Below are positions 1 through 60,943 of a DNA stretch of 60,943 nt, in pieces (the stretch's first letter is position 1; every line of letters starts with the position of its first letter). The DNA lies in contig JADGCV010000028.1 in the NCBI GenBank assembly GCA_015228815.1, positions 1 through 60,943 of the forward strand, in the 5' to 3' direction. The stretch comes from Magnetococcales bacterium (GTDB lineage Bacteria > Pseudomonadota > Magnetococcia > Magnetococcales > UBA8363). Under the pieces are notes generated by a model. The model was not told where the DNA came from. It worked only from the letters and a program-made list of their open reading frames with translations, and searched no databases. The translations under genes and the position numbers were made by a program.

Positions 1-31
1 TTCATTAATAATTTAGAAAAATCAATCAAAT

Positions 32-1084
32 TTAGGAACTTCCACTTTTTTTCCTAAAAAAGTGTCCGGTAGTGAAGCCGTGGTAAACACGTACATGACC
101 ATCGACATACAGATAGCCAGCTTCGTCCGGGTCTCCTTCCATCCAGGTTTTGGCAAGTTCCTTCATCCACGCTTCTGGATTGCCTGTACTGGCCATGAGG
201 CTGATCTTTTCCCTCAGGGTGCGTACTTCTGGTGCGCGGTCCAGGCCGATGACTTTGCCAAATTCACCGGGCGGAATATGGCGCAAACCTTCTGGACGAC
301 GGATACGGGCCAGAGCCATAAAGCCGAGGGTGAGCAAAATGTGCAGGCAGTTGTAGAAGCCGTTGGGCAATTTTAGGTGTTTGCCGATGCCACTCAGAAG
401 ACCGTTGGCGCATAGACTCGGCAATCCGGCCAGAAGACCGCCCATGCTCACATCGGCGCATAATTCAAAACGGCTGACGGCACTTTGAGCAAGACCAATG
501 GCGGCGAACATGCGTTCGTCGGCACGGGTGCAGGCGGTTCCGATACCATTGGCGGCCTGGGCATCTGCTTGGCTTCGCTCGGCTTTGGTACTCCCGGAGG
601 GTTCTGCTTGGTCCCTTGATGGACAATCTCCGGGAAGTATAACCCGCTTTTGCGTGATGGCCTTGCGTAGAGTGGATTCTCCGACCTTAGCACGTCGGGC
701 AACTTCGGCGGGTCTGTGCCCATCTGCCAAGAGTCTCTCGCATTCGGCGATTTTATCCTTGCTCAGAACGCGGGGCTTGTATTGGATCGAACTGGTCATG
801 AAAAAAGAACCTGGTCCTTCTTCCCGATATTGCTTCGTCCAGTTCATCAGGGTGCGGTGTGCAAGACTTAAAGGTGTTTGTTCCAACTCAAATGCGCGTA
901 CATGGCCGTTGACCATCAGGCTGGCGATTGCAAAACGCTCTCCGCCTTTGTCACCTTCGCTGTGGGAAAAGTAGTTGTCGCTGCCGATAAAATAGGTGAC
1001 GTGACCGTCTCTTCTGAGAATGCTCAGGCTTGCACCGATCTTCTCGGCACCTTCTGGGAACCCAGGTAAAAATGGCTGACGCAT
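32..1084 (-). pseudogene. 3'-truncated transposase
   Basis: This 350-residue frame resembles the front part of a DDE-type transposase. A helix-turn-helix segment lies near residues 105-145, in which RPAEVARRAKVGESTLRKAI is recognisable, and a later segment reads GYLYVDGHVRVYHG. In related proteins as I remember them, that last motif is followed by a long catalytic part. Here the frame leaves the family pattern right after it, ends FFRKKSGSS and stops, so the element looks deleted or frameshifted at its 3' side. Its 5' end faces a decapitated HD-GYP gene, which suggests the insertion broke that gene. Family assignment is from memory of the motifs and is moderately sure; that it is incomplete is more certain. 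Confidence 0.6.
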
Positions 1085-1250
1085 CTCCGCTCGCTTTCCA
1101 GGCTTGACCGTTGGTAGTCACCGCAGAGAGTTTACCACCGAAACCAGCGAATCAAAGTGCCGTCATGAATTCCGGCTAATTGGTGGAAATACCGTCCGGG
1201 ATCAGGAAGTCTGACGTTATATTCTGCGCGCCGCCCGCACCGCCCAGTCT

Positions 1251-1880
1251 TTGGCGGATCGGGAACTGGAATTGTTGCACACCCGGATGCAGATCATCAG
1301 GCGTCTGGGGCAGGCGGCGGAATATCGCGACAACGAGACTGGAATGCACATTCAGCGGATGAGCCATTATTCGGTATTGATTGGCAAGGCGCTGGGTTTG
1401 TCAGCCGGGGAACAGGAACTGCTGCTTCATGCCGCCCCTATGCATGACATTGGCAAGATTGGCATTCCGGACAGCATTCTGTTGAAACCGGGAAAACTGA
1501 CACCGGAGGAGTTTGACATCATGAAGACCCATACCCTTCTGGGTGGGCAACTTCTGGATCAGGATCCCGCTCCTTTGTTGCGGGCGGCCTGTGAGATTGC
1601 TCTGAGCCACCATGAACGCTGGGATGGCCGTGGTTATCCCAATGGTTTGGCTGGAGAGGCGATTCCCCTGATGGGGCGCATTTGCAGTTTGGCGGATGTT
1701 TTCGACGCGCTTCTTTCCAGGAGGCCGTACAAACAGCCCTGGAGTGTGGAGCAGGCGGTCGAGGAAATCGGCAGATGTTCCGGGACTGCCTTCGAGCCGG
1801 GGATCGTTGCGGTTTTCCACGACATCCTGCCGCGGATTCTCGAAGTGAAGGAAGCCTTTCCCGATCAGGGGCAGCCTTGA
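1251..1880 (+). pseudogene. 5'-truncated HD-GYP c-di-GMP phosphodiesterase
   Basis: The frame encodes a full HD-GYP output domain: MHDIGKIGIPD carries the HD pair, and HHERWDGRGYPNGL carries the HH and GYP motifs. HD-GYP domains hydrolyse cyclic di-GMP. The frame is open upstream of the TTG at 1251 back to a stop at 1212-1214, and that stretch reads like the linker that normally joins a receiver domain to HD-GYP. No receiver domain is present. Upstream lies the 5' side of the transposase remnant, so the gene was probably cut near 1215. The fragment may still be expressed from a fortuitous start but has lost its input domain. Confidence 0.75.
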
Positions 1881-2040
1881 GGGACGTTTGGTTGACAGCA
1901 TTCCCGATTGGCGTATCATTGCGTTTGACAAGGTCTTTGACCTTTGTTAAACCCGGACCGGTATTCATTGTTTTCTTCAAACCGCTTCGACGCCCTGCCG
2001 GGGCGTTGTCCATTGAGACGCAACCCTTCGGAAATCCAAC

Positions 2041-3114
2041 ATGTCCGAGAAGATCATGAAAAAACCCAGCGCCCACTACCGTGAGCAGTTGCTTGGCGGG
2101 GCCTTGACCGAGGACATCGATCAGGCCGCGACCTTGCCGTATCTGGACGGTTTGGTGGAAGCCCTGGAGCGTCCGGTGACGAGGATCGCCTACAAGGGGG
2201 TGCTGGTCTGGCGCTATGAGGATGGGGCTCCGGAACCCCGTGGACTCTACCTGCATGGGCCGGTGGGCCGTGGAAAATCGATGCTCATGCAGTCGGTATT
2301 CGATTCGGTCTCGTTTTCCGAGAAGAGACGGGTCCATTTTCATCCCTTCATGGACGAACTGCATCAGCGCCTCCACAAGGCCAAACCGGAGGTCAATGTC
2401 GATGTGATGCTTTATATCGCCAGCACCATCGCCATGGAATCAAGATTGCTTTGCTTCGACGAGTTTTTCATCGATCATATCGCCGATGGCATGCTTCTGG
2501 GCCGGTTGCTCGATGCCCTGTTCCAATGCGGGGTGACCCTGTGCGCCACTTCCAACTGGGAACCGGACAATCTGTTCAAGGGGGGATACAATCGGGCAAG
2601 TTTTCTTCCATTGCTCAACATCATCAAAAAAAACATCGAACCTCTGGATCTTTCCAGTGGCGCGGATTGGCGGCGCAAGGGGGGGGGAACCGCGAGCCTC
2701 AAGGAAGGGTCGCCCGAGGATGAGTTTACGCGCCTGGCGGGGCAACAGGCCCGTCCGGAACTGGTGACTTTGGGACGTCATGAAATCGGCGCAAGGGGGC
2801 GGCAGGGCGGGCTTTTCTGGTTTGACTTTCGTGAATTATGCATGCGTCCCCTGGGGGTTGCCGAATTCATGGACCTGTGCGGGATGGCGACGACACTTTT
2901 GATCTCCGGCATTCCCGACCTTCGGGCCAATGTGGTCGATTCCGCCTCCCGTTTTGTCATCCTGGTCGATCTTTTGTATGAATCGAGAATTCCGTTGCGT
3001 CTTTACAGTGACCTGGAGTTCGACGACCTCTGTCCCGAGGGACCGGTGGCGTTCGAGTTTCGCCGGGCGGCGTCCCGTTGCGTCGAACTGATGCGGTTCA
3101 ACGGTACCGTTTGA
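2041..3114 (+). CDS. zapE: ZapE/AFG1-like cell-division ATPase
   Basis: A 357-residue P-loop ATPase of the AFG1/ZapE family. Visible features are the Walker A GPVGRGKSML near residue 75, the Walker B LLCFDEFF near residue 140, and the family segment ATSNWEPDNLFKGG with conserved Asn and Pro. ZapE acts at the division ring and destabilises FtsZ polymers in E. coli; mitochondrial AFG1 handles respiratory-chain subunits. Length is normal for the bacterial family. The ATG at 2041 precedes the conserved HYREQL segment by about ten residues. It stands alone, with a 160-base gap after the HD-GYP remnant and a repeat-bearing gap downstream. Confidence 0.9.
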   Translation: MSEKIMKKPSAHYREQLLGGALTEDIDQAATLPYLDGLVEALERPVTRIAYKGVLVWRYEDGAPEPRGLYLHGPVGRGKSMLMQSVFDSVSFSEKRRVHFHPFMDELHQRLHKAKPEVNVDVMLYIASTIAMESRLLCFDEFFIDHIADGMLLGRLLDALFQCGVTLCATSNWEPDNLFKGGYNRASFLPLLNIIKKNIEPLDLSSGADWRRKGGGTASLKEGSPEDEFTRLAGQQARPELVTLGRHEIGARGRQGGLFWFDFRELCMRPLGVAEFMDLCGMATTLLISGIPDLRANVVDSASRFVILVDLLYESRIPLRLYSDLEFDDLCPEGPVAFEFRRAASRCVELMRFNGTV

Positions 3115-3148
3115 CCGGTGGAGCAACCGTTCATACTCCCCTTGACAG

Positions 3149-3173
3149 GATTCCCACTGAGCAGGGAATGACG
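3149..3173. repeat. dispersed palindromic repeat fragment
   Basis: The run GATTCCC followed by about seven bases and GCAGGGAATGACG matches one arm of the larger inverted repeat at 48304-48383. It can form a small hairpin between zapE and the convergent FIST-GGDEF gene. It is probably a member of an intergenic palindromic repeat family and might help end transcription from either side. Confidence 0.5.
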
Positions 3174-3205
3174 GAGTCTGAACGGTGATCCGGTGGATGA
3201 TCTAT

Positions 3206-4966
3206 TCAGACCTCACGCTCCACCCTGTTTCTCCCGCGATTCTTCGCGGAATAAAGAGCCTTGTCAGCCCGACCGACCAATACGTTGACAGTGTCATCGT
3301 CCGTGCATTGACTCACTCCAAAACTTGCTGTGACATTGCCAACATCATTGAATGGATTTTTTTCAATGATTCGGCGTATTTTTTCTGCAATTTCATAGGC
3401 CCCTTCCAGTCTTGTTTCAGAGCAGATCAACATGAATTCTTCTCCACCCCATCGCCCGAATACATCGGTATCTCGTACATGAGACCGAATCAGCTCTGCG
3501 ATTTTGCACAGCACAGCATCTCCAACATTGTGCCCGAATCGATCGTTGATGCTTTTAAATTTATCGACATCACCCAGGACGACAGAAAAAACATTTCCAT
3601 ACCTGTTGTATGATTTCATCAATTCAGACAGCGTCGCATCAAGTTTGTATCGGTTATAGACCCCAGTCAGCCTGTCGGTCATGTAGAGTCTTTCCAATTG
3701 TGAGTTCTTGACATCAAGATCTTTGGCATACTGTTCCATTTCACGATATGAGTCATCACGTTCTTTTGTAACAGTATTTGCAAAATGTGTGATTGCCTGG
3801 AAAATTTTTCTTGGTGAAACGTCAAGAAGATTTGGACCTGATGTTTCCTGATGCCTGGGAAGGATATATTGGCGAGGTACAGGATTTTCGCTGATACCGA
3901 CAAACGTCATTGTGTTGTTCAATACCTCATGATGACCTTCTTCATGGGTAAAATATTCTCCGTAGGTAAAGAATCCTGAAACTGGTGCAATTCTTGAGAC
4001 TGCCGCGATTTCCTGGTCGATACTCTTGTGCAATATTTTTTTCCGACCGCCACAACTGAACATCCAGATTGATTCGATATGGTTTTCAACTTTGCCATCA
4101 AGATAGGCATCATCGAGAAGCATGTCTACATTGGCGTAACCAAATACGACGTGCTCTCCAACATTCATTATTCCTGAGAAATGGCATGATCCTGTTGTTT
4201 CATCAATATCAAGGAGAATACGGGAAATGTACATGTTCCCTCGTTTTATCATTAGAGGAAAAACACTGCTTATTGAGATTAGATTGTCCTCGGTAACGCC
4301 GCCAAAATAATATCTATATAAATCAGTCACCTTATACCCATTGATGGTGCGCACAATATTCATATGGGAGTCTGTGATAATCATTTCACTTCCCATAGGT
4401 TCCCAATTAAATTTCATGAATTGTTTTACAAATAGTGATTCACCAGAAATAGAAACAACGACGGCTCCGTTTCCAATAATATCTTTTCCGTGGAAAATGA
4501 GACTTTCTTTCAATCGATCATTATCTCCGGCGCAGCCACCCACAACGATGGCGGATGGCGCGATGTGTCCAAGACACGTCAATAGTTCCGAAGGAATGAC
4601 ATCGATGCCAGCGCTTAGCAGAAGAAACATCTTTGTATTTTTGTTGACAATGCACCCAACATTGGATATTTCGCCATCAATCAATACGGATGCGGCAACT
4701 TGGCTTGAGTTAAACGCTGAAAATGAGATAATCACACTGTCTGACTGCGATGCGCCATCAATAATTTCTCCAGTTGTTGTTGCCCCAACAATAATGGCAT
4801 CAGGAAGATATTGATGAAGCTCTGACAAGATATTATAAATAAATCCTCTGTCAAGGACGCCGGAATATACCTGGACAAGAAGGTTTCCCAGCTTATGGAT
4901 ATCGTTTTCGAGTATAAAATTCCGAATTTTTTGTCCACCCCTATAGATGGTATTAAATACCTTCAT
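3206..4966 (-). CDS. FIST sensor domain diguanylate cyclase
   Basis: A 586-residue cytoplasmic protein with a FIST input domain (N and C halves, about residues 30-390), a short helical linker and a C-terminal GGDEF domain (about 420-580) with an intact GGEEF signature in RWGGEEFMLI. FIST domains are thought to sense small ligands, perhaps amino acids; the GGDEF domain would make cyclic di-GMP. The start at 4966 is chosen because GAGGTG lies six bases upstream; the frame is open further but without a good ribosome site. This gene is visibly AT-richer than both neighbours, with many AAT, ATA and TTT codons, which suggests separate acquisition. No inhibitory-site claim is made. Confidence 0.85.
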   Translation of the reverse strand: MKVFNTIYRGGQKIRNFILENDIHKLGNLLVQVYSGVLDRGFIYNILSELHQYLPDAIIVGATTTGEIIDGASQSDSVIISFSAFNSSQVAASVLIDGEISNVGCIVNKNTKMFLLLSAGIDVIPSELLTCLGHIAPSAIVVGGCAGDNDRLKESLIFHGKDIIGNGAVVVSISGESLFVKQFMKFNWEPMGSEMIITDSHMNIVRTINGYKVTDLYRYYFGGVTEDNLISISSVFPLMIKRGNMYISRILLDIDETTGSCHFSGIMNVGEHVVFGYANVDMLLDDAYLDGKVENHIESIWMFSCGGRKKILHKSIDQEIAAVSRIAPVSGFFTYGEYFTHEEGHHEVLNNTMTFVGISENPVPRQYILPRHQETSGPNLLDVSPRKIFQAITHFANTVTKERDDSYREMEQYAKDLDVKNSQLERLYMTDRLTGVYNRYKLDATLSELMKSYNRYGNVFSVVLGDVDKFKSINDRFGHNVGDAVLCKIAELIRSHVRDTDVFGRWGGEEFMLICSETRLEGAYEIAEKIRRIIEKNPFNDVGNVTASFGVSQCTDDDTVNVLVGRADKALYSAKNRGRNRVEREV

Positions 4967-5083
4967 GATGCACCTCACATAGAGAAATATTGAACTTTCT
5001 GTTGATGACTCTGTGACTGGTAGACATGACATCAATTGGTGGCATGATGCAGGGCGTGTCACACCAGGGTTGGTCGAATCGGG

Positions 5084-7192
5084 TCACATTTTCCACTCCC
5101 GGACCAGGACCATGAGCATCATTGCCCCCCAGCGTCGCGCCAGGGACTGGGGGTGCGCCTCCAGATGCACCACCCCCCGTTGACGCAACGGTGGCTTCAT
5201 GGACGCACCCGTTCCCTGGAGGCGGATCCGGAACAGCGCTTCCTCGGGAACCAGAAGGCCGTTTTGTTCCACCACCTTGACGGGACCGCCGAACAACGAA
5301 GCGAGCAATGGTTCGTCCATGTCGGTGATGCCCATCGTTTCGGTGGACGTGCGCTGAATGGCGATGGGGGGCATCTCCGCCACATCGGCGATGAACCATC
5401 CCTTGGCCTCGGGACCGACCCGTTTGAGAACCTCCTCGGCGAGAAAGGCATCCACCGAAAAACGTTCCCGACGTATCACCGTCGCCAGGTGTTCACCGGA
5501 GCGCAACCAGGTCCCCACGGCCAGATCGGGGGAGACATCGACCAGTGTTCCTGCAAAGGGAGCCGACAGGATCAGGCGTTCCAGGGTGGACTGAATGCCT
5601 GCCAGGGAGGCGGCGCTGCGTTCCCGTTCACCTTGGGCAACCCGCACCCGCCGTGCCCAGTCCAGATCCAATCCGCCGATGGCGCGTTCCCGTTCCGCAT
5701 GATCCAGGCGGACCTGATGCAATTTTCTTGAGTGTTCAAGTTCGGGAGCGTCAAGCACGAACAAGGCCTGCCCCTGGACCACCGTTCCGGAAGGGGGAAG
5801 ATCCATGCCTGCCAGGCGGGCGGGACGCGGGGCATAGAGGTGGACCAGCGCCTCTCCCTGAAGAAGGGCCGGGGCGGTGATGTGTCCCGACCACGGCCAC
5901 AGCGCCAGCGCCATCAGTCCGCTGACCAGCAGCGGCAGACGTAAGCGCGAGCGCGCCTGACTGAAGACCCCGGGCCATTTTTTCAGCTCTCTTCCCAGGG
6001 GCAGCAGAATGAACCAGCCGATTTCGACCGCAAACAGGGCGATTCCCACCACCTTGATGAAAAAATGATAGACCAACAAGGCAATGCCAAGAAACAGCAA
6101 CAATCGGTACATCCAGGTCGCCACGGCGAAGACGACGAGAAACCGGGTCATGACCGGTGAAATTTGTTCCGGAGGCGGGGTCATTGGGTTGAACAGGAGT
6201 TTTCGTAACCACCAGCGTCCCATATCGAAGGCGCGTTGGTGCAGATTGGCGAGGTCCAACGCATCGGACAGGACAAAGTAACCATCGAATCGCATGAATG
6301 GCGAAAGGTTGATGGCCAGGGTCGTGGCCAAAGAGGTGGTGGCGATCCAGAAGGCGATGTCCCGAGCGCTTCCCCCTGGCAACACGTTCCACGCCAGGAG
6401 GGCCAGAACGGCCAGGCCCCCTTCCGCCACGACACCGCCCGAGGCGATGGCAAGACGGCGTCGGCGATCGTCGAGTTTCCAGGCTTCGGTGGTGTCGGTA
6501 TACAGCATCGGCAGAAGTACCAGAAACGCTACCCCCATGGTCGGAACCCGGCAACCCGCCTGTTTGGCGGTGTAGGCATGTCCCAGTTCATGAATGCTTT
6601 TGACCGCCATCAGGGTCAGGCCGTAGCCGAAAAGGCTGTTCAGACCCAGATGAGCGAGAAGTGTCGCCTGGAAATGGTCCCACTGTCGCAACAGCAGAAA
6701 AACGTCGATCCCTGCCAGACCGATCATGACCCAGAGAAAAGGGAGGGAAAAAAATGGCGCCACCCAGGGCAGGGTGCGATCGAGAAATGAATCCGGTCGA
6801 ACCAGGGGAATGCGGAAAAACAGGTAATGATGCAACAACCACTGGAGCCACGGACCTTTTTCCGACGTGACCCTGTGCGCCAGTCGGCGGCTCCCGGCGG
6901 GATGGACCGATCGTGTCAGATGGTTGTCGGCGAGAAACCGGGACAACGCCGTCACATCTCTTTCTTCCAGGTCCAAAGTCGTTTCCTGGGCAATGCGTTC
7001 GAGGATTCGCGAGACATTCCCTTCGTGCCAGCGGGAAAGGATTTCGAAGGCGACCCAATCGATGCGGAAGAAATGATTCCTCCCAGGATCGGCCAGTGTC
7101 CAGGAGGGGGAACCATCGCGGGCCGGCGGGGCTGGCCTGAGGATCACCTCCTGGCGCAATTTGGGCAGGGGTCCGGAGGCCGTCGCCATCAT
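5084..7192 (-). CDS. PqqD-like / M50 peptidase / HlyD-like membrane protein
   Basis: About 702 residues. The first ~110 look like a PqqD-type winged-helix domain. Then comes a multi-pass membrane core of the site-2 protease (M50) type, with the zinc motif HELGH near residue 201 and the second family motif NLSPFMRFDGYF. The C-terminal third is periplasmic and lipoyl/HlyD-like (SGTVVQGQALFVLDAP and the repeat APFAGTLVDVSPDLAVGTW). I place the start at the ATG at 7192, which overlaps the stop of the preceding gene as ATGA. Proteins of this plan accompany HlyD/TolC export genes, but their exact job is not settled. It is the last gene of a four-gene operon. Confidence 0.8.
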   Translation of the reverse strand: MMATASGPLPKLRQEVILRPAPPARDGSPSWTLADPGRNHFFRIDWVAFEILSRWHEGNVSRILERIAQETTLDLEERDVTALSRFLADNHLTRSVHPAGSRRLAHRVTSEKGPWLQWLLHHYLFFRIPLVRPDSFLDRTLPWVAPFFSLPFLWVMIGLAGIDVFLLLRQWDHFQATLLAHLGLNSLFGYGLTLMAVKSIHELGHAYTAKQAGCRVPTMGVAFLVLLPMLYTDTTEAWKLDDRRRRLAIASGGVVAEGGLAVLALLAWNVLPGGSARDIAFWIATTSLATTLAINLSPFMRFDGYFVLSDALDLANLHQRAFDMGRWWLRKLLFNPMTPPPEQISPVMTRFLVVFAVATWMYRLLLFLGIALLVYHFFIKVVGIALFAVEIGWFILLPLGRELKKWPGVFSQARSRLRLPLLVSGLMALALWPWSGHITAPALLQGEALVHLYAPRPARLAGMDLPPSGTVVQGQALFVLDAPELEHSRKLHQVRLDHAERERAIGGLDLDWARRVRVAQGERERSAASLAGIQSTLERLILSAPFAGTLVDVSPDLAVGTWLRSGEHLATVIRRERFSVDAFLAEEVLKRVGPEAKGWFIADVAEMPPIAIQRTSTETMGITDMDEPLLASLFGGPVKVVEQNGLLVPEEALFRIRLQGTGASMKPPLRQRGVVHLEAHPQSLARRWGAMMLMVLVREWKM

Positions 7193-8556
7193 TGTCCCAA
7201 CCATTGACGGATAAGCGCGATCGGTCGCCGCATCATCCACCAACCCACCGTGACCGTCTCCCCTGCGATCCGTGCGGTCCCTTTGAGTCCCAGGCGGGGT
7301 GGCGGGAGCGCATCGATGAAACGGGCGCGCATTCGGTAACTCACGAGGTCACCCGGTCGAACCTCCGCCTCGTAGGCGAGCATGCGCATGCGCGCTGTCC
7401 GTGGATGCAGGGGATCGATGTTGAGGAACAACGTGACGGCAACTTCTTCGGGCAGTGGAATCAGGTCTCCAGGGGCAATCCAGGCTTCGATTTCCACATC
7501 CTGTTCCGAGGCGATGGTCAGGATTTTCTCTCCTGTGACCACGGGACGGCCAATCCAACTCTGGGTATCGCCGAAGAGGGCGAGACCCGCCCGAGTCGCT
7601 TTGACCCGGCAGCGTCCGAGCAATTCCCTCAATCCTTCCGCCTCCAGTTTTTTTTCTTCCACCCGGCCCGACAGAATGGCCAGTTGTCCCTTGGAGCGCG
7701 GATCCTGCAATGCCGATTGCGTTGTGATGTGGTATTCCGATTCGGCGATGGCCAGGCTTTTCTCGGCGATTTCCAATCGGCTGCTCAATGTGGTGTCATC
7801 AAGATCGAAAAGTGGTTGTCCGGGAACGACCAGGGTATTGGGTGCGACATGAAAATGTTCTACCACCCCATCCATGGGGGAACGCACCACCTCCGGATGA
7901 CTGGGGACGACTTCGGCGGGGGCCAGTGCCGTCAGCGGAATCCGGAAGGCGAGGAGAATCCCCAGGGAGAGGACCGTCAGGAGACGCCATTTCCACGACC
8001 GTTGCCACCGCCACCAGGAAAATTTTTGTCGGAGCCGCTCCCGACAATGCCACGCATGGCCGTAAATGCCTGCCAGATGGTCAAGGATTTCCCCTTCGGC
8101 TTCGACAAACGGGGTCTCGCGCGCCAGAAGCAACCATCCTTTTCGCACCGCTGCCGATTTCAAGGGAAGGGCGATGGCATGGGGCGGCAACCATTCGCGC
8201 CATCCTTCGGCAATGGCTTCGGGGGCCTCGTCCAACGACATCGGAATCGGGGTCGTGGCGGATGCCTTGTCCAGCGGTACAAACAGCTGCCGCAACCACA
8301 GGACAAAGGGGGCCCCTGGTTCGGCCCTGGGAATGCCCGACAACGCAACCACCTTTCGTTCGGTACCGCACCACAACACCCCTTGCCGATAGGGTGCCAA
8401 TGAATAAGTTTCATTGACCATCACAAAAAACAATTCCGCAAGCGATCCTGCTTCCCGCGTCCGCTCGGCCAATCGCAGGAGAACGACCAGGGGTGGGGGC
8501 GAGGAGCGGGTGTTTCCGGTCGGTTCAACGTCGATGGGTTGAACCGGACCGGTCAT
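7189..8556 (-). CDS. HlyD-family adaptor with cytoplasmic N-terminal domain
   Basis: 455 residues. An N-terminal cytoplasmic domain of about 180 residues resembles a GAF fold weakly. One membrane segment follows near residues 193-212, then a periplasmic adaptor with the biotinyl-lipoyl pattern VRSPMDGVVEHFHVAPNTLV and a barrel domain. HlyD-type proteins link an inner-membrane exporter to a TolC channel. The start overlaps the stop of the upstream adaptor by four bases, so translation is coupled. A cytoplasmic sensory-type domain fused to an adaptor is unusual and might read a cytoplasmic signal or dock a partner. Confidence 0.8.
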   Translation of the reverse strand: MTGPVQPIDVEPTGNTRSSPPPLVVLLRLAERTREAGSLAELFFVMVNETYSLAPYRQGVLWCGTERKVVALSGIPRAEPGAPFVLWLRQLFVPLDKASATTPIPMSLDEAPEAIAEGWREWLPPHAIALPLKSAAVRKGWLLLARETPFVEAEGEILDHLAGIYGHAWHCRERLRQKFSWWRWQRSWKWRLLTVLSLGILLAFRIPLTALAPAEVVPSHPEVVRSPMDGVVEHFHVAPNTLVVPGQPLFDLDDTTLSSRLEIAEKSLAIAESEYHITTQSALQDPRSKGQLAILSGRVEEKKLEAEGLRELLGRCRVKATRAGLALFGDTQSWIGRPVVTGEKILTIASEQDVEIEAWIAPGDLIPLPEEVAVTLFLNIDPLHPRTARMRMLAYEAEVRPGDLVSYRMRARFIDALPPPRLGLKGTARIAGETVTVGWWMMRRPIALIRQWLGQ

Positions 8557-9401
8557 GGCGGGACCGTGGGCGGGGGATTCAGCATGACGCGACCGCTCAT
8601 TCCGGGGAGAAGGTCGGTAGGCTTTTCCTGAAACCGACCGGTGACCTTGATCGATTGGCTGACCGCATCGACCCGTGCGCCGATGCGCAGCACCTGGGCG
8701 GGATAGTCACGTCCGGTTTCATCGACCTGCAGGACGAAGGGAAGATGGGGTGACATCCAGCGCAACCATCGGGAAGGGACGATGAACTCGATTTCCATGG
8801 CGCTGTCGTCGATGAGGTCCAGGATGGCCTGACCGGCCTGGACGTACTGGTGCTGCCGTCCTTTTTGTTCGGCAACCCGTCCTGAAAAAGGGGCCAGAAG
8901 AATACACTTGGCAACGGTTGCCGTCATCAGGGCGACTTCGGCACGGGCCTTTGCCGCCTCGGCGGCGCTCGTGACCTCTTCCATGCGGCCTGCCGATTTC
9001 ATCTCCACCAGTCGTGCGTTGACCGCGGATACTTTTTCTGCCGCCGCGAGGACCACCCTGGCTTTTTGCAGTTGTGCCTGCTGAATGGCACAATCGAGGG
9101 TGACCAAGGGCTCCCCCGCTTTGAATCGCCCCCCTTCCGCGACATGAATGCGTACCAGCCGCGCCGGCAATTCGCTGGAGAGGGTCGTATAATCCCTGGG
9201 AAGAATCTGGGCCCGCAGGCTGTCGGCATGCAGCGCATCCGGCAAGGCGGATGGAGCGGGTCGATCCGCAGCGACCGGAATGGTTACCGATTCCGTCGGC
9301 GGCTGCGATGGCGCAGAGAAGGTTGCCGCCACTGCCTCCTGGAAAAACCCGGAGAGGAGCGGGAACAGGATCGAGATGACCTTGATCGTCCCTGGCTTCA
9401 T
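8553..9401 (-). CDS. periplasmic adaptor subunit (RND/HlyD type)
   Basis: 282 residues starting at the ATG at 9401, which begins a signal-like segment (ISILFPLLSGFFQEAVAA) and overlaps the TolC-like gene stop as ATGA. The longer open frame upstream lacks a signal. A lipoyl half-motif (RIHVAEGGRFKAGEPLVTLD), a helical hairpin and the second half-motif LLAPFSGRVAEQKGRQHQYV are clear, followed by a beta-barrel domain. It is a membrane-fusion protein, probably released to or anchored in the periplasm, and it should bridge the M50/HlyD inner-membrane components to the TolC-like channel. Confidence 0.83.
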   Translation of the reverse strand: MKPGTIKVISILFPLLSGFFQEAVAATFSAPSQPPTESVTIPVAADRPAPSALPDALHADSLRAQILPRDYTTLSSELPARLVRIHVAEGGRFKAGEPLVTLDCAIQQAQLQKARVVLAAAEKVSAVNARLVEMKSAGRMEEVTSAAEAAKARAEVALMTATVAKCILLAPFSGRVAEQKGRQHQYVQAGQAILDLIDDSAMEIEFIVPSRWLRWMSPHLPFVLQVDETGRDYPAQVLRIGARVDAVSQSIKVTGRFQEKPTDLLPGMSGRVMLNPPPTVPP

Positions 9402-11266
9402 GGGGTTCGGGTGACGACGGAGGCGGCGATCCATGCCCCATCGCCGATCCGCAACCATGCGCCATCCGGGCTGGAATCCTGAATCACGACGGGCTGATTG
9501 CTGTTCAGGCTTCGAATCCTGCGATAATGGTGGCCTGGGCCGGAGCGGACATGGGCGCGGGTGTGGACGATCCCCGAGTTCGAGGGGACGGAGCTACCGG
9601 TTCCGGACGTCGATGAAAAACTTTTATTCCCCTTGGCGGCGACTTCGGGGGCTGGGGACTTGGAGGTGGCATCATGGGGCAGTCGCTTCAAGGACTGAGA
9701 ATCGGATTTGGGGTGCGTTGGGTTGCCAACCCGATCACTCTTTGGCCGATCAGGGGATGATTGCCCGTCGAACGCCTGCCGGACCAGCCAGGCATCGACC
9801 CTTCGGGTCAGATCCGAAAGAGTCCCCTCCTGGATGGATCCCACGTTCGGATCCTGACCTGTCGTTGCCATCATCCGCCCCACGGCCCCATGGGTCAGGG
9901 CCAGGGCATGGTAGTAACGCAATTCCGCCAGCACGGCGCTGGTATCGCTGGCGATCCGGTCGATCAGGCTTTGAGATTCCTGCGCCTCCCGGTTGCGCAT
10001 GTGCCGGGCGATTTCCTTCTCCACCTCGAACAGCGCTTGCGCCCGTTTCAACTGGGTCGTGGCGATTTCGTACTGGTGATGGGCGATATGAACCTGGGAC
10101 AGAAGTGCCATGCGCAATGCCAGCCGTTTGATCTTAAGGACTTCCTCGTTGGATTTGTCATAGGCCCAGCGATCGGGAGCCGACAAAAGGTTCATGAGGT
10201 TCCAGGTGACCCGAAGTCCCGTTTCATACCAATCCTTGTTGAGGGTGTAGCTGTTGTCGTCCCGTTTGCGCGAGGCGGACAGGGAAATTCCCGGGAACAG
10301 TTTCAGCAGGCTTTTTCGGGTTTCATCGACGACGATCCGTCCCTGATAGGCCATTTCACGCATGTCGGGTTGGTTGATCAGGGCCGATTCTTCCATTGTT
10401 TCCAGAGGCATCGTCCAGGTCGGGGTCTGCCGCGGATCATCGGGCACTTCCAGGGTATAGTCCGTGCCGGGGGGGAGGGTGATCATGGCGGCCAATTCCA
10501 CTTTGGCCGTCGCCATTTCCTGAAGAATCGACTCCAACTGACGCATGCTTTCCAGCAAGGTTTTGCGGTAGCGCAGAAAGTCCAATGGGGCCTTGAGCGC
10601 GCTCTTTTCCGCTTTGTGTGCGTCTTCCAGGGCCGTTTCGGCCTGTTGGATGATGGCCGCGACCCTGGGTTTCAGTTGTTGGGCGGCGACCACGCGCCAG
10701 TAGGCCGATCGTGCCTCCTGGATCAGATTCTGGATGACCTTGCGTTCCCGTTCGCGGGCGATGAGCTGCCGGTCGGCATTCTGACGGGCGTTGAAATAAC
10801 TGACGCCAAAATCGAGAATATTCCACGAAAGGTCCAGATCGGAGGTGATGTGTTCCCGGTCCTGGGAGGTGGAGACTTCCAGGGATTGGTTTCCGGTCAA
10901 CATGGAACGACTGCTGGAGGCGCTGTCGTTGGAACGTCCCGAATAGGCGCTGCCGGCGGCAAGTTTTGGCAACAGTTCGAATTTGTCCAGTTTTGTCAGA
11001 TCCAGCGCCTGGGCCTCCTCGACCACCTTGACCCGGTGGTCCAGGTTGTATCTCAGGGCGCGGGCGATCACCTCGGGCAGCGACAACGGTTTTTCGATCC
11101 GGGCGACCGGCCCGAACATGCGCTCCAGATCCACCTTGCGTGACGTTTCCATTTCGCCGACGGTCAACGTTTGTGGCGTGACCACGCAGCCGGCGGTCAG
11201 CAATGCGGCGAGAAACAGATATTTGGGAAAAAATCGGGAACGTGGCGAACGTTTCATTTCTGTCAT
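9398..11266 (-). CDS. TolC-like outer-membrane lipoprotein with SH3 domain
   Basis: 622 residues. The N-terminus is a lipoprotein signal with lipobox LTAGC near residue 27. Two long helical repeats of the outer-membrane efflux protein family follow (about 60-460), including the segment LSWNILDFGVSYFNARQNAD. After a Ser/Pro/Lys-rich linker the C-terminus carries a bacterial SH3-like domain (ARAHVRSGPGHHYRRI ... DGAWLRIGDGAWI). TolC-type proteins form the outer-membrane and periplasmic tunnel of export systems. The SH3 extension, perhaps for peptidoglycan binding, is uncommon. It is the first gene of the operon; an ATG nine bases further in is an alternative start. Confidence 0.82.
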   Translation of the reverse strand: MTEMKRSPRSRFFPKYLFLAALLTAGCVVTPQTLTVGEMETSRKVDLERMFGPVARIEKPLSLPEVIARALRYNLDHRVKVVEEAQALDLTKLDKFELLPKLAAGSAYSGRSNDSASSSRSMLTGNQSLEVSTSQDREHITSDLDLSWNILDFGVSYFNARQNADRQLIARERERKVIQNLIQEARSAYWRVVAAQQLKPRVAAIIQQAETALEDAHKAEKSALKAPLDFLRYRKTLLESMRQLESILQEMATAKVELAAMITLPPGTDYTLEVPDDPRQTPTWTMPLETMEESALINQPDMREMAYQGRIVVDETRKSLLKLFPGISLSASRKRDDNSYTLNKDWYETGLRVTWNLMNLLSAPDRWAYDKSNEEVLKIKRLALRMALLSQVHIAHHQYEIATTQLKRAQALFEVEKEIARHMRNREAQESQSLIDRIASDTSAVLAELRYYHALALTHGAVGRMMATTGQDPNVGSIQEGTLSDLTRRVDAWLVRQAFDGQSSPDRPKSDRVGNPTHPKSDSQSLKRLPHDATSKSPAPEVAAKGNKSFSSTSGTGSSVPSNSGIVHTRAHVRSGPGHHYRRIRSLNSNQPVVIQDSSPDGAWLRIGDGAWIAASVVTRTP

Positions 11267-11596
11267 CGGACGATGAACCCAAGGTCAGAGGTGCAAAGGC
11301 ATTTTTTCGCCATCTTTAACTCCAGGGATGGGCCTGATCAAACCGTTCCCCGGCGCCGAAACCGAAGGCTGGGGATTGGAACCGGTTATGAGGGCATGCC
11401 AGAGGCCATTTCAATTGTCTGTAGGTATTTTTCGAAAGATATGGCACGAAATCAACGTCATAATTCTACCATCATCCATCGTGCGATGCAATGAGAATCA
11501 CAAGAGTTGAGTCATTTCAATTTTTAATCAAGTGGATTTTCATCGCTGCATATTCCGATGAATGTTGTTGACGGTGCTTTACGGTATGCCTGGTCG
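11267..11596. other. intergenic region upstream of the export operon
   Basis: About 330 bases separate the TolC-like start from the end of the 813-residue unknown gene; both are on the minus strand. It should hold the promoter of the export operon, and its left half is AT-rich. I could not pick out a convincing -35/-10 pair, an inverted repeat terminator or a credible small gene. Confidence 0.4.
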
Positions 11597-14038
11597 TCAT
11601 TTCTTCTCGTGGAGCCATGTTCCATCAACCAGACCCCGAAGAAAACGATAACGTTTCTTATCATAGGGGAATACTGAATGTGATCGGTCATCAATGATTC
11701 GATCCGGAAGAAGGCGATCGACTTCACGTCTTGCTTCTTCACGCTCGTTATCATCGGTGCCGACCCACCATCTGGCAACGCCGCGGATCACCCTGACGTA
11801 AAATGTGATGGTAATGGGAGGGGTGTTGTTTTTCATCTTTTCGATGCAGTTGGCCAGTTTCTGGTACCAGTTAAGGTAATCGGTTCCATTAATGGACTCG
11901 GGTCCTTCCCGGTAACGCAGCAGAGCGATCATGAAAATATTAACAAGGAGGTTTTGTTCAACCTGTAACAACACCCACGGGTTTGTCTGGTCATGGTCAA
12001 CAAGGGATTCAACCAATTCCTTCAGGCGCTTTTCCGTGGATTCCAGCGTAAACAAACTGAACTCTTGTGGAACTTTTGGACCTTTGTTCAGGGGAAATGC
12101 CCGGAAAAGGTGGGCCGTGACATGAACAGCCAGTGCTTCGGCGCGAAAACGCAGGTCGGTGGTGGATGTCGGGTTTGGACGGTTCCGGTCCCGTTCCAGC
12201 CGGTCCAGGGCCGTTTGCAAATGCTCCTGGACCCGAGGCAGGTCGTCGATGCTCCTGGCCATGTGCCGCCTGGTCACCGCCCGCATATATGCCGCTTCCC
12301 GCCCGGAGATTCGGCTCTTGCTATGGGAGAGGTATTCAGCGATATGGAACGCTTGTTTGGCCTGGATGTTGGCAATGTTCCAATAGCCTGCCATGGCATA
12401 AAGCTGGGCGGCTCCCAGGTAGAACGTATATCCAGTTGGGTCCTCTTCCCGAAGTTGGTCCAGGGCATTCCTGAATTCATCGGCTTTTGGGGAAGATCCA
12501 TTCGCGCTGGCCTGAATCAACAGGTCGAAGAAAGGAAGTTGAATGAACCTGAACGCTTGACTGAAGGTACTGAAAAAAATGGGTGGCGGATTGCGGACGG
12601 GAATCGATCCTTCTCTTCCCATCTGAAACAAGAGGATCCCTGTCAGAGTGCCGATACTAAAACACTCATACCAATTCCGTTCAACCTGGTCTTCCAGGAT
12701 TTTACGTATTTTGTCTCGTTCATCATCGATTCCCTGGGAAACCTTGAACAGATCGAAAATCCTGTTATCGATCGCCATTCGCAGACCCTGGTTTTGCGCG
12801 AGCGCCGGATCGCTTATCGGATGGACGGGCAGGACGGAGAAGCGATAATTGGTCCACTCCCTCTTGAAGTCCTGCAACAGTTCCGGGTGGGTCGTCAATG
12901 CCTCCCGTGCGGGTATTTCCAGTTCCTTGCGGCTGCACCCATCCTGGAACCCTTTGGAATAAGAGAGCACACTTTCCAGCCATTCCCAAAAACGTTTTTT
13001 ATTGTCATGTGGCGCAATATTTTTCTGGGCATCCACTCTTGGGGAAGGAAACAGGACGGAGGGCTCGGCAAGAAATGCCTTGGGATGGCGCAGGTATGAA
13101 TCGGCAAAATTGAGCTTCTTGCTGGAGGATGACCTGTTGGAAATGACTTTCCTGGCCTGAGCAAAAAGCAGGGGCGCACCAGTCAGAAGAACCAGCCGAT
13201 GCCGGGTTCCTTGCAGTTCGTTGTTGATCCACTCGACCCAGGCAAGCATCTCGGCGTCGCTGTCGAGTATGTTCAATTTTTCCTGGTTGAGGTCTCCGGT
13301 GAACTGTTCGATCAGTCCCAGATACCATTTTTCCTTGATGGAGGTGAACTCCTCCGAGACGACAATGGAATCAGGAGTTTTCAGGGCGTTGACCAGGGGG
13401 ACCGGTAACTCAGGCTTGGCAATCGCGGTCATTTCCCACAAGTTGGCCAGCCTTCGCATGCGATACAGATAGGCAAAGCGCAGCAGTTCTCCCGTGCTTC
13501 CCAAGCCGAACAATTGAGCACCGAGGGCCGGGGCTTTTCTTTCCAGCCAGTCTTGGCGCTGCCGGTCGTCGCTGAGTTTCGTCAATTCGTCCAATTCGGA
13601 TTTGATATGTCTCAACTCTGCAAAAGCCCGGTATTGTTCATCCTCGGCTGCTCTAATGATGGCGGCAAAGACCCGTTTCAGTTCTTTCCGGGTCGGGGGC
13701 AGCGCAAACAGGGGAAAATCGGAAGATGCCTTGAAGAAAATATGGTGGGCAAGGGCACGACCCAAGGCGATGGTCGCATTCCGTTCATCGTCATCGGAGA
13801 CATCACTGGGGAACACCTTTGCGTAACCTGGCCGATAATTTTTCTTACTTGTGTCAGGGAGGGCATCTTTGGGCTTGGCAAAAAATACGACCACATCGGC
13901 ATCGACAGCGTACCAGACATGGCCTCCTTCTTCTGCAACAAAATATTGATCATTCCGCCAACCGTCCATATACCGCCGCTGAGAGGCGGCGGCTTGAAAC
14001 AGGTCGATCAATTGGGATTGTGAATCCAATGGGGTCAT
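11597..14038 (-). CDS. unknown 813-aa protein, possible PIN-like N-terminal domain
   Basis: Not recognised as a named family. The first ~310 residues have the outline of a PIN-like nuclease fold: VWYAVDADVVVFFAKP (Asp46, Asp48) as a first strand with acidic residues, a helical acidic middle, and a late strand RHRLVLLTGAPLLF near residue 290, the place where PIN proteins often carry TGD. The last Asp is Ala here. The remaining ~450 residues look all-helical, like a repeat scaffold. It is the third gene of an ATGA-coupled trio (14038 overlaps the preceding stop by four bases). A toxin or defence-effector role is inference only. Confidence 0.75.
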   Translation of the reverse strand: MTPLDSQSQLIDLFQAAASQRRYMDGWRNDQYFVAEEGGHVWYAVDADVVVFFAKPKDALPDTSKKNYRPGYAKVFPSDVSDDDERNATIALGRALAHHIFFKASSDFPLFALPPTRKELKRVFAAIIRAAEDEQYRAFAELRHIKSELDELTKLSDDRQRQDWLERKAPALGAQLFGLGSTGELLRFAYLYRMRRLANLWEMTAIAKPELPVPLVNALKTPDSIVVSEEFTSIKEKWYLGLIEQFTGDLNQEKLNILDSDAEMLAWVEWINNELQGTRHRLVLLTGAPLLFAQARKVISNRSSSSKKLNFADSYLRHPKAFLAEPSVLFPSPRVDAQKNIAPHDNKKRFWEWLESVLSYSKGFQDGCSRKELEIPAREALTTHPELLQDFKREWTNYRFSVLPVHPISDPALAQNQGLRMAIDNRIFDLFKVSQGIDDERDKIRKILEDQVERNWYECFSIGTLTGILLFQMGREGSIPVRNPPPIFFSTFSQAFRFIQLPFFDLLIQASANGSSPKADEFRNALDQLREEDPTGYTFYLGAAQLYAMAGYWNIANIQAKQAFHIAEYLSHSKSRISGREAAYMRAVTRRHMARSIDDLPRVQEHLQTALDRLERDRNRPNPTSTTDLRFRAEALAVHVTAHLFRAFPLNKGPKVPQEFSLFTLESTEKRLKELVESLVDHDQTNPWVLLQVEQNLLVNIFMIALLRYREGPESINGTDYLNWYQKLANCIEKMKNNTPPITITFYVRVIRGVARWWVGTDDNEREEARREVDRLLPDRIIDDRSHSVFPYDKKRYRFLRGLVDGTWLHEKK

Positions 14039-15141
14039 GATCGTTTCCGTTGCATGGGAGTATTCACGCCGCTCTCCTCTTCAAAGAATGCAACCATCTC
14101 ATCGTTTGCTGAATTTGAGAGCAGGAGACTGGAAATCCATCCATTCTTGGACAACATCCCTCGCAAACGGCTCCAACCAAGAGGATCAGGAATTGAAAAA
14201 TCGAGGGCAAGCGGTTCTTCAGGGAGATGGAACGTCAATTCACAGTCCTTGTCTGCCGACGATTCGCGACAGTCAATCAAGGGACTCGGTTCGTCGGCGG
14301 AGGAGAAAACTGCCCGGAACAACCAGAGATCAGGAGATGTCTCTATGTTGAATGGATTGTCCTGGCCTAAAAAAGTGATCAGATCCTCCAGGAATCGTTT
14401 TGGACCAACCAGGGTGATCAGACTGGCGACGGCCCTCTGCATGTCAACGGGTTTGGGGGAATAGTGTGCGAACTGTGCGTTCAGTTGATTCCGCAAGCGT
14501 TTCATGTTTTGGAGAAAATGTTCAGGCTCGCAGTGGCACAAGGCCTCCAGGGCAGTGAAGGCGAAGGGGTAGGGTGATGTTTGGAAAGGGATGGAATCGA
14601 TCAAGGAATTGATGCACGCCAGGGCGTCTTTCCTCGGGGACGCCATCCGGGAAACGGTCAGCATCGCCTCGGTAAAGAGTTGGGTGCCTTGATCCGAGAC
14701 GAGGCGGGTCCAGGAACCTTCGCGAACGCGAGAAACCAGGGGCTTGAAGATTTCTGTCGCTTCAACTTCAACCGCGATATGGAGAATCATGGCAAACAGG
14801 GGAACTGTCTTGGAATCTGTCTTTAAAGCGGGGGAGGCCAGAAGATTGGCCAGTGCTTGTCTGAAATCGCTGCGTCTGACACTGTCCTGGCGCATGACAA
14901 GCATTTTCATGGCCGCGGCGAGAGAGGAGCTGTGATTCAGCATCGGCGCAAGTTCGGGAAACGCCTCTTCCAAAGACAAACCATCCCAGAAGTATCCTTC
15001 CAATCCTTCCTTGAGCCAACGTTCAAACCCATCGACCTGGGAGGTGGCCCTCCGTGGCGAAAGGAGGTCGGCAGCGTCGGAATTCCAGTGTTCCTCGGGC
15101 TCATCCCAAGGATCCATGATGGGTTCGGATGGCTCGTTCAT
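14035..15141 (-). CDS. unknown 368-aa helical protein, middle gene of trio
   Basis: Function not recognised. An acidic N-terminus (MDPWDEPEEHW) leads into a predominantly helical protein with repeated Leu/Ala-rich helices, suggestive of an alpha-solenoid or a scaffold. No catalytic motif, signal peptide or membrane segment is seen. It overlaps the genes on both sides by four bases (ATGA at 15138-15141 and 14035-14038), so the three proteins should be made in linked amounts and probably form one complex. Confidence 0.75.
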   Translation of the reverse strand: MNEPSEPIMDPWDEPEEHWNSDAADLLSPRRATSQVDGFERWLKEGLEGYFWDGLSLEEAFPELAPMLNHSSSLAAAMKMLVMRQDSVRRSDFRQALANLLASPALKTDSKTVPLFAMILHIAVEVEATEIFKPLVSRVREGSWTRLVSDQGTQLFTEAMLTVSRMASPRKDALACINSLIDSIPFQTSPYPFAFTALEALCHCEPEHFLQNMKRLRNQLNAQFAHYSPKPVDMQRAVASLITLVGPKRFLEDLITFLGQDNPFNIETSPDLWLFRAVFSSADEPSPLIDCRESSADKDCELTFHLPEEPLALDFSIPDPLGWSRLRGMLSKNGWISSLLLSNSANDEMVAFFEEESGVNTPMQRKRS

Positions 15142-16322
15142 GTCAGTATCTTTCTCAATTTATCGACTGCGCATTCGATTCCACCATGCTTTTGGTAGAG
15201 GCGGTCCATGAAGACCTGGTCATCGTCCTGGTGCGGTGTCATTCCTTGTTGCGGACCACAAAATCCCAGATATTGGATTGTGACGCTGGGAAGTTCCTTG
15301 ACAGGTATTGGCTGCACAACCCGTTCCGGAAGGCCGTCAAAGCCATGAGAAGGATTCGGGTTGACCATGGACAAGTCCGCTGTTACCCCCCAGGGATCGT
15401 CATTGGGGGCAGCATGCCGCTTTCCACGAGCCATATGACGGCGCTGACTTCCGGCATCCGCCAAGGTAGGGCGGCCATGATCCAAACGTTGCACTGTTGT
15501 CGCGGGAAGCGACATGGCAATCAGCGGTTTGTCAAAATGATGCACGAGACCCAATTTGTCTCGTAGTTGTCGTGCGGCGGTTGCATCTTTCCTGTGGCCA
15601 AGCGTACCGCTTTCTGGCGTGATCCAGAGAACTCTTGCGGGATTTCCGATTGTAGGCTCATGGGTTCCGATCCGATGAGCGTTCAGTTTGACAGTAACCG
15701 GTCCGGGAATGGATCGGTTCGCCCAGAGGATGTCAACCTTGTTCAAAGCGACCGGGATCCAGAGTTCGCCGGCAAGTCGGTTTTTTTCTTCCGGGTCCAT
15801 GCGACATGACACAAAATCCGCGGCATCGGTCACGTTGGTATATGTTTCATTGGCGACTGGGGGGCCAAGCGGACGTTGGCAGTGAATTCGAAATCCCCTT
15901 GTTCGGGTGGTGGCATCAAGACAGTTGACAGGGCGCATGTCGCATAGGGTGTCGAAGCTGTCAGCCAACAGTTCATGCATACACGATGGTTTCCATAAGG
16001 GTTGAACCCCTGTGGAAGAAGAATGCGCACGGGCCAGGTCGGTCTCCTTTCTTTTCCTGCCGAATTCTCGCATCCAACATGTGATCAGGCATTCGGCAAA
16101 AGGAATACCAAACAGGTTCTGCTCCAGCCCATCGAGCAGATTTGCACGGATGAGATCACCAATATGAGAGCCCTTTCGCGTATCAAGTGGGCGTGCCGTG
16201 GCAATTATATTATTTAAATAATCAAAAAGTCGCTCTGACAGAGGCATGGTCGATGATCCGGAGAGATTTACCATGACGATTATTTGATCAATGTCGTCTT
16301 TCCGAAAGCACTTACTGCTCAT
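15138..16322 (-). CDS. unknown 394-aa protein, first gene of trio
   Basis: No family recognised. It has a mixed alpha/beta composition, several Cys (CLITCW, CDMRPVNCLD) and a His/Arg-rich middle near residues 280-310. It starts 24 bases after draG, in a short AT-rich stretch. Either it has its own promoter or it is read through from the nif-related operon. The ATG at 16322 has a weak ribosome site, and ATG at 16274 is an alternative. Residue use differs from the nif genes, so the trio may be a separate insertion downstream of draG. Confidence 0.7.
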   Translation of the reverse strand: MSSKCFRKDDIDQIIVMVNLSGSSTMPLSERLFDYLNNIIATARPLDTRKGSHIGDLIRANLLDGLEQNLFGIPFAECLITCWMREFGRKRKETDLARAHSSSTGVQPLWKPSCMHELLADSFDTLCDMRPVNCLDATTRTRGFRIHCQRPLGPPVANETYTNVTDAADFVSCRMDPEEKNRLAGELWIPVALNKVDILWANRSIPGPVTVKLNAHRIGTHEPTIGNPARVLWITPESGTLGHRKDATAARQLRDKLGLVHHFDKPLIAMSLPATTVQRLDHGRPTLADAGSQRRHMARGKRHAAPNDDPWGVTADLSMVNPNPSHGFDGLPERVVQPIPVKELPSVTIQYLGFCGPQQGMTPHQDDDQVFMDRLYQKHGGIECAVDKLRKILT

Positions 16323-16346
16323 GCTAAATAAATCTCATAATCTTTT

Positions 16347-17279
16347 TTAAGTATATAATGTCTTATCTACCAAAGTCAACGCCTGGGAGATGCATTGATT
16401 TTTTGTTTTTTCCTCAAGGCGGCGCAGCCAGCGTTCGGGAATTGCCTCCGGGCCGTGGAGGGCCCCGGCGATCATGCCGGCGATGGCGCCGGTGGTATCG
16501 GCATCGCCACCGCGGTTGACCACTTCGACGAGACAGGTTTCAAAATCATGGGTCTGTTCGAAGACCTCGAACACCACGCGGATGGTATCGACGATGTAGG
16601 CGGACGGATTTGTTCCGGGACGTTTGCGGCGATAACGAAACTCGGGATGACGGACGACCAGCTCGGCCATCGGACCATCGATTAGCGATTCCTTGGTGCT
16701 GTTTCCGATGGCCATCCGCACCATGCGGATGACGCACTCGGTGGCGGCATCGGAGAGGGGATTGTGGTGGGTGACGTGGGCCTGGGCGCGCGAGGCGGCG
16801 ACGACCTCCTCCCAGGGCCATCCCAGGGTCGCAAGGGCGACCGGGAGGGTCCGCATGCAGGCGCCGTTGCCGGCATCGTGGACATCTTCCGGCATTTCGG
16901 TTCGACCAAAGTTGCGGTAGTTGATGATGCCCCGGCGCACGGTATTGCCGACATCGATGGGCTTGCCGCGCAACCATTGATCGAAGGCGCGGGCCGCCGC
17001 TTCGGCGGTCACCCGGCCACCACTGGCCAGGATCGCGGCGCCAAGGGCCAGACTCATTTCGGTGTCGTCGGTCACCTGACCCGGCCTCAGGCGCAGCCAG
17101 CCGCCGCCGATGATCCGATCGTGAATTCCCAGGGATGCCCGGATTTCTTCGGGGAGCATGAATTCAACCGTTCCCCCCAGGGCGTCACCGATGGCCAACC
17201 CCAGATAGGCCCCCACGGCCCGCTGTTGCGCGAAGGTCCAGCCGCTCGACTTCAGGATGGCGCCTCGGGAGCGAAACAC
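16347..17279 (-). CDS. draG: dinitrogenase reductase-activating ADP-ribosylhydrolase DraG
   Basis: DraG removes ADP-ribose from the modified arginine of NifH and so restores nitrogenase activity. The family core begins RAVGAYLGLAIGDALGG; metal-binding motifs GQVTDDTEMSLALG and NRGGDADTTGAIAGMIAG are intact, as is GNGACMRTLP. The start is uncertain: the GTG at 17279 gives about 310 residues and a leader length like known DraG, while ATGs at 17297, 17345 and 17372 extend further into nifQ. The start lies inside the end of nifQ, so it is translationally coupled to the nifB-fdx-nifQ unit rather than to draT, which is 4 kb away beyond nifA. Confidence 0.9.
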   Translation of the reverse strand: MFRSRGAILKSSGWTFAQQRAVGAYLGLAIGDALGGTVEFMLPEEIRASLGIHDRIIGGGWLRLRPGQVTDDTEMSLALGAAILASGGRVTAEAAARAFDQWLRGKPIDVGNTVRRGIINYRNFGRTEMPEDVHDAGNGACMRTLPVALATLGWPWEEVVAASRAQAHVTHHNPLSDAATECVIRMVRMAIGNSTKESLIDGPMAELVVRHPEFRYRRKRPGTNPSAYIVDTIRVVFEVFEQTHDFETCLVEVVNRGGDADTTGAIAGMIAGALHGPEAIPERWLRRLEEKTKNQCISQALTLVDKTLYT

Positions 17280-17827
17280 CGGGGGAAATCCGAACATTCC
17301 TGGCACGATGGGGAAGGGCAGAGCGACAGTCCCTCGCGTTGACATAAGCGGCGGTAAAGAAATTTCTTCCATTTCATGTTCATCGTATTGCTGGAGGCCA
17401 GGGGGAAAAAATCATGCATCATCAACCGGCTCAGTTGTTCACGGTTTTCCATGCCAAGATCGGACCACAGATGATCCGGTCCCTGGCATCCCGTGACGAT
17501 GATCGTCGCCATCCATCGCGCCTCGCGATCGGTGACGCTCCGATGGTCATGAAGAAGTTTCCAGAGGTCCATCCGTTCGGGCAGAGGCGGGGGTCTGGGG
17601 GGCGCGACGTCATTCCAGTCGGGTAAAACGAGTTGAAAGTGATGTGTCATTTCGTAAAGATCCTGGAGGCCCAGGCCAAGGTCCAACGGCATGACCCCGC
17701 GTTTTTTCCGGGCGCTGGCCATCATGCGGCGGATGAATTCCCGATTGGGATTTTCCAACCGGCCCGCCGGGGGCGGCAAGGGAACTTCCGCGGGCGCGCG
17801 TCGGGTGTGACAGCCGATGACGTTCAC
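17252..17827 (-). CDS. nifQ: NifQ, molybdenum donor for FeMo-cofactor
   Basis: The C-terminus carries the NifQ iron-sulfur signature CX4CX2CX5C (CPSPSCQECSDFPRC) preceded by MKWKKFLYRRLCQREG, which is diagnostic. NifQ binds a Mo-Fe-S cluster and delivers molybdenum for FeMo-cofactor assembly. About 191 residues if the GTG at 17827 is used; that start forms GTGA with the ferredoxin stop and has GGGAGA upstream, so I prefer it to the ATG nine codons earlier. It sits between the nifB-associated ferredoxin and draG. Confidence 0.9.
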   Translation of the reverse strand: MNVIGCHTRRAPAEVPLPPPAGRLENPNREFIRRMMASARKKRGVMPLDLGLGLQDLYEMTHHFQLVLPDWNDVAPPRPPPLPERMDLWKLLHDHRSVTDREARWMATIIVTGCQGPDHLWSDLGMENREQLSRLMMHDFFPLASSNTMNMKWKKFLYRRLCQREGLSLCPSPSCQECSDFPRCFAPEAPS

Positions 17828-18111
17828 AAGGACAATCTCCCACCCGACACCCACCGTGCCGATCTTTGCACCGCGGCGGGAATACCGGTCAGGCTTCCCA
17901 GGGGATTGAGGGGCCGTCCCGATTCATCGAGGATCGCTTCTTCCACGGGACAGATGGAGACGCATTGTGGATCGTCGAATTCTCCGTCGCATTCGGTGCA
18001 GTGGGAAACCTTGATTGTGAATATCGTCCCGTGGGGACGGATGGCGTCGTTGGGACAAAGCGGCAGGCAGGCCCAACATCCGGTGCATGGGGTATCGATG
18101 CGGTAGGCCAT
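17824..18111 (-). CDS. nif-associated 2[4Fe-4S] ferredoxin
   Basis: A 95-residue ferredoxin. The first cluster motif is CX2CX2CX3CP at Cys9-Cys19, and the second is CX2CX8CX3CP (CTEC ... CVSICP), the spacing seen in nif-region ferredoxins next to nifB. Such ferredoxins supply electrons for nitrogenase or for NifB radical chemistry. The start at 18111 is set by GAGGAG eight bases upstream; the longer open frame upstream overlaps nifB and is not used. It lies ten bases after nifB and overlaps nifQ by four. Confidence 0.9.
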   Translation of the reverse strand: MAYRIDTPCTGCWACLPLCPNDAIRPHGTIFTIKVSHCTECDGEFDDPQCVSICPVEEAILDESGRPLNPLGSLTGIPAAVQRSARWVSGGRLSL

Positions 18112-18121
18112 GGTCGTCTCC

Positions 18122-19471
18122 TCAAACAGCGCGGCGGTTTGGAATCGTTTCTTTTCTTCCCACGATCGATTCCCTCCGGAATGCCAGCAAGGCCGATCCG
18201 ATGTCATATCCGGCGTAACGGTTGACGGGTTGAATACCCGCCGCCTCCAGGGATTGCCACGGGCCAAAGCCGATCCGTTCGCACAACACCGCGTTACATC
18301 CCTTCAGGCTCCGAATGATCCGGGTCGGATCCCGACCATCATCGCCACAGTCGTCGCCGCCGTGACAATAACGGCGGGTCGCGATCCTGTCGATTTCGTG
18401 GAATCCTTCCTCGTGAACCTCATAGAGGATGAATTCATCGGCATGACCGAAGTGCTGATCGATCTTTTCTCCCGTGCGACTGGCAACGGCGACGCGCAGG
18501 GAGAAGGAATGAGTGTGGATGGTCCCGGTCGCCAGCGGACGGATGGGGAGAATCCTGTTTTTTCCTGACAATCGTTTCAAGGGGGTGACGGGTTGGAGGT
18601 GTTTTCGTGTCTGTTCCATGGGCGGTTGCTCTTCCCCGAGCAGACCCACGGCATCGGCGCGGCATTGGCGGCAGTGGGTCATCTGGGGGATGGCGCCCTG
18701 GCAACCGTTGCGTATTTCTTTGAGTTCCTCTTCGCCGGGATTGCGAAATCCCAGAAGCCCGTAGTAGGTGCCATGCGCCGCATCGCTGATCAGGGGCATG
18801 ATGTTGTGCAGGGCGGCGCCGCGTCGCGATATTTCCTGATTGAGTTCCGCAAGATGATCGTGATTGACTCCGGGGATGAGAACCGAGTTGATCTTGACCC
18901 GAACCCCTGCCATGACCAGGGCATCAAGACCTGCAAGTTGGTTTTCGATCAGGATTCGCGTTGCCGTCACGCCTCGAAGTCTGCGATGGTCCCAGAAAAT
19001 CCAGGGATGGATGCGGGAGGAAACGACCGGATCGAGGGTATTCATGGTGATGGTGACATGGTGAATCCCGAGGTGTCCAAGAGCGGCGGCGTGTTCCGGC
19101 AGGGCCAGGCCGTTGGTCGAGAGGCACAGGATCAGATGGGGAAATCGATTCCTGATTTCCGTACACGTCTCAAAGAGCCTCCGCTCATTGGCCAGGGCAT
19201 CTCCAGGACCCGCGATCCCAACGACCTTCAATTGCGGCAGCCGTTCCTGGACCTGCCCCAGCCGGGTCAATGCCTGTTCCGGGGTCAGAAGTCGCGAGAC
19301 CACTCCGGGCCGGGACTCGTTGGCGCAATCAAACTTTCGGTTGCAATAATGACATTGAATATTGCATGCCGGCGCCACCGCCAGATGCATGCGGGCATAT
19401 TGATCCCGGACCAGGGGGTTGTAGCAGGGGTGTTGATCGGTCCGTTGGGCATCGGAAGTGTATCGTGTCAT
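18122..19471 (-). CDS. nifB: NifB radical SAM FeMo-cofactor biosynthesis protein
   Basis: NifB builds the NifB-co precursor of FeMo-cofactor by radical SAM carbide insertion. The CX3CX2C motif is at Cys36-Cys43 (CNIQCHYC), with GIAGPGDALAN and PLISDAAHGTYYG downstream. The C-terminal third is a NifX/NafY-like cofactor-binding domain (LRVAVASRTGEKIDQHFGHA). About 449 residues, normal for two-domain NifB. The start at 19471 has GGGAG eight bases upstream; the open frame extends 76 codons further without a good site. A sigma-54 promoter and a NifA site lie upstream. Confidence 0.95.
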   Translation of the reverse strand: MTRYTSDAQRTDQHPCYNPLVRDQYARMHLAVAPACNIQCHYCNRKFDCANESRPGVVSRLLTPEQALTRLGQVQERLPQLKVVGIAGPGDALANERRLFETCTEIRNRFPHLILCLSTNGLALPEHAAALGHLGIHHVTITMNTLDPVVSSRIHPWIFWDHRRLRGVTATRILIENQLAGLDALVMAGVRVKINSVLIPGVNHDHLAELNQEISRRGAALHNIMPLISDAAHGTYYGLLGFRNPGEEELKEIRNGCQGAIPQMTHCRQCRADAVGLLGEEQPPMEQTRKHLQPVTPLKRLSGKNRILPIRPLATGTIHTHSFSLRVAVASRTGEKIDQHFGHADEFILYEVHEEGFHEIDRIATRRYCHGGDDCGDDGRDPTRIIRSLKGCNAVLCERIGFGPWQSLEAAGIQPVNRYAGYDIGSALLAFRRESIVGRKETIPNRRAV

Positions 19472-19594
19472 GGCAATCTCCCTGGGAACGGAGGTGGGAT
19501 GAAACCATCCGTCGGAAGGGTTGGCGGGCCGGGCGAAGGGAATGGCCGGTTTGCTTTCCGTCGGCGGGCCGTTCCCTTCGTCGATGAATGATTC

Positions 19595-19610
19595 CGCAAC
19601 AAGTCTGCCA
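19595..19610 (-). promoter_or_regulatory. sigma-54 promoter of nifB
   Basis: On the minus strand the bases read TGGCAG-ACTTG-TTGCG, keeping the invariant GG-N10-GC of RpoN promoters. It lies about 125 bases before the nifB start codon. Confidence 0.75.
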
Positions 19611-19682
19611 ATGGTTATTGTATTGATATTGTTGTATTTTATTTGATATTTTCTTGATGCTTCCCGTCCAATGGATCGGTTT

Positions 19683-19698
19683 TGTCGTCTTTGCGACA
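19683..19698. promoter_or_regulatory. NifA upstream activator site for nifB
   Basis: A perfect TGT-N10-ACA element (TGTCGTCTTTGCGACA) about 75-90 bases upstream of the -24 element. This is the usual position for NifA binding before DNA looping to sigma-54 polymerase. It is just beyond the 3' end of nifA. Confidence 0.75.
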
Positions 19699-19705
19699 CA
19701 AGGAT

Positions 19706-21295
19706 TCAGATGCGCCGCATGGGAATGTCGAGGGTTCGGATGCGATAGGCGATTTGCCTCGGGGTCATCCCGAGCAACCGTGCTGCCTTGGCTTGAACCC
19801 ATCCCGCCTGTTCCAGGGCGGCGAGGATTTGTTCGCGTTCATCGAGGTTGGGATCGTTGCAATCGATTGTCGCGCCGAACGCGGGGAGGGACATTGCCGC
19901 CTGTTCCTCCATGAATCCGGGAAATTGGATGAGGGTTGCGTCGATCGTCCCATCGACGCTCATGACCGCGGCCCGTTCCAGGCAATTTTCCAGTTCACGC
20001 ACGTTGCCGTGCCAGGGATTGTTGGCGAGCGCTTCCCGGGCGCCAGGGGTGATGTTCAGGGGGCGATGTTGCCTCTGGCTGGTCCGGGCGAGAAAATGAT
20101 CGGTCAGAAGGGGAATGTCCTCGGGGCGTTCGCGCAATGCCGGTACGTGGATTGGCAGGACAAACAGCCTGTAAAACAGATCGGAACGGAACGATCCGTC
20201 GCGAACCCGGGCAAACAGATCGACATTGGTGGCGGTGATGATGCGGACCTGGACACGAAGTGTCCGGACCCCACCGACACGTTCGAACTCTCCTTCCTGT
20301 AATACCCGCAGGAGTTTGCTTTGGAACGAGGCGGATATGTCGCCGATCTCATCCAGAAACAAGGTACCGCCATCGGCCAGCTCAAAACGGCCCGGTTTGG
20401 CATGGACCGCGCCGGTAAAGGCCCCTTTTTCGTGGCCGAACAGTTCCGATTCGAGGAGGGTATCGGAAAGGGCGGTGCAATTGACCTTGACGAATGGCCG
20501 GTTGGTTCCGCCATTGCCTGCCTGGTGAATGGCCTGGGCCACCAGTTCCTTTCCGGTTCCCGATTCTCCCTGAATCAATACCGGAGAGTCCCAACGCGCC
20601 GCCTGTTCGATCCGTTGAAAGATGGGTTCCATGCGATACGAACGGGAGCGGATCAGATGGCGCGGATCAAACCCGGTACCCCGGTTGGTACGGGAGGGTT
20701 GCGGGTGGGGATCGGTCGTTTCGATCCGTGGGACGGTCTCGGGGGAGGGAACCACGATTTCGCGGCTTCCTTGAAGTCGTTGGGCCAGAATGTTGGCGAC
20801 CGTTTCCAGGGTCAGGGTTTGCCAGTCCAGGAATTGCCGGTTTCCCAGATTGGGTTGTGCTGTCAGTACACCGCCGACATTCTGTTCACTGAGACGGATC
20901 GGGACGCCGATGAAGGGACGGTTCGGGTCCATCAATCCAAGACGGCGAACAAAACGTGGTTCTTCCAGGGGTTGTTCAACCACCATCGAATGGCCACTTT
21001 GAGCGATCAAGCCCACCATCCCTTCGCCGGAGTGGTAATAGACCTTCTTGAGTGGCAGCGGCCCGCCATCATGGGCGGCCTGGACCAGGAGTCCACCGGT
21101 CTTTCCATCCATCAGGGTGACCGCACCACGCCCAAGCCCCGCCTCCTGATCGAGAATTTCCAATAATGCGCGCATGGCAATGGCCAGGGTACCCGCTTCG
21201 GCGACGGCTTGGCTGACGAGAAAAATCGCTTTGAGCTGGCTGGCAATGACGGCGTTTCGGGTGAGGGAAAACGATGAGGCGGTGTGGAGATCCAT
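19706..21295 (-). CDS. nifA: NifA, sigma-54-dependent nif activator
   Basis: 529 residues: an N-terminal GAF domain (about 15-180), a linker, the sigma-54 AAA+ domain (Walker A GESGTGKE, sigma-54-contact loop GAFTGA, FLDEIGD) and a C-terminal Fis-type helix-turn-helix (QAKAARLLGMTPRQIAYRI). It activates nif promoters with RpoN. The start at 21295 is set by AGGAG seven bases upstream. The inter-domain segment lacks the CX4C pair typical of oxygen-sensitive rhizobial NifA, so redox control should come from elsewhere; no nifL is in the window. It lies between draT and nifB, all on the minus strand. Confidence 0.93.
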   Translation of the reverse strand: MDLHTASSFSLTRNAVIASQLKAIFLVSQAVAEAGTLAIAMRALLEILDQEAGLGRGAVTLMDGKTGGLLVQAAHDGGPLPLKKVYYHSGEGMVGLIAQSGHSMVVEQPLEEPRFVRRLGLMDPNRPFIGVPIRLSEQNVGGVLTAQPNLGNRQFLDWQTLTLETVANILAQRLQGSREIVVPSPETVPRIETTDPHPQPSRTNRGTGFDPRHLIRSRSYRMEPIFQRIEQAARWDSPVLIQGESGTGKELVAQAIHQAGNGGTNRPFVKVNCTALSDTLLESELFGHEKGAFTGAVHAKPGRFELADGGTLFLDEIGDISASFQSKLLRVLQEGEFERVGGVRTLRVQVRIITATNVDLFARVRDGSFRSDLFYRLFVLPIHVPALRERPEDIPLLTDHFLARTSQRQHRPLNITPGAREALANNPWHGNVRELENCLERAAVMSVDGTIDATLIQFPGFMEEQAAMSLPAFGATIDCNDPNLDEREQILAALEQAGWVQAKAARLLGMTPRQIAYRIRTLDIPMRRI

Positions 21296-21387
21296 GGCAA
21301 ACTCCTGAAATCGAGGGCGTGGCACGGCCAGAGGCGGTCGGTTGCTTTGAACCGGTCACACGGCTACAAAACCACCTGTTTCAGACC

Positions 21388-21402
21388 GCATGGATTATGC
21401 CA
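21388..21402 (-). promoter_or_regulatory. possible sigma-54 promoter of nifA
   Basis: The minus strand reads TGGCATAATCCATGC, which satisfies GG-N10-GC about 95 bases before the nifA start. The -12 part is weaker than for nifB and no TGT-N10-ACA was found nearby, so this is tentative. Confidence 0.4.
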
Positions 21403-21543
21403 AGCAAACAAGTTATTGATATAAAATTGAAATTTATCACTTTATCCACGAGTTTGCATTGCCGGAGGGCAAAAAATTGCTGATAACATCATCAAATTGA
21501 TTGAATATCAGGCAGCCCTGTTTTTCAATGTTTGCACGGTGGG

Positions 21544-22404
21544 TCAGGAGGACAGGCGGACCTCGTACAACCCGCCGATGACCATGACTTCTCCTTCACC
21601 CTTGAAGGCGCCGGGCAAAAGACCGTGGAAAAAGACAATCTTGGGGAGGGGTACCTGGACTTCCATGATGGTGTCGCCGAATTCGTCGGCCCGTTCGCGA
21701 AACTCGCTGAAGGAGTTGAGGTTGTTGAGCAGGACAACGGCGCGACGTTTGCCATGGCGCAGACGGATGTCCTGTTCTCCCAGACCATTGAACCCGCGAT
21801 AGAGGAGCCAGTGGCGATGGTCGGGATGGGTGCGGGCCAATTCGTACTGGCTGTAGGCGTAGAGGACATCGAGTTGTGATTCCAGGGCATTGGTGTTGTA
21901 GAGACCCGCGCTTTGCATTTTCAAGAATTTCTGGAACGGCTCCCCTTCGTAATCGTCGAGGGGACCGTTGTGGTGGCGGGGAAGCAGACCGAAGCGGCTG
22001 GCGACCCATCCTTTCAGGACTGCGGCCTCGCGTCCGTCGGGATTGAACATCCAGCCGCGAAGAATTCGCTGATAATCGATTTTGTGCCGGTCGGTGCGTC
22101 CGCCGGCGCTGAAGCCTGCCCGTTCCAGGTGGCGCATGTAGAAATGGACGGTCATGTAATCCATGAATTGAACCGCCCGCTCGGCATGGGTCGCGAGTGG
22201 CGCCAGCTTGTCGAACAGTTCGTGGTGCATCTCCCGCACGCCAACCAGTTCCAGAGGAATCGGGCTTTTTTGAAAGGCGAGTCCTCCCAGGGCGTTGGTT
22301 CCAAGATTGGTATGATTGAATGGGCTCTGGGCATTTTTTGGTAGTGCCAGCCGCTGTCCATCGGCAATGTCGTCTTCACGACCAAGTGGGTCCTTCTGTC
22401 GCAT
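21544..22404 (-). CDS. draT: dinitrogenase reductase ADP-ribosyltransferase DraT
   Basis: DraT transfers ADP-ribose from NAD to Arg101 of NifH in response to ammonium or energy loss, switching nitrogenase off. The 286-residue protein carries the family hallmarks LVGVREMHHELFDKL, MDYMTVHFYMRH, WLLYRGFNGLGEQD and LNNLNSFSEFRERADEFGD. GGGAGG lies directly before the ATG. The gene is divergent from nifH with a 146-base shared control region. Unlike the common draT-draG pair, draG here is about 4.3 kb away. Confidence 0.92.
   Translation of the reverse strand: MRQKDPLGREDDIADGQRLALPKNAQSPFNHTNLGTNALGGLAFQKSPIPLELVGVREMHHELFDKLAPLATHAERAVQFMDYMTVHFYMRHLERAGFSAGGRTDRHKIDYQRILRGWMFNPDGREAAVLKGWVASRFGLLPRHHNGPLDDYEGEPFQKFLKMQSAGLYNTNALESQLDVLYAYSQYELARTHPDHRHWLLYRGFNGLGEQDIRLRHGKRRAVVLLNNLNSFSEFRERADEFGDTIMEVQVPLPKIVFFHGLLPGAFKGEGEVMVIGGLYEVRLSS
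22368..22383. promoter_or_regulatory. near-consensus NifA site upstream of nifH
   Basis: TGTCGTCTTCACGACC is one base short of TGT-N10-ACA and shares the first six spacer bases with the perfect nifB site. It lies about 100 bases upstream of the nifH -24 element, inside the draT 5' coding end. Confidence 0.5.
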
Positions 22405-22469
22405 TTCCTCCCCCGTATTCCTGGAAAAATGGAGCGTCTAAATCGTTTTGTATCATAATCTTACAATAG

Positions 22470-23450
<981 letters not shown>

Positions 23451-23491
23451 AGGAATCTGTCGATACCAGCGGAAGTTCATGGAGAACCATC

Positions 23492-24922
23492 ATGTCGGCT
23501 TTGACCAAAGAGGAGGCCAGGGGCCTCATCCAGGAAGTTCTTGAACTCTATCCCGAGACTGCCAGGAAGGATCGCGCCCAGCACCTTGCGGTCAACGAAC
23601 AGGAGGGCCAGCAATCCAACTGCATTGTCTCCAATCGGAAATCGCTTCCGGGGGTGATGACGGCAAGGGGGTGCGCCTATGCCGGTTCCAAGGGGGTGGT
23701 CTGGGGTCCCATCAAGGATATGATTCATATTTCCCATGGTCCGGTGGGGTGTGGACAGTACTCCCGGGCGGGACGGCGCAATTATTATGTGGGTTATACC
23801 GGGGTCAACACGTTCGGGACGATGAATTTCACTTCCGACTTTCAGGAAAAGGACATCGTTTTCGGTGGCGACAAGAAACTGGCCAAAATGATCGATGAAA
23901 TCGATGCCCTCTTTCCATTGAACAAGGGGGTGACGGTGCAGTCGGAATGTCCGGTCGGCCTGATCGGCGACGACATCGAATCGGTGGCGCGAAAGAGTTC
24001 CGAATCTTTGGGCAAGCCCGTGGTTCCGGTCCGTTGCGAGGGATTTCGCGGGGTATCGCAATCGTTGGGGCATCATATTGCCAACGATACCATTCGCGAC
24101 TGGATTCTCGACAAACAGCCCAAGGTGGACGGTGGGCCTTATGATGTTGCCATCATCGGCGATTACAACATCGGTGGGGATGCCTGGTCGTCGCGTATTT
24201 TGTTGGAGGAGATGGGGTTGAACGTGGTGTCGCAGTGGTCCGGGGATGGAACCCTGGCGGAATTGCAGCGCTGTTCGAGCGTGCGCCTCAATCTGCTGCA
24301 CTGTTATCGTTCGATGAACTACATTTCGCGCCATATGGAGGCGAAATATGGCATCCCCTGGCTTGAATACAATTTTTTCGGACCGACGAAGATTGCCAAA
24401 TCGTTGCGGGAGATCGCGACCCATTTCGACGACACGATCAAGGAAGGGGCGGAGCGGGTGATCGCCAAATACACACCCATGATGGAGGCGATCATCGGCA
24501 GATACCGTCCGCGGTTGGCGGGAAAAAGGGTGATGCTTTATGTCGGCGGACTGCGTCCGCGGCATGTTGTCGGCGCCTATGAGGATCTGGGGATGGAGGT
24601 GGTGGGGACGGGCTACGAGTTCGGTCACAATGACGATTATGACCGGACGATGAAGGAAATGGGCGATGCGACCTTGTTGTATGACGATGTGACGGCGGTG
24701 GAGATGGAGCGGTTCGCCGAACGGTTGCGTCCCGATCTGATCGGGGCGGGGATCAAGGAAAAGTATGTGTTCCAGAAAATGGGGATTCCGTTTCGGCAGA
24801 TGCATTCCTGGGACTATTCCGGCCCGTATCACGGCTACGATGGATTTGCCATCTTTGCCCGGGACATGGACATGGCGGTGAACAGTCCTGTCTGGAGCCG
24901 GCTCAAGCCCCCCTGGAAATGA
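23492..24922 (+). CDS. nifD: nitrogenase MoFe protein alpha chain NifD
   Basis: 476 residues. P-cluster ligands are visible at Cys61 (RGCAYAG), Cys87 (GPVGCGQYS) and the Cys of [11 protein letters not shown]; the FeMo-cofactor site keeps the Cys and His regions further on ([26 protein letters not shown]). Catalyses N2 reduction with NifK. The ATG at 23492 has GGAG eight bases upstream. It follows nifH after 41 bases and precedes nifK after 58 bases containing a hairpin. Confidence 0.97.
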
Positions 24923-24938
24923 TCGCCTCCAGGCGATC
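24921..24938 (+). other. hairpin between nifD and nifK
   Basis: GATCGCC-TCCA-GGCGATC forms a perfect seven-pair stem with a four-base loop starting at the nifD stop codon. No T-run follows, so it is more likely an mRNA stability or processing element than a terminator. Confidence 0.5.
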
Positions 24939-24980
24939 GGTTCACCTCAAGCCACGCCACGGTGGCATCGGAAAGGAATC

Positions 24981-26561
24981 ATGACCATGAGTCAATCGGC
25001 AGAAAACATTCTTCCCTGTCATCCATTGTTTCGCGAACCGGAATATCGGGACATGTTGGCCGCCAAGGCGGCCCGGTTCGAAAACAAGGCCGACATGGAG
25101 AAACTGGAAGAAACATTTCAGTGGACCACCTCGCCCGAATACAAGGAACTCAATTTCAAGCGCGAGGCACTGACCATCAATCCGGCGAAGGCGTGTCAAC
25201 CGTTGGGTGCGGTTCTGTGCGCCCTGGGATTCAAGGATACCCTTCCCTATGTCCATGGATCGCAGGGGTGCGTCGCCTATTTTCGCACCTATTTCAACCG
25301 TCACTTCAAGGAACCCATCGCCTGCGTGTCCGATTCGATGACGGAGGATGCGGCGGTTTTCGGCGGGCATCCGAACATGGATGCCGGCCTCAAGAATGCC
25401 CATGCCCTTTACAAGCCCAACATCATCGCCGTATCCACGACCTGCATGGCCGAGGTGATCGGCGACGACCTCCATGCCTTCATCACCAACGCCAAGAAGA
25501 ATGGGCATATTCCCATGGAGGCGCATACTCCCTCCGCCCACACACCGAGCTTTGTCGGCAGTCATACCACCGGCTACGACAACATGATGGAAGGAATTCT
25601 GCGTTATTTCACCCTGAATGAGGTCCATGAGAAAAAGGTCGGGTCCAACGGAAAAATCAACATCATTCCCGGATTTGAGACCTACCTGGGCAATTACCGT
25701 TTGTTGCGTCGTTACATGGAGGAAATGGGGGTTGAATACACCCTGTTGTCGGATCCCTCGGAGGTCCTCGATACCCCTGCGGACGGTCATTATCGAATGT
25801 ATTCGGGGGGGACGACCGTTGAGGAAATCAAGGATGCCCCCAATGCCATCGATACCCTGATGGTTCAGCCGGTCTGCACCGGAACCAAGACCCGAAAGTT
25901 TATTCAGGATACCTGGGGCCAACCCGGGCAGGCGGTTCTTCCCCCCATGGGGCTGGAATGGACCGATGCCTTTCTGATGAAGGTGTCGGAGTTGACCGGA
26001 AAGGCGATCCCTCCGTCACTCGAATTGGAACGCGGGCGCCTGGTGGACATGATGGCCGATTCCCAGGCCTGGCTGCATGGACGCAAGGTGTCACTGTATG
26101 GTGATCCCGATTTTGTCATGGGAATGTGCAAGTTCATGATGGAGTTGGGGGTCGAGCCGTTGCATGTCCTGATTCACAACGCCAGCAAACAGGTTGGCAA
26201 GCGGTTGAAGAAGATCCTGGATGAAAGTCCGTTTGGAAAATCGGCGCAATTGCACATCGGCAGGGACCTGTGGCACCTGCGTTCCCTGGTATTCGAGGAA
26301 CGGCCCGATTTTCTGATCGGCAATTCCTATGGCAAGTTTATTCAGCGCGATACCCGGCACAAGGGAGAGGCGTTCGAGGTTCCTCTGGTGCGTCTTGGAT
26401 TTCCCATTTTCGACCGCCACCATCTGCACCGGAATACGACCCTGGGATATGAAGGGGGAATGTACATCCTGACCGAGGTGGTCAACACCCTGCTTGCGGA
26501 ACTGGATCGAAAAACCATGGGCTATGGCACGACCGACTACAACTTCGACCTGATTCGTTGA
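24981..26561 (+). CDS. nifK: nitrogenase MoFe protein beta chain NifK
   Basis: 526 residues. P-cluster Cys positions are recognisable in KACQPLGAVLCALGF, HGSQGCVAYFRTYFNRHF and STTCMAEVIGDD, with the Ser-rich CVSDSMTEDAAVFGG between. Partner of NifD in the heterotetramer. The ATG at 24981 has AAGGA just upstream; a second ATG two codons on is possible. It is followed by nifT after 15 bases. Confidence 0.97.
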   Translation: MTMSQSAENILPCHPLFREPEYRDMLAAKAARFENKADMEKLEETFQWTTSPEYKELNFKREALTINPAKACQPLGAVLCALGFKDTLPYVHGSQGCVAYFRTYFNRHFKEPIACVSDSMTEDAAVFGGHPNMDAGLKNAHALYKPNIIAVSTTCMAEVIGDDLHAFITNAKKNGHIPMEAHTPSAHTPSFVGSHTTGYDNMMEGILRYFTLNEVHEKKVGSNGKINIIPGFETYLGNYRLLRRYMEEMGVEYTLLSDPSEVLDTPADGHYRMYSGGTTVEEIKDAPNAIDTLMVQPVCTGTKTRKFIQDTWGQPGQAVLPPMGLEWTDAFLMKVSELTGKAIPPSLELERGRLVDMMADSQAWLHGRKVSLYGDPDFVMGMCKFMMELGVEPLHVLIHNASKQVGKRLKKILDESPFGKSAQLHIGRDLWHLRSLVFEERPDFLIGNSYGKFIQRDTRHKGEAFEVPLVRLGFPIFDRHHLHRNTTLGYEGGMYILTEVVNTLLAELDRKTMGYGTTDYNFDLIR

Positions 26562-26576
26562 TGAAAGGATGTTGCC

Positions 26577-26789
26577 ATGCCCAAAATCATGTTGCGTCGC
26601 GACATGGGAGGAAATCTGATCTGTTATGTGGCCAAGAAGGATCTTGAAGGAAAGGTGGTCGCACTGGAGCATGACGAGGAGCGACGTTGGGGTGGCCGGT
26701 TGCAGTTGGAAGATGGAACGGTGTTTCTGATCGATCCGTTGCCGGCGCGTCCCAGTCTGCCGCTCGAAATTCGGGTACGAAAGGGATAG
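26577..26789 (+). CDS. nifT: NifT/FixU small nif protein
   Basis: A 70-residue protein of the NifT/FixU family, recognised by the start MPKIMLRRDMGG, the core YVAKKDLEGKVVALEHD and RWGGRLQLEDG. The molecular role is not established; it is usually found right after nifK, as here, and is thought to be accessory to nitrogenase maturation. Confidence 0.9.
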   Translation: MPKIMLRRDMGGNLICYVAKKDLEGKVVALEHDEERRWGGRLQLEDGTVFLIDPLPARPSLPLEIRVRKG

Positions 26790-26842
26790 TGTCGATTCTG
26801 GGGGTGGTATTGGGCTGCCCCCCTTTTTTTTGGAGAATGGCG

Positions 26843-27262
26843 ATGGTTCAAGGTGATTTTCTGCCTCGGAGGGCGGGCAGCATTCGCGTGGCCTGCGCAT
26901 CGGACGGGGATGGGATGCTTGATGGCCACTTTGGTTCGTGCCAGCGTTTTATGATCCACGATGTTTCGGTGGCCCGGATTGTCACCCTGGAGGGGCGCTC
27001 TTGTGAAGGTCTCGGCACCGAAGGACGGACGACCTTGATTCGCGATTGCCAGGTGGTTTGCATGCAGGCCATCGGTGGTCCAGCCGCAGGGCGGGTGAGC
27101 CAGGCAGGGGTGATGCCGTTGAAGGTTTCCCGGGTCGTACCGATTTTGGAAATCCTTGAGCGGATTCAGGGGCGTCTGGCCGACGGTCCACCGCCATGGA
27201 TGGCCAAGGCCATGGCCGGGTCTGATCGTTTGTTCAATCCAGGGGGAGGAATTATGGCCTGA
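26843..27262 (+). CDS. NifX/NafY-like cofactor-binding protein
   Basis: 139 residues of the dinitrogenase iron-molybdenum cofactor-binding family: IRVACASDGDGMLDGHFGSCQRFMI is typical up to the His of HFGSC, and DCQVVCMQAIGGPAAGRV fits the second half. Members carry NifB-co or FeMo-co during assembly. The start at 26843 has GGAG seven bases upstream (an ATG six bases earlier is too close to it). A short hairpin (TGACC-AAC-GGTCA) followed by TCTTTCT overlaps the stop and might act as a weak terminator. Confidence 0.85.
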   Translation: MVQGDFLPRRAGSIRVACASDGDGMLDGHFGSCQRFMIHDVSVARIVTLEGRSCEGLGTEGRTTLIRDCQVVCMQAIGGPAAGRVSQAGVMPLKVSRVVPILEILERIQGRLADGPPPWMAKAMAGSDRLFNPGGGIMA

Positions 27263-27289
27263 CCAACGGTCATCTTTCTGGGGTCCACC

Positions 27290-27334
27290 ATAGATTCCGA
27301 TACATGCGTTCGTATCCAACAGATAACGGATCAC
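27290..27334 (-). pseudogene. vapC toxin remnant (first 15 codons)
   Basis: The GTG at 27334 starts MIRYLLDTNACIGIY, the first strand of a VapC PIN ribonuclease with its catalytic Asp, then the family match ends. The start overlaps the antitoxin stop as GTGA, as in working vapBC operons. The rest of the toxin is gone; what follows is antisense to the nifX-like gene. Confidence 0.6.
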
Positions 27335-27489
27335 TCAAAAGTCTTTCTGGGAAGGTCCTCTGCCTTTTCCTCTACGTGTTTGAGAAAATCATTTTCTGCT
27401 ACCGAGAAGCCATCAACAAACCCCTCCCAGGACGATCTGCAAGGGGTTAATACCAGGCTGTTACCAGATATGTGAACGATTACTTCCAT
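27331..27489 (-). pseudogene. vapB antitoxin remnant
   Basis: About 52 residues recognisable as the C-terminal half of a VapB antitoxin (SLVLTPCRSSWEGFVDGF then an acidic tail ending DLPRKTFE). The DNA-binding AbrB-like N-terminus is missing. Upstream the frame runs into sequence belonging to the 41-bp repeat at 27518-27558, so a rearrangement probably removed the front. Confidence 0.5.
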
Positions 27490-27517
27490 AGAGCACAATA
27501 TTTGAATCCAGAAACAA

Positions 27518-27558
27518 TGTGCTGGTTCAGCGCAAATCCGACAAACGGCCATCTCGTA
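27518..27558 (+). repeat. 41-bp direct repeat, copy 1
   Basis: Identical to 28265-28305 except for one base (CAG versus CAA after GGTT). The pair flanks the hicAB module, 747 bases apart. Confidence 0.85.
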
Positions 27559-27744
27559 GATGCCAAGCCTCTGTTTCACCCGGCAGCCTTGGTTCCACCG
27601 GTCCAAGGAGGACGGAACTGTTTTGATGTGTGCGGTTGAGCCGATCACGGGCGACCTTGAGGTTGGCCAGAAGTTTAAGCGACAGCACCCTCAATTGGTC
27701 ATGCGCCAACGATCCTATGTAGGACTCATCCAGTTAAACTCTCA

Positions 27745-27978
27745 TTAACATGCCAACTTTGTCAAGGGGGGGTGAACGGTTACCCCCTTGGGTTCTGGAA
27801 TGGCTCGTCCAAGAGAGGTTGCTGTCTCAATCCATTCCTCCATAATTTGTTCTATTTTTTCCATGGCTTGTTGACGAGTAGGTCCATCGGCCATGCAACC
27901 TGGCAGTTCTGGAGCCTCAGCGATAAAAGATTGATCTTCGTCGCTCCAGTACATGATGATTTCATAGCGTGTCGTCAT
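27745..27978 (-). CDS. hicB: HicB-family antitoxin
   Basis: A 77-residue HicB-type protein with the partial RNase-H-like fold: YEIIMYWSDEDQSFIAEAPELPGCMADG followed by the helix TRQQAMEKIEQIMEEWIE. It should neutralise HicA and may autoregulate. No separate DNA-binding domain is visible at the C-terminus. The start overlaps the hicA stop by 17 bases, giving the order hicA-hicB. Confidence 0.85.
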   Translation of the reverse strand: MTTRYEIIMYWSDEDQSFIAEAPELPGCMADGPTRQQAMEKIEQIMEEWIETATSLGRAIPEPKGVTVHPPLTKLAC

Positions 27979-28228
27979 AGGGCATCCCCAATTTATATTT
28001 GAGTATCAGACTGCGCACTTGCTTGACTTGGTAAGGTTTGGCATTCCCGTTCCTGGGTTGAAGATTCAAGATTTCCAGCATTCCATCATGATTGAAGATA
28101 TGATGATCACCTCGAATACGCTCTTTGAACTCCAGAGAAAGGAGTAATCCTCGCAAATCCTCAAACGACAGGTTGGCATCAGCGCGTCCGCTTAAAACAC
28201 GCCAAAGCGTTTTGTCATGTTTGCCCAT
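27962..28228 (-). CDS. hicA: HicA-family mRNA interferase toxin
   Basis: An 88-residue HicA-type protein: DLRGLLLSLEFKERIRGDHHIFNH holds the conserved catalytic His region (GDHHIF in place of the common GSHH), followed by VKQVRSLILKY. HicA is a double-stranded-RNA-binding-fold toxin that cleaves mRNA. It is longer than the smallest HicA proteins because of an N-terminal leader. Probably an intact toxin-antitoxin pair with hicB. Confidence 0.85.
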   Translation of the reverse strand: MGKHDKTLWRVLSGRADANLSFEDLRGLLLSLEFKERIRGDHHIFNHDGMLEILNLQPRNGNAKPYQVKQVRSLILKYKLGMPYDDTL

Positions 28229-28264
28229 TACTCGCTCCAGATACTTGATCCTGCTGTTTCATCC

Positions 28265-28305
28265 TGTGCTGGTTCAACGCAAATCCGACAAACGGCCATC
28301 TCGTA
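28265..28305 (+). repeat. 41-bp direct repeat, copy 2
   Basis: Second copy of the repeat at 27518-27558, with one mismatch. It lies just upstream of hicA. Confidence 0.85.
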
Positions 28306-28359
28306 TAAACTGGTTTTCAGTCTTTCTTCATCGCATTCATGTGATGTCAGTAGCCGCCT

Positions 28360-28396
28360 ATAGTGTACCACCCATGTTCACCCATAGTGTACCACC
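28360..28396. repeat. tandem ATAGTGTACCACC repeat
   Basis: The 13-mer ATAGTGTACCACC occurs at 28360-28372 and 28384-28396 (24-base period). Tandem repeats of this kind are found inside insertion-sequence ends, but no transposase is adjacent. The rest of 28229-28651 shows no gene. Confidence 0.6.
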
Positions 28397-28651
28397 TTGA
28401 GCGGCTGATTTCCCAAAATTCCGGCCCGCCTTTTCAAGACTTTCTTCCGTATTGATTGAAATGTCAATAAGTTTCATACCGATCGCCATCATCCCGCCTC
28501 ATGACAAAAGAGACATCTCCCCACACCCAATGGCTTGGCCTGATCGTTTTTGAAGGAGAAGGCTTGCCAGTTTGATTTTCATTCCCATCTTTCTGTTGCA
28601 ATATTCTGTTCCTGTGTCGTAGAATCTTGATCAAGGTCAAGTCATAATAAC

Positions 28652-30652
28652 GTGCCGTTCATGTACAAATTGGGTCAAGGCACGATGGGCTTGGATCACG
28701 GGTCGGCAACGATGGGGGATGATATGGGAACGACTGAAAAGGGAGGCGGCTGGGGGGTACGGTCGTCGTTCATGCTGCTTGGAGTTTTTTTTCTGGTGAT
28801 GGCGCTCCTGACGGGGGTTTCGCTTTGGCTTTCGGCGCGGTTGGACAATCAAGACGCCGATACCATCAACCTTGCGGGGCGACAGCGCATGTTGACGCAG
28901 AAGATGACAAAGGAGTTCTTCATCGCGTTGGCCCGTCCGACTCCCGAGATACGGGAATCGTTGGGCATGACGCTGTGGGCGTTCGAGGAGACGCTTCAGG
29001 GCCTGATGAACGGTGCAGAGGCCCCGGCGGAACTGAATCGAGCGGCGCCAATGTTGACGATGAACCGTCCTTCTCCCGAGGTGCGCGGGCAGTTGGCGGA
29101 GGTGGCGTCGATCTGGACCGGATTCAGGAAAAACATCGAGGGGGGGCTTGGAGATTCTTCCAATCTTGAGGCGATCAAGGAACGTTTGATCGTGGACAAC
29201 ATGGCTTTGCTCAAGGCGATGAACCGGGCAGTGGAGACGATGGCCCGTGAATCGACGGAGCGGACCCAGGGGGTGGTACGGTCGTTGCGCGGGGTGGTGG
29301 TGATCGCGGCGGCAGTCGTGGTGGCGGGCATTCTTTTCTTGATATTCATGGCGCGGCGAATCTTCCGCCAGTTGGGCGGGGAGCCGGCGGAGGTGGTGGC
29401 CATCGCCGAGAAGGTATCCCGGGGCGATCTTTCCCTGACGTTTGATGCATCCCGATCCGGGATTGGCCTGTATGGGGCGATGGCGGGAATGGTGGACAAT
29501 CTGAACCGGACGGTGCGGTCCCTGGTGGAGGTGGGAGAACATGTCGTGGCGGAGAGCGCCAAGGTGAGCGTGGCGGCGGTGCGGGTTTCGGAGGGGGCGA
29601 CCGAGCAGGCCGCCTCGGTCGAGGAAACCTCGGCGGCCGTCACGGAGATGGCGGCCAACATTCATCACAGTACCGATAATGCCACCACGACCGAGCGTTT
29701 GGCCCAGGGAAATGCCCGGAGGGCGGATGAAGGAGGGCAGGTGGTGTCCCGGGCGGTGGTGGCGATGAAGGCCATTGCCGAAAAAATTTCCATCATCGAG
29801 GAAATCTCCCGCCAGACCAATTTGTTGGCTCTGAACGCGGCGATCGAGGCCGCGCGGGCGGGGGAACATGGCAAGGGATTCGCCGTGGTTGCCGCCGAGG
29901 TGCGCAAACTCGCGGAACGCAGCCAGGTGGCGGCGGGGGAGATCAATCGAATTTCGGCCACCAGTGTCACGGTGGCGGAGCAGGCGGGGTCCATTCTTGC
30001 CGAACTGGTTCCCGACATCGAAAAAACCTCCCGGCTTGTCCAGGAGATCGCCACGGCTTCCCGGGAACAGAGTCAGGGAAGTGACCAGGTCCGGCAGTCG
30101 ATCGAGCAACTCGATTCGGTCATACAACAAAACGCCCATGCCGCGGAGGAAATGTCCGCATCGGCCGATACCTTGGCCTCCCAGGCCAATCGTCTTCAGG
30201 GGATCATCGCCTTCTTCCAGCTTGATGATGGGAGTTCCCAGACCCAACTCATGCCCTGGTCCGACCGGTTGCTGGTGAACATTGCCGAGGCGGACCGGCA
30301 GCACCGGTATCTGGTGGATCTGGTCAACCGCATCTATGCCGCCGTCAAGGAGGGCAAGATGGAACACGGTCTCAACACCCTGGTCCCGGAGTTGGTCCAG
30401 TACACCGTCAATCATTTCAAGTATGAGGAAGACCTGTTTGCCAAACACGGCTATCCCGAGGCGGCAGGACACAAGAAAGCTCATGAAAAGCTGATCCAGC
30501 AGGTCGGGGAATTCCTGGGCAAGCTCAAGGACGGGGGCGATCATTCTCTGGCCTTTGAACTTCTCGGATTTCTTAAATCATGGCTCAACGACCACATCAT
30601 CGGCACCGATACCCGTTATGGTCGCTGGCTGAACGAACGGGGGGTATTCTGA
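28652..30652 (+). CDS. PilJ-type chemoreceptor with C-terminal hemerythrin
   Basis: About 666 residues from the GTG at 28652; ATG at 28724, after GGGGGA, is a plausible later start. Order: membrane segment (about 37-58), PilJ/NIT-like sensor helix with [16 protein letters not shown], second membrane segment (about 215-235), HAMP, methyl-accepting domain with the hairpin tip [23 protein letters not shown] (split over two motifs), then a bacteriohemerythrin domain of about 125 residues. The di-iron ligands are seen in [27 protein letters not shown] and LNDHIIGTD. It should sense oxygen and signal to CheA. Placed between the nif island and the nucleoside cluster; no che genes nearby. Confidence 0.92.
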
Positions 30653-30697
30653 AAATTCGTTACAGTACACGATTTCGGGAATCTGGATGAGCATCTT

Positions 30698-31204
30698 TTA
30701 GCGTCGGACGCCATTCTTGAGCTGTTTGACTGCCGGTGTGGTGAAATCGAAACGTTGAAACCGACGTTGGGCCAGGGTGATCAGCCAGGGATTCAACCCG
30801 GCCCCGGGCCGCTGCGAAAGAATGCTGTCGAGAAGCCGTGCCTCGTTTCCGGGACCCGAAAGAAAACAGGCGAGAATCCAACCCACGCTCGGGCCTCGGG
30901 ACAAGCCGGAGTCGCAGTGAACCACCGTTGTTCCTGATCGCGGGCGCAAAATACGGGCAAATTCCTCCAGCTTCAAAATGTGAACCGAGGACGGTCCAGT
31001 CACTCCTTCCACGCTGCCGCTGTCATATCGGTCGAGAAACAGCAGGCGCAACACGGGGCAGGCCAGACTGGCGAGGATGGCCGGAGGTTCGGAGCCGGGA
31101 TCGCCAATGCTCACCACCCCGCGCAGGATTGTCGGATCCTCAAGGTGTTCAAGCCAGAGGATGGCCTCCTCCCGGCAAAAAAGGCGCACAGAAGGGTCGA
31201 TCAT
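30698..31204 (-). CDS. dual-specificity-type Cys phosphatase
   Basis: 168 residues with the Cys-phosphatase loop HCDSGLSR (Cys97, Arg103; HCX5R) in VVHCDSGLSRGPSVGWI. The general acid is likely in the preceding Asp-containing loop. The start at 31204 overlaps the kinase stop as ATGA; the longer open frame is a shadow of the kinase gene. It is the last gene of the nucleoside-type cluster. In the aminohexuronic nucleoside pathways a phosphate carried on intermediates is removed late, so a small-molecule phosphatase role is more likely here than protein tyrosine phosphatase. Confidence 0.82.
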   Translation of the reverse strand: MIDPSVRLFCREEAILWLEHLEDPTILRGVVSIGDPGSEPPAILASLACPVLRLLFLDRYDSGSVEGVTGPSSVHILKLEEFARILRPRSGTTVVHCDSGLSRGPSVGWILACFLSGPGNEARLLDSILSQRPGAGLNPWLITLAQRRFQRFDFTTPAVKQLKNGVRR

Positions 31205-31782
31205 CCTTGATTGGTTTCCAGTGTGGCGAGAAAATCGCGTGTTTCCCTGGCCCGTCGCAGTGCGATCATGCGTACTCCGGGGGTGGCGGCGATCCGGGCC
31301 AGCATTTCCGGGCGCGGGTGGTGGCGGAAGCGAAGTACCAGTGTCCAGAAACCAAGGTCCAGGCGTGGTCGGTGTCGATAGTCTGTCTGCCGGGCCATCG
31401 CCGCCGGCAGGCTGGAAGTGGCTCCGAACCAGCGCCGAATCCCGCGTGTCAGCACCCTCAAGGCGCACTGCCAGGGTGGCAGGTCGAGGAAGATCACGGT
31501 ATCGGCCCGTGACAGGCGGTTTGGGAAACAGCGACTGTAGTTGCCATCGATGATCCATTGTTCCAATGCCACGACCGCCGCCAATCGGGACAAAAATTCA
31601 GCCTCGGGCGGTCGGGTCCACTGGGCCTGCCAGTAGAGATCATCCAGATTGATGTGTGGCAGGCGCAGCGCCACCGCCAGGCGGCGGGCCAGGGTTGTCT
31701 TGCCACTGCCGGGTGAACCCACGACCAGGAGCCTCTGGGCGTTGTGGAGCGGTCTTGCCGTGACCTCAGGATGAGTGTTCAT
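31201..31782 (-). CDS. small P-loop kinase (adenylate-kinase-like)
   Basis: 193 residues with Walker A GSPGSGKTT at 22-30, a DLYW segment after the second strand (INLDDLYWQAQW) and WIIDGNY, typical of the small nucleotide/topology-modulation kinase group. Substrate unknown. It starts 17 bases inside the end of the epimerase-like gene, with AGGA seven bases upstream. Nikkomycin/polyoxin pathways use a kinase for a transient 2'-phosphate; this gene is a candidate for that step by context, not by demonstrated homology. Confidence 0.8.
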   Translation of the reverse strand: MNTHPEVTARPLHNAQRLLVVGSPGSGKTTLARRLAVALRLPHINLDDLYWQAQWTRPPEAEFLSRLAAVVALEQWIIDGNYSRCFPNRLSRADTVIFLDLPPWQCALRVLTRGIRRWFGATSSLPAAMARQTDYRHRPRLDLGFWTLVLRFRHHPRPEMLARIAATPGVRMIALRRARETRDFLATLETNQG

Positions 31783-32800
31783 GGCATTCCTTCCGGGGTG
31801 AAGAACAATAGGTGGACCAGTCGTGACGTTGTTGCATGATCCGGTTGTCGTAGGCGGGATTGGTTTCCGGCGCGACCAGCAGTCCCCTCTTGACCGCGTC
31901 GATCAGTCCATCGGCGGCATCGGTCAAACGTTCCCGCGGGTGAAAGCCGAGCCGACGTTCCACAAGACGCGATGATATACGGTAGGAACGTTCATCCGCC
32001 GTATCGGTGGCGGAAGTTTGAACCACTACGTCCGGACCCATGTGGGCTGCCAGGGTTTGGGCCGATTGCGCCAGGGTATGGTTGCCGTAGGCGGCATTGA
32101 AGATCGCCCCGGAAACGGTCTCCTCGGGCGCTTCGAGAACGCGCAGATACAGGGCGACAAGATCGGACAGGGACAGATGGGGTCGGTATCTCTGGCTCCG
32201 CTCCACCACGATGCGGCGTTTAAGATAACCTTCGATGACAAACCGGTTGAAGGTCAGATCCATCCTTTGCCGGGGTGCGTAACCGCACACCGTCGCCGCC
32301 CGCAGGCTTACGGGAGCGAAGCCCCGCCGTCTGGTTCCGAGGAGCAGATGGTCGCAGGATGCCTTGTGCCTGGCGTAATCGGTCAGGGGCATGGGGGGAT
32401 GGGTTTCGTCAACGAACGATTCACTGGAGTTTCCCGTGCCGTAGACACTGCACGAGGAGGCCTGAATCCAGCGGTCGATCCCCGCGGACAATGCCGCTTC
32501 CAGTGTGTTTTCGAACCCCTTGAGGTTGACGTCCCGGGCGATGGCGGGATCGAGGCGAAAATCGGGGTCATTGGACAGAAAAGCCAGGTGGATGACACGT
32601 TCCTGACCCCGCATCGCCTCCCGAAGGTGGGACGTATCCCGGATGTCGCCTTCGATGAGACGCAGACGCGGATGATCGGGCAGAGTGCTTGGCCCGAAGA
32701 TCAAGGCGTCGAGGACCGTTACGTCATGATTGGCGGCAAGCAGGGACGGGACCAGACGGCTGCCGATGTAGCCGCAGCCGCCGGTGACCAGCACCCGCAT
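31766..32800 (-). CDS. NAD-dependent epimerase/dehydratase (extended SDR)
   Basis: 344 residues. Rossmann motif TGGCGYIGS at the N-terminus, GDIRD after the fourth strand, and the catalytic SSCSVYG and YARHK (Tyr142, Lys146). It should oxidise or epimerise a sugar carbon. The start at 32800 shares one base with the stop of the oxygenase gene (TGATG). Extended SDRs are not part of the core aminohexuronic route as I know it, so it may make a tailoring change special to this product. Confidence 0.85.
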   Translation of the reverse strand: MRVLVTGGCGYIGSRLVPSLLAANHDVTVLDALIFGPSTLPDHPRLRLIEGDIRDTSHLREAMRGQERVIHLAFLSNDPDFRLDPAIARDVNLKGFENTLEAALSAGIDRWIQASSCSVYGTGNSSESFVDETHPPMPLTDYARHKASCDHLLLGTRRRGFAPVSLRAATVCGYAPRQRMDLTFNRFVIEGYLKRRIVVERSQRYRPHLSLSDLVALYLRVLEAPEETVSGAIFNAAYGNHTLAQSAQTLAAHMGPDVVVQTSATDTADERSYRISSRLVERRLGFHPRERLTDAADGLIDAVKRGLLVAPETNPAYDNRIMQQRHDWSTYCSSPRKECHEHSS

Positions 32801-33462
32801 CAACGTTGCTCCCGGACCGCCCCTTGGGGCCGCCAGGTTTCGATTTGCAGTGTGCGCCGCAACAGTGGCGCGGTGGCGGAGACGGGACTGACCCCGTGCC
32901 AGGAATCGTCGCTGGGAACCAGCAGCATGCCGTTGCCGGTGACGGGGGGCAATTCATGAAACGGTTCGAAATCATCACCGCGACGGCGGTAGAGCTGGAG
33001 CAATCCGCCCCATTCCGGTTCCCACCGATGTCCGAAATACAATACATTGGTCGCCGCTTTGGTCAGGTGGTCGGTATGGATGGAAATATCGTTGCCGGCG
33101 GAAAAGACAAAGAAGCCGACATCGATGGGGTAGTCGTCGATATTCTCACCGATTTTCTCGCCCACCACCCGGCGATATTCCGGTCCGGTCAATGCCTTGA
33201 TGAGCGCCTGCCAGGCGGGATCCAGGGTCGAGCAGGATTCGAGGGGCCGGTTTTTTTCCACTGCTTTGCGCACCAGGAAACTGTAGGTTTTGTCTCCCCC
33301 CTGTTCGCGTCGATGACGGACGAATCCCTCCTCGGGAAAATGGTCGGTCAGGTGTTGCGCCTTGACGGGGGGGATCGCCTCCTTCCACAGGGCGAAACGA
33401 AACGGCTCGGAGGCGAGCGGGGTTGTGCGAATCACATCGAGGTCAAGACAGTCTTGGGTCAT
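32800..33462 (-). CDS. Fe(II)/2-oxoglutarate oxygenase
   Basis: 220 residues with a facial-triad pattern: HTD (His129, Asp131) in ISIHTDHLTKAATNVLYF and distal His189 in SWHGVSPV, then Arg202 in LRRTLQIE for 2-oxoglutarate. The fold fits small prolyl-hydroxylase-like oxygenases. ATGA overlap with the SDR gene. Second of two such enzymes in the cluster, matching the two dioxygenases (NikI and NikM type) needed to shorten and oxidise octosyl acid in known pathways. Confidence 0.85.
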   Translation of the reverse strand: MTQDCLDLDVIRTTPLASEPFRFALWKEAIPPVKAQHLTDHFPEEGFVRHRREQGGDKTYSFLVRKAVEKNRPLESCSTLDPAWQALIKALTGPEYRRVVGEKIGENIDDYPIDVGFFVFSAGNDISIHTDHLTKAATNVLYFGHRWEPEWGGLLQLYRRRGDDFEPFHELPPVTGNGMLLVPSDDSWHGVSPVSATAPLLRRTLQIETWRPQGAVREQR

Positions 33463-34220
33463 GGCGAATTTTCCTGGTTGACGCCACCGGGTATTTCCGG
33501 ACAGCGGGGACGATGTTCGATGATGGGATCGACGCCTGGACCATGGGGTTTGCGGCGCATGATCTGGGTTTCGCGAAAAGGTTCTCTTTGGGCCATCGCC
33601 AGATCCCAGATGATGCGGGCGACCGCCACGGGATCGAGAAATTTGTGACGATCAGGGGCGGTTGCTTCCCATTTTTCCCAGAAGGTGGGAATGTTCAGTC
33701 CTCCCGGATTGATCAGGGTCACCCGGGAACCGGGACGGTCGCGCACCAGTTCCACGGCAAGGTTGCGGGTAAACGCGGTCTGCGCCGCCTTGAGTCCGCA
33801 GTACAGGGCCTCGTCCTCGCGCAACCGCCATGATGAAACCGAGCCGATGGTCACAAGATGGAACGGTTCGGCCTGGTGGCACAGAAAACGTCGCAGGAAT
33901 TGCACCGGACCCCGAAAATGCAGATCGACATGCAGGTCAATCTGGGAAGCATCGGTCTGTTGCAGCGGCGCCTTGAGAAAGGCGCCGGCGACCCAGAAGA
34001 AGAAGTCCACCGGGGTGTCGGGAAGCGGTGCCCGTCGCACCTGTTCCGGAGATTGAAGATCGATGACGTACAACTTCGCTCCGGGAGGCGTTTCGGTGAT
34101 GGCGTTCGGTTCGCCGGCGCTGCGACCGTAGATGATGGGCGACAGGTTTCGCCTGGCTCCTTCACGGGCCAATTCGAGTCCCAGCCCTTTGGTGGCTCCA
34201 AGCAGCAAGGCCGAGGTCAT
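33459..34220 (-). CDS. short-chain dehydrogenase/reductase
   Basis: 253 residues from the ATG at 34220, which makes ATGA with the enolpyruvyl transferase stop. The cofactor motif is GATKGLG (variant of TGXXXGXG), WVAGAF replaces NNAG, and the active-site pattern IGSVSSW ... YCGLK gives Ser, Tyr and Lys. Likely a classical SDR acting on a sugar or polyol hydroxyl of the nucleoside intermediate. The C-terminal ~50 residues are Pro/Arg-rich and less conserved in type. Confidence 0.8.
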   Translation of the reverse strand: MTSALLLGATKGLGLELAREGARRNLSPIIYGRSAGEPNAITETPPGAKLYVIDLQSPEQVRRAPLPDTPVDFFFWVAGAFLKAPLQQTDASQIDLHVDLHFRGPVQFLRRFLCHQAEPFHLVTIGSVSSWRLREDEALYCGLKAAQTAFTRNLAVELVRDRPGSRVTLINPGGLNIPTFWEKWEATAPDRHKFLDPVAVARIIWDLAMAQREPFRETQIMRRKPHGPGVDPIIEHRPRCPEIPGGVNQENSP

Positions 34221-35635
34221 GGTTGCGGACTCCATTTTATGTGTGGGTCTCGGGTTGTCCCTGGGACCGGGGAGGGGTACGTTGGCTGGGGCGACCCGTC
34301 CAGGTCGCAACGGGCGCCCATGCCGGCCAGAACGTCCAGAAGGTTGGCATAGCCTCGGTCCAGGTGATGAACGTTTTGTACCGTCGTGGTTCCTGGTGCG
34401 GTCAGCGCCGCCAACACCAGTACCGCGGCGGCCCGCAGATCACAGGCGACCACCGTCCGCTCTCCCTGGGTCAGGGAAGAGGGGGTGATGGTGATCCCCC
34501 CTTCCGTTGGATGAATGCATGCCCCAAGGCGGGACAACTCATGGGCGTAGGAGAAACGGGTTTTCCATACCGCCTCGGAAATTCGGGCGGGGCGGTCGCC
34601 ATCCAGCAGCATGAGGGCGAAAAACGGCTGGTGATCGGAATAGATGCCGACACTGGTGACTTCGATGTCCTGGGAGGCGAGACGAGGTGACGGGGTGACT
34701 TCCAGTAGATCCTTGCCCCAGTCGAGACCGACTCCCATGGCGTCGAGCAGGGCGATTTCCGCCGCCAATCCCTGACGCAGTCGCTTGACGGTCAGCCCGG
34801 TGAGGGTCAGTGACACCTTGCAGTGTTGCGACAGGGCGATGAAGGTGATCACTTCGCTCAGGCAGGTGACCACATGGTGGTGCAGGGCCGGTGGCGGCTG
34901 GGGAACTGTATCGGGGGGAATCAGGATCAAATCCCGGCCCTCGCGGCGCACGATGAAACCGGCCTGGTCGAGCAGGAGCAACAGTTCGGTGACATCGGGT
35001 TTGGGATAGGGATTGCGGATGCGGGTCGGGCCGGATCGGGTGCAGGCGGCGGCAAGGATGGCGGTCTTGGTGACCCCGGAAACCAACGGTCCGGTGAGCA
35101 GGTCGGGCCGTTCCGAAAAAGACATGCAATCGATGGTGCAAGCGGTGAATCCAGAGGTCTCGCCCTGGATCTCATGCCCTTCCTGACGGAAACGGGCACC
35201 GAATCGTTCCAGGACCGCGAGCATGTGATGCACCGGCCTCTGGGGGCCTGAACCACTGCCATCCAGGGGGCAGCCACCGCTCGGACCGATCCGGACGCGC
35301 TTGAATCGTCCCAGGAGTACCGGCAGAAAATAGAGGACGCCATGGACGCGCCGACTTGACGATTCGGGAATGTCGGACAGAAAAAAACCGCGTGTGTCCA
35401 GGGTCAGGGTACCATGATTCCAATGGGCGACGCCGTTACCCTGGCGGATGAGTTCACAGAGAACCTTCACGTCTTCGATATCGGGAACGTTGGTCAGCAC
35501 GACCTGTTGTTCCAGGGCGATGGCCAGGGCGATCAATCCGACCGTGGCGTGCTTGAAGCCGCCGAGGGCAACCGTTGCCGGATGCAGGGGGGCCGGGGTG
35601 ATTCGTGCATGTCGGGGAAGGGGGGGATGGGTCAT
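34217..35635 (-). CDS. MurA/NikO-like enolpyruvyl transferase
   Basis: 472 residues of the EPSP synthase/MurA superfamily. Lys28 in GGFKHAT matches the MurA active-site Lys22, and Cys122 in GPSGGCPL matches the MurA loop Cys115; the tail GYANLLDVLAGMGA is also MurA-like. It would transfer enolpyruvate from PEP. In nikkomycin (NikO) and malayamycin (MalO) pathways the acceptor is the 3'-OH of UMP or pseudouridine monophosphate, and neighbours here are the other genes of that pathway. A cell-wall MurA role is unlikely in this context. ATGA overlap with the aminotransferase gene sets the start; the longer open frame upstream is antisense-like noise over that gene. Confidence 0.85.
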   Translation of the reverse strand: MTHPPLPRHARITPAPLHPATVALGGFKHATVGLIALAIALEQQVVLTNVPDIEDVKVLCELIRQGNGVAHWNHGTLTLDTRGFFLSDIPESSSRRVHGVLYFLPVLLGRFKRVRIGPSGGCPLDGSGSGPQRPVHHMLAVLERFGARFRQEGHEIQGETSGFTACTIDCMSFSERPDLLTGPLVSGVTKTAILAAACTRSGPTRIRNPYPKPDVTELLLLLDQAGFIVRREGRDLILIPPDTVPQPPPALHHHVVTCLSEVITFIALSQHCKVSLTLTGLTVKRLRQGLAAEIALLDAMGVGLDWGKDLLEVTPSPRLASQDIEVTSVGIYSDHQPFFALMLLDGDRPARISEAVWKTRFSYAHELSRLGACIHPTEGGITITPSSLTQGERTVVACDLRAAAVLVLAALTAPGTTTVQNVHHLDRGYANLLDVLAGMGARCDLDGSPQPTYPSPVPGTTRDPHIKWSPQP

Positions 35636-36792
35636 GAACCATCCCCTTCCTGGGAGGAAAAGGATTCCATTTCCGACAGCACCGTGGTCATGAGGGTCGG
35701 GTCGCCGATCGTCATTCTCAGGCAGCTTCGAAGTCCGTGGGGACCATCCTCGAACCGTTTGACCTGTATTTTTCGGGTTCGCAGATGGTCGGCCAACAGG
35801 GAGGCGGTGCCGGACTGGCCGGTGTCCATCAACAGGAAGTTGGTTTCCGAGGGTGGAATGCGCCAGGAGGGAAACAGGTGCGACACCCTCCGAGCGACAA
35901 CCTTGCGGGTAGCCTCGATCCGGTGATGGAAATTGGCGACATCGCTGGCATTGTCGAAACAGAAGGCGAGGTAGCCCGCGGCCATGGCGTTGACCGTATG
36001 GACGCCATACCACCGATGGAGATAAGCGGCGAGGGCGGCGCTGGTGATGACCAGGCCCAGCCGCAATCCCGCCATGCCGCAGTTCTTGGAGAAGCTGCGC
36101 AGAATGACGACGCCGGAATAACGATGCAGCAGGGGCAGATGCGGCACCGACGCGAAGGGGGCATAGGCCTCGTCGATGAGCAGCAGATGGTTGCCCTGGG
36201 CGCAGAGATCGCATAGCCGTTGCATTTCGGCCAGAGGGATTCGGGTACCGGTGATGCCATTGGGATTGGTCACCACGACAAGCGCCGGCGGCGAGGTCGT
36301 CAGTGGCTCCCGGGCCAGATCGACGATCGATTCGCCCCAGAGATCGGTCGGATGATTCAGCGGGGTCACGGCCACTCCGGCCAGGGCGGCGTAATGATTA
36401 TAGTTGGAATAGTTCGGGGTTTGCAGAATCAGACGACCGATGGAACGGCCCAGAAGGCCAAGCACCATGCGAATGGCGCTGTCCGAACCGGCGTCCATCA
36501 CCAGGGACGTATGGGGAACGTCATAGAAACGGGCGGTCGTGCGAATCAATCCTGGCCAGTTGGGATACCGGGTGACGTTGGTCTCGGTCGCCTGTTCGAG
36601 GTAACGACGAAAGAGGGCGCGTGTTTCGGGGAGGTCGGATTCATTGCTGGAAAGGTTGTGGACGTGCCGGTAATCGGCTTTTTCCCGGACGTTGAGTTTC
36701 ATGACTGCCGGATCGAGGAATGGCAGGGTATCGAACAGGCAGGGGCGGGTCGGGTCGATGGGCGTGGCGGAATCCACGGTCTGGTCAGCCAT
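35632..36792 (-). CDS. HisC-like PLP aminotransferase
   Basis: 386 residues of the fold-type I class I/II family closest to histidinol-phosphate aminotransferase. NPNGITG holds the PLP-binding Asn, LLIDEAYAPF the pyridine-binding Asp207, SFSKNCGMAGLRLGL the Schiff-base Lys236 and phosphate-binding Arg. In the nikkomycin pathway NikK, also HisC-like, aminates the keto acid made from octosyl acid to give the amino acid centre of aminohexuronic acid; the same step is proposed here. Overlaps the radical SAM gene end by eight bases. Confidence 0.87.
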   Translation of the reverse strand: MADQTVDSATPIDPTRPCLFDTLPFLDPAVMKLNVREKADYRHVHNLSSNESDLPETRALFRRYLEQATETNVTRYPNWPGLIRTTARFYDVPHTSLVMDAGSDSAIRMVLGLLGRSIGRLILQTPNYSNYNHYAALAGVAVTPLNHPTDLWGESIVDLAREPLTTSPPALVVVTNPNGITGTRIPLAEMQRLCDLCAQGNHLLLIDEAYAPFASVPHLPLLHRYSGVVILRSFSKNCGMAGLRLGLVITSAALAAYLHRWYGVHTVNAMAAGYLAFCFDNASDVANFHHRIEATRKVVARRVSHLFPSWRIPPSETNFLLMDTGQSGTASLLADHLRTRKIQVKRFEDGPHGLRSCLRMTIGDPTLMTTVLSEMESFSSQEGDGS

Positions 36793-38113
36793 GGGTCGAG
36801 TCCCGACGCTGGGGGATCATTTCCATCACGGCGGTTGGTTTGCTGTCGCGTTCGAAGAACATGCGGTAGTAGGCGTGGCGCTCCTGGAGATCCGGATGGT
36901 CGGAAACGAACAGATGGCGGTTGAAGCGGGCAATTGTTCGGTGGTCCATTCCGGGGGCGAGCAGTTGGTAGGGGGTATGGATTGAAGTTCGCAATCGCGC
37001 TCCTGCCGCGGACACCGCCTCAACGGTAGCCCGGACTCCGGCCAGGGTATCTCCGGGCAGTCCCAGGATGATGAAACAGTTGAGTTCGATGCCCGCACTG
37101 CGGCACCAGTATGCCAGGGAGTCGAACTGGTCCCTGTATGTGTGTTTGAGCCTTGGCAGGCCCTGCATGGGGACCGAATCCAGTGTTTCGATGCCGACGC
37201 TCAGGCGAACGCAGCCGGCCTGGCCCATCAGCGCTACCAGTTCCCGGTCCAGAAGGTGCGGCACGGTCACGCATTTCCACGGCCATGGAGACCCGAGGGC
37301 GATCATTTCCTGACACAAATCACGCACCCATTGGGCCTTGAGCGTAAAGGTCGGGGCGTAGAAACTGACATATTCGAACGGTTTTTTCCGGAAGGACGAA
37401 CGTATGTAATCCAGGGTGCGTTCGACATCGAGACGCCGTTCCGTCGTCCCCTGGAGGGGCGGGACATCGCAGAAGGCGCAGCCGACCGGGCATCCTCGGG
37501 CCACGGGGACCACGAGTTCCAGTCGCTCGGGGATGCCACAAAACTTGTGGTGGTCATCGAGATACAGGCGGCTGTAGGCCTCATGGGGGATTTCATCGAC
37601 CTCGGGCAGGATCCACGCTTCGGGCGGCAGGGGGGTGGATTTGCCTGCCTGGGAAAAGGAACCGTCGTCACGACGCACCGCCACACCAGCCACATAAGGT
37701 TTCTTTTCGGATGTGGCCAGATGATCCAGGTAGGATGCCACTGCGGCTTCCGGGTCTCCCGAGCCGTGGACGGCATCCAGATCCAGGGTGAAGAACAGGT
37801 CGGGAAGGCGGCAACTCAGCCGCCCGGCGGTCAGAATGCGTGCCTGGGGGGACAAGGCCCGGATGTAGGCAATGGTGCGCTCGAAGGTATCGGTGGCATC
37901 GAAATCATTGATGAGCACCACCAGATCGAATCCCTGGATCAATATCTCGCCGAGCGCCCGCCAGGTCATGTTGAGGGCGGCTCCGTCGAGGCAGGTGACC
38001 TGTGTATCCCGTGACCGGGCGCGCAGATAGGCCCCGATCATGAAGACCGACAAATGGTGTCCGGCGTTGAAATAGCTCGGTATGTAGGGAGGGATGAGAC
38101 ACAAAATGTTCAT
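36785..38113 (-). CDS. NikJ/PolH-like radical SAM enzyme with B12-type N-domain
   Basis: 442 residues. The first ~140 have the layout of a cobalamin-binding-like domain (MNILCLIPPYIPSYF), and the SAM cluster motif is CX3CX2C at Cys208, Cys212, Cys215 (CPVGCAFC). Later GIETLD and NCFIILGLPGD are radical SAM features. In nikkomycin/polyoxin synthesis NikJ/PolH closes the 3'-enolpyruvyl nucleotide onto C5' to form the bicyclic octosyl acid phosphate. The start at 38113 overlaps the phosphatase stop as ATGA. Homology to NikJ is judged by context and layout, not by alignment. Confidence 0.83.
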   Translation of the reverse strand: MNILCLIPPYIPSYFNAGHHLSVFMIGAYLRARSRDTQVTCLDGAALNMTWRALGEILIQGFDLVVLINDFDATDTFERTIAYIRALSPQARILTAGRLSCRLPDLFFTLDLDAVHGSGDPEAAVASYLDHLATSEKKPYVAGVAVRRDDGSFSQAGKSTPLPPEAWILPEVDEIPHEAYSRLYLDDHHKFCGIPERLELVVPVARGCPVGCAFCDVPPLQGTTERRLDVERTLDYIRSSFRKKPFEYVSFYAPTFTLKAQWVRDLCQEMIALGSPWPWKCVTVPHLLDRELVALMGQAGCVRLSVGIETLDSVPMQGLPRLKHTYRDQFDSLAYWCRSAGIELNCFIILGLPGDTLAGVRATVEAVSAAGARLRTSIHTPYQLLAPGMDHRTIARFNRHLFVSDHPDLQERHAYYRMFFERDSKPTAVMEMIPQRRDSTHG

Positions 38114-38943
38114 GTCGGTCCCTGCGTCATGGTTGAACGGCCATAATGAAGGCGGATGGCTTGGAGATGATGTTCCTGGACGCCACATTGCTTAAGCCAA
38201 GCCCCGATTCCCCCGAAGGCCTCCTCGATCATTTCAAGGGTTTGGCGCATGGTTTCTCCACGGGCATCCAGTCGGACGGCGTATTCCTCCGGGGTTTCAC
38301 CCTTTCGTTCCCACTTGTCGCGGAAATGATGAAGATGGGGCAGCAGGTGGGCGCCGCTTTGTTCATGGTCCCGGGCGATGACCGGGGTGTTGGCCCCCAG
38401 GACGTGGAGCAACAGCATGGCGACCAGGCTGGTGCGGTCCTTTCCGGCATGGCAGCCAAAAAGAAGCGGCGCCCCCTTCAAGGCCGCAAGCCAGGCGAAC
38501 AGATCGGACACATGGGCGGCCATATCGTCAAGGATGGAAAAATAATACCGGGCATAGGCTTTGTTGCCTGGACGGCGTCCGGTGATGGCCGAGGCGTCAC
38601 GGGCCATCACTGGCCAATTGAGAATGGCGATGCCGACCTGTTCCAGGGATAAGGCCCTGCCGTAGCGGCGCAGTTCGGATTCGCCACGCAAATCCAGAAA
38701 GAAGCGAATCCCCCCATGATCCCGCAACCGTCGGGCCTGGTCAGGTCGGAGAATCGTTACATCCCCGGTGCGGAACAGGCCATGGCAAACGTTCTCACCC
38801 TCCGCCAGTGGACGAAGATTGAGTCCGATGCCATGACCGTTCCATGGCGTATCGTGACCTGGCTCGGCGTCGAAGGCATGGCCATTCCCGAGGGATCGAC
38901 CGGGACAGTCCGTCGTGGCGCCAGGATTCCGAAGGTTATTCAA
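38110..38943 (-). CDS. NikL-like Cys phosphatase
   Basis: 277 residues with loop CHAGKDR (Cys164, Arg170) in LFGCHAGKDRTSLV and the substrate-recognition segment FFLDLRGESEL, as in the Y_phosphatase3 family. The TTG at 38943 is chosen: GGAGG lies six bases upstream and the preceding oxygenase stop is at 38961. Known aminohexuronic nucleoside clusters have a phosphatase of this kind (NikL, PolJ) that removes phosphate from nucleotide intermediates. Second gene after the promoter region at 39.65 kb. Confidence 0.83.
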   Translation of the reverse strand: MNNLRNPGATTDCPGRSLGNGHAFDAEPGHDTPWNGHGIGLNLRPLAEGENVCHGLFRTGDVTILRPDQARRLRDHGGIRFFLDLRGESELRRYGRALSLEQVGIAILNWPVMARDASAITGRRPGNKAYARYYFSILDDMAAHVSDLFAWLAALKGAPLLFGCHAGKDRTSLVAMLLLHVLGANTPVIARDHEQSGAHLLPHLHHFRDKWERKGETPEEYAVRLDARGETMRQTLEMIEEAFGGIGAWLKQCGVQEHHLQAIRLHYGRSTMTQGPT

Positions 38944-38960
38944 ATTTTTCCTCCGGTCAT

Positions 38961-39605
38961 TTATCGGGCAGGAAGATCTTTTTCGCGGGTCCCGGGGCGG
39001 TAGAAATGGACGGTGATGGTATTGCGCGAATCCGGGGCGACGCGACTGATGGGGGTGATGTTGTGCCATGAGTTGTCCGCCCGGCCAATCAGGACCGACA
39101 GCCCCAGACGCGGCACGATTTCGAAGGCCACGTCATCCTCGTCATGGCTGGCAAGAATTTGCAGGACGCCGCCGTTGCGTTTGTTCCAGCCCTGATTGAG
39201 GTAGATCACATGGGTCAGCAGTTTCTGCGCCTGATCGTCATGCATGGCGAAAACGGTGCTGGCATCCGACCGCCACATGGCCGCTTCCATGGGGGCATCC
39301 TTGAGATTGATTCCGGTGACCTTGGCCAGGGCTTCCCGATAGGCGGAACTGGTGAGGGTTTCGCCCAGTTCGTTGTAGGATTTGGGCAGTTCATCGCTGT
39401 TGAAGGTGTCCTTGGCCGCCAATGGGACAAAGGGGCGGCGCATGTACCGTCCGTTGAGGTGACGGCGGTAGCGAAAGGAATCGACGGGAAAATCGTCACA
39501 CATCTGGATTGATTTTGGGTTCGAGGGAAGAATCCCGTCGGCGATTCCCCATTGAAAGGGAAAATCGAACATCTTGGCATTGCGAATGGCTTCCAGGTTG
39601 AGCAT
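38961..39605 (-). CDS. Fe(II)/2-oxoglutarate oxygenase
   Basis: 214 residues. Facial triad His122, Asp124 (MHDDQ) and His181 (SWHNITPI), with Arg194 in RNTITVHFYRP for the co-substrate. The ATG at 39605 has AAGGA eight bases upstream. It is a distant relative of the other oxygenase at 32800-33462 (shared spacing and SWH-x-x-x-P), which suggests successive oxidations of one scaffold. First gene after the TruD-like gene, with a 132-base gap. Confidence 0.85.
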   Translation of the reverse strand: MLNLEAIRNAKMFDFPFQWGIADGILPSNPKSIQMCDDFPVDSFRYRRHLNGRYMRRPFVPLAAKDTFNSDELPKSYNELGETLTSSAYREALAKVTGINLKDAPMEAAMWRSDASTVFAMHDDQAQKLLTHVIYLNQGWNKRNGGVLQILASHDEDDVAFEIVPRLGLSVLIGRADNSWHNITPISRVAPDSRNTITVHFYRPGTREKDLPAR

Positions 39606-39651
39606 GTCGATGATCCTTTGTCTGAAGATGAATATATACGTCGTTCACAAG

Positions 39652-39680
39652 ACTGTAAATCATCGAATCAATCCGGTCAA
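39652..39680 (-). promoter_or_regulatory. possible sigma-70 promoter for the oxygenase operon
   Basis: The minus strand reads TTGACC, 17 bases, TACAGT in an AT-rich gap about 50 bases before the oxygenase start. A second AT-rich run (TATATATTC) lies closer to the gene. This would let genes 30698-39605 be read apart from the TruD-like gene. Confidence 0.35.
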
Positions 39681-39737
39681 GGAGGTTTGATCGGTCGTCA
39701 CATAAAATATAAATATTTATTCAGAGTTCGGTTATTT

Positions 39738-40835
39738 TCAACCAAGAAAAGATGCATTTCTGCCATCATTGACCCGCATGTGGATTCCGAAACGGAGGAG
39801 AAGTTGACGCATCAGCATGGTGGCATATCCGCCTGTAGGCAACATGAAGGAGACCGGGAGTGCCACCCTGCCTGGATGCAGGGCATCGTCCATGGGAGGA
39901 TCGGCAAAGATGTTGGTAGTGATCACGGCTGGCCTGCGGCGGCGGATGGGAGGTGTGTTTTCCTTCGGTTTCCATTGATGGCATTCGTATTCCAGCACCG
40001 GTTCCACGGCACATTGAGACAGATCGCTGGGGAGCCATAGATCGAACAAGTCTCCGAGTCGAAACGGCGCACCTGCGGACGATGTGGCGTGGAACCGTAA
40101 CGAAGCCAAGGTGTTCCAGCGCATGCTGTTGAAGGCATCGACGTAAAAGCCAAGAATTTTAGGATGATTTTTTTCCAGCCATTCCAGAAGGTCGTTACCC
40201 TTGGGGATGATGTGTTCCCCGGCTTCTTCGATCAACCGTTGCGCCCTTTGCCGATCCCGCTGGACGAGGCTTTCGCCGATGAGGTGGTTGGTGGGGGGAT
40301 GGCCGGGGAGTCCAAAGCGTTGCAGATCGTAGTAGTTCGCCATGGAGAAATGAATGTTGCTTTTCAGGGAATCCCATATCTTCCCGGCAGTGGCGACGTT
40401 CAAATTACGTACAACGATTCGGAAGCTGTTGCCGAACAGGTTGCGTGGCCGGATCGGATGATGAGAATGACCTTCGATGGAATGCAGACGAAGAAAGGAG
40501 CCGGAAGTCCCTGGTTGGAAACATGTGTTGAACGCTTCGAGATCCTTGGTGGTCAGGCGCCGACGGACGGAACAGAGTTGACGGGTAATACCGTCCTCGT
40601 CCTTGAGACCGGCGCTGCCGACCTCCTGAACCGGAAGATCGAAAAAGGCGCCAATCGTTTTTTCCGCATCGAAGGTGGTCCATCCTCCCTTGTCGAGCCA
40701 GACATGGGTATATTCCCCCTCGTTGGTGGTCCAGGGTGAGATCAAGGGGACCTCGACCACGCGAAAGTCGGAATGAATGCACTTGAGGATTGCCGGCGGT
40801 TCCACCGTGATTCGATTGCCTTCCGGAATTGCCAT
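39738..40835 (-). CDS. TruD-like pseudouridine synthase
   Basis: 365 residues of the TruD family: DFRVVEVP, catalytic Asp near residue 79 in AGLKDEDGITRQ, NLFGNSFRIVVRNL and NYYDLQRFG are the recognisable family positions. The start at 40835 has AAGGA six bases upstream. TruD modifies tRNA, but in the malayamycin cluster a TruD-like enzyme (MalD) supplies pseudouridine monophosphate as the C-nucleoside precursor. Being placed directly upstream of NikO/NikJ/NikK-like genes argues for that role. The sequence departs from housekeeping TruD around the active site (EDGI for RRAV), which fits specialisation. Confidence 0.85.
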   Translation of the reverse strand: MAIPEGNRITVEPPAILKCIHSDFRVVEVPLISPWTTNEGEYTHVWLDKGGWTTFDAEKTIGAFFDLPVQEVGSAGLKDEDGITRQLCSVRRRLTTKDLEAFNTCFQPGTSGSFLRLHSIEGHSHHPIRPRNLFGNSFRIVVRNLNVATAGKIWDSLKSNIHFSMANYYDLQRFGLPGHPPTNHLIGESLVQRDRQRAQRLIEEAGEHIIPKGNDLLEWLEKNHPKILGFYVDAFNSMRWNTLASLRFHATSSAGAPFRLGDLFDLWLPSDLSQCAVEPVLEYECHQWKPKENTPPIRRRRPAVITTNIFADPPMDDALHPGRVALPVSFMLPTGGYATMLMRQLLLRFGIHMRVNDGRNASFLG

Positions 40836-40964
40836 GATCATTCCTTGAGGATTTGAGGGATTGTATGAACCCGCGGTCCAAGGACACCATTGGGGATTCT
40901 TGCGAAATTAAAAGAACTATGAATTCTAAATGTTATGATAATATAGCGGATTGAAAAGGACAAA

Positions 40965-41309
40965 TCAATGGATTGAACGAATAACAGTCTTTTGTATGCG
41001 GATTATTTTTACGATAATTTTCATTAGTGCGATATTAAATTTTTCTTGTCGTTCTAAAGTCGGAACGAGGAGTCCGCTTTTGTTTTTTCCGGAACGATCG
41101 GATGGGGGATGGTGAAGGTATTGTTGAAACAAGAAAAGACGGGCGGAAGAATCGCAGCGCCTGAGTTCGATGGGAAATGACAGCACGGTCGGCGTGCGCA
41201 AACGCAACTGCTGCCAGTCAGGGTCAGCTTGTTGGAAAGGGAGATGCGGTCCGGCGAAGCCCAGGCGAATCAGGAAATCATAAACCTCCTCCCAATGGCA
41301 ATCTTCCAT
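40965..41309 (-). CDS. possible small hypothetical protein
   Basis: A doubtful frame of about 114 residues after the ATG at 41309, overlapping the 3' end of the REC-GGDEF-EAL gene by 32 bases. The middle (FQQADPDWQQLRLRTPTVLSFP) looks protein-like, but the tail is AT-rich and unlike the neighbours. No family is recognised. The strong GGAGGAGG at the end of the upstream gene has no ATG in this frame after it. Otherwise 40842-41277 shows only AT-rich intergenic sequence. Confidence 0.25.
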   Translation of the reverse strand: MEDCHWEEVYDFLIRLGFAGPHLPFQQADPDWQQLRLRTPTVLSFPIELRRCDSSARLFLFQQYLHHPPSDRSGKNKSGLLVPTLERQEKFNIALMKIIVKIIRIQKTVIRSIH

Positions 41310-43053
41310 GGAGAAGGTCCTGGAAGGATTCCCGTCCCAGGGGGGGGCTGAAGTAGAATCCCTGCACTTCATCGCCGCCGCAATGCTTCATGATATCCAA
41401 TTGATCCGCGCTTTCCACACCCTCGATGACCACGCCAAGGTTAAGGTTTTTTGCCATGGCGATCATGGCGCCGACCAGATTGCAGTTGTACGACTCCGCC
41501 TGGACGCCGTGAACGAAGGAACGGTCGATCTTGATCGCCCCGACCGGAAGGGTGCGCAACAGGGCAAGCGAGGAATGCCCCGTGCCAAAATCGTCCAGGG
41601 TGATCGAAATTCCCATTTCATGCAGTTTCATCAGAACATTTGCCGAGATGGTCGCATCCTTCAACATCATGCTCTCGGTGATTTCCAGTTCCAACTGTCC
41701 TGGCCGCAGGCCGCTGTCGGCGATACATTCTTCGACCAGTTCAATCAATTTGGGACCATTCTGAAGTTGCAGCGCGGAAAGATTGACCGCCAGTTTCAGA
41801 CCGCCAAACCCGTTTTTGGTCCACGCCGCCGCGTCCTGGCACGCATTGCGCAGCACCCATGCCCCAAGCTGCGAAATCAGACCACAGGTCTCGGCAAAAT
41901 GGATGAACTGATTCGGAAACATGATCCCTCGTTCGGGATGGTTCCAACGAACCAGGGCTTCCATTCCCGTCAGACGACCGGTGGAAGTTTTGACCTTGGG
42001 TTGATAGTCCAGGTACAGTTCGCCGTTGAAAATGGCCTTTCGCAATTCCCCTTCGAAGCGCAACCGTTCGCACGCCTGGCGATTGATTTCTGGAGAGAAG
42101 AAACGAACCGCGTTTCTTCCCGACTCCTTGGACTGATACATGGCGGCGTCGGCGTTGCGGGTCAACTCGTCGATGGTGGCGCCATCGTTGGGAAAGAGCG
42201 CGATGCCGATGCTTCCCGAAATGGCGACCTGCTGTCCCTTCAATGAAAAAGGGAGGGACAACTGTTCGAGGATCTTGCGCGCGACCAGTTCCGCCATCGA
42301 TTCGTGAAAAAGATGGTTGAGGACGATGGTGAACTCGTCACCACCCAGACGGGCGACCGTGTCCGATTTGCGGACTTCGCGTTCAAGTCTTCGGGAAACC
42401 TCGATCAACAACGAATCGCCCGCATCATGGCCCAAGGTATCGTTGACCCATTTGAACCGGTCCAGGTCGATGAACAGGAGGGCAAACAACATGTGATTGC
42501 GTTGCGCCTGCAGGATCGCCTGTTTCAGTCGGTCCTTGAACAGGGAGCGGTTGGGCAGGCCGGTCAGCAGGTCGAATTCGGCCTGTTCTCTCAGTTTGTC
42601 TTCCAGGAGGCGGCGATTTTCGATCTCGGCATGCAATTCCTGGTTGGTTTTTTTCAGTTCGTCACGCTGCCTTTTCAGGGTCAGATGGGCATGAACCCGG
42701 GCCAGAACCGTGGGTGGATTGACCGGTTTGGTCAGAAAATCGACCGCGCCCGCGGCAAATCCATGGGCTTCCGCCTCCGGTTCCGTCATGGCGGTGATCA
42801 TGATGACCGGTATATCTTTTGTATGGGCGTTGTTTTTCAGCGCCGCGCAAACGGAAAAACCATCCATTTCGGGCATCATGGCATCCAGGAGGACCAGATC
42901 GGGTGGATCGCCGCAGGCCAGTTTCAGGGCATCCGCGCCATTGGTGGCGTAAAGGATTGTGTAGGCCTCCAACATTCGGCCAAGGATGCGGATATTGTTG
43001 GGAACATCATCGACGATGAGAATCCGTGCATCCTTGAGATTTCGTTCCATCAT
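41278..43053 (-). CDS. REC-GGDEF-EAL cyclic-di-GMP response regulator
   Basis: 591 residues: receiver domain (about 9-125, phospho-Asp in LVLLDAMMPEMDG, Lys in LTKPVNPP), a short coiled coil, GGDEF (RLGGDEFTI, intact) and EAL (MEALVRW with ITLDDFGTGHSSL). It may either make or degrade cyclic di-GMP; both signatures look intact. The start overlaps the stop of the giant hybrid kinase as ATGA, so the two are a cognate pair. Output likely affects motility or biofilm. Confidence 0.93.
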   Translation of the reverse strand: MMERNLKDARILIVDDVPNNIRILGRMLEAYTILYATNGADALKLACGDPPDLVLLDAMMPEMDGFSVCAALKNNAHTKDIPVIMITAMTEPEAEAHGFAAGAVDFLTKPVNPPTVLARVHAHLTLKRQRDELKKTNQELHAEIENRRLLEDKLREQAEFDLLTGLPNRSLFKDRLKQAILQAQRNHMLFALLFIDLDRFKWVNDTLGHDAGDSLLIEVSRRLEREVRKSDTVARLGGDEFTIVLNHLFHESMAELVARKILEQLSLPFSLKGQQVAISGSIGIALFPNDGATIDELTRNADAAMYQSKESGRNAVRFFSPEINRQACERLRFEGELRKAIFNGELYLDYQPKVKTSTGRLTGMEALVRWNHPERGIMFPNQFIHFAETCGLISQLGAWVLRNACQDAAAWTKNGFGGLKLAVNLSALQLQNGPKLIELVEECIADSGLRPGQLELEITESMMLKDATISANVLMKLHEMGISITLDDFGTGHSSLALLRTLPVGAIKIDRSFVHGVQAESYNCNLVGAMIAMAKNLNLGVVIEGVESADQLDIMKHCGGDEVQGFYFSPPLGRESFQDLLHGRLPLGGGL

Positions 43054-46000
43054 TGTTCCCCCTGATGTTCTTTTCCGAGTCGTTGTCTGACCTGGTGCAA
43101 CGTGGTCAGCGCTCCGGGGATGTCCATGAGGTCCAGACAGGATTCCATCTCATGCATCAGTTCGCGAAATCCCGTCCATTGTGAAAGAAATTCCTTGATC
43201 AACGCAAATTGCTGGTCTCCCTTGATGTCATGTTTGTGCAATGAACGTTCAAGGTCATCCGCCAGGGCCAATACTGCTTCGATGTCGGCGGCTGGAATCC
43301 GGGAATTTTGGATCCAGAAGAGCAATTTGGAGACCAGATCCCGGGGATTGATCGGTTTGGCGATATGATCGTTCATTCCCGCGTCCAGACAGGCCGCGAC
43401 ATCCTGAACCATGGCGCTGGCGGTCATGGCCAGGATGGGAAGGTTTCCGCTCCCCGCGTTGCGCCGCAATCTTCGGGTCGCTTCGAACCCATCCATGATC
43501 GGCATCTGGATGTCCATGAGGATGGCATCGAAGGGGGGATTGGCCTGGAGTGCCATGTGGACCGCTTCCTCTCCGTTGGACGCCCGGGCCAGCAGGACGC
43601 CATGCCGTCCCAACAGCCCCTGGACCAGTTCCTGGTTGTCGTTGAGATCATCGACCACAAGAATTCGTTTCCGATGCAACAGGCTGGCATCGGGATGGCT
43701 CCAATGTTTCGATCCTACACTCCATGACATGGAATTGTCATCCGAAATCGCGGTGGCCATGTTGTTGGATGGGGTCCGGGAAGATGCGAAGGGAGGCGTC
43801 GCATCTTCCGGCAATGATACCTGAATGGTGAAACGGACCTCGGTTCCCTTGCCCAATTGGCTTTCGAGGGTGATTTCGCCCCCCATCATCGTGACCAGTT
43901 TGCGACAGATGGCCAGTCCGAGTCCTGTTCCCCCATAATGCCGGGTGGTCGAGGCATCGGCCTGTTGAAAGGGTTCGAAGACCTGGGCGAGTTTTCCCGG
44001 ATCGATGCCGATTCCGGTATCGCGGACGTTGAATTCGAGGACGCCCTGGTTTTTTCCCTTGGACTTCAGTCGCGCTCCGATGACAATTTCTCCGGTCGCG
44101 GTAAATTTACGGGCATTGTCGCACAGGTTGACCAGGATCTGGGTCAGACGTGTCGCGTCTCCGATCACGATGCCGGGAAGGTCCGGGGTGGGTTCGAAGA
44201 GGATTTCGACTTTTTTCTCCGGTCCTCCCTTGGTTACGAGACCATCGAGGATTTGTCGCATGACCATGTCCAGGGAGAAGGGGACCTGTTCCAATTCGAG
44301 TCGTTGTGCGTCGATCTTGGAAAAATCGAGGATATCGTTGATGATGCGCAACAGGGAGTGGGCTGCAAGCTGAATTTTCTCCAGATACCGGCGTTGTTCC
44401 GGTTGCAGGTTGGTTTCCAGTGCCAGATGTCCCATTCCGATGATCGAATTCATCGGGGTGCGGATTTCGTGACTCATGTTGGCCAGGAATTCCCCCTTGG
44501 CCTTGTTGGCCAGTCTGGCTTCTTCTTCCCGGCGACGCAACTCATCTTCCATTTCCTTGCGCTCGGTAATGTCCCGTGCAACGACGACAACACCTGCAAT
44601 GGTTCCGTCGTCGCCATGGTGGGGAAAATAGGAGACATCCATCCAGCGTCGTCCGGTAGCGGCAAAGTCAAACCAGTTCTGATAATTGACCGTCTCTCCC
44701 CCAAGGCAGAGGTCAAGGTTGGGACGGATGCGGGCAAAGACCTCTTCACCCATCAATTCCCGGACACTGTGTCCGACAATCTCATCCATCCGTTTTCCAT
44801 GATGGACGAGATAGGCGGAGTTGATGGCCTGATAACGATAGTCCCGGTCGAGAAAGGACATGTGGTCCTGGGAGGCGGAAACAATGGCGGCATGGCGGCG
44901 CAATGCCGCCTCGGCATGATGTCTGCGGGTCAGATCGAGGATGGTGCATCGTGCCTCCCGGACCGTGCCGTCGGATTCTCTTCTGGGTGAAAAGGAGATG
45001 CTGGTCCAGATGGCATTGTCCTCCTGGAGAATCATTTCCATTTCCTGACCGTGAATGATTTCTCCCTGTCGCACCCGGTCAAGGAGCTGTTCCATCATCC
45101 GTCGCGACTCGGGATTGCCTTTGGCGCAAAAATTCAACAAGGTCGCACCTTCGTGGGCCTCTGGAAGAAAACCAAACAGAAGCTCCAGAGCCTTGTTGCC
45201 GCGGAGAATTCGTCCTGTGACGACATCGATCGACAAAAATGGAATGGGAGCGTTTTCATACAGATCCCGCAGTTGGTATTCCGATTCTTCGAGGGTCTGC
45301 TGAACCTTTTTCCGCTCGCTGACATCCCGGGCGATCGCCAGTCGAAAGGATTGATTGTTGAACTGGAAGTCATTGAAACGGACCTCGACCGGTATGGCGC
45401 TGCCATCGATTCTTTTGAAGGTGGTTTCCAGCCTTTGGACTTGATGGGAAGGGTGTGACGATTCCGCTACCGACAATCGATGGTGAAATTCTCCGAAGAC
45501 AAGGTCGGCGACGGAAAGCATGGACATCGTTTGACAATCATAACCGAGGATCGTGCAGGCGGAACGGTTGACCTGAAAGATACGCTCGTCGGGAAGGATC
45601 CAGAAAATCATGTCATGGATGTTTTCCAGGGAGGCCTGGGCCAGAAGAAGTCGATCCTCGGCGGTTTTCTTTTCGGTCAGGTCGTCGAAAACGGCGACGA
45701 TCTCTCCGGTTTCCAGACGGTAGACATGGTTTTCCAACCATCCCTGGAGTTGATCGTCCTGATACCAGGAGACCGGGTGGAACATGGACTTCCCTGTCCG
45801 ATGAACCGCGACAAACACATCGAAAAGTCCGAATTCACGGATTCCGGGAAATACCTGGGTCACAGGGAGACCGATGATGTCCTGACGCCGGACATGGCTC
45901 ATCGCCGCGCCCGACCGGTTGATGTCCCGAATGATGAAGTCCTCCCCATCATTGCTGGCCTGGTATACCGCGACGCCACTGCGGATGGTGTCGAACAATA

Positions 46001-48101
46001 CCCGGTAACTCACCTCGGATTGGGCGAGTTTTCCTTCGATCTGCCTTAGATTGGTGATGTCGTCGAGAATGCCCATCTGGTTGCGGATCTGGCCATGACG
46101 ATCACGGACCGGACTGATCGATACCATTCCCTGAAACAGGGTGCCGTCCTTTCTTCGGTGGAGCAGTTCTCCCCTCCAGACTTCGCCGGGTTGCGGATGG
46201 GTCCACAATGGTTCATGAGGAAGTTCTCCCGGCACATGCGCATCCAGAAGGGCGGGACTTTTTCCAAGGACATCGTCGAAGGAATAACCGGTCAGTTCAC
46301 GAAAACGATGGTTGACGTATTCGATGCGGCCCTCGGGGTCGGTGATGACCACCGATGAGGGGCTCTGGCCGACGGCGATGAACATTTTTCGCAATGCCGA
46401 GGTTTTATGGATGATTTCGATCTCGAACGCCTTGATGGTTCCGAGGATTAGCGCCGTGGTCCAGATGGCCAACAGGGCAAAACCACGATTGACGATCGCG
46501 ATCCATTCATTTTCCATCGGCGGGGACAGAAAATAACCGGCGATGGTCAGCAGGGTCGCCGACACGGCGAGGAGGATGATATGTTTTCTTTTCGGAAACC
46601 ACCGGCCCAGCAATACCAGACCGACGTAGAGCACGCTGTCGGCAATGCCCAATGGGGTAAGAAAATCGATGACCGCCACCACCAGCGCGACTCCGGCGGT
46701 GAGCGAACAGAGAATCCATGAAGGTTCCGGCATGTGGTCCGAAGTGTGTCCGATCGATCGGGGCAGAGGATCCTCTTCTGGATGTCGAGGAAGATCGGCC
46801 ATCTTGATGGCCATGAGCCAGGCCCCCAGGGTGATCATGACCACGGCCAGGGCCGCCACCTCCAACGCGATCACCAGGAATGGTTTGTGAAGCTCTTCCA
46901 GATCGATCTTGGCTACCAACCCCAGCCCCAGGCCATCCATGGGGGCATGGGCTGCCAGTACCTGCTTGCCGCGGTAATCAGGTCCCAGGGAGATTCCCGT
47001 TTCTCCCGACAGGGCCAGTTGCATGGGTCTGGCGATCAGGGAGGCCAATGGCAACGGGACGACCGGACGACCCGTGAACCGCGATGACGATTTGAAGTGA
47101 ATGATTCGGTTTTCCAGGCACCCCAGCATGAATTCTCCACTGACGCCGAAGGGGGCGTGACCAAAACAGGATCGGGCGTGCCCCGACGGAAAATCGACCG
47201 GACTGTCACAGGAACATGCTTTATTGAATTCACTGTCGTTTCCCGCATTTTCCCCGATGATTCGGACCTGGCTTTCGACCATTTCGAGAAGATGGGACTG
47301 GGCCCCTTCGTAATGGGCGCGAAACAAGAGCAGAAACGAGCTGCTGGTCACCAAAACGGAGATGGCAGTCAGGGTCAGGATCAGATACAGGGTCCGCTCC
47401 TTCCAGCCGATGCCGAACGGGACATCCGACAACATGGTTCCGATTGTCTTTTCGTAGGAACCTGATTCGATCTGAAGAATAAGCAGGGTGCCGATACCGA
47501 TGCAGAAGAGGGCGATGATTCCCGCCATCAGGGCGGCCTGCGTGAACGGTCGCCGGAATTCGGCGACATCGATCTTGACGACCAGGCCCGCCTGAAGTGT
47601 GGGAATCGGTTGAAAGGCGGCCAGAACCGGCACGCCCAGATAATCCGGGGCTTCGATGATCCCGGTCTCTCCCTGGAGAGCCCGTTGCATGGGGATGGCA
47701 TTGGGTCCCCCCATGGGCACCCTGGGAAGCAGTCGTGGTGATTTTCTTGAATGATGGAGAAATTCGGCATGGTTCCCGGACAGGCGTCCCATGACATATT
47801 CTCCTGTTTCACCAAACCCCGTCTGTTGTTCCAGGGTCCCGATCAAATGGGCGCGCGTCGCTTCCATGGTGGATTGGATCCGCCCGGAATGGGCCTGCGC
47901 CGTGTTGATTTCGACTACGGCCTGGAGCAGATTGGCCAGGGTTTGTCTCAGAACGACCAGCCGTTCATAGGAAGTGTCGATGGAGGTCTTATGGATCATC
48001 GACAGTGAAATCAAGGTGATTGCTGTCGTGACCACCATCATGATGACAACAATCGACACCAAATGGGACGGAATGCCTGTTTTCTTTCTGTCGAAAATCA
48101 T
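43050..48101 (-). CDS. giant multi-PAS hybrid sensor histidine kinase
   Basis: 1683 residues. N-terminal membrane segment, a periplasmic sensor region (GETGEYVMGRL), membrane segments, a second related region (GVSGEFMLGCL), further membrane segments near 390-560, then about five PAS domains (roughly 575-1190), HisKA (SHEIRTPMNSIIG), HATPase (LVNLCDNARKF, DTGIGI, GGTGLGLAI) and a receiver (LVVDDLNDN, ILMDIQMPIMDG). The C-terminal ~85 residues are helical and Hpt-like in place, but no clear HXLKG phosphotransfer site is seen (TLHQVRQRLG is the nearest). It should phosphorylate its own receiver and the coupled REC-GGDEF-EAL protein. Confidence 0.92.
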   Translation of the reverse strand: MIFDRKKTGIPSHLVSIVVIMMVVTTAITLISLSMIHKTSIDTSYERLVVLRQTLANLLQAVVEINTAQAHSGRIQSTMEATRAHLIGTLEQQTGFGETGEYVMGRLSGNHAEFLHHSRKSPRLLPRVPMGGPNAIPMQRALQGETGIIEAPDYLGVPVLAAFQPIPTLQAGLVVKIDVAEFRRPFTQAALMAGIIALFCIGIGTLLILQIESGSYEKTIGTMLSDVPFGIGWKERTLYLILTLTAISVLVTSSSFLLLFRAHYEGAQSHLLEMVESQVRIIGENAGNDSEFNKACSCDSPVDFPSGHARSCFGHAPFGVSGEFMLGCLENRIIHFKSSSRFTGRPVVPLPLASLIARPMQLALSGETGISLGPDYRGKQVLAAHAPMDGLGLGLVAKIDLEELHKPFLVIALEVAALAVVMITLGAWLMAIKMADLPRHPEEDPLPRSIGHTSDHMPEPSWILCSLTAGVALVVAVIDFLTPLGIADSVLYVGLVLLGRWFPKRKHIILLAVSATLLTIAGYFLSPPMENEWIAIVNRGFALLAIWTTALILGTIKAFEIEIIHKTSALRKMFIAVGQSPSSVVITDPEGRIEYVNHRFRELTGYSFDDVLGKSPALLDAHVPGELPHEPLWTHPQPGEVWRGELLHRRKDGTLFQGMVSISPVRDRHGQIRNQMGILDDITNLRQIEGKLAQSEVSYRVLFDTIRSGVAVYQASNDGEDFIIRDINRSGAAMSHVRRQDIIGLPVTQVFPGIREFGLFDVFVAVHRTGKSMFHPVSWYQDDQLQGWLENHVYRLETGEIVAVFDDLTEKKTAEDRLLLAQASLENIHDMIFWILPDERIFQVNRSACTILGYDCQTMSMLSVADLVFGEFHHRLSVAESSHPSHQVQRLETTFKRIDGSAIPVEVRFNDFQFNNQSFRLAIARDVSERKKVQQTLEESEYQLRDLYENAPIPFLSIDVVTGRILRGNKALELLFGFLPEAHEGATLLNFCAKGNPESRRMMEQLLDRVRQGEIIHGQEMEMILQEDNAIWTSISFSPRRESDGTVREARCTILDLTRRHHAEAALRRHAAIVSASQDHMSFLDRDYRYQAINSAYLVHHGKRMDEIVGHSVRELMGEEVFARIRPNLDLCLGGETVNYQNWFDFAATGRRWMDVSYFPHHGDDGTIAGVVVVARDITERKEMEDELRRREEEARLANKAKGEFLANMSHEIRTPMNSIIGMGHLALETNLQPEQRRYLEKIQLAAHSLLRIINDILDFSKIDAQRLELEQVPFSLDMVMRQILDGLVTKGGPEKKVEILFEPTPDLPGIVIGDATRLTQILVNLCDNARKFTATGEIVIGARLKSKGKNQGVLEFNVRDTGIGIDPGKLAQVFEPFQQADASTTRHYGGTGLGLAICRKLVTMMGGEITLESQLGKGTEVRFTIQVSLPEDATPPFASSRTPSNNMATAISDDNSMSWSVGSKHWSHPDASLLHRKRILVVDDLNDNQELVQGLLGRHGVLLARASNGEEAVHMALQANPPFDAILMDIQMPIMDGFEATRRLRRNAGSGNLPILAMTASAMVQDVAACLDAGMNDHIAKPINPRDLVSKLLFWIQNSRIPAADIEAVLALADDLERSLHKHDIKGDQQFALIKEFLSQWTGFRELMHEMESCLDLMDIPGALTTLHQVRQRLGKEHQGEQ

Positions 48102-48303
48102 TCCTGGCGGGACCGTTTTTTTTATTGGTGTCAGGGTTGGAACGGCGTACAGGGCACGGTGACGTTACGGGACCGTGTTTGTCTTTGGCGAAGGCATCTT
48201 TCCCAAAGTTTATCTGGAAATTATGCCAAACGATAGGCCATATTTCAAAGAAAGATTGTTCATGAACGTCTAAACCGCAATCCGCACGAGATGCGTCGTG
48301 TCT

Positions 48304-48383
48304 GTCATTCCAAGCGAAAGCGGGAATCAAGAATTCAACGCGACCGATCAACGTTTTGGATTCCCGCCGTAGCAGGGAATGAC
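48304..48383. repeat. intergenic inverted repeat
   Basis: Arms 48304-48328 (GTCATTCC ... GCGGGAATC) and 48359-48383 (GATTCCCGCC ... GGAATGAC) are imperfect inverse copies separated by 30 bases. A related half-copy is at 3149-3173. It probably belongs to a genome-wide palindromic repeat family and could end transcription or stabilise mRNA. The rest of 48102-48571 holds no gene that I can support. Confidence 0.75.
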
Positions 48384-48437
48384 GTTTGAAAACTATGTAT
48401 CCCACGCTGGTTGCGGTTTATTGGTGTGAAAACCTGG

Positions 48438-48505
48438 AAAACACCTTTCGGGTGTTTTCGGGTCGAAGTGGAGCTTGGGAATCAGGCAGCGGCTTTGGAC
48501 CCGGA
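48438..48505. repeat. ~65-bp direct repeat, copy A (beside the Rpn gene)
   Basis: Shares AAACACC-xxTT-GGGTGTTTTCGG-TCGAAGTGGA and ATCAGGC then GGCTTTGGAC with copy B at 49760-49824, with a few mismatches and a three-base gap. It begins with a hairpin (AAAACACC/GGGTGTTTT) that looks like a terminator stem. The pair brackets the Rpn-family gene. Confidence 0.7.
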
Positions 48506-48571
48506 ATTCCGGACAGAACCCCGTGGACACAATACGAAACTTCCGGATGACACGTAAGGATCTGGCACTGG

Positions 48572-49570
48572 TCAAGATGAAAACACGTCATCCAGGGAGG
48601 TGGCGAACACAAAGTTGTCGCTCCATATTTCCAGGACCTCCACTTCCGCCGATTTTATCTTTTCAGTTGTCCCGTCGGGAACATGGCCAAATTTGCGGCG
48701 AATTTGCTTGAGAAGAATCGCTGCCGCCTCTTCCTTGCGGCCTTCCTTGAGGCCTTCCTTGCGGCCTTCCTTGAGGCCTTTCTTGAGGCCTTCTTGAAGC
48801 CCCTCTGACTTCCACTGTTGGGTCCATTCTTGTACCGTTTCAGCCAGCATCGCATCCATCCCCTGTAAGTCGTTGAATTCCTGGATCGACTGTCCTGGCA
48901 GTCGTTTTGGCAGCAACACCCGCCCCAACATGACTGTAAACGCTCGTCTCAGGCTTGATTGTCCTGGGGCCTTGAGCCAGTCAATCAGGTTTTTCAATAC
49001 ATTCCTGATCTCCTGCGGCGTTCGACTTTTTTCCAGCCGAAACAGCGCCGCGGACAGGTTTTGCATCGATTCCAGTTCGGCATCACCGTATCGGGTCTCA
49101 TCGATCAGAAGATACCGCATCCGGGGACGAAACGGATCCAGTCCTCCGGGAATCGAAGTGATCAGGTCCGATACCTCCAGGGCGGCTGTCCATTCGGGCT
49201 TTCCGTTGTATAAAACGACTGGGAGCACTGCGGGAAGTTTTTCTCCGTGTTTCACCTGCCCGGATTTGACCAGATCCTGGTACAACAACATTACGTAAGC
49301 GGTCATCCGAACCGACATGATCCAGTCCACCGTGGACTGGAATTCCAGAAGGAGATACACGTAGAGCCACGTCTGCCCCCAGCGTATGCGCCAGATGATA
49401 TCGTCTTCCCGGTCGCGAAGGTCGTCGGTGACGTAGCTGCCACTGACTTTTTCCAGGCTGGAAAAGTCCAATTGCCCGATCCACTCCTCCCTGATGAATC
49501 CTTGAAGCAGGTCCCGAACCATGTCGGCATGGCTGAACAACTGCTTGTATCCGGAATCGTAATCAGCCAT
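48572..49570 (-). CDS. Rpn-family (YhgA-like) PD-(D/E)XK nuclease
   Basis: 332 residues of the Rpn/transposase_31 family, which promotes recombination and has a PD-(D/E)XK nuclease core. Opening motif MADYDSGYKQLFSHADMVRDLL, then RDREDDIIWRIRW and YLLLEFQSTVDWIMSVRM (the E-Q of the nuclease site) and VVLYNGKPEW. The C-terminal part is low complexity (repeats of KEGRKEG, encoded by a tandem repeat) before a DUF4351-like end. Between imperfect direct repeats it may be or have been part of a mobile unit. Confidence 0.88.
   Translation of the reverse strand: MADYDSGYKQLFSHADMVRDLLQGFIREEWIGQLDFSSLEKVSGSYVTDDLRDREDDIIWRIRWGQTWLYVYLLLEFQSTVDWIMSVRMTAYVMLLYQDLVKSGQVKHGEKLPAVLPVVLYNGKPEWTAALEVSDLITSIPGGLDPFRPRMRYLLIDETRYGDAELESMQNLSAALFRLEKSRTPQEIRNVLKNLIDWLKAPGQSSLRRAFTVMLGRVLLPKRLPGQSIQEFNDLQGMDAMLAETVQEWTQQWKSEGLQEGLKKGLKEGRKEGLKEGRKEEAAAILLKQIRRKFGHVPDGTTEKIKSAEVEVLEIWSDNFVFATSLDDVFSS
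48730..48800. repeat. 24-bp tandem repeat inside the Rpn gene
   Basis: About three units of CCTTCCTTGAGG/CCTTCCTTGCGG (24-base period) encode the Lys-Glu-Gly-Arg/Leu repeat of the Rpn protein. Multiples of three keep the frame, so copy number can vary without stopping translation. Confidence 0.8.
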
Positions 49571-49759
49571 CGTGGTTCCATTGACTTTCCGATGATTTTT
49601 TCATGAGTGGTCATTGATCCATTCCGAACGGACCGCCAACCCGTACCAGTGCCATCTTCCAACAAGCCATTTATTTCGGCAAGCAAAATATGCGATCTCA
49701 GGTCTGTTGCACTCATGATTGAAAAATCGATATAGTGTTTTTTATTTTATTGTGGTTAT

Positions 49760-49824
49760 CAAACACCGCTTGGGTGTTTTCGGATCGAAGTGGATCCGAA
49801 GGATCAGGCGGCTTTGGACGAGGA
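49760..49824. repeat. ~65-bp direct repeat, copy B (other side of Rpn gene)
   Basis: Second copy of the repeat at 48438-48505. Its right part overlaps the last codons of the PAS-GGDEF-EAL gene (end of the SSSKAA tail). It contains a hairpin AAACACC/GGGTGTTT that could end transcription of that gene. No other feature is seen in 49571-49803. Confidence 0.7.
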
Positions 49825-51855
49825 TGTGGCGGCGGGATGGGGAAGGGAATGGTTGAACCGGGGTGATTCATGCAGCAGCGTGGTGATTTCCTCGGTGCCG
49901 ACCGGAGGACTGAAAAGAAATCCCTGGACCTTGTCGCAATCGGAGCGACGGAGGAATTCCAGTTGTTGCGGGGTCGCCACCCCTTCGGCGACGACTTTGA
50001 GTTTCAGGCTGCGGGCGATGGAAAGAATGGCGTTGGCGATGGCGGCGCTTTCCGAGTCGATGGCGATGTCGTTGATGAAGGAGCGGTCGATTTTCAGGGT
50101 ATGAACCGGATAGTTGCGCAGGTAGCTCAACGAGGAATATCCGGTGCCGAAATCGTCGATGGAAATTCTCAGGTTTCGTTCGCGCCAGCGGTTGAGGACG
50201 GCAATGGCCCGGTCCTGGTCTTCGAGGAACAGGCTTTCGGTGATTTCCAGTTCCAGCCACTGGGGATCCAGACCGGAGATTTTCAGGGCCTGCTCGACCT
50301 GAGATTCAAGGTTGGGATTCTGGAATTGCCGGGGAGAGACGTTGACGGCCATGTGGATGGGGGGCAATCCTGCCTCCTGCCACCGTTTGTTCTGGAGACA
50401 GGCTTCCTTGAGGATCCATTCTCCGATCGGGACGATCAGGCCGTTTTCCTCGGCCAGGGAAATGAATTGTCCTGGGGAGACCAGCCCGAATTGCGGGCTT
50501 TGCCAGCGTACCAGGGCTTCGACGCCGACCATGGCTCCGGTCCGGACGCAGAACTGGGGTTGGTAAAGCAGGAAGAATTCCTTGCGTTCCAGTGCCCGCT
50601 TGAGCCCCTTGTCCAGGTTCCACCGTTGCATTGCCAGTTCGCCCATTTCCTGGGTATAGAACTTGAAGTGGTTGCCGCCGCGGATCTTGGCCTGTTTCAT
50701 GGCGGTTTCGGCATGTTTGAGCATGGATTCGGCATCGCAATCATCCATGGGGAAGGCGGTGATGCCGATGCTGGCGGAGAAATGAAGGGTATGTTCTCCG
50801 AACTGGAGGGTGCTGCCCACCAGCGAGAGGACTTTTTCGGCGGTCAGACCGAATTGGCTCAGTTCCTCGGCATGATTGATCAGAATGGCGAACTCGTCGC
50901 CACCGATACGGGCGATGGTATCGCCGCCGCGCATGCCTCCTTTCAGTCTCTGGGCCATGGTCTTGAGAACCTGGTCTCCCAGGTAGCGACCACCATTGGC
51001 GTTGACTTGTTGAAAACGATCCAGACCGACCCAGAGGATTCCGACCCATTGTTTGTCCCGTCGGGCGTGGGCGATGGCTTGATTGAGGCGATCCTTGAAC
51101 AGGATGCGGTTGGGCAGTTCCGTGAGCGGGTCGTAATGGGCGATGAATTCGATCTGTTGTTCGGTTTCGCTGATGGCAGTGAGGTCGGAGAGGATGCCCA
51201 CCAGGTTGGACACCTGGCCATCGCGATTGCGGATCACCTTGATGACGGTCCATTGAGGATAGAGGTTGCCGTTTTTTCGTTTGTTCCAGAGATTTCCCGT
51301 CCACAGGCCGCGGGAGAGCAGATCCTGCCACATGTGTACATAGAACTTTTCCGATTGTCGCCCGCTGTGGAGCAGACGCATGTTCAGACCGAGGATTTCC
51401 CCTTCGGCATATCCGGTGATGTCGGTGAAGGCGGCATTGATCGAAGTCACCGTTCCCTGGGGATCGGTGATGACCACCCCCTCCTTGAGGTGAAGCAATA
51501 CCTGTCGGGAAATATCGAGTTCCTGTTCTTTTTCCTTGAGGATTTGGACTTCCCGGCGCAATTGTCGGACCAGTTGATAACGTTCCTGCGTCGAAATCCG
51601 CGCCCGGAAAATGGCCTTGCGGATCGATTCCGGAGAATGGCCTGCCGAAAAAAGGCCGCGTCCCAGGGCAAACCCTGAATAGGCGCTGCGAAACGCCAAC
51701 CAGGAGACGGTGACCATCCCGAGGTACAGCAACAGCATGGTGGTCATCCCCTCTTCATGAAGGAGAAATCGCGGCAGCGGCGACCAGGGCAACAGGCAGC
51801 TGGCGCCCAAAACCATCGCCGGAAGGATCACGAAAATCCAGAGTCGTATGGACAC
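49804..51855 (-). CDS. membrane PAS-GGDEF-EAL protein
   Basis: 683 residues. Two membrane segments (about 5-22 and 38-56), a coiled coil, a PAS domain (about 115-235), GGDEF (RIGGDEFAI) and EAL (VEALVRW, ISIDDFGTGYSS). The GTG at 51855 has GGGAG eight bases upstream. Could both make and break cyclic di-GMP; balance is probably set by the PAS ligand or a GTP effect. The last residues (HPAATSSSKAA) are encoded within repeat copy B. Confidence 0.92.
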   Translation of the reverse strand: MSIRLWIFVILPAMVLGASCLLPWSPLPRFLLHEEGMTTMLLLYLGMVTVSWLAFRSAYSGFALGRGLFSAGHSPESIRKAIFRARISTQERYQLVRQLRREVQILKEKEQELDISRQVLLHLKEGVVITDPQGTVTSINAAFTDITGYAEGEILGLNMRLLHSGRQSEKFYVHMWQDLLSRGLWTGNLWNKRKNGNLYPQWTVIKVIRNRDGQVSNLVGILSDLTAISETEQQIEFIAHYDPLTELPNRILFKDRLNQAIAHARRDKQWVGILWVGLDRFQQVNANGGRYLGDQVLKTMAQRLKGGMRGGDTIARIGGDEFAILINHAEELSQFGLTAEKVLSLVGSTLQFGEHTLHFSASIGITAFPMDDCDAESMLKHAETAMKQAKIRGGNHFKFYTQEMGELAMQRWNLDKGLKRALERKEFFLLYQPQFCVRTGAMVGVEALVRWQSPQFGLVSPGQFISLAEENGLIVPIGEWILKEACLQNKRWQEAGLPPIHMAVNVSPRQFQNPNLESQVEQALKISGLDPQWLELEITESLFLEDQDRAIAVLNRWRERNLRISIDDFGTGYSSLSYLRNYPVHTLKIDRSFINDIAIDSESAAIANAILSIARSLKLKVVAEGVATPQQLEFLRRSDCDKVQGFLFSPPVGTEEITTLLHESPRFNHSLPHPAATSSSKAA

Positions 51856-52302
51856 GAGCCGTTCTCCCGCATCGGAGTGTCATGCTTGAGGCCGGGAAGC
51901 GTCTCTCCAACTAAAGAGTGGGGGCGTTTCCAGACACCCAGTATATCATGAAGATTCTACCTGAATGCCACAGTCCTTCGTTATTTTCAATTGTCCATGG
52001 AGCGCTGATCAAGAGTTGCCGGGGCGGGGGGCATTCCGCGACCATGAATCCAATGTTTGGGGTGGGTGGTGGATGGGATAACAAGATTGACCGAAGTCAA
52101 GGTATGGTATCACCAAAAAAAATACCATTCCAGATTGTGGCGTATTGACATCGACCTTGGGGTGTCAAATGATTGGAGAAATCGGGGGCGATGGTCCACC
52201 CGGTTTTTCCCGGGGGACTCCCGGTGCGGATGAATGCCAGCAGACCCCGAGGGTGGCTTTCTTTACGCCTGGGATCGCCAATGCAAAACGACCGGAAATT
52301 CG
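51856..52302. other. divergent intergenic region
   Basis: About 450 bases between the leftward PAS-GGDEF-EAL gene and the rightward CxxCH sensor cyclase gene. It must carry both promoters. I see no convincing promoter pair, repeat or small gene; short open frames lack a ribosome site. Confidence 0.4.
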
Positions 52303-54021
52303 ATGAATACGCGATCCATGATTAAAGCCTATCAGTCACTCAGCATCAGTGCGCGCGTTTTGTTGTCCACTGCCAGCGCCGTCAGTCTTCTTGTCCTGTG
52401 GATCATCCTGTTTTACGTGGATCATCAGCAGACGGCCATTCTGGCGCAGAACGAGCGGACCATGACCCTGATGGTCAACAACATGATCAGCGCTCTGCGG
52501 ACGATCATGAATGCCGGACACGCTTCCATCACCCAGGATTTTGCCGCGGATGTCCGGCACAACGCCGATATTCTCGAATTTCGCATCCTTCGCGCCGACG
52601 GTCTGGAGGCCTTTCGCGACAACCGGACCATCGATGATGTCAACAGGCGTCTTGGGGATCGCACCTTTGGCCCGAGGGACAAGGAGGAGACGCTGCGGAT
52701 CATGGATGAACACGATCCCGATCTGGTTGAAGTGCGCGAGCGAATGCACATCCTGCCCAAGTACACCACGAGCGCCGATGGGGTGCAACTTCTCGTCTAC
52801 CTGGCGCCGATCGAGAATGACGAAAAATGCACCTATTGCCATGGTAATGATCATCGTCTGCGCGGCATCCTGCAACTGACGACCTCCCTGAGCCGGGTGG
52901 AGCAGGACATCCGGGCGACGCGGATCCAGGCTTCCAGCATTGCGGCGGTATCGGGACTGCTCATGCTGTTTTTGCTCTACATCATGATCCGTTACTCCCT
53001 GGTTGCGCCGCTGGGCCGGGTGAAGGAGGCGATGGAACAGGTTGCGGGAGGGCGGTTGGACCTGTCGATCAATGTTCCGGGAAAGGACGAAATCAGCGAA
53101 ATCGCCCGTTCGTTCAACCGGATGACCATCCGGTTGCGGGAGACCTACGAGGGGTTGCATCGGGAGCAGGACAAGCTTTCCACCATCATCCTCGGGGCAT
53201 TGGATGGCATCATCGTCACCGACCGGGAACATCGCATCGTTCTGGTCAATCCCTCGGCGGAACGACTGCTGGGCAAGAGTTCCCAACAGGTCATGGCTGG
53301 GGGATGGGAAAACATTCTCGATGACCCGGAGTATATGAAAGCGATGCTGGACCGGCAGGGACGGGACATCCCGGATCTGGTGGTCTACAACAAGCGGGCG
53401 ATGAAAATTCATACCGCCACCCTCTTCGACGACATGCAGCGTCCCATCGGCAGCTCGTTCATGTTGCGGGATGTCACCGAGGAAAAAATGCTGGAGGATA
53501 AACTGAGACTGTTGGCCACGGTCGATGCCCTGACCCAGTTGTACAACCGTCGGTTCATGGATGATACCCTGATCAAGGAAATCAAGAGGTCTCAGCGCTA
53601 CAACCATTTTCTCGGCTTTTTGTTGTTCGATGTCGATCATTTCAAGAAGTTCAACGATTCCCATGGCCACGATCAGGGGGATCGCGTTTTGCAGGCGCTT
53701 GGACGCGAGATGATGGATCATTTTCGCAAGGTTGATTTTCCATGCCGTTTCGGGGGTGAGGAATTCTGCGTCATCCTGCCCGATACCGATCCTCGCGGGA
53801 CCTATGTGGTGGCGGAACGTTTTCGCCGCCGGATCGAACGGCTGGTGGTCGATGGTCTGAAGGTGACGGTCAGCATTGGCATGGTGGTGTTGCCCTCATG
53901 CGAGGTCAGCAAACCCGAGGAGGTCATCAAAAAAGCGGATGAGGCCCTGTACGAGGCCAAACGCCGCGGTCGCAACCGGGTTTGTTCCGCCATCCCCGTC
54001 GATCTGGTCGAACTGGAATGA
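52303..54021 (+). CDS. CxxCH sensor diguanylate cyclase
   Basis: 572 residues from the ATG at 52303 (open frame upstream lacks a site). Two membrane segments (about 18-38 and 212-232) enclose a periplasmic domain with a c-type heme motif CTYCH (Cys176, Cys179, His180). HAMP, PAS and GGDEF follow, with an intact FGGEEFCVIL. The heme, if present, suggests redox or gas sensing coupled to cyclic di-GMP synthesis. The end overlaps the FkbM gene as ATGA. Confidence 0.9.
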   Translation: MNTRSMIKAYQSLSISARVLLSTASAVSLLVLWIILFYVDHQQTAILAQNERTMTLMVNNMISALRTIMNAGHASITQDFAADVRHNADILEFRILRADGLEAFRDNRTIDDVNRRLGDRTFGPRDKEETLRIMDEHDPDLVEVRERMHILPKYTTSADGVQLLVYLAPIENDEKCTYCHGNDHRLRGILQLTTSLSRVEQDIRATRIQASSIAAVSGLLMLFLLYIMIRYSLVAPLGRVKEAMEQVAGGRLDLSINVPGKDEISEIARSFNRMTIRLRETYEGLHREQDKLSTIILGALDGIIVTDREHRIVLVNPSAERLLGKSSQQVMAGGWENILDDPEYMKAMLDRQGRDIPDLVVYNKRAMKIHTATLFDDMQRPIGSSFMLRDVTEEKMLEDKLRLLATVDALTQLYNRRFMDDTLIKEIKRSQRYNHFLGFLLFDVDHFKKFNDSHGHDQGDRVLQALGREMMDHFRKVDFPCRFGGEEFCVILPDTDPRGTYVVAERFRRRIERLVVDGLKVTVSIGMVVLPSCEVSKPEEVIKKADEALYEAKRRGRNRVCSAIPVDLVELE

Positions 54022-54926
54022 GCCATCGTCCAGGGGGGGAGGATCGTCGCCGTTCCTTTTCCATGGTGCAGCGTTTTCTTCTGTGGCTCTATCCTCTGAT
54101 CGACCGGTCGGGGATCCTGCGTACTGCTGCGGGCCGGTGGGTGTTTGAAACCCTGTATCTGATGTACAAACGGTTTTTCGAGGCTCGGGGGATCGGGGTT
54201 TTGCGGCAATGGGTCGCGCCCGATGCCTGGATCATCGATGTCGGGGCCAACATCGGTTTTTTCTCCCTTTATTTTGCCCATTGGGTGCGGGGTGCGGGTC
54301 GGGTTGTCGCCCTGGAACCGGAGGGGGTCAATTTTTCCAGTCTTCGACGGCGGATGGCGGCCCATCCTCGGGGAGATCGCGTCCTGTCCTTCAACATGGC
54401 GGCGGCGGAACGGGATGGGACAGGGTTTTTGCAGCTCAATCCCCACCATCCCGCCGATCATCGTCTGGCGAGCCAGGGCATTTCCGTTGTGCTGATCTCT
54501 TTGGACGCCCTTGTGGCGGGGCAGGGGGAGCCGCAGGTCGGTCTGATCAAGATCGATGTCCAGGGAAGCGAGGAACGGGTCCTTCGCGGGGCCCAACGGT
54601 TGATCCACCGCTGCCATCCGGCATTATTGGTGGAATTGACCTGGGGGGATCCGGGAACGTCGCGAACTCTGACCTTGTTGACCGACTGGAGGTACCTTCC
54701 GCATCGGATCGACGGAGCAGGGGGGCGAATTGTCTCCATGACCGTCGAAACCTGTTTATCGGTTCTGGAAGAATGTGGATACATGGACTGCCTGTTTCTT
54801 TTCAAGGATCAGGTTGCCGACAGAACCCCAAAGGACGAACTCCGTACTTCTCCAGGTTGTAGGAATAACGGAACGGTTCTCCGTGTTGATAAAAATTGCG
54901 GTAGGCAAAATCACTCATACGGCTGA
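54018..54926 (+). CDS. FkbM-family SAM methyltransferase
   Basis: About 302 residues. SAM-binding motif WIIDVGANIGFFSLYFA, VVALEPEGVNF after it, and LIKIDVQGSEERVLRGAQ (the family acidic motif). Such enzymes O-methylate sugars or small molecules. Starts inside the ATGA overlap with the diguanylate cyclase gene, so it is co-translated. The last ~40 residues past LFLFKDQ run over the 3' end of the convergent membrane-protein gene and look non-conserved. Confidence 0.85.
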   Translation: MSHRPGGEDRRRSFSMVQRFLLWLYPLIDRSGILRTAAGRWVFETLYLMYKRFFEARGIGVLRQWVAPDAWIIDVGANIGFFSLYFAHWVRGAGRVVALEPEGVNFSSLRRRMAAHPRGDRVLSFNMAAAERDGTGFLQLNPHHPADHRLASQGISVVLISLDALVAGQGEPQVGLIKIDVQGSEERVLRGAQRLIHRCHPALLVELTWGDPGTSRTLTLLTDWRYLPHRIDGAGGRIVSMTVETCLSVLEECGYMDCLFLFKDQVADRTPKDELRTSPGCRNNGTVLRVDKNCGRQNHSYG

Positions 54927-56169
54927 CGGTCAACCCGCCGAACACGATCCAGCCGTTGGCCAGGACCGTCAGGGCAACCGTGACCATGACGAGACGTCGG
55001 CGGTTTACTTCCGCCAAGGCGACCGGCCCCAGGCTGCGGGACAGATAGAGAATGAAAACCACAAAGACGGGTTGATAGATGCGGGCGATCCATTCCCCCC
55101 GCATTTGCCAGCCGGGGTAGTTCGGGGCCAGATTCAGAAAAAGAAAGAATGCCGCCGTCGCCAACAGGATTCCCTCTTCCGCCACATGCAGCCGCATTCC
55201 CGGATACCGATGCATGAGCAGGAAAACCAACAGAAAGGCCATGGGGAGGAATGAAAAGTTGCTGAACAGAAACATTTGCGCCGTCAGGAGCGGCAGTTCG
55301 GTGATCCTGGACCAGACCTCCGGCCAGGAGGCGCCGATGCGGGCCCAGCTTTCGATGATCAGGCCGTAGGATTGGGAGTTGGTGTTGTGAAGGCCGCTGT
55401 GCAAGCCCCAACGAAGTACCGCCAGGGTCAAAAGAAGCGGCCAGAGCAGTCCGAGGAGTGAAAGTGGCAGGAGGCGTCCGCGACCGTTACGCCATAATAT
55501 CCAGCACACCGCGGGAACAAGGATGGTCAGTAAGCCATCGTAGGCGGTAAACAGGATGCCGATTCCCGAACTTGACAGAAACAACCGTTTTGGCGTCATG
55601 GGGTTTTCGGCCATTGACCAGAGCAGGATTCCTGCCAGGAGCATGGCGGGGACGATGGTGGCGTAGCTGTAGGGGAGTCCGACCCAATAGGCGATTCCCG
55701 GATAGGTCGCCAACAACCATGCCGAAGCGATACTTCCCCCGAGGCCGAAGCGTCGGTATACGAATCCGATCCAAATTCCCGCCGTCAGAAGAGTCAGAAG
55801 GACATTGGTCACGACGCCGCCAATTTCATATCCCAAGGTTTCCGCCAGAGGCCAGGCCATGAGTGGATAGAGGATCCGTCGCAACAGCATTGCCGATTGC
55901 CAGTATTCCTTTGGTGCTCCCTCCAGCATCAGAAACGGTTGCCGATGGACGAAGTGATCGATGTTGGCCAGGTACCCGCAGGGGAGTTCCAAAGGGGTGC
56001 GCGAGGTGGTGGCATAGGGGGCCAGGGTTCCCGTGGAGGCCCAGCAGGCGGCGAGCGACACGAGTCCCGCAACCAGCCAGGTAATCCAGGGAGGGGACCG
56101 GGTGGGGATGTTTTCGACGTTCGCGGGTTCGATGCCGGGCGGCATGGCTTGCCGATTCCTGGTTGTCAT
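54802..56169 (-). CDS. polytopic membrane protein, glycosyltransferase-like
   Basis: 455 residues with about ten hydrophobic segments beginning near residue 29 and a periplasmic loop near 55-90, the plan of GT-C-like membrane proteins. A catalytic DD/DE site could not be confirmed, so function is unknown. It may act on lipid-linked sugars together with the neighbouring methyltransferase. Its 3' end overlaps the FkbM gene by 125 bases in convergent orientation. Confidence 0.75.
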   Translation of the reverse strand: MTTRNRQAMPPGIEPANVENIPTRSPPWITWLVAGLVSLAACWASTGTLAPYATTSRTPLELPCGYLANIDHFVHRQPFLMLEGAPKEYWQSAMLLRRILYPLMAWPLAETLGYEIGGVVTNVLLTLLTAGIWIGFVYRRFGLGGSIASAWLLATYPGIAYWVGLPYSYATIVPAMLLAGILLWSMAENPMTPKRLFLSSSGIGILFTAYDGLLTILVPAVCWILWRNGRGRLLPLSLLGLLWPLLLTLAVLRWGLHSGLHNTNSQSYGLIIESWARIGASWPEVWSRITELPLLTAQMFLFSNFSFLPMAFLLVFLLMHRYPGMRLHVAEEGILLATAAFFLFLNLAPNYPGWQMRGEWIARIYQPVFVVFILYLSRSLGPVALAEVNRRRLVMVTVALTVLANGWIVFGGLTVSRMSDFAYRNFYQHGEPFRYSYNLEKYGVRPLGFCRQPDP

Positions 56170-56238
56170 GGGTTCATGTCTTGGAAAAAGGTAGCTGCCC
56201 AGGTCCCCCCCCCCGGAGGGTCGGAGGTCAACTCGGCT

Positions 56239-57804
56239 CTACCCGGAGTATTTGGCCTGGATCGTGATGAAAGCGTCAAGGTGGTCCATGAAAAGATCGA
56301 CCAGCCTGGGTTCGAAATGCCGCCCTTTTTCTTCCGCCAGAAGTTGCAGAATCCGGTCCAGGGACCATGCGGGTTTGTAGGCCCGGGCATGGTACAGGGC
56401 GTCGAATACATCGATGAGGGCGGTAATGCGTGCGAATATATGAATGTCATCGCCCTTGAGTCCACGCGGGTATCCCGAGCCGTCCCATTTTTCGTGATGT
56501 TGCGAACATATGATCGCTCCCGATTGGAACACTTCGCGTTTTTGCCCCTGGAGGACGGTGGAACCGATTTCGGGATGTTGCCGGACGATGTGCCACTCTT
56601 CGTCGGTCAGTGGACCCGGCTTGTTGAGGATCGTATCGGAAATACCGATTTTTCCCAGGTCGTGCATGGGTGAGGCAAGCCACAGGAGTTCGATTTCCTG
56701 GGGGGCAAGGCCCAGGAGTCGGGCCATGAGACGGGAACATTCGGCCACGCGGCGGACATGATGTCCGGTTTCCCCGGAACGGGCCTCGATCACCTCCCCG
56801 AGGACGAAGATGACATCCTTCTGGGTGTTGATGATCTCCTTGTTCAGGGCCAAATTTTCGAAGGCAGCGGCAATGTTGAGCGAAAAAATGTTCAACAGGT
56901 CATGGTCCGCTTTCGAGAGGGGTTGCTCCAATTGCAGGTAGATCAGGTGTTCCTTTTCCTTGCGTGAAAGAAAATAGCCAAGATAAGCCCGGTCGCGATA
57001 TTGGTTGCCGCGGGATTTTCGTCCTTCTTCGATCAATTCCAGAACGGATGGCGTGACCACGTCTTCCACCGGTTTTCCGATGAAGAGGGCATGGGTCCCC
57101 AGGGCGGCATGGATGCACGATACCCCATCTTCCTGGGCCGCCACGAAACATTCGACCGGGCCCGAGGCATGGGACGAACCTTCCGGGTTGAAGAAGGCAG
57201 TCAATTGGGTGAGTATTCCCGCCGCCAATTCGTCGAGCGATTGGACATCGAACAGGTTTCCCGTGGCCTTGATGATTTTCTCCAGGCCATTCCGGGTCCG
57301 GTCGAGGGCGCGGATGTCGCGGTAGGAGCGCAGGGCGGAGATCAGGGAGGTGGCGAGCGAGGTATCGGTCAGGCCCGCCTTTTCACGGTAATCGTTGATG
57401 TCGTATTCGGTCGTGACCTGGTCCTCGGGGGCCTGTCCCGGTTGACCGGTGCGCAGGATGATCCGGACAAACCGGTTTTGCGCCACATCCCGGATCCAAC
57501 GAACCACCTTGAGCCCCGAATCTTCCTCTTCCATCACGACATCCAGCAGGACGACCGCCGCATCGGGATGCCGCCGCAACAGTTCCATCGCCTCCGCGCC
57601 CGAATACCCGCTGATCAACTCCAGTCGCTGACCGTCGAAGGAAAAGGTTTTGAGAATCATCCGGGTGACCTGATGGACATCCGGTTCATCGTCGATGATG
57701 ATGATTTTCCATGATGGGATGTCGGAACGTCCTGTCCGTCCTGTCCGTCCAGGGATGACCCCTTGGGACGGGCCAATGTCCAGGTTGATTTTTCCTGTCT
57801 TCAT
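56239..57804 (-). CDS. REC-DUF3369-HD-GYP response regulator
   Basis: 521 residues: receiver (about 33-160, phospho-Asp in VVLLDVVMEEE), a DUF3369-like middle, and HD-GYP (MHDLGKIGISD, HHEKWDGSGYP) with intact metal and GYP motifs. It should degrade cyclic di-GMP when signalled. The ATG at 57804 shares one base with the stop of the sensor kinase gene, so the pair forms one two-component system. Same family as the broken HD-GYP at 1251-1880. Confidence 0.93.
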   Translation of the reverse strand: MKTGKINLDIGPSQGVIPGRTGRTGRSDIPSWKIIIIDDEPDVHQVTRMILKTFSFDGQRLELISGYSGAEAMELLRRHPDAAVVLLDVVMEEEDSGLKVVRWIRDVAQNRFVRIILRTGQPGQAPEDQVTTEYDINDYREKAGLTDTSLATSLISALRSYRDIRALDRTRNGLEKIIKATGNLFDVQSLDELAAGILTQLTAFFNPEGSSHASGPVECFVAAQEDGVSCIHAALGTHALFIGKPVEDVVTPSVLELIEEGRKSRGNQYRDRAYLGYFLSRKEKEHLIYLQLEQPLSKADHDLLNIFSLNIAAAFENLALNKEIINTQKDVIFVLGEVIEARSGETGHHVRRVAECSRLMARLLGLAPQEIELLWLASPMHDLGKIGISDTILNKPGPLTDEEWHIVRQHPEIGSTVLQGQKREVFQSGAIICSQHHEKWDGSGYPRGLKGDDIHIFARITALIDVFDALYHARAYKPAWSLDRILQLLAEEKGRHFEPRLVDLFMDHLDAFITIQAKYSG

Positions 57805-60518
57805 CAACTTTTGTCTCCCCCCCGAAGGCCATCCGTTCGCTTGTCGCCAGGTGTTCCGGGAAATTTAATCACGAACAAAACCCCTTCGCCGATGGCACTT
57901 TGACAGGCGATCGACCCTTTCAGTACCTGGGTCACCTGGTTGTACACCACATGCATTCCCAGTCCGCTTCCCCCTTGTCCCCGTCGTGTGGTGAAGAACG
58001 GTTCGTAGAGGCGCTTGACGGCGTCGGCATTCATTCCCCGACCGTTGTCCTGGTAGATGAGGAGGACCTCATCCTCCTGAAGGGAGGCCTCGATCCTTAT
58101 TTGTCCCCGATCCATGTTTTCAAAGCCATGGATCAGGGAGTTCATCACCAGATTGGTCACGATCTGGGAAATCGAACCGGGTCGGGTGGCCAGGGTTTGT
58201 TTTTCCGGACAGACAATGTCCACGACATGATGGGTATTTTTCAGTTTGGGACGCAGACTGAGGAGGATTTCATGGAGGTATCCCCCGAGGTCGATGGAAC
58301 GCAATTCCTGACTCGTCTGGTCTACCGCCACCATCTTGAAACTGTTGATCAGTTCCGCCGCCCGCCGCAGATTGGCCTCGATCAGGTCGGAGGACTCGGT
58401 GGCCAGATCGAGATAATTGTTCAGATGTTCGTAGGTCAGCTCGTTGGCCGCGACCCGTTTCCGGAACAGGGAGGTCTGATTCTTCAAATAGGTCGCCGAG
58501 GTGAAACCGATGCCGATCGGGGTGTTGATTTCATGGGCGACGCCCGCGACCATGCCGCCCAGGGCCGCCATCCGTTCGGACTGGATGAGCTGGAATTGGT
58601 ATTCCTGCAATGATTTGACATTGTTCTGCAATTCGATGGTCCGTTCCCGAACTTTTTCTTCCAGTTCGGCATTCTTGATGCGCAGATTTTCTTCCGCCCG
58701 CCGTTTTTCGATCAGGCGGGCCAGGGCGTGGCCGATGGTGAACAGGGCGTCCTGTTCGTTTTCGTCGAAGGGGTGACCCGCATCCAGGTAAAGATTGAGC
58801 ACGCCGAGGGCCCCCTGATTCGAGAGCAGGGGCACGACATAGTGGCCATGCGGCTGCATCCCCTCGAAGCGGATGTCGTGCCGCTCGTCGATTCCGCCGG
58901 CGAAGACGAAGGCATCCGTCTCCCCGGCGCGACCGCAGAGACACTGGCCAAAGGGGACCCGGGCGCAACGGATCAACAACAGTTCATCCAATCCCTTGTG
59001 CGCCACCATCTCCAAAATGTTTTCCTCCCGGTTGACCAGAAACAGGGCCCCCTTGGATTGATTGAAAAACCAGGGGATCGTCAAAATGACCTCCAGTGCC
59101 GCTTCCAGTTGCCGGGCGAGCGGCAAAGGTTCGTAGGCAATCTTGTGGATGGAATTGACCACCCGTTGCAACAAAAGCAATTGTCGATTCAGGTTTTCGG
59201 TTTTCAGTCGCTCGCTGATATTGCGAAAGACGACCACTGCCCCCTGGGGTACGTCATTTTCAAGAATGGAGGTGACCGTGAATTCCACCGGAAAGGAGGA
59301 TCCATCCTTGCGCCAGAAAAGGTCATGACTCAGGCTTCGGGTTTGTCCATCCCTGGTGGTCTGACAGACGGGACATTCCCGGGGAGGATAGACCGAACCA
59401 TCGATTCGGGTATGGTGCATCAACGCATGCGGATTTTTGCCGATCAGCTCCGTGGCTTCCCAGCCGAGCAGGGCGGCCCCGGCATCGTTGATGAACGTGG
59501 TTTCATCCTGGGAATTCACGCCATAGATTCCATCGTTGATCGCCTGGAGGATCAACTGGTTTTGCCGCGCCAATCGTTCGAAGGCCTGTCTGGAGTGTTC
59601 CTGTTCCATGATCCGTTCCTCCAGTTCCATGGTCCTTTCCCGGACCTTGAGATCCAATTCCCAGGTCGTCTTCCGCACCGCATCGGCCATGCCGTTGAAC
59701 GCCTGGGCCATGGTGGTGAATTCATCCTGCCGCGTCTCGGGAAGTTTGATGCCCGCCATGGGGTTGTCCCTGATGCGTTCCATCGTCTTGGCGAACGCAT
59801 CCAAACGGCGCACGACCAGGACGCGAAACATGAAAAAGGAGATCGCGGTCAGAAGGATATAGAACAGGAGGATCGATCCTCCCAGGATCATGTCGCGGAT
59901 GCGTCCCGATTCCAGGACCGGGCGTGTCGGAACCTGGATCATGGTGGCGCTGACGATGTCGCCGACAGGCCAGTCATATCCGTGATCCTCTCCATAGATC
60001 CCTCTTTGTTCCGGTGGCGCATCCTTTGGCGTTCCGTGGCATAAACGGCAGGATTCTTCCATTTTCTCGGGGGTTGCCAGAAAGTAATAATCCTGGTCGC
60101 CGCGACGATGATAACCGCTCGATTGTTCAAGCCGGGGGTTCTCGCGGAAATTCCGAATCAGTTCCAGGGTGAATTCATTGGCTCGATTGGCAGGATTCAG
60201 AGGATTTTCCGCATATTGGCGGTAGGTGTATTCGGGAAACTCCCGGTTGAAAATATCGAAGATCCGATTGACGATGAAGGTGCTCGACTGGGCTTCGATG
60301 ATGAAGGCATCGGTATGTCGGGCCAGGGTGGGACGCAGAATCTCCTTGACGTACTCCCGGGTTGCCTTGGCAAAGCCTGAGATGATCGCGGTATGCTCGC
60401 GCAACTGCCGGTCCGCTTCGCTCCGGTCCAGATGCACCAAAATTCCCGCCGCGACCAGAATGACGGGGACCGTTTGCAGAATGATGCCGATCAGAAATCT
60501 TCGCGCAATGGAATTCAT
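57804..60518 (-). CDS. CxxCH (DUF3365) sensor histidine kinase
   Basis: 904 residues from the ATG at 60518 (AGG seven bases upstream; the open frame before it has no site). Membrane segments near 9-29 and 208-230 flank a DUF3365/Tll0287-like periplasmic domain with CRLCH (Cys157, Cys160, His161). Then HAMP, PAS, GAF, HisKA (MVAGVAHEINTPIG) and HATPase (NLVMNSLIHGFENM, DNGRGM). It should sense redox or a ligand and pass phosphate to the coupled HD-GYP regulator. Confidence 0.92.
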   Translation of the reverse strand: MNSIARRFLIGIILQTVPVILVAAGILVHLDRSEADRQLREHTAIISGFAKATREYVKEILRPTLARHTDAFIIEAQSSTFIVNRIFDIFNREFPEYTYRQYAENPLNPANRANEFTLELIRNFRENPRLEQSSGYHRRGDQDYYFLATPEKMEESCRLCHGTPKDAPPEQRGIYGEDHGYDWPVGDIVSATMIQVPTRPVLESGRIRDMILGGSILLFYILLTAISFFMFRVLVVRRLDAFAKTMERIRDNPMAGIKLPETRQDEFTTMAQAFNGMADAVRKTTWELDLKVRERTMELEERIMEQEHSRQAFERLARQNQLILQAINDGIYGVNSQDETTFINDAGAALLGWEATELIGKNPHALMHHTRIDGSVYPPRECPVCQTTRDGQTRSLSHDLFWRKDGSSFPVEFTVTSILENDVPQGAVVVFRNISERLKTENLNRQLLLLQRVVNSIHKIAYEPLPLARQLEAALEVILTIPWFFNQSKGALFLVNREENILEMVAHKGLDELLLIRCARVPFGQCLCGRAGETDAFVFAGGIDERHDIRFEGMQPHGHYVVPLLSNQGALGVLNLYLDAGHPFDENEQDALFTIGHALARLIEKRRAEENLRIKNAELEEKVRERTIELQNNVKSLQEYQFQLIQSERMAALGGMVAGVAHEINTPIGIGFTSATYLKNQTSLFRKRVAANELTYEHLNNYLDLATESSDLIEANLRRAAELINSFKMVAVDQTSQELRSIDLGGYLHEILLSLRPKLKNTHHVVDIVCPEKQTLATRPGSISQIVTNLVMNSLIHGFENMDRGQIRIEASLQEDEVLLIYQDNGRGMNADAVKRLYEPFFTTRRGQGGSGLGMHVVYNQVTQVLKGSIACQSAIGEGVLFVIKFPGTPGDKRTDGLRGGDKS

Positions 60519-60790
60519 GTTCATGCCTGATTCAGGAAAATATAATAAAAAAAGATCCGTCTTTCCCTTTCCCCCAGCGCCTCTGTATCCTCCCTCGCTT
60601 CTCTGCAAGGGAAAGACGGAACAACCGTGGATTCCTCGGGTGCTTTCCGATGGACTCGGCAATGAACCCAAGGGACCCATCGAACACGAGGGGATACTAT
60701 AATCAAACAAGGATGGCATGTCGAAACAAATATGAATGGGATTTTGTCAAATTATTACTACTTCCTGATTGCCCGTTCGTGGGACACCGT

Positions 60791-60943
60791 ATGCCTGTGA
60801 AGCGGTGGGGAATATCGGGGGGGATGGTTGCGGTTGGGAATTTTTGCGAACCAGTAAATGCTTTTGATTCAGTTCCTGTCGTGTTGGAGGGAATCGCAGT
60901 TGGGCTGTTGGCGGTCCGGATGCAGTGGCACGCCGGCAAGGCG
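60791..60943 (+). other. open frame running off the window end
   Basis: From the ATG at 60791 a frame of 51 codons stays open to the last base (MPVKRWGISGGMVAVG ... MQWHAGKA). No family is recognised and the ribosome site is weak. It could be the start of a gene continuing outside the window. 60519-60790 shows no gene. Confidence 0.25.

Follow-up and report, generated by a model that had tools for sequence, protein, structure and literature searches.

Which molecule is built by a run of eleven leftward genes in the genome of a Magnetococcales bacterium? The organism itself is known solely as a genome assembly, and the genes occupy positions 30698-40841 of the contig stretch that we analysed (the window, 60,943 nucleotides). 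Our results make it very probable that this cluster directs the biosynthesis of a C-nucleoside, in which an octosyl or aminohexuronic (AHA) sugar would be built on pseudouridine.

The gene cluster and its proposed pathway

The whole-window list of open reading frames contains all eleven genes as one tight minus-strand cluster, which agrees with a sequence-only reading that had described mostly short overlaps between them. By coordinates, adjacent genes overlap by 1-17 bases at 8 of the 10 junctions; the other two are a gap of 132 bp between the genes of the TruD-like protein and oxygenase A, and one of 17 bp between those of oxygenase A and the phosphatase if the latter starts at TTG 38943, its likely start. 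Pfam searches at E 0.01 matched EPSP_synthase, Aminotran_1_2, Radical_SAM, Y_phosphatase3, 2OG-FeII_Oxy (two proteins), AAA_18, Epimerase, adh_short and TruD, so that the aminotransferase, two Fe/2OG oxygenases, small kinase and two SDR-fold enzymes proposed earlier all fall into matching families. The last gene (30701-31204) had no match at this threshold, and the same search found neither a peptide ligase nor a transporter among the eleven genes, as had been anticipated. In a sister Magnetococcales bin (G043, DCbin4), nine of the genes lie at one contig end in unchanged order with 70-84% identity, the phosphatase gene being truncated by the contig end, and the remaining two (TruD, 72%; oxygenase A, 87%) lie at the end of another contig; exactly 12 bases are common to both ends. 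Comparison of the window genome with this set gives dN/dS values of 0.12-0.27 for 10 of the 11 genes (Nei-Gojobori, own script; phosphatase left out), and the cluster genes are under purifying selection. Because G043 keeps the frames in order and dN/dS is low, we conclude that they are real genes.

To place the gene content in context, we compared it with 12 NikO-type loci, ten found via NikO and two (G165 and G246) via the radical SAM enzyme, so that the counts of these two genes are not independent. The loci represent about eight separate lineages, since four Streptomyces clusters among them are nearly the same (89.8-96.3% identical to G246 in DNA sequence), as are two Mesorhizobium plasmids; the K84 plasmid, which has NikO alone within 29 kb, was excluded from the count. 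The radical SAM and aminotransferase genes are present in all 12 loci, the phosphatase and kinase in 11 each, an Fe/2OG oxygenase in 10 and TruD in six, where absences from Staphylococcus gallinarum (7.2 kb contig) and an actinobacterial MAG (21 of 51 kb covered) may reflect ends.

The individual genes are as follows. The TruD-like protein is encoded at 39738..40841 (Pfam TruD, 5.3e-36), and by eye the spacing of the ribosome site makes a start at 40835, as chosen in the earlier reading, more likely than one at 40841. Oxygenase A (38961..39605; 2OG-FeII_Oxy_4, 3.6e-8) and oxygenase B (32800..33462; 9e-9) carry HXD...H and HTD...H motifs, respectively, and their tree, flagged for long branches, does not resolve them as orthologues of particular nikkomycin oxygenases. 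A PolJ/NikL-like phosphatase of the Tyr-phosphatase type (38110..38943; Y_phosphatase3, 1.5e-31) shows the Cys motif CHAGKDR by eye. It is followed by the radical SAM enzyme (36785..38113), a HisC-like aminotransferase of the NikK/PolI sort (35632..36792; Aminotran_1_2, 2.7e-36; 27-75% identity to its homologues in the 12 loci) and the enolpyruvyl transferase (34217..35635). The classical SDR reductase (33459..34220; adh_short, 5.6e-13) has a counterpart in one of the 12 loci and, among the loci seen, is limited to the two Magnetococcales, and the extended SDR with an epimerase/dehydratase fold (31766..32803, likely start ATG 32800; Epimerase, 1.2e-36) has a 32% homologue in the S. gallinarum cluster. 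The small P-loop kinase (31201..31782; AAA_18, 4.1e-7) is a candidate 'cryptic' kinase like PolQ2, MalE or PumH; it has homologues over 90-111 residues in all three pseudouridimycin-like loci and scores 116 bits against the FlaR-like PRK08118 family, below the family cut-off of 215. Two Cys phosphatases had been proposed, and one stands with its Pfam family; the other, a small protein at 30698..31204 (80% identity in G043), is possibly a second phosphatase, judging from an HCX5R motif seen by eye, and its predicted fold was unusable (pLDDT 37.5).

The chemical steps, order and product that we infer from this gene content would be the following. The TruD-like enzyme would convert uridine into its C-linked isomer, acting either on UMP or on RNA before its breakdown, after which the 3'-OH would receive an enolpyruvyl group from PEP through the NikO-type enzyme. 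The radical SAM enzyme would then abstract a C5' hydrogen and close the ring, yielding the 5'-phosphate of a C-linked octosyl acid. Phosphorylation of the intermediate, by analogy at the 2'-OH, may be the role of the small kinase, and the phosphatases would remove phosphate. The two Fe/2OG oxygenases are predicted to oxidise the sugar, the aminotransferase to install an amine, and the two SDR enzymes to adjust oxidation state or stereochemistry further.

Six core gene types of the cluster match the AHA gene set (PMC5365060), and they are shared with the nikkomycin and polyoxin pathways (nik/pol), to which the small kinase adds a candidate further counterpart. In contrast to these systems, the Magnetococcales cluster has a TruD-like gene, for which three nikkomycin-type Streptomyces genomes gave no match, and the peptide ligase that joins an amino acid to AHA is absent among its eleven genes. 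Malayamycin A (mal, Streptomyces; KJ493330 and MH537786) provides another parallel: according to PMC8724604, its cluster has the same TruD-like, NikO, NikJ, phosphatase, aminotransferase and paired Fe/2OG oxygenase types, a kinase is described as MalE (PMC7955054), and a candidate counterpart of its carbamoyltransferase lies here on another contig. The present cluster differs in its Magnetococcales host, its two SDR enzymes and its extra HCX5R protein, and the O-methyltransferase (MalF in mal) was not recognised in it. We have not carried over the earlier term 'bicyclic' for the product, because the six core gene types serve the octosyl and aminohexuronic branches alike. If the product is a C-nucleoside, it is quite possible that it is a monocyclic aminohexuronic one, cleaved between C6' and C7' as in polyoxin, rather than a bicyclic compound like malayamycin or ezomycin, given that none of the six AHA gene types is missing, the aminotransferase and two Fe/2OG oxygenases among them. 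However, MalO, J, L, M, I and K represent these types in the malayamycin cluster as well (PMC8724604), so that gene content cannot separate the two, and the TruD gene and an unlinked carbamoyltransferase lean towards malayamycin. A bicyclic and a cleaved sugar both remain candidates, as do UMP and pseudouridine monophosphate as the substrate.

The TruD-like enzyme and a probable carbon linkage

In the proposed pathway the carbon linkage would come from the TruD-like protein, which had been likened to the enzyme of malayamycin biosynthesis. In a tree that left out the mal protein, it falls with 100/100 support in a clade of TruDs found beside NikO (five rows from other NikO-type loci) or in pseudouridimycin-like loci (three rows), the latter label being inferred from the presence of TruD and kinase in Streptomyces. 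All ten clade members have KDED where the nine ordinary TruDs have KDR, a difference that, in 19 proteins so far, might distinguish nucleoside-making from tRNA-modifying TruDs. The tree and the motif rule out an ordinary tRNA TruD, while RNA may still be the substrate. The label MalD given earlier to the TruD-like enzyme conflicts with a review, which names MalD the carbamoyltransferase (PMC8724604). The pseudouridimycin pathway (pum/sap) shares the TruD-like and small kinase types with the present cluster, but the three pseudouridimycin-like loci gave no NikO or radical SAM match. According to PMC10127198, the source of the nucleoside in PumJ-type pathways is an open question, such synthases typically act on tRNA, and SapB favours unphosphorylated pseudouridine.

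These results bear on whether the TruD-like gene is merely a chance-adjacent tRNA modifier, with NikO and the radical SAM enzyme acting on UMP as in nikkomycin to give an N-linked aminohexuronic nucleoside. Such a reading could draw on the 132 bp that separate TruD from the next gene, on the lack of any other TruD in the genome, and on the position of the transferase, whose supported neighbours in the NikO tree include the NikO of S. gallinarum, a genome with no TruD match at E 0.001. It is nevertheless highly unlikely, in view of the clade and its uniform KDED motif, and TruD has the same neighbour in G043. Moreover, TruD-family genes occur in two of eight genomes of the genus, only the two with the cluster (three of the other six are less than 80% complete), a distribution that is not housekeeping-like.

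The enolpyruvyl transferase and the radical SAM enzyme

The earlier reading had named two sequence results that would refute it, a grouping of the enolpyruvyl transferase with housekeeping MurA and one of the radical SAM protein with unrelated enzymes, and it withstood both checks. The transferase has the active-site Lys and Cys expected from the earlier reading (K28 and C122), and it matches the solved NikO (PDB 4fqd) at 4.5e-67 against 1.3e-33 for the best MurA. In the tree it groups with NikO and apart from eleven MurAs, verified by NCBIfam and including that of its own genome, with 100/100 support; the tree left out 62 of 72 weaker transferase matches, and for Mesorhizobium the trees use one of the two records, without the C-terminal fragment of its NikO. 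A MurA paralogue is thus ruled out by PDB scores, NCBIfam scores and tree. Because the NikO proteins of TruD-bearing clusters do not group as a single clade, descent does not indicate a preference for pseudouridine monophosphate over UMP.

The radical SAM enzyme, a predicted octosyl-acid-phosphate synthase of the PolH/NikJ type, carries the proposed CX3CX2C cysteines (C208, C212 and C215), the motif reported for PolH (PMC5365060). It clusters with the enzymes of nikkomycin-type clusters (98/94) in a tree that omits L017, L019, L021, L023 and the G246 protein. Its identity to the enzymes of three Streptomyces clusters, nikkomycin-type by their NikO, is 45-46%, and that of the transferase to its counterparts there is 36-37%. 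No close solved structure was found in the PDB, where the best match was AprD4 (3.5e-16). Two distant radical SAM genes were rejected as clusters: that of G007 (E 1.5e-33) has neighbours that appear unrelated by eye, among them a P-type ATPase and a glycosyltransferase, and that of Streptomyces G433 (31-32%) is the only match within 18 kb.

A housekeeping or cell-wall operon, in which a MurA paralogue would stand beside a radical SAM gene and a tRNA gene unrelated to it, would fit the matched Pfam and NCBIfam families, which are those of MurA, HisC and TruD, but it has practically no chance of being correct, since the transferase and the TruD-like protein score below the NCBIfam cut-offs (170.3 against 392.7 bits for murA; 103.2 against 172.2 for TruD) while the genome's own MurA (574 bits) and AroA (407.5 bits) exceed theirs, and the NikO and radical SAM trees refute it, with the TruD tree also against it.

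A second locus and related clusters

A Mesorhizobium plasmid cluster (CP050294, NZ_CP050298) shares TruD, NikO, radical SAM (49%), kinase, oxygenase, aminotransferase and phosphatase genes with the Magnetococcales cluster, although its NikO frame is interrupted in both records, it has a methyltransferase gene, and no SDR genes were matched in it. It also encodes, within the cluster itself, relatives of a carbamoyltransferase and a DUF6071 protein that in the Magnetococcales genome lie on another contig (C40), adjoining an enediyne-type polyketide synthase (PKS); queries with the carbamoyltransferase and the Mesorhizobium methyltransferase found no match in the window. In G043 the carbamoyltransferase/DUF6071/PKS block begins 4.4 kb from the cluster. 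The PKS/DUF6071 locus and the cluster each occur in two of 48 genomes, and their co-occurrence carries no independent weight, since among the genus members compared G043 is the one closest to the window genome (MurA 91%, next 88%). We consider it likely that the carbamoyltransferase and the DUF6071 protein belong to the nucleoside pathway, where they would probably finish the molecule, and possible that the PKS does; this locus weakens the earlier suggestion that the product may be simpler than the Streptomyces antibiotics. We speculate, while regarding it as rather unlikely, that the cluster and the C40 operon are two halves of one pathway to a carbamoylated octosyl C-nucleoside with a polyene-like chain from an enediyne-type iterative PKS, produced by uncultured Magnetococcales. 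We know of no example of such a nucleoside-polyketide hybrid, and should the second locus be part of the pathway, a hybrid molecule of an unseen kind would be indicated.

In the open-licence PMC literature, we found no paper joining magnetotactic bacteria with nucleoside antibiotics or with an enediyne or polyketide synthase, the magnetotactic-bacteria papers that we searched for the word 'nucleoside' do not use it in their main text, and searches on agrocin 434 or NikO gave nothing useful. We do not claim absence from print, because this literature was limited to open-licence papers and PumJ relatives across diverse taxa have already been noted (PMC7955054). A 2015 genome-mining review rated cultured magnetotactic cocci as unpromising sources of new secondary metabolites (PMC4306944). 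The present analysis assigns to the Magnetococcales an octosyl C-nucleoside pathway that looks complete. For studies of mechanism, it offers diverged, independent forms of three enzymes, namely NikO, the nucleoside-type TruD and the octosyl radical SAM enzyme.

Among 392 sampled Streptomyces genomes, the radical SAM enzyme was matched (E <=1e-40) in five, TruD (1e-8) in three others and both in none, so no malayamycin-like cluster was recovered from this sample. In the Amycolatopsis sample, TruD was found in one of 19 genomes, and this is the known GM8 locus.

The NikO-type cluster and its core enzymes

Eleven genes lie tightly packed on the minus strand at 30698-40841, with overlaps at eight of their ten junctions, in the order TruD-like enzyme, oxygenase A, Tyr-type phosphatase, radical SAM enzyme, aminotransferase, enolpyruvyl transferase, short SDR, oxygenase B, extended SDR, small kinase and small HCX5R protein. 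The sequence-only reading saw here a probably C-linked octosyl/aminohexuronic nucleoside pathway; this core inference stands, and we consider it very probable. The pathway kind is already known; the organism, the tailoring genes and the split layout are new as far as our searches of literature and genomes reach. Relatives of PumJ in diverse taxa have been recorded in a passage of PMC7955054, so that a spread past Streptomyces is not new by itself.

A PDB search with the enolpyruvyl transferase returned NikO (4fqd) as the top match (E 4.5e-67), the best MurA following at 1.3e-33. In a 24-protein tree the transferase, NikO 4fqd and the cluster proteins make up a group of 13 rows (100/100). The 11 MurA rows, the window genome's own MurA among them, fall outside it; the two further EPSP-family genes of this genome are that MurA and one AroA by NCBIfam. 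All 11 MurA rows pass the NCBIfam murA cut-off of 392.7 bits, while the window transferase (170.3 bits) and the three other NikO-side proteins that were scored (172-219 bits) fall under it. The transferase, at first described as MurA-like, is NikO-type. A Streptomyces eurythermus protein nearly identical to NikO 4fqd in the tree served as positive control, and this pairing places the Streptomyces loci L036-L038 as nikkomycin-type. NikO proteins from TruD-bearing clusters form no single clade, and therefore the tree is silent on UMP versus pseudouridine monophosphate. Another NikO-side transferase (31%) occurs with an efflux pump and asnB on plasmid pAtK84c of Rhizobium rhizogenes K84 (L028 12575-20736), where 29 kb of sequence contain no match to the radical SAM enzyme; this locus perhaps makes another nucleoside antibiotic.

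The radical SAM enzyme carries the CX3CX2C motif given for PolH in a passage of PMC5365060. Its clade, supported at 98/94, comprises 11 cluster proteins and excludes the 15 further radical SAM proteins of the tree, in agreement with a nikkomycin-type rather than an unrelated enzyme. Its identity to cluster proteins beyond Magnetococcales is 45-51%, and its closest solved structure is AprD4, at 3.5e-16 only. Of 48 genomes of the class searched, only the window genome and DCbin4 carry this radical SAM protein at a comparably high score, the next match being at E 1.5e-33.

The window, all of contig C28, belongs to a 4.2 Mb genome that is 99% complete. Its cluster has a G+C content of 59.8% versus 55.5-55.6% in both flanks, which fits horizontal arrival and is no proof of it. 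By eye, the nitrogenase structural genes nifH, nifD and nifK lie a few kb away at 22491-26561, and the other flanking genes look like chemoreceptor and two-component signalling types. The closest relative among the genomes compared is DCbin4 (G043), a bin whose MamK magnetosome protein was used in experiments according to part of PMC10653835. Nine cluster genes stand there at the end of contig C19, which truncates the phosphatase; contig C1 ends with the remaining two, those for the TruD-like enzyme and oxygenase A. Because these ends have 12 bases in common, we take the cluster as a single unit in DCbin4 too. Between the two genomes, dN/dS is 0.12-0.27 for ten cluster genes.

The TruD-like enzyme

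A tree of 19 TruD proteins splits cleanly in two (100/100). One group holds ten proteins, from NikO-type loci, pseudouridimycin-like loci and one Gloeothece plasmid; the other holds nine ordinary TruDs, of which other Magnetococcia contribute eight. The catalytic motif, whose Asp is the catalytic residue, reads KDED in 10/10 proteins of the first group (window 40593-40604 and nine relatives) and KDR in 9/9 ordinary TruDs. All ten also share NYYDxQRFG, and HL[IV]G where ordinary TruDs have a gap. KDED as a mark of the nucleoside-cluster lineage is our own observation on 19 proteins and no established rule. We read the group that holds the window enzyme as a probable nucleoside-making lineage. 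A passage of PMC10127198 treats the substrate of these enzymes, free nucleotide or RNA, as unsettled. TruD occurs in 12 of 48 genomes of the class and, within the genus, in two of eight, only the cluster-bearing ones, three of the other six being <80% complete. DCbin4 apart, the closest TruD is on a Gloeothece verrucosa plasmid (L029 4000-13790), beside sulfotransferase, histidine phosphatase, glycosyltransferase and ABC transporter genes; no NikO match was found at that locus.

Fixed core and optional genes

A contig scan with the transferase listed 80 of 158 relatives. Eight of the 80, L031-L038, are NikO-type; the remaining 72 show <=30% identity, and the ten of them checked are MurA. With two Mesorhizobium plasmids and Streptomyces G165 and G246, these give 12 NikO-type loci besides the window, from about eight lineages. 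Radical SAM enzyme and aminotransferase are present in 12/12, phosphatase and kinase each in 11/12, Fe/2OG oxygenase in 10/12, TruD in 6/12, extended SDR in 2/12, and short SDR and HCX5R protein each in 1/12. These counts make TruD an optional front end on a fixed core. Among the loci compared, two genes, for the short SDR and the HCX5R protein, are additions of the Magnetococcales. The six core gene types correspond to the AHA set named in part of PMC5365060. The window kinase resembles those of the other NikO-type clusters; a passage of PMC7955054 gives PumH as 42% identical to PolQ2 and MalE. Both oxygenases keep HXD...H, and neither resolves as orthologue of a given nikkomycin enzyme.

Staphylococcus gallinarum DSM 20610 (L032 1-7180), a Bacillota species, has an octosyl-type cluster with NikO, radical SAM enzyme, aminotransferase, phosphatase, kinase and extended SDR, and no TruD match genome-wide. 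Plasmids of two Oxytropis-nodule Mesorhizobium strains carry a malayamycin-like cluster (L026/L027 5383-16120); both records show an interruption of the NikO frame, so it may be inactive or misread. An actinobacterial MAG (L034 7208-20834) has TruD, NikO, radical SAM enzyme, two carbamoyltransferases and, by eye, an NRPS-like gene, a candidate peptidyl C-nucleoside locus.

A second locus with carbamoyltransferase, DUF6071 and PKS

In the Mesorhizobium clusters a DUF6071 protein and a carbamoyltransferase adjoin the aminotransferase. Both have relatives in the two Magnetococcales: contig C40 of the window genome carries them (the carbamoyltransferase 51% identical), and in DCbin4 they lie on C19, where the block begins 4.4 kb past the cluster. 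A PKS of 1985-1994 aa precedes the pair in both, the row of three genes spanning L141 (G000:C40:18000-34400) 5648-14007 and L133 (G043:C19:12001-32000) 625-9012. The PKS has KS-AT-ACP-KR-DH domains and, by motif, a phosphopantetheinyl-transferase-like C-terminal end, and is 75% identical between the genomes. Over its full length it is 40.4% identical to the C-1027 plasmid PKS, the enediyne PKS SgcE. Seven C-1027 neighbour genes (labelled here as two DUF1702 proteins, E4, E5, E6, E9 and E10) have no counterpart around the Magnetococcales PKS, the single exception being a piece of E5 (E 0.002) inside the PKS itself; genome-wide, E5 matches only weakly in DCbin4 (E 1.5e-4) and not at all in the window genome. 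The missing cassette makes an enediyne product unlikely, and a polyene would be the plainer guess.

DUF6071 occurs in 2/48 class genomes, exactly the two cluster-bearing ones, as does the C-terminal part of the PKS; a carbamoyltransferase search of four other genomes gave weaker matches only in three and none in one. Since DCbin4 is the closest relative of the window genome, the shared 2/48 pattern counts as one event and gives no independent support. Independent support comes from C-nucleoside clusters of two other lineages, which contain the carbamoyltransferase, DUF6071 being inside one of them; in L034 the same carbamoyltransferase type (56-59% identical) adjoins the aminotransferase. The carbamoyltransferase and DUF6071 protein likely belong with the window cluster, and the PKS possibly does.

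Follow-up and report, generated by a model that had tools for sequence, protein, structure and literature searches.

We identified a co-directional unit of eleven genes on the minus strand, running from 40841 to 30698, within a Magnetococcales contig (JADGCV010000028.1), of which the whole stretch analysed, 60,943 nucleotides, is called the window below (Table 1). The unit is headed by a TruD-like gene, as the earlier note had proposed for a nucleoside cluster at this position. The interval given there, 39738-40835, lies on a real gene, which is read on the minus strand from 40841 to 39738; the plus strand across 39738-40841 is broken by stops. A gap of 132 bases follows the truD gene, and the remaining genes are 17 or fewer bases apart, mostly overlapping or closely spaced. 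Diagnostic motifs were found in the 10 of the 11 proteins that were searched for them, all but the enolpyruvyltransferase (EPT).

Table 1. Genes of the eleven-gene unit, in order of transcription.
Product	Position	Strand	Features
TruD-like protein, 367 aa, putative C-nucleoside (pseudouridine nucleotide) synthase	39738..40841	-	First gene of unit
2OG-Fe(II) oxygenase 1, 214 aa	38961..39605	-	Pfam PF13661/PF13640; HxD...H; 86-87% identity in DCbin4
PTP-family phosphatase, putative PolJ/MalL-type role	38110..38943	-	Pfam PF13350, 2e-31; CHAGKDR loop; TTG start uncertain
Radical SAM enzyme, putative PolH/MalJ-type role	36785..38188	-	Pfam PF04055; CPVGCAFC
HisC-like PLP aminotransferase	35632..36792	-	Pfam PF00155, 2.7e-36; SFSK
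Enolpyruvyltransferase (EPT), EPSP/MurA superfamily, 472 aa, putative NikO/PolA/MalO-type role	34217..35635	-	Pfam PF00275, 8.7e-32
SDR oxidoreductase	33459..34235	-	Pfam PF00106; YxxxK
2OG-Fe(II) oxygenase 2	32800..33462	-	Pfam PF13661; HxD...H
NAD-dependent epimerase/dehydratase	31766..32803	-	Pfam PF01370, 1.2e-36
P-loop kinase-like protein, putative 2'-phosphorylating role	31201..31782	-	Pfam AAA_18, 4.1e-7; Walker A GSPGSGKT
Small DSP/PTP-like protein, putative start	30698..31207	-	Last gene of unit; CDSGLSR loop; Pfam DSP-PTPase E=0.045, below cut-off

The same genes were found in the same order in a second Magnetococcales species, DCbin4, at about 70-87% identity and spread over two contigs. 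The TruD-like protein itself is 72% identical between the two, and the small DSP/PTP-like frame is likewise conserved at 72%. Upstream of truD the loci diverge: the window has a response-regulator GGDEF-EAL gene there, DCbin4 a different long gene. GC content is 59.8% within the cluster and about 55.5% on either side of it. A promoter and terminator scan of the region gave counts close to the shuffled expectation. The window also carries nitrogenase genes (18122-27262), which lie left of the nucleoside cluster and encode NifH, two Oxidored_nitro subunits, FeMo-Co proteins, DRAT and a sigma-54 activator.

The TruD-like protein matches the Pfam TruD family (PF01142) over residues 19-202 (E=5.4e-36), covering only positions 18-194 of the 412 in the profile. 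As the earlier note had reported, it contains an AGLKD motif with the catalytic Asp (D81), a QRFG motif (174-177) and, directly after the catalytic Asp, the residues EDGI (82-85); these motifs and the cluster position are far above chance. At the EDGI position E. coli TruD has KHAV, and the other canonical TruDs have R or K at the first position after the catalytic Asp. Residues K20, D81, N138 and F140 align with K21, D80, N129 and F131 of E. coli TruD, which we take to be its catalytic residues. An AlphaFold2 model built from 37 sequences (pLDDT 89, pTM 0.87) matched PUS7, TruD and trypanosomatid mitoribosome-assembly chains in the PDB at E<=0.001, so that the TruD fold is kept, with its C-terminal part included. 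The protein thus has the TruD fold, as modelled, and the catalytic Lys/Asp/Asn/Phe set in common with the E. coli enzyme, but is only 24% identical to it, scores below the family cut-off, is acidic rather than basic after the catalytic Asp, and has a C-terminal half that is not recognised by Pfam. Net charge gave no signal of lost RNA binding: the canonical mean is +2.7, that of the related acidic clade described below +5.2, and the window protein, at +1, is close enough to canonical TruD that such a loss is not supported.

We investigated the distribution of related proteins by running an alignment of TruD-like proteins against a single genome for each species, which yielded 67 loci; a scan of genome contigs with a single sequence had recovered no relative. 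No relatives were identified in phage records or viral contigs. In a tree of 43 proteins, in which locus L057 of Streptomyces malaysiensis subsp. samsunensis stands for the malayamycin-producer species, canonical bacterial TruDs were set apart at 100/100, and a group that we term the acidic clade was united at 96/91. Directly after the catalytic Asp, 48 of 50 members of the acidic clade have D or E, and all 16 canonical proteins have R or K, a count that is partly biased since the search patterns in part favoured this outcome. Hits obtained without such patterns agree, being acidic in G242, G295, Gloeothece and Mesorhizobium, and basic in G307, G347 and Aquabacterium.

The TruD-like supplier of the malayamycin pathway was reportedly named MalD by Hong et al. 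in their 2019 malayamycin paper. The name MalD is given to a carbamoyltransferase in PMC8724604. The grouping with MalD that the earlier note envisaged was recovered at the level of the clade, which unites the window protein with the S. malaysiensis and pseudouridimycin-type enzymes; it did not extend to the MalD/PumJ subclade, and forcing the window protein into this mal/pum group was rejected (AU test, p=0.00097). The window and DCbin4 proteins are instead sister (100/99) to a group from Patescibacteria and Gloeothece. Trees of the radical SAM enzyme and the EPT did not tie the window firmly to any one cluster: the EPT groups with Pantoea and Legionella (98), and the radical SAM placement lacks support for a single cluster.

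One account of the gene would be a housekeeping tRNA pseudouridine-13 synthase that lies beside the cluster by chance. The fold and catalytic residues are conserved, and the search that the earlier note had proposed for a second, canonical truD found none, the window gene being the sole PF01142 gene in a genome that is 99.2% complete. A sole truD that groups with tRNA-modifying TruD was the outcome the earlier note had set against its own proposal; the gene is indeed the only truD, but is separated from those enzymes at 100/100. Its score against TIGR00094 is 103.1 bits, under the cut-off of 172.2 bits, as compared to 357.2 for E. coli TruD. Three congeners that are 97, 97 and 99% complete have no TruD at all, and within the genus only DCbin4 (G026) has one besides the genome studied here. 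The radical SAM gene of the cluster was identified in 2 of the 48 genomes of the class, the same two that have this type of TruD. Other families of Magnetococcales do have truD, of the canonical type, and the encoded protein is matched by the Pfam model in both of its halves. The two types additionally co-occur in single Xenorhabdus genomes: canonical truD is present in 30 of 30, a second, one-part TruD match in 6, and in the loci examined the cluster-type TruD adjoins the same set of radical SAM, EPT and aminotransferase genes. Because near-complete congeners lack TruD altogether, and the gene is present only together with the cluster, it can be the sole truD without being a housekeeping one. 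On the TIGR00094 score, the tree, the TruD-free congeners and the co-occurrence with the cluster we rejected a housekeeping role, which we consider highly improbable.

We next compared the unit with characterised nucleoside clusters. It contains the core of the octosyl-type (pol/nik/mal) pathways, namely an EPT, a radical SAM enzyme, a phosphatase, 2OG oxygenases and an aminotransferase. In the polyoxin pathway the EPT, radical SAM and phosphatase part produces octosyl acid from 3'-enolpyruvyl-UMP (PMC5365060). In malayamycin biosynthesis the EPT MalO accepts almost exclusively pseudouridine 5'-phosphate, and its step precedes those of the radical SAM enzyme, phosphatase, 2OG oxygenase and aminotransferase (PMC8724604). 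The window cluster shares with the mal cluster (L057) the TruD-like protein, EPT, radical SAM enzyme (46%), PTP phosphatase, 2OG oxygenases, aminotransferase and SDR (43%), but its TruD, at 31% identity, is not a member of the mal/pum subclade, and the window cluster has in addition the epimerase and a second small phosphatase-like gene. The pathway thus appears to be of the mal type, but its C-nucleoside enzyme belongs to a different branch of the clade. Among the TruD-like clusters fetched, equivalents of the radical SAM enzyme are 45-50% identical (S. malaysiensis subsp. samsunensis included), those of the EPT, which falls below the MurA model cut-offs, 32-40%, and those of the P-loop protein 33-47%; the SDR has an equivalent in L057 alone, and the epimerase in none. 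From this identity and its context, the P-loop protein may be a 2'-phosphorylating kinase. The pum/sap clusters have in PumJ a member of the same acidic clade and share a C-nucleoside pathway with a P-loop kinase, PumH, of the PumH/PolQ2/MalE family tied to cryptic 2'-phosphorylation (PMC7955054). Unlike the window cluster, pum has no octosyl module of EPT and radical SAM enzyme, and the window has no counterpart of its PumN-like amidinotransferase.

The module shared with polyoxin and nikkomycin (PolA/NikO, PolH/NikJ, PolJ/NikL), which comprises the EPT, a CxxxCxxC radical SAM enzyme, the phosphatase, two 2OG oxygenases and the aminotransferase, raises the alternative that the cluster makes an N-nucleoside of that type, with the TruD-like gene incidental or decayed, as all of these are equally the polyoxin core, and polyoxin and nikkomycin use UMP (PMC5365060). 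The window differs from these clusters in its TruD-like first gene, which is intact and, along with the other genes of the unit, conserved in DCbin4, itself at 72% identity. An acidic TruD was present in every fetched locus with this type of radical SAM enzyme, a result that is biased as the loci were found through TruD; a plasmid search by radical SAM enzyme alone returned the same TruD-bearing loci. The SDR common to the window and the S. malaysiensis cluster also speaks against an N-nucleoside product, which we regard as improbable.

From the fold, catalytic residues, clade, cluster content and co-occurrence described above, we infer the reactions, substrates and product as follows. The TruD-like enzyme would act on a uridine nucleotide, isomerising its N-glycosidic bond to a C-glycosidic one and giving pseudouridine 5'-phosphate, on whose O3' the EPT would load enolpyruvate. 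The radical SAM enzyme would then close the octosyl bicycle, the phosphatase or phosphatases and the kinase would handle the 5'- and cryptic 2'-phosphates, and the two 2OG oxygenases and the aminotransferase, with the SDR and epimerase, would oxidise and aminate the sugar. We estimate a probability of about 80% that the window gene is a dedicated C-nucleoside synthase derived from TruD, feeding pseudouridine 5'-phosphate to a pathway with an octosyl-type C-nucleoside product. The specialised supply of pseudouridine monophosphate suggested by the earlier note is therefore supported, at the level of sequence, by clade and cluster, although the enzyme does not belong to the MalD/PumJ subclade. 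The predicted product would reasonably belong to the octosyl-type C-nucleosides, in oxidised and aminated form, and be related to the antifungal malayamycin. Malayamycin A requires carbamoyltransferase and O-methyltransferase tailoring genes (PMC8724604). Neither was detected among the 11 genes by Pfam, and a carbamoyltransferase query had no match in the window; malayamycin A itself is thus an unlikely product.

Several observations count against this C-nucleoside reading. The enzyme lies outside the MalD/PumJ subclade, its closest relatives, from Patescibacteria, are encoded outside antibiotic-type clusters, its charge carries no sign of lost RNA binding, and neither a transporter nor a resistance gene was found among the 11 genes. 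The enzyme could alternatively make pseudouridine in RNA, tRNA or other, with RNA turnover feeding the pathway, so that it would be a dedicated supplier and not a free-nucleotide enzyme. The full TruD fold with its C-terminal part, as modelled, and the canonical-like charge are consistent with this, as is the pseudouridimycin producer lacking pumJ, which still yields product at a reduced level (PMC7955054, Table 1). The acidic pair beside the catalytic Asp (D or E in 48 of 50, against R or K in 16 of 16, with the partial search bias stated above) and the score below the tRNA-TruD cut-off argue in the other direction and are not decisive; we judge the RNA route to be rather unlikely. PsuG (PF04227), another known enzymatic source of pseudouridine, is absent from the genome, which encodes four RluA-family RNA synthases. 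With one TruD and no PsuG, this genome is a clean source for addressing whether the substrate is a free uridine nucleotide or RNA.

The dedicated C-nucleoside synthase favoured here would extend malayamycin-type C-nucleoside biosynthesis to an unexpected order, the magnetotactic Magnetococcales, and the branch of the clade to which this enzyme belongs is unexpected too. In the portions of the literature retrieved, few papers pair Magnetococcales with biosynthetic gene clusters, each mentioning either term once or a few times. Earlier work had already recorded homologues of PumJ in microbes unrelated to one another (reported in PMC7955054), so that the wide distribution is not new as such. The acidic residue after the catalytic Asp, together with failure of the TruD cut-off, provides a sequence criterion for C-nucleoside-type TruDs, which picks out proteins annotated as 'tRNA pseudouridine(13) synthase', for example in plasmid records. 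It is conceivable, if somewhat doubtful, that the acidic clade as a whole consists of widespread free-nucleotide pseudouridine synthases that are not confined to antibiotic clusters. This would imply a pseudouridine-nucleotide metabolism in Patescibacteria, and that the Magnetococcales octosyl cluster took its C-nucleoside step from the Patescibacteria branch, and not from mal/pum.

We additionally identified distinct neighbourhoods of acidic TruDs in other lineages. In Patescibacteria the TruD-like gene, of the sister group, forms a conserved cassette with genes for CyaB/CYTH-like (13 loci), zinc-ribbon, PyrD/PreA-like Fe-S (12 loci) and guanylate-kinase-like (11 loci) proteins, as at L029:9989-13668, with equivalents in L028, L031-L036, L040 and L066, and partial or rearranged forms in L030, L034, L037-L039 and L047; no EPT or radical SAM partners adjoin the TruD-like genes at these loci. 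A malayamycin-type cluster of Legionella and a locus of an uncultured member of the Rhodobacteraceae likewise have relatives of the PyrD/PreA-like protein next to acidic TruDs (L060:4278-5537, L063:12260 onward and L047:11678-12811; L060 and L063 are 46% identical), which hints at pyrimidine-ring redox chemistry on C-nucleosides. On a Gloeothece verrucosa plasmid (L024:10000-19790) an acidic TruD lies beside sulfotransferase, histidine phosphatase, glycosyltransferase and ABC-2 transporter genes, a different and undescribed context without EPT or radical SAM enzyme. Acidic TruD relatives in Vibrio (L068-L070) and G242 (L005) have none of the other genes of the window cluster in the flanks fetched, and perhaps have another role.

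Finally, a dozen loci besides that of S. malaysiensis subsp. samsunensis have the same core gene set as the window. Malayamycin-type neighbourhoods were identified in S. malaysiensis subsp. samsunensis (L057), Longimycelium, Sinosporangium and Amycolatopsis, and in Xenorhabdus, Pantoea dispersa, Legionella MAGs and a Mesorhizobium plasmid. The last of these, on Mesorhizobium loti plasmid p_2 (L025:11679-22417), is annotated as truD and hypothetical genes, has its EPT in two overlapping ORFs (possibly a frameshift), and is adjoined by carbamoyltransferase-like and DUF6071 genes. The malayamycin-type clusters of Xenorhabdus and G295 (L022, L049-L052, L065) contain an amidinotransferase that is 44-47% identical to those of pseudouridimycin-type Streptomyces loci (L046, L048, L071), and are, by their predicted gene content, a mal/pum hybrid set.
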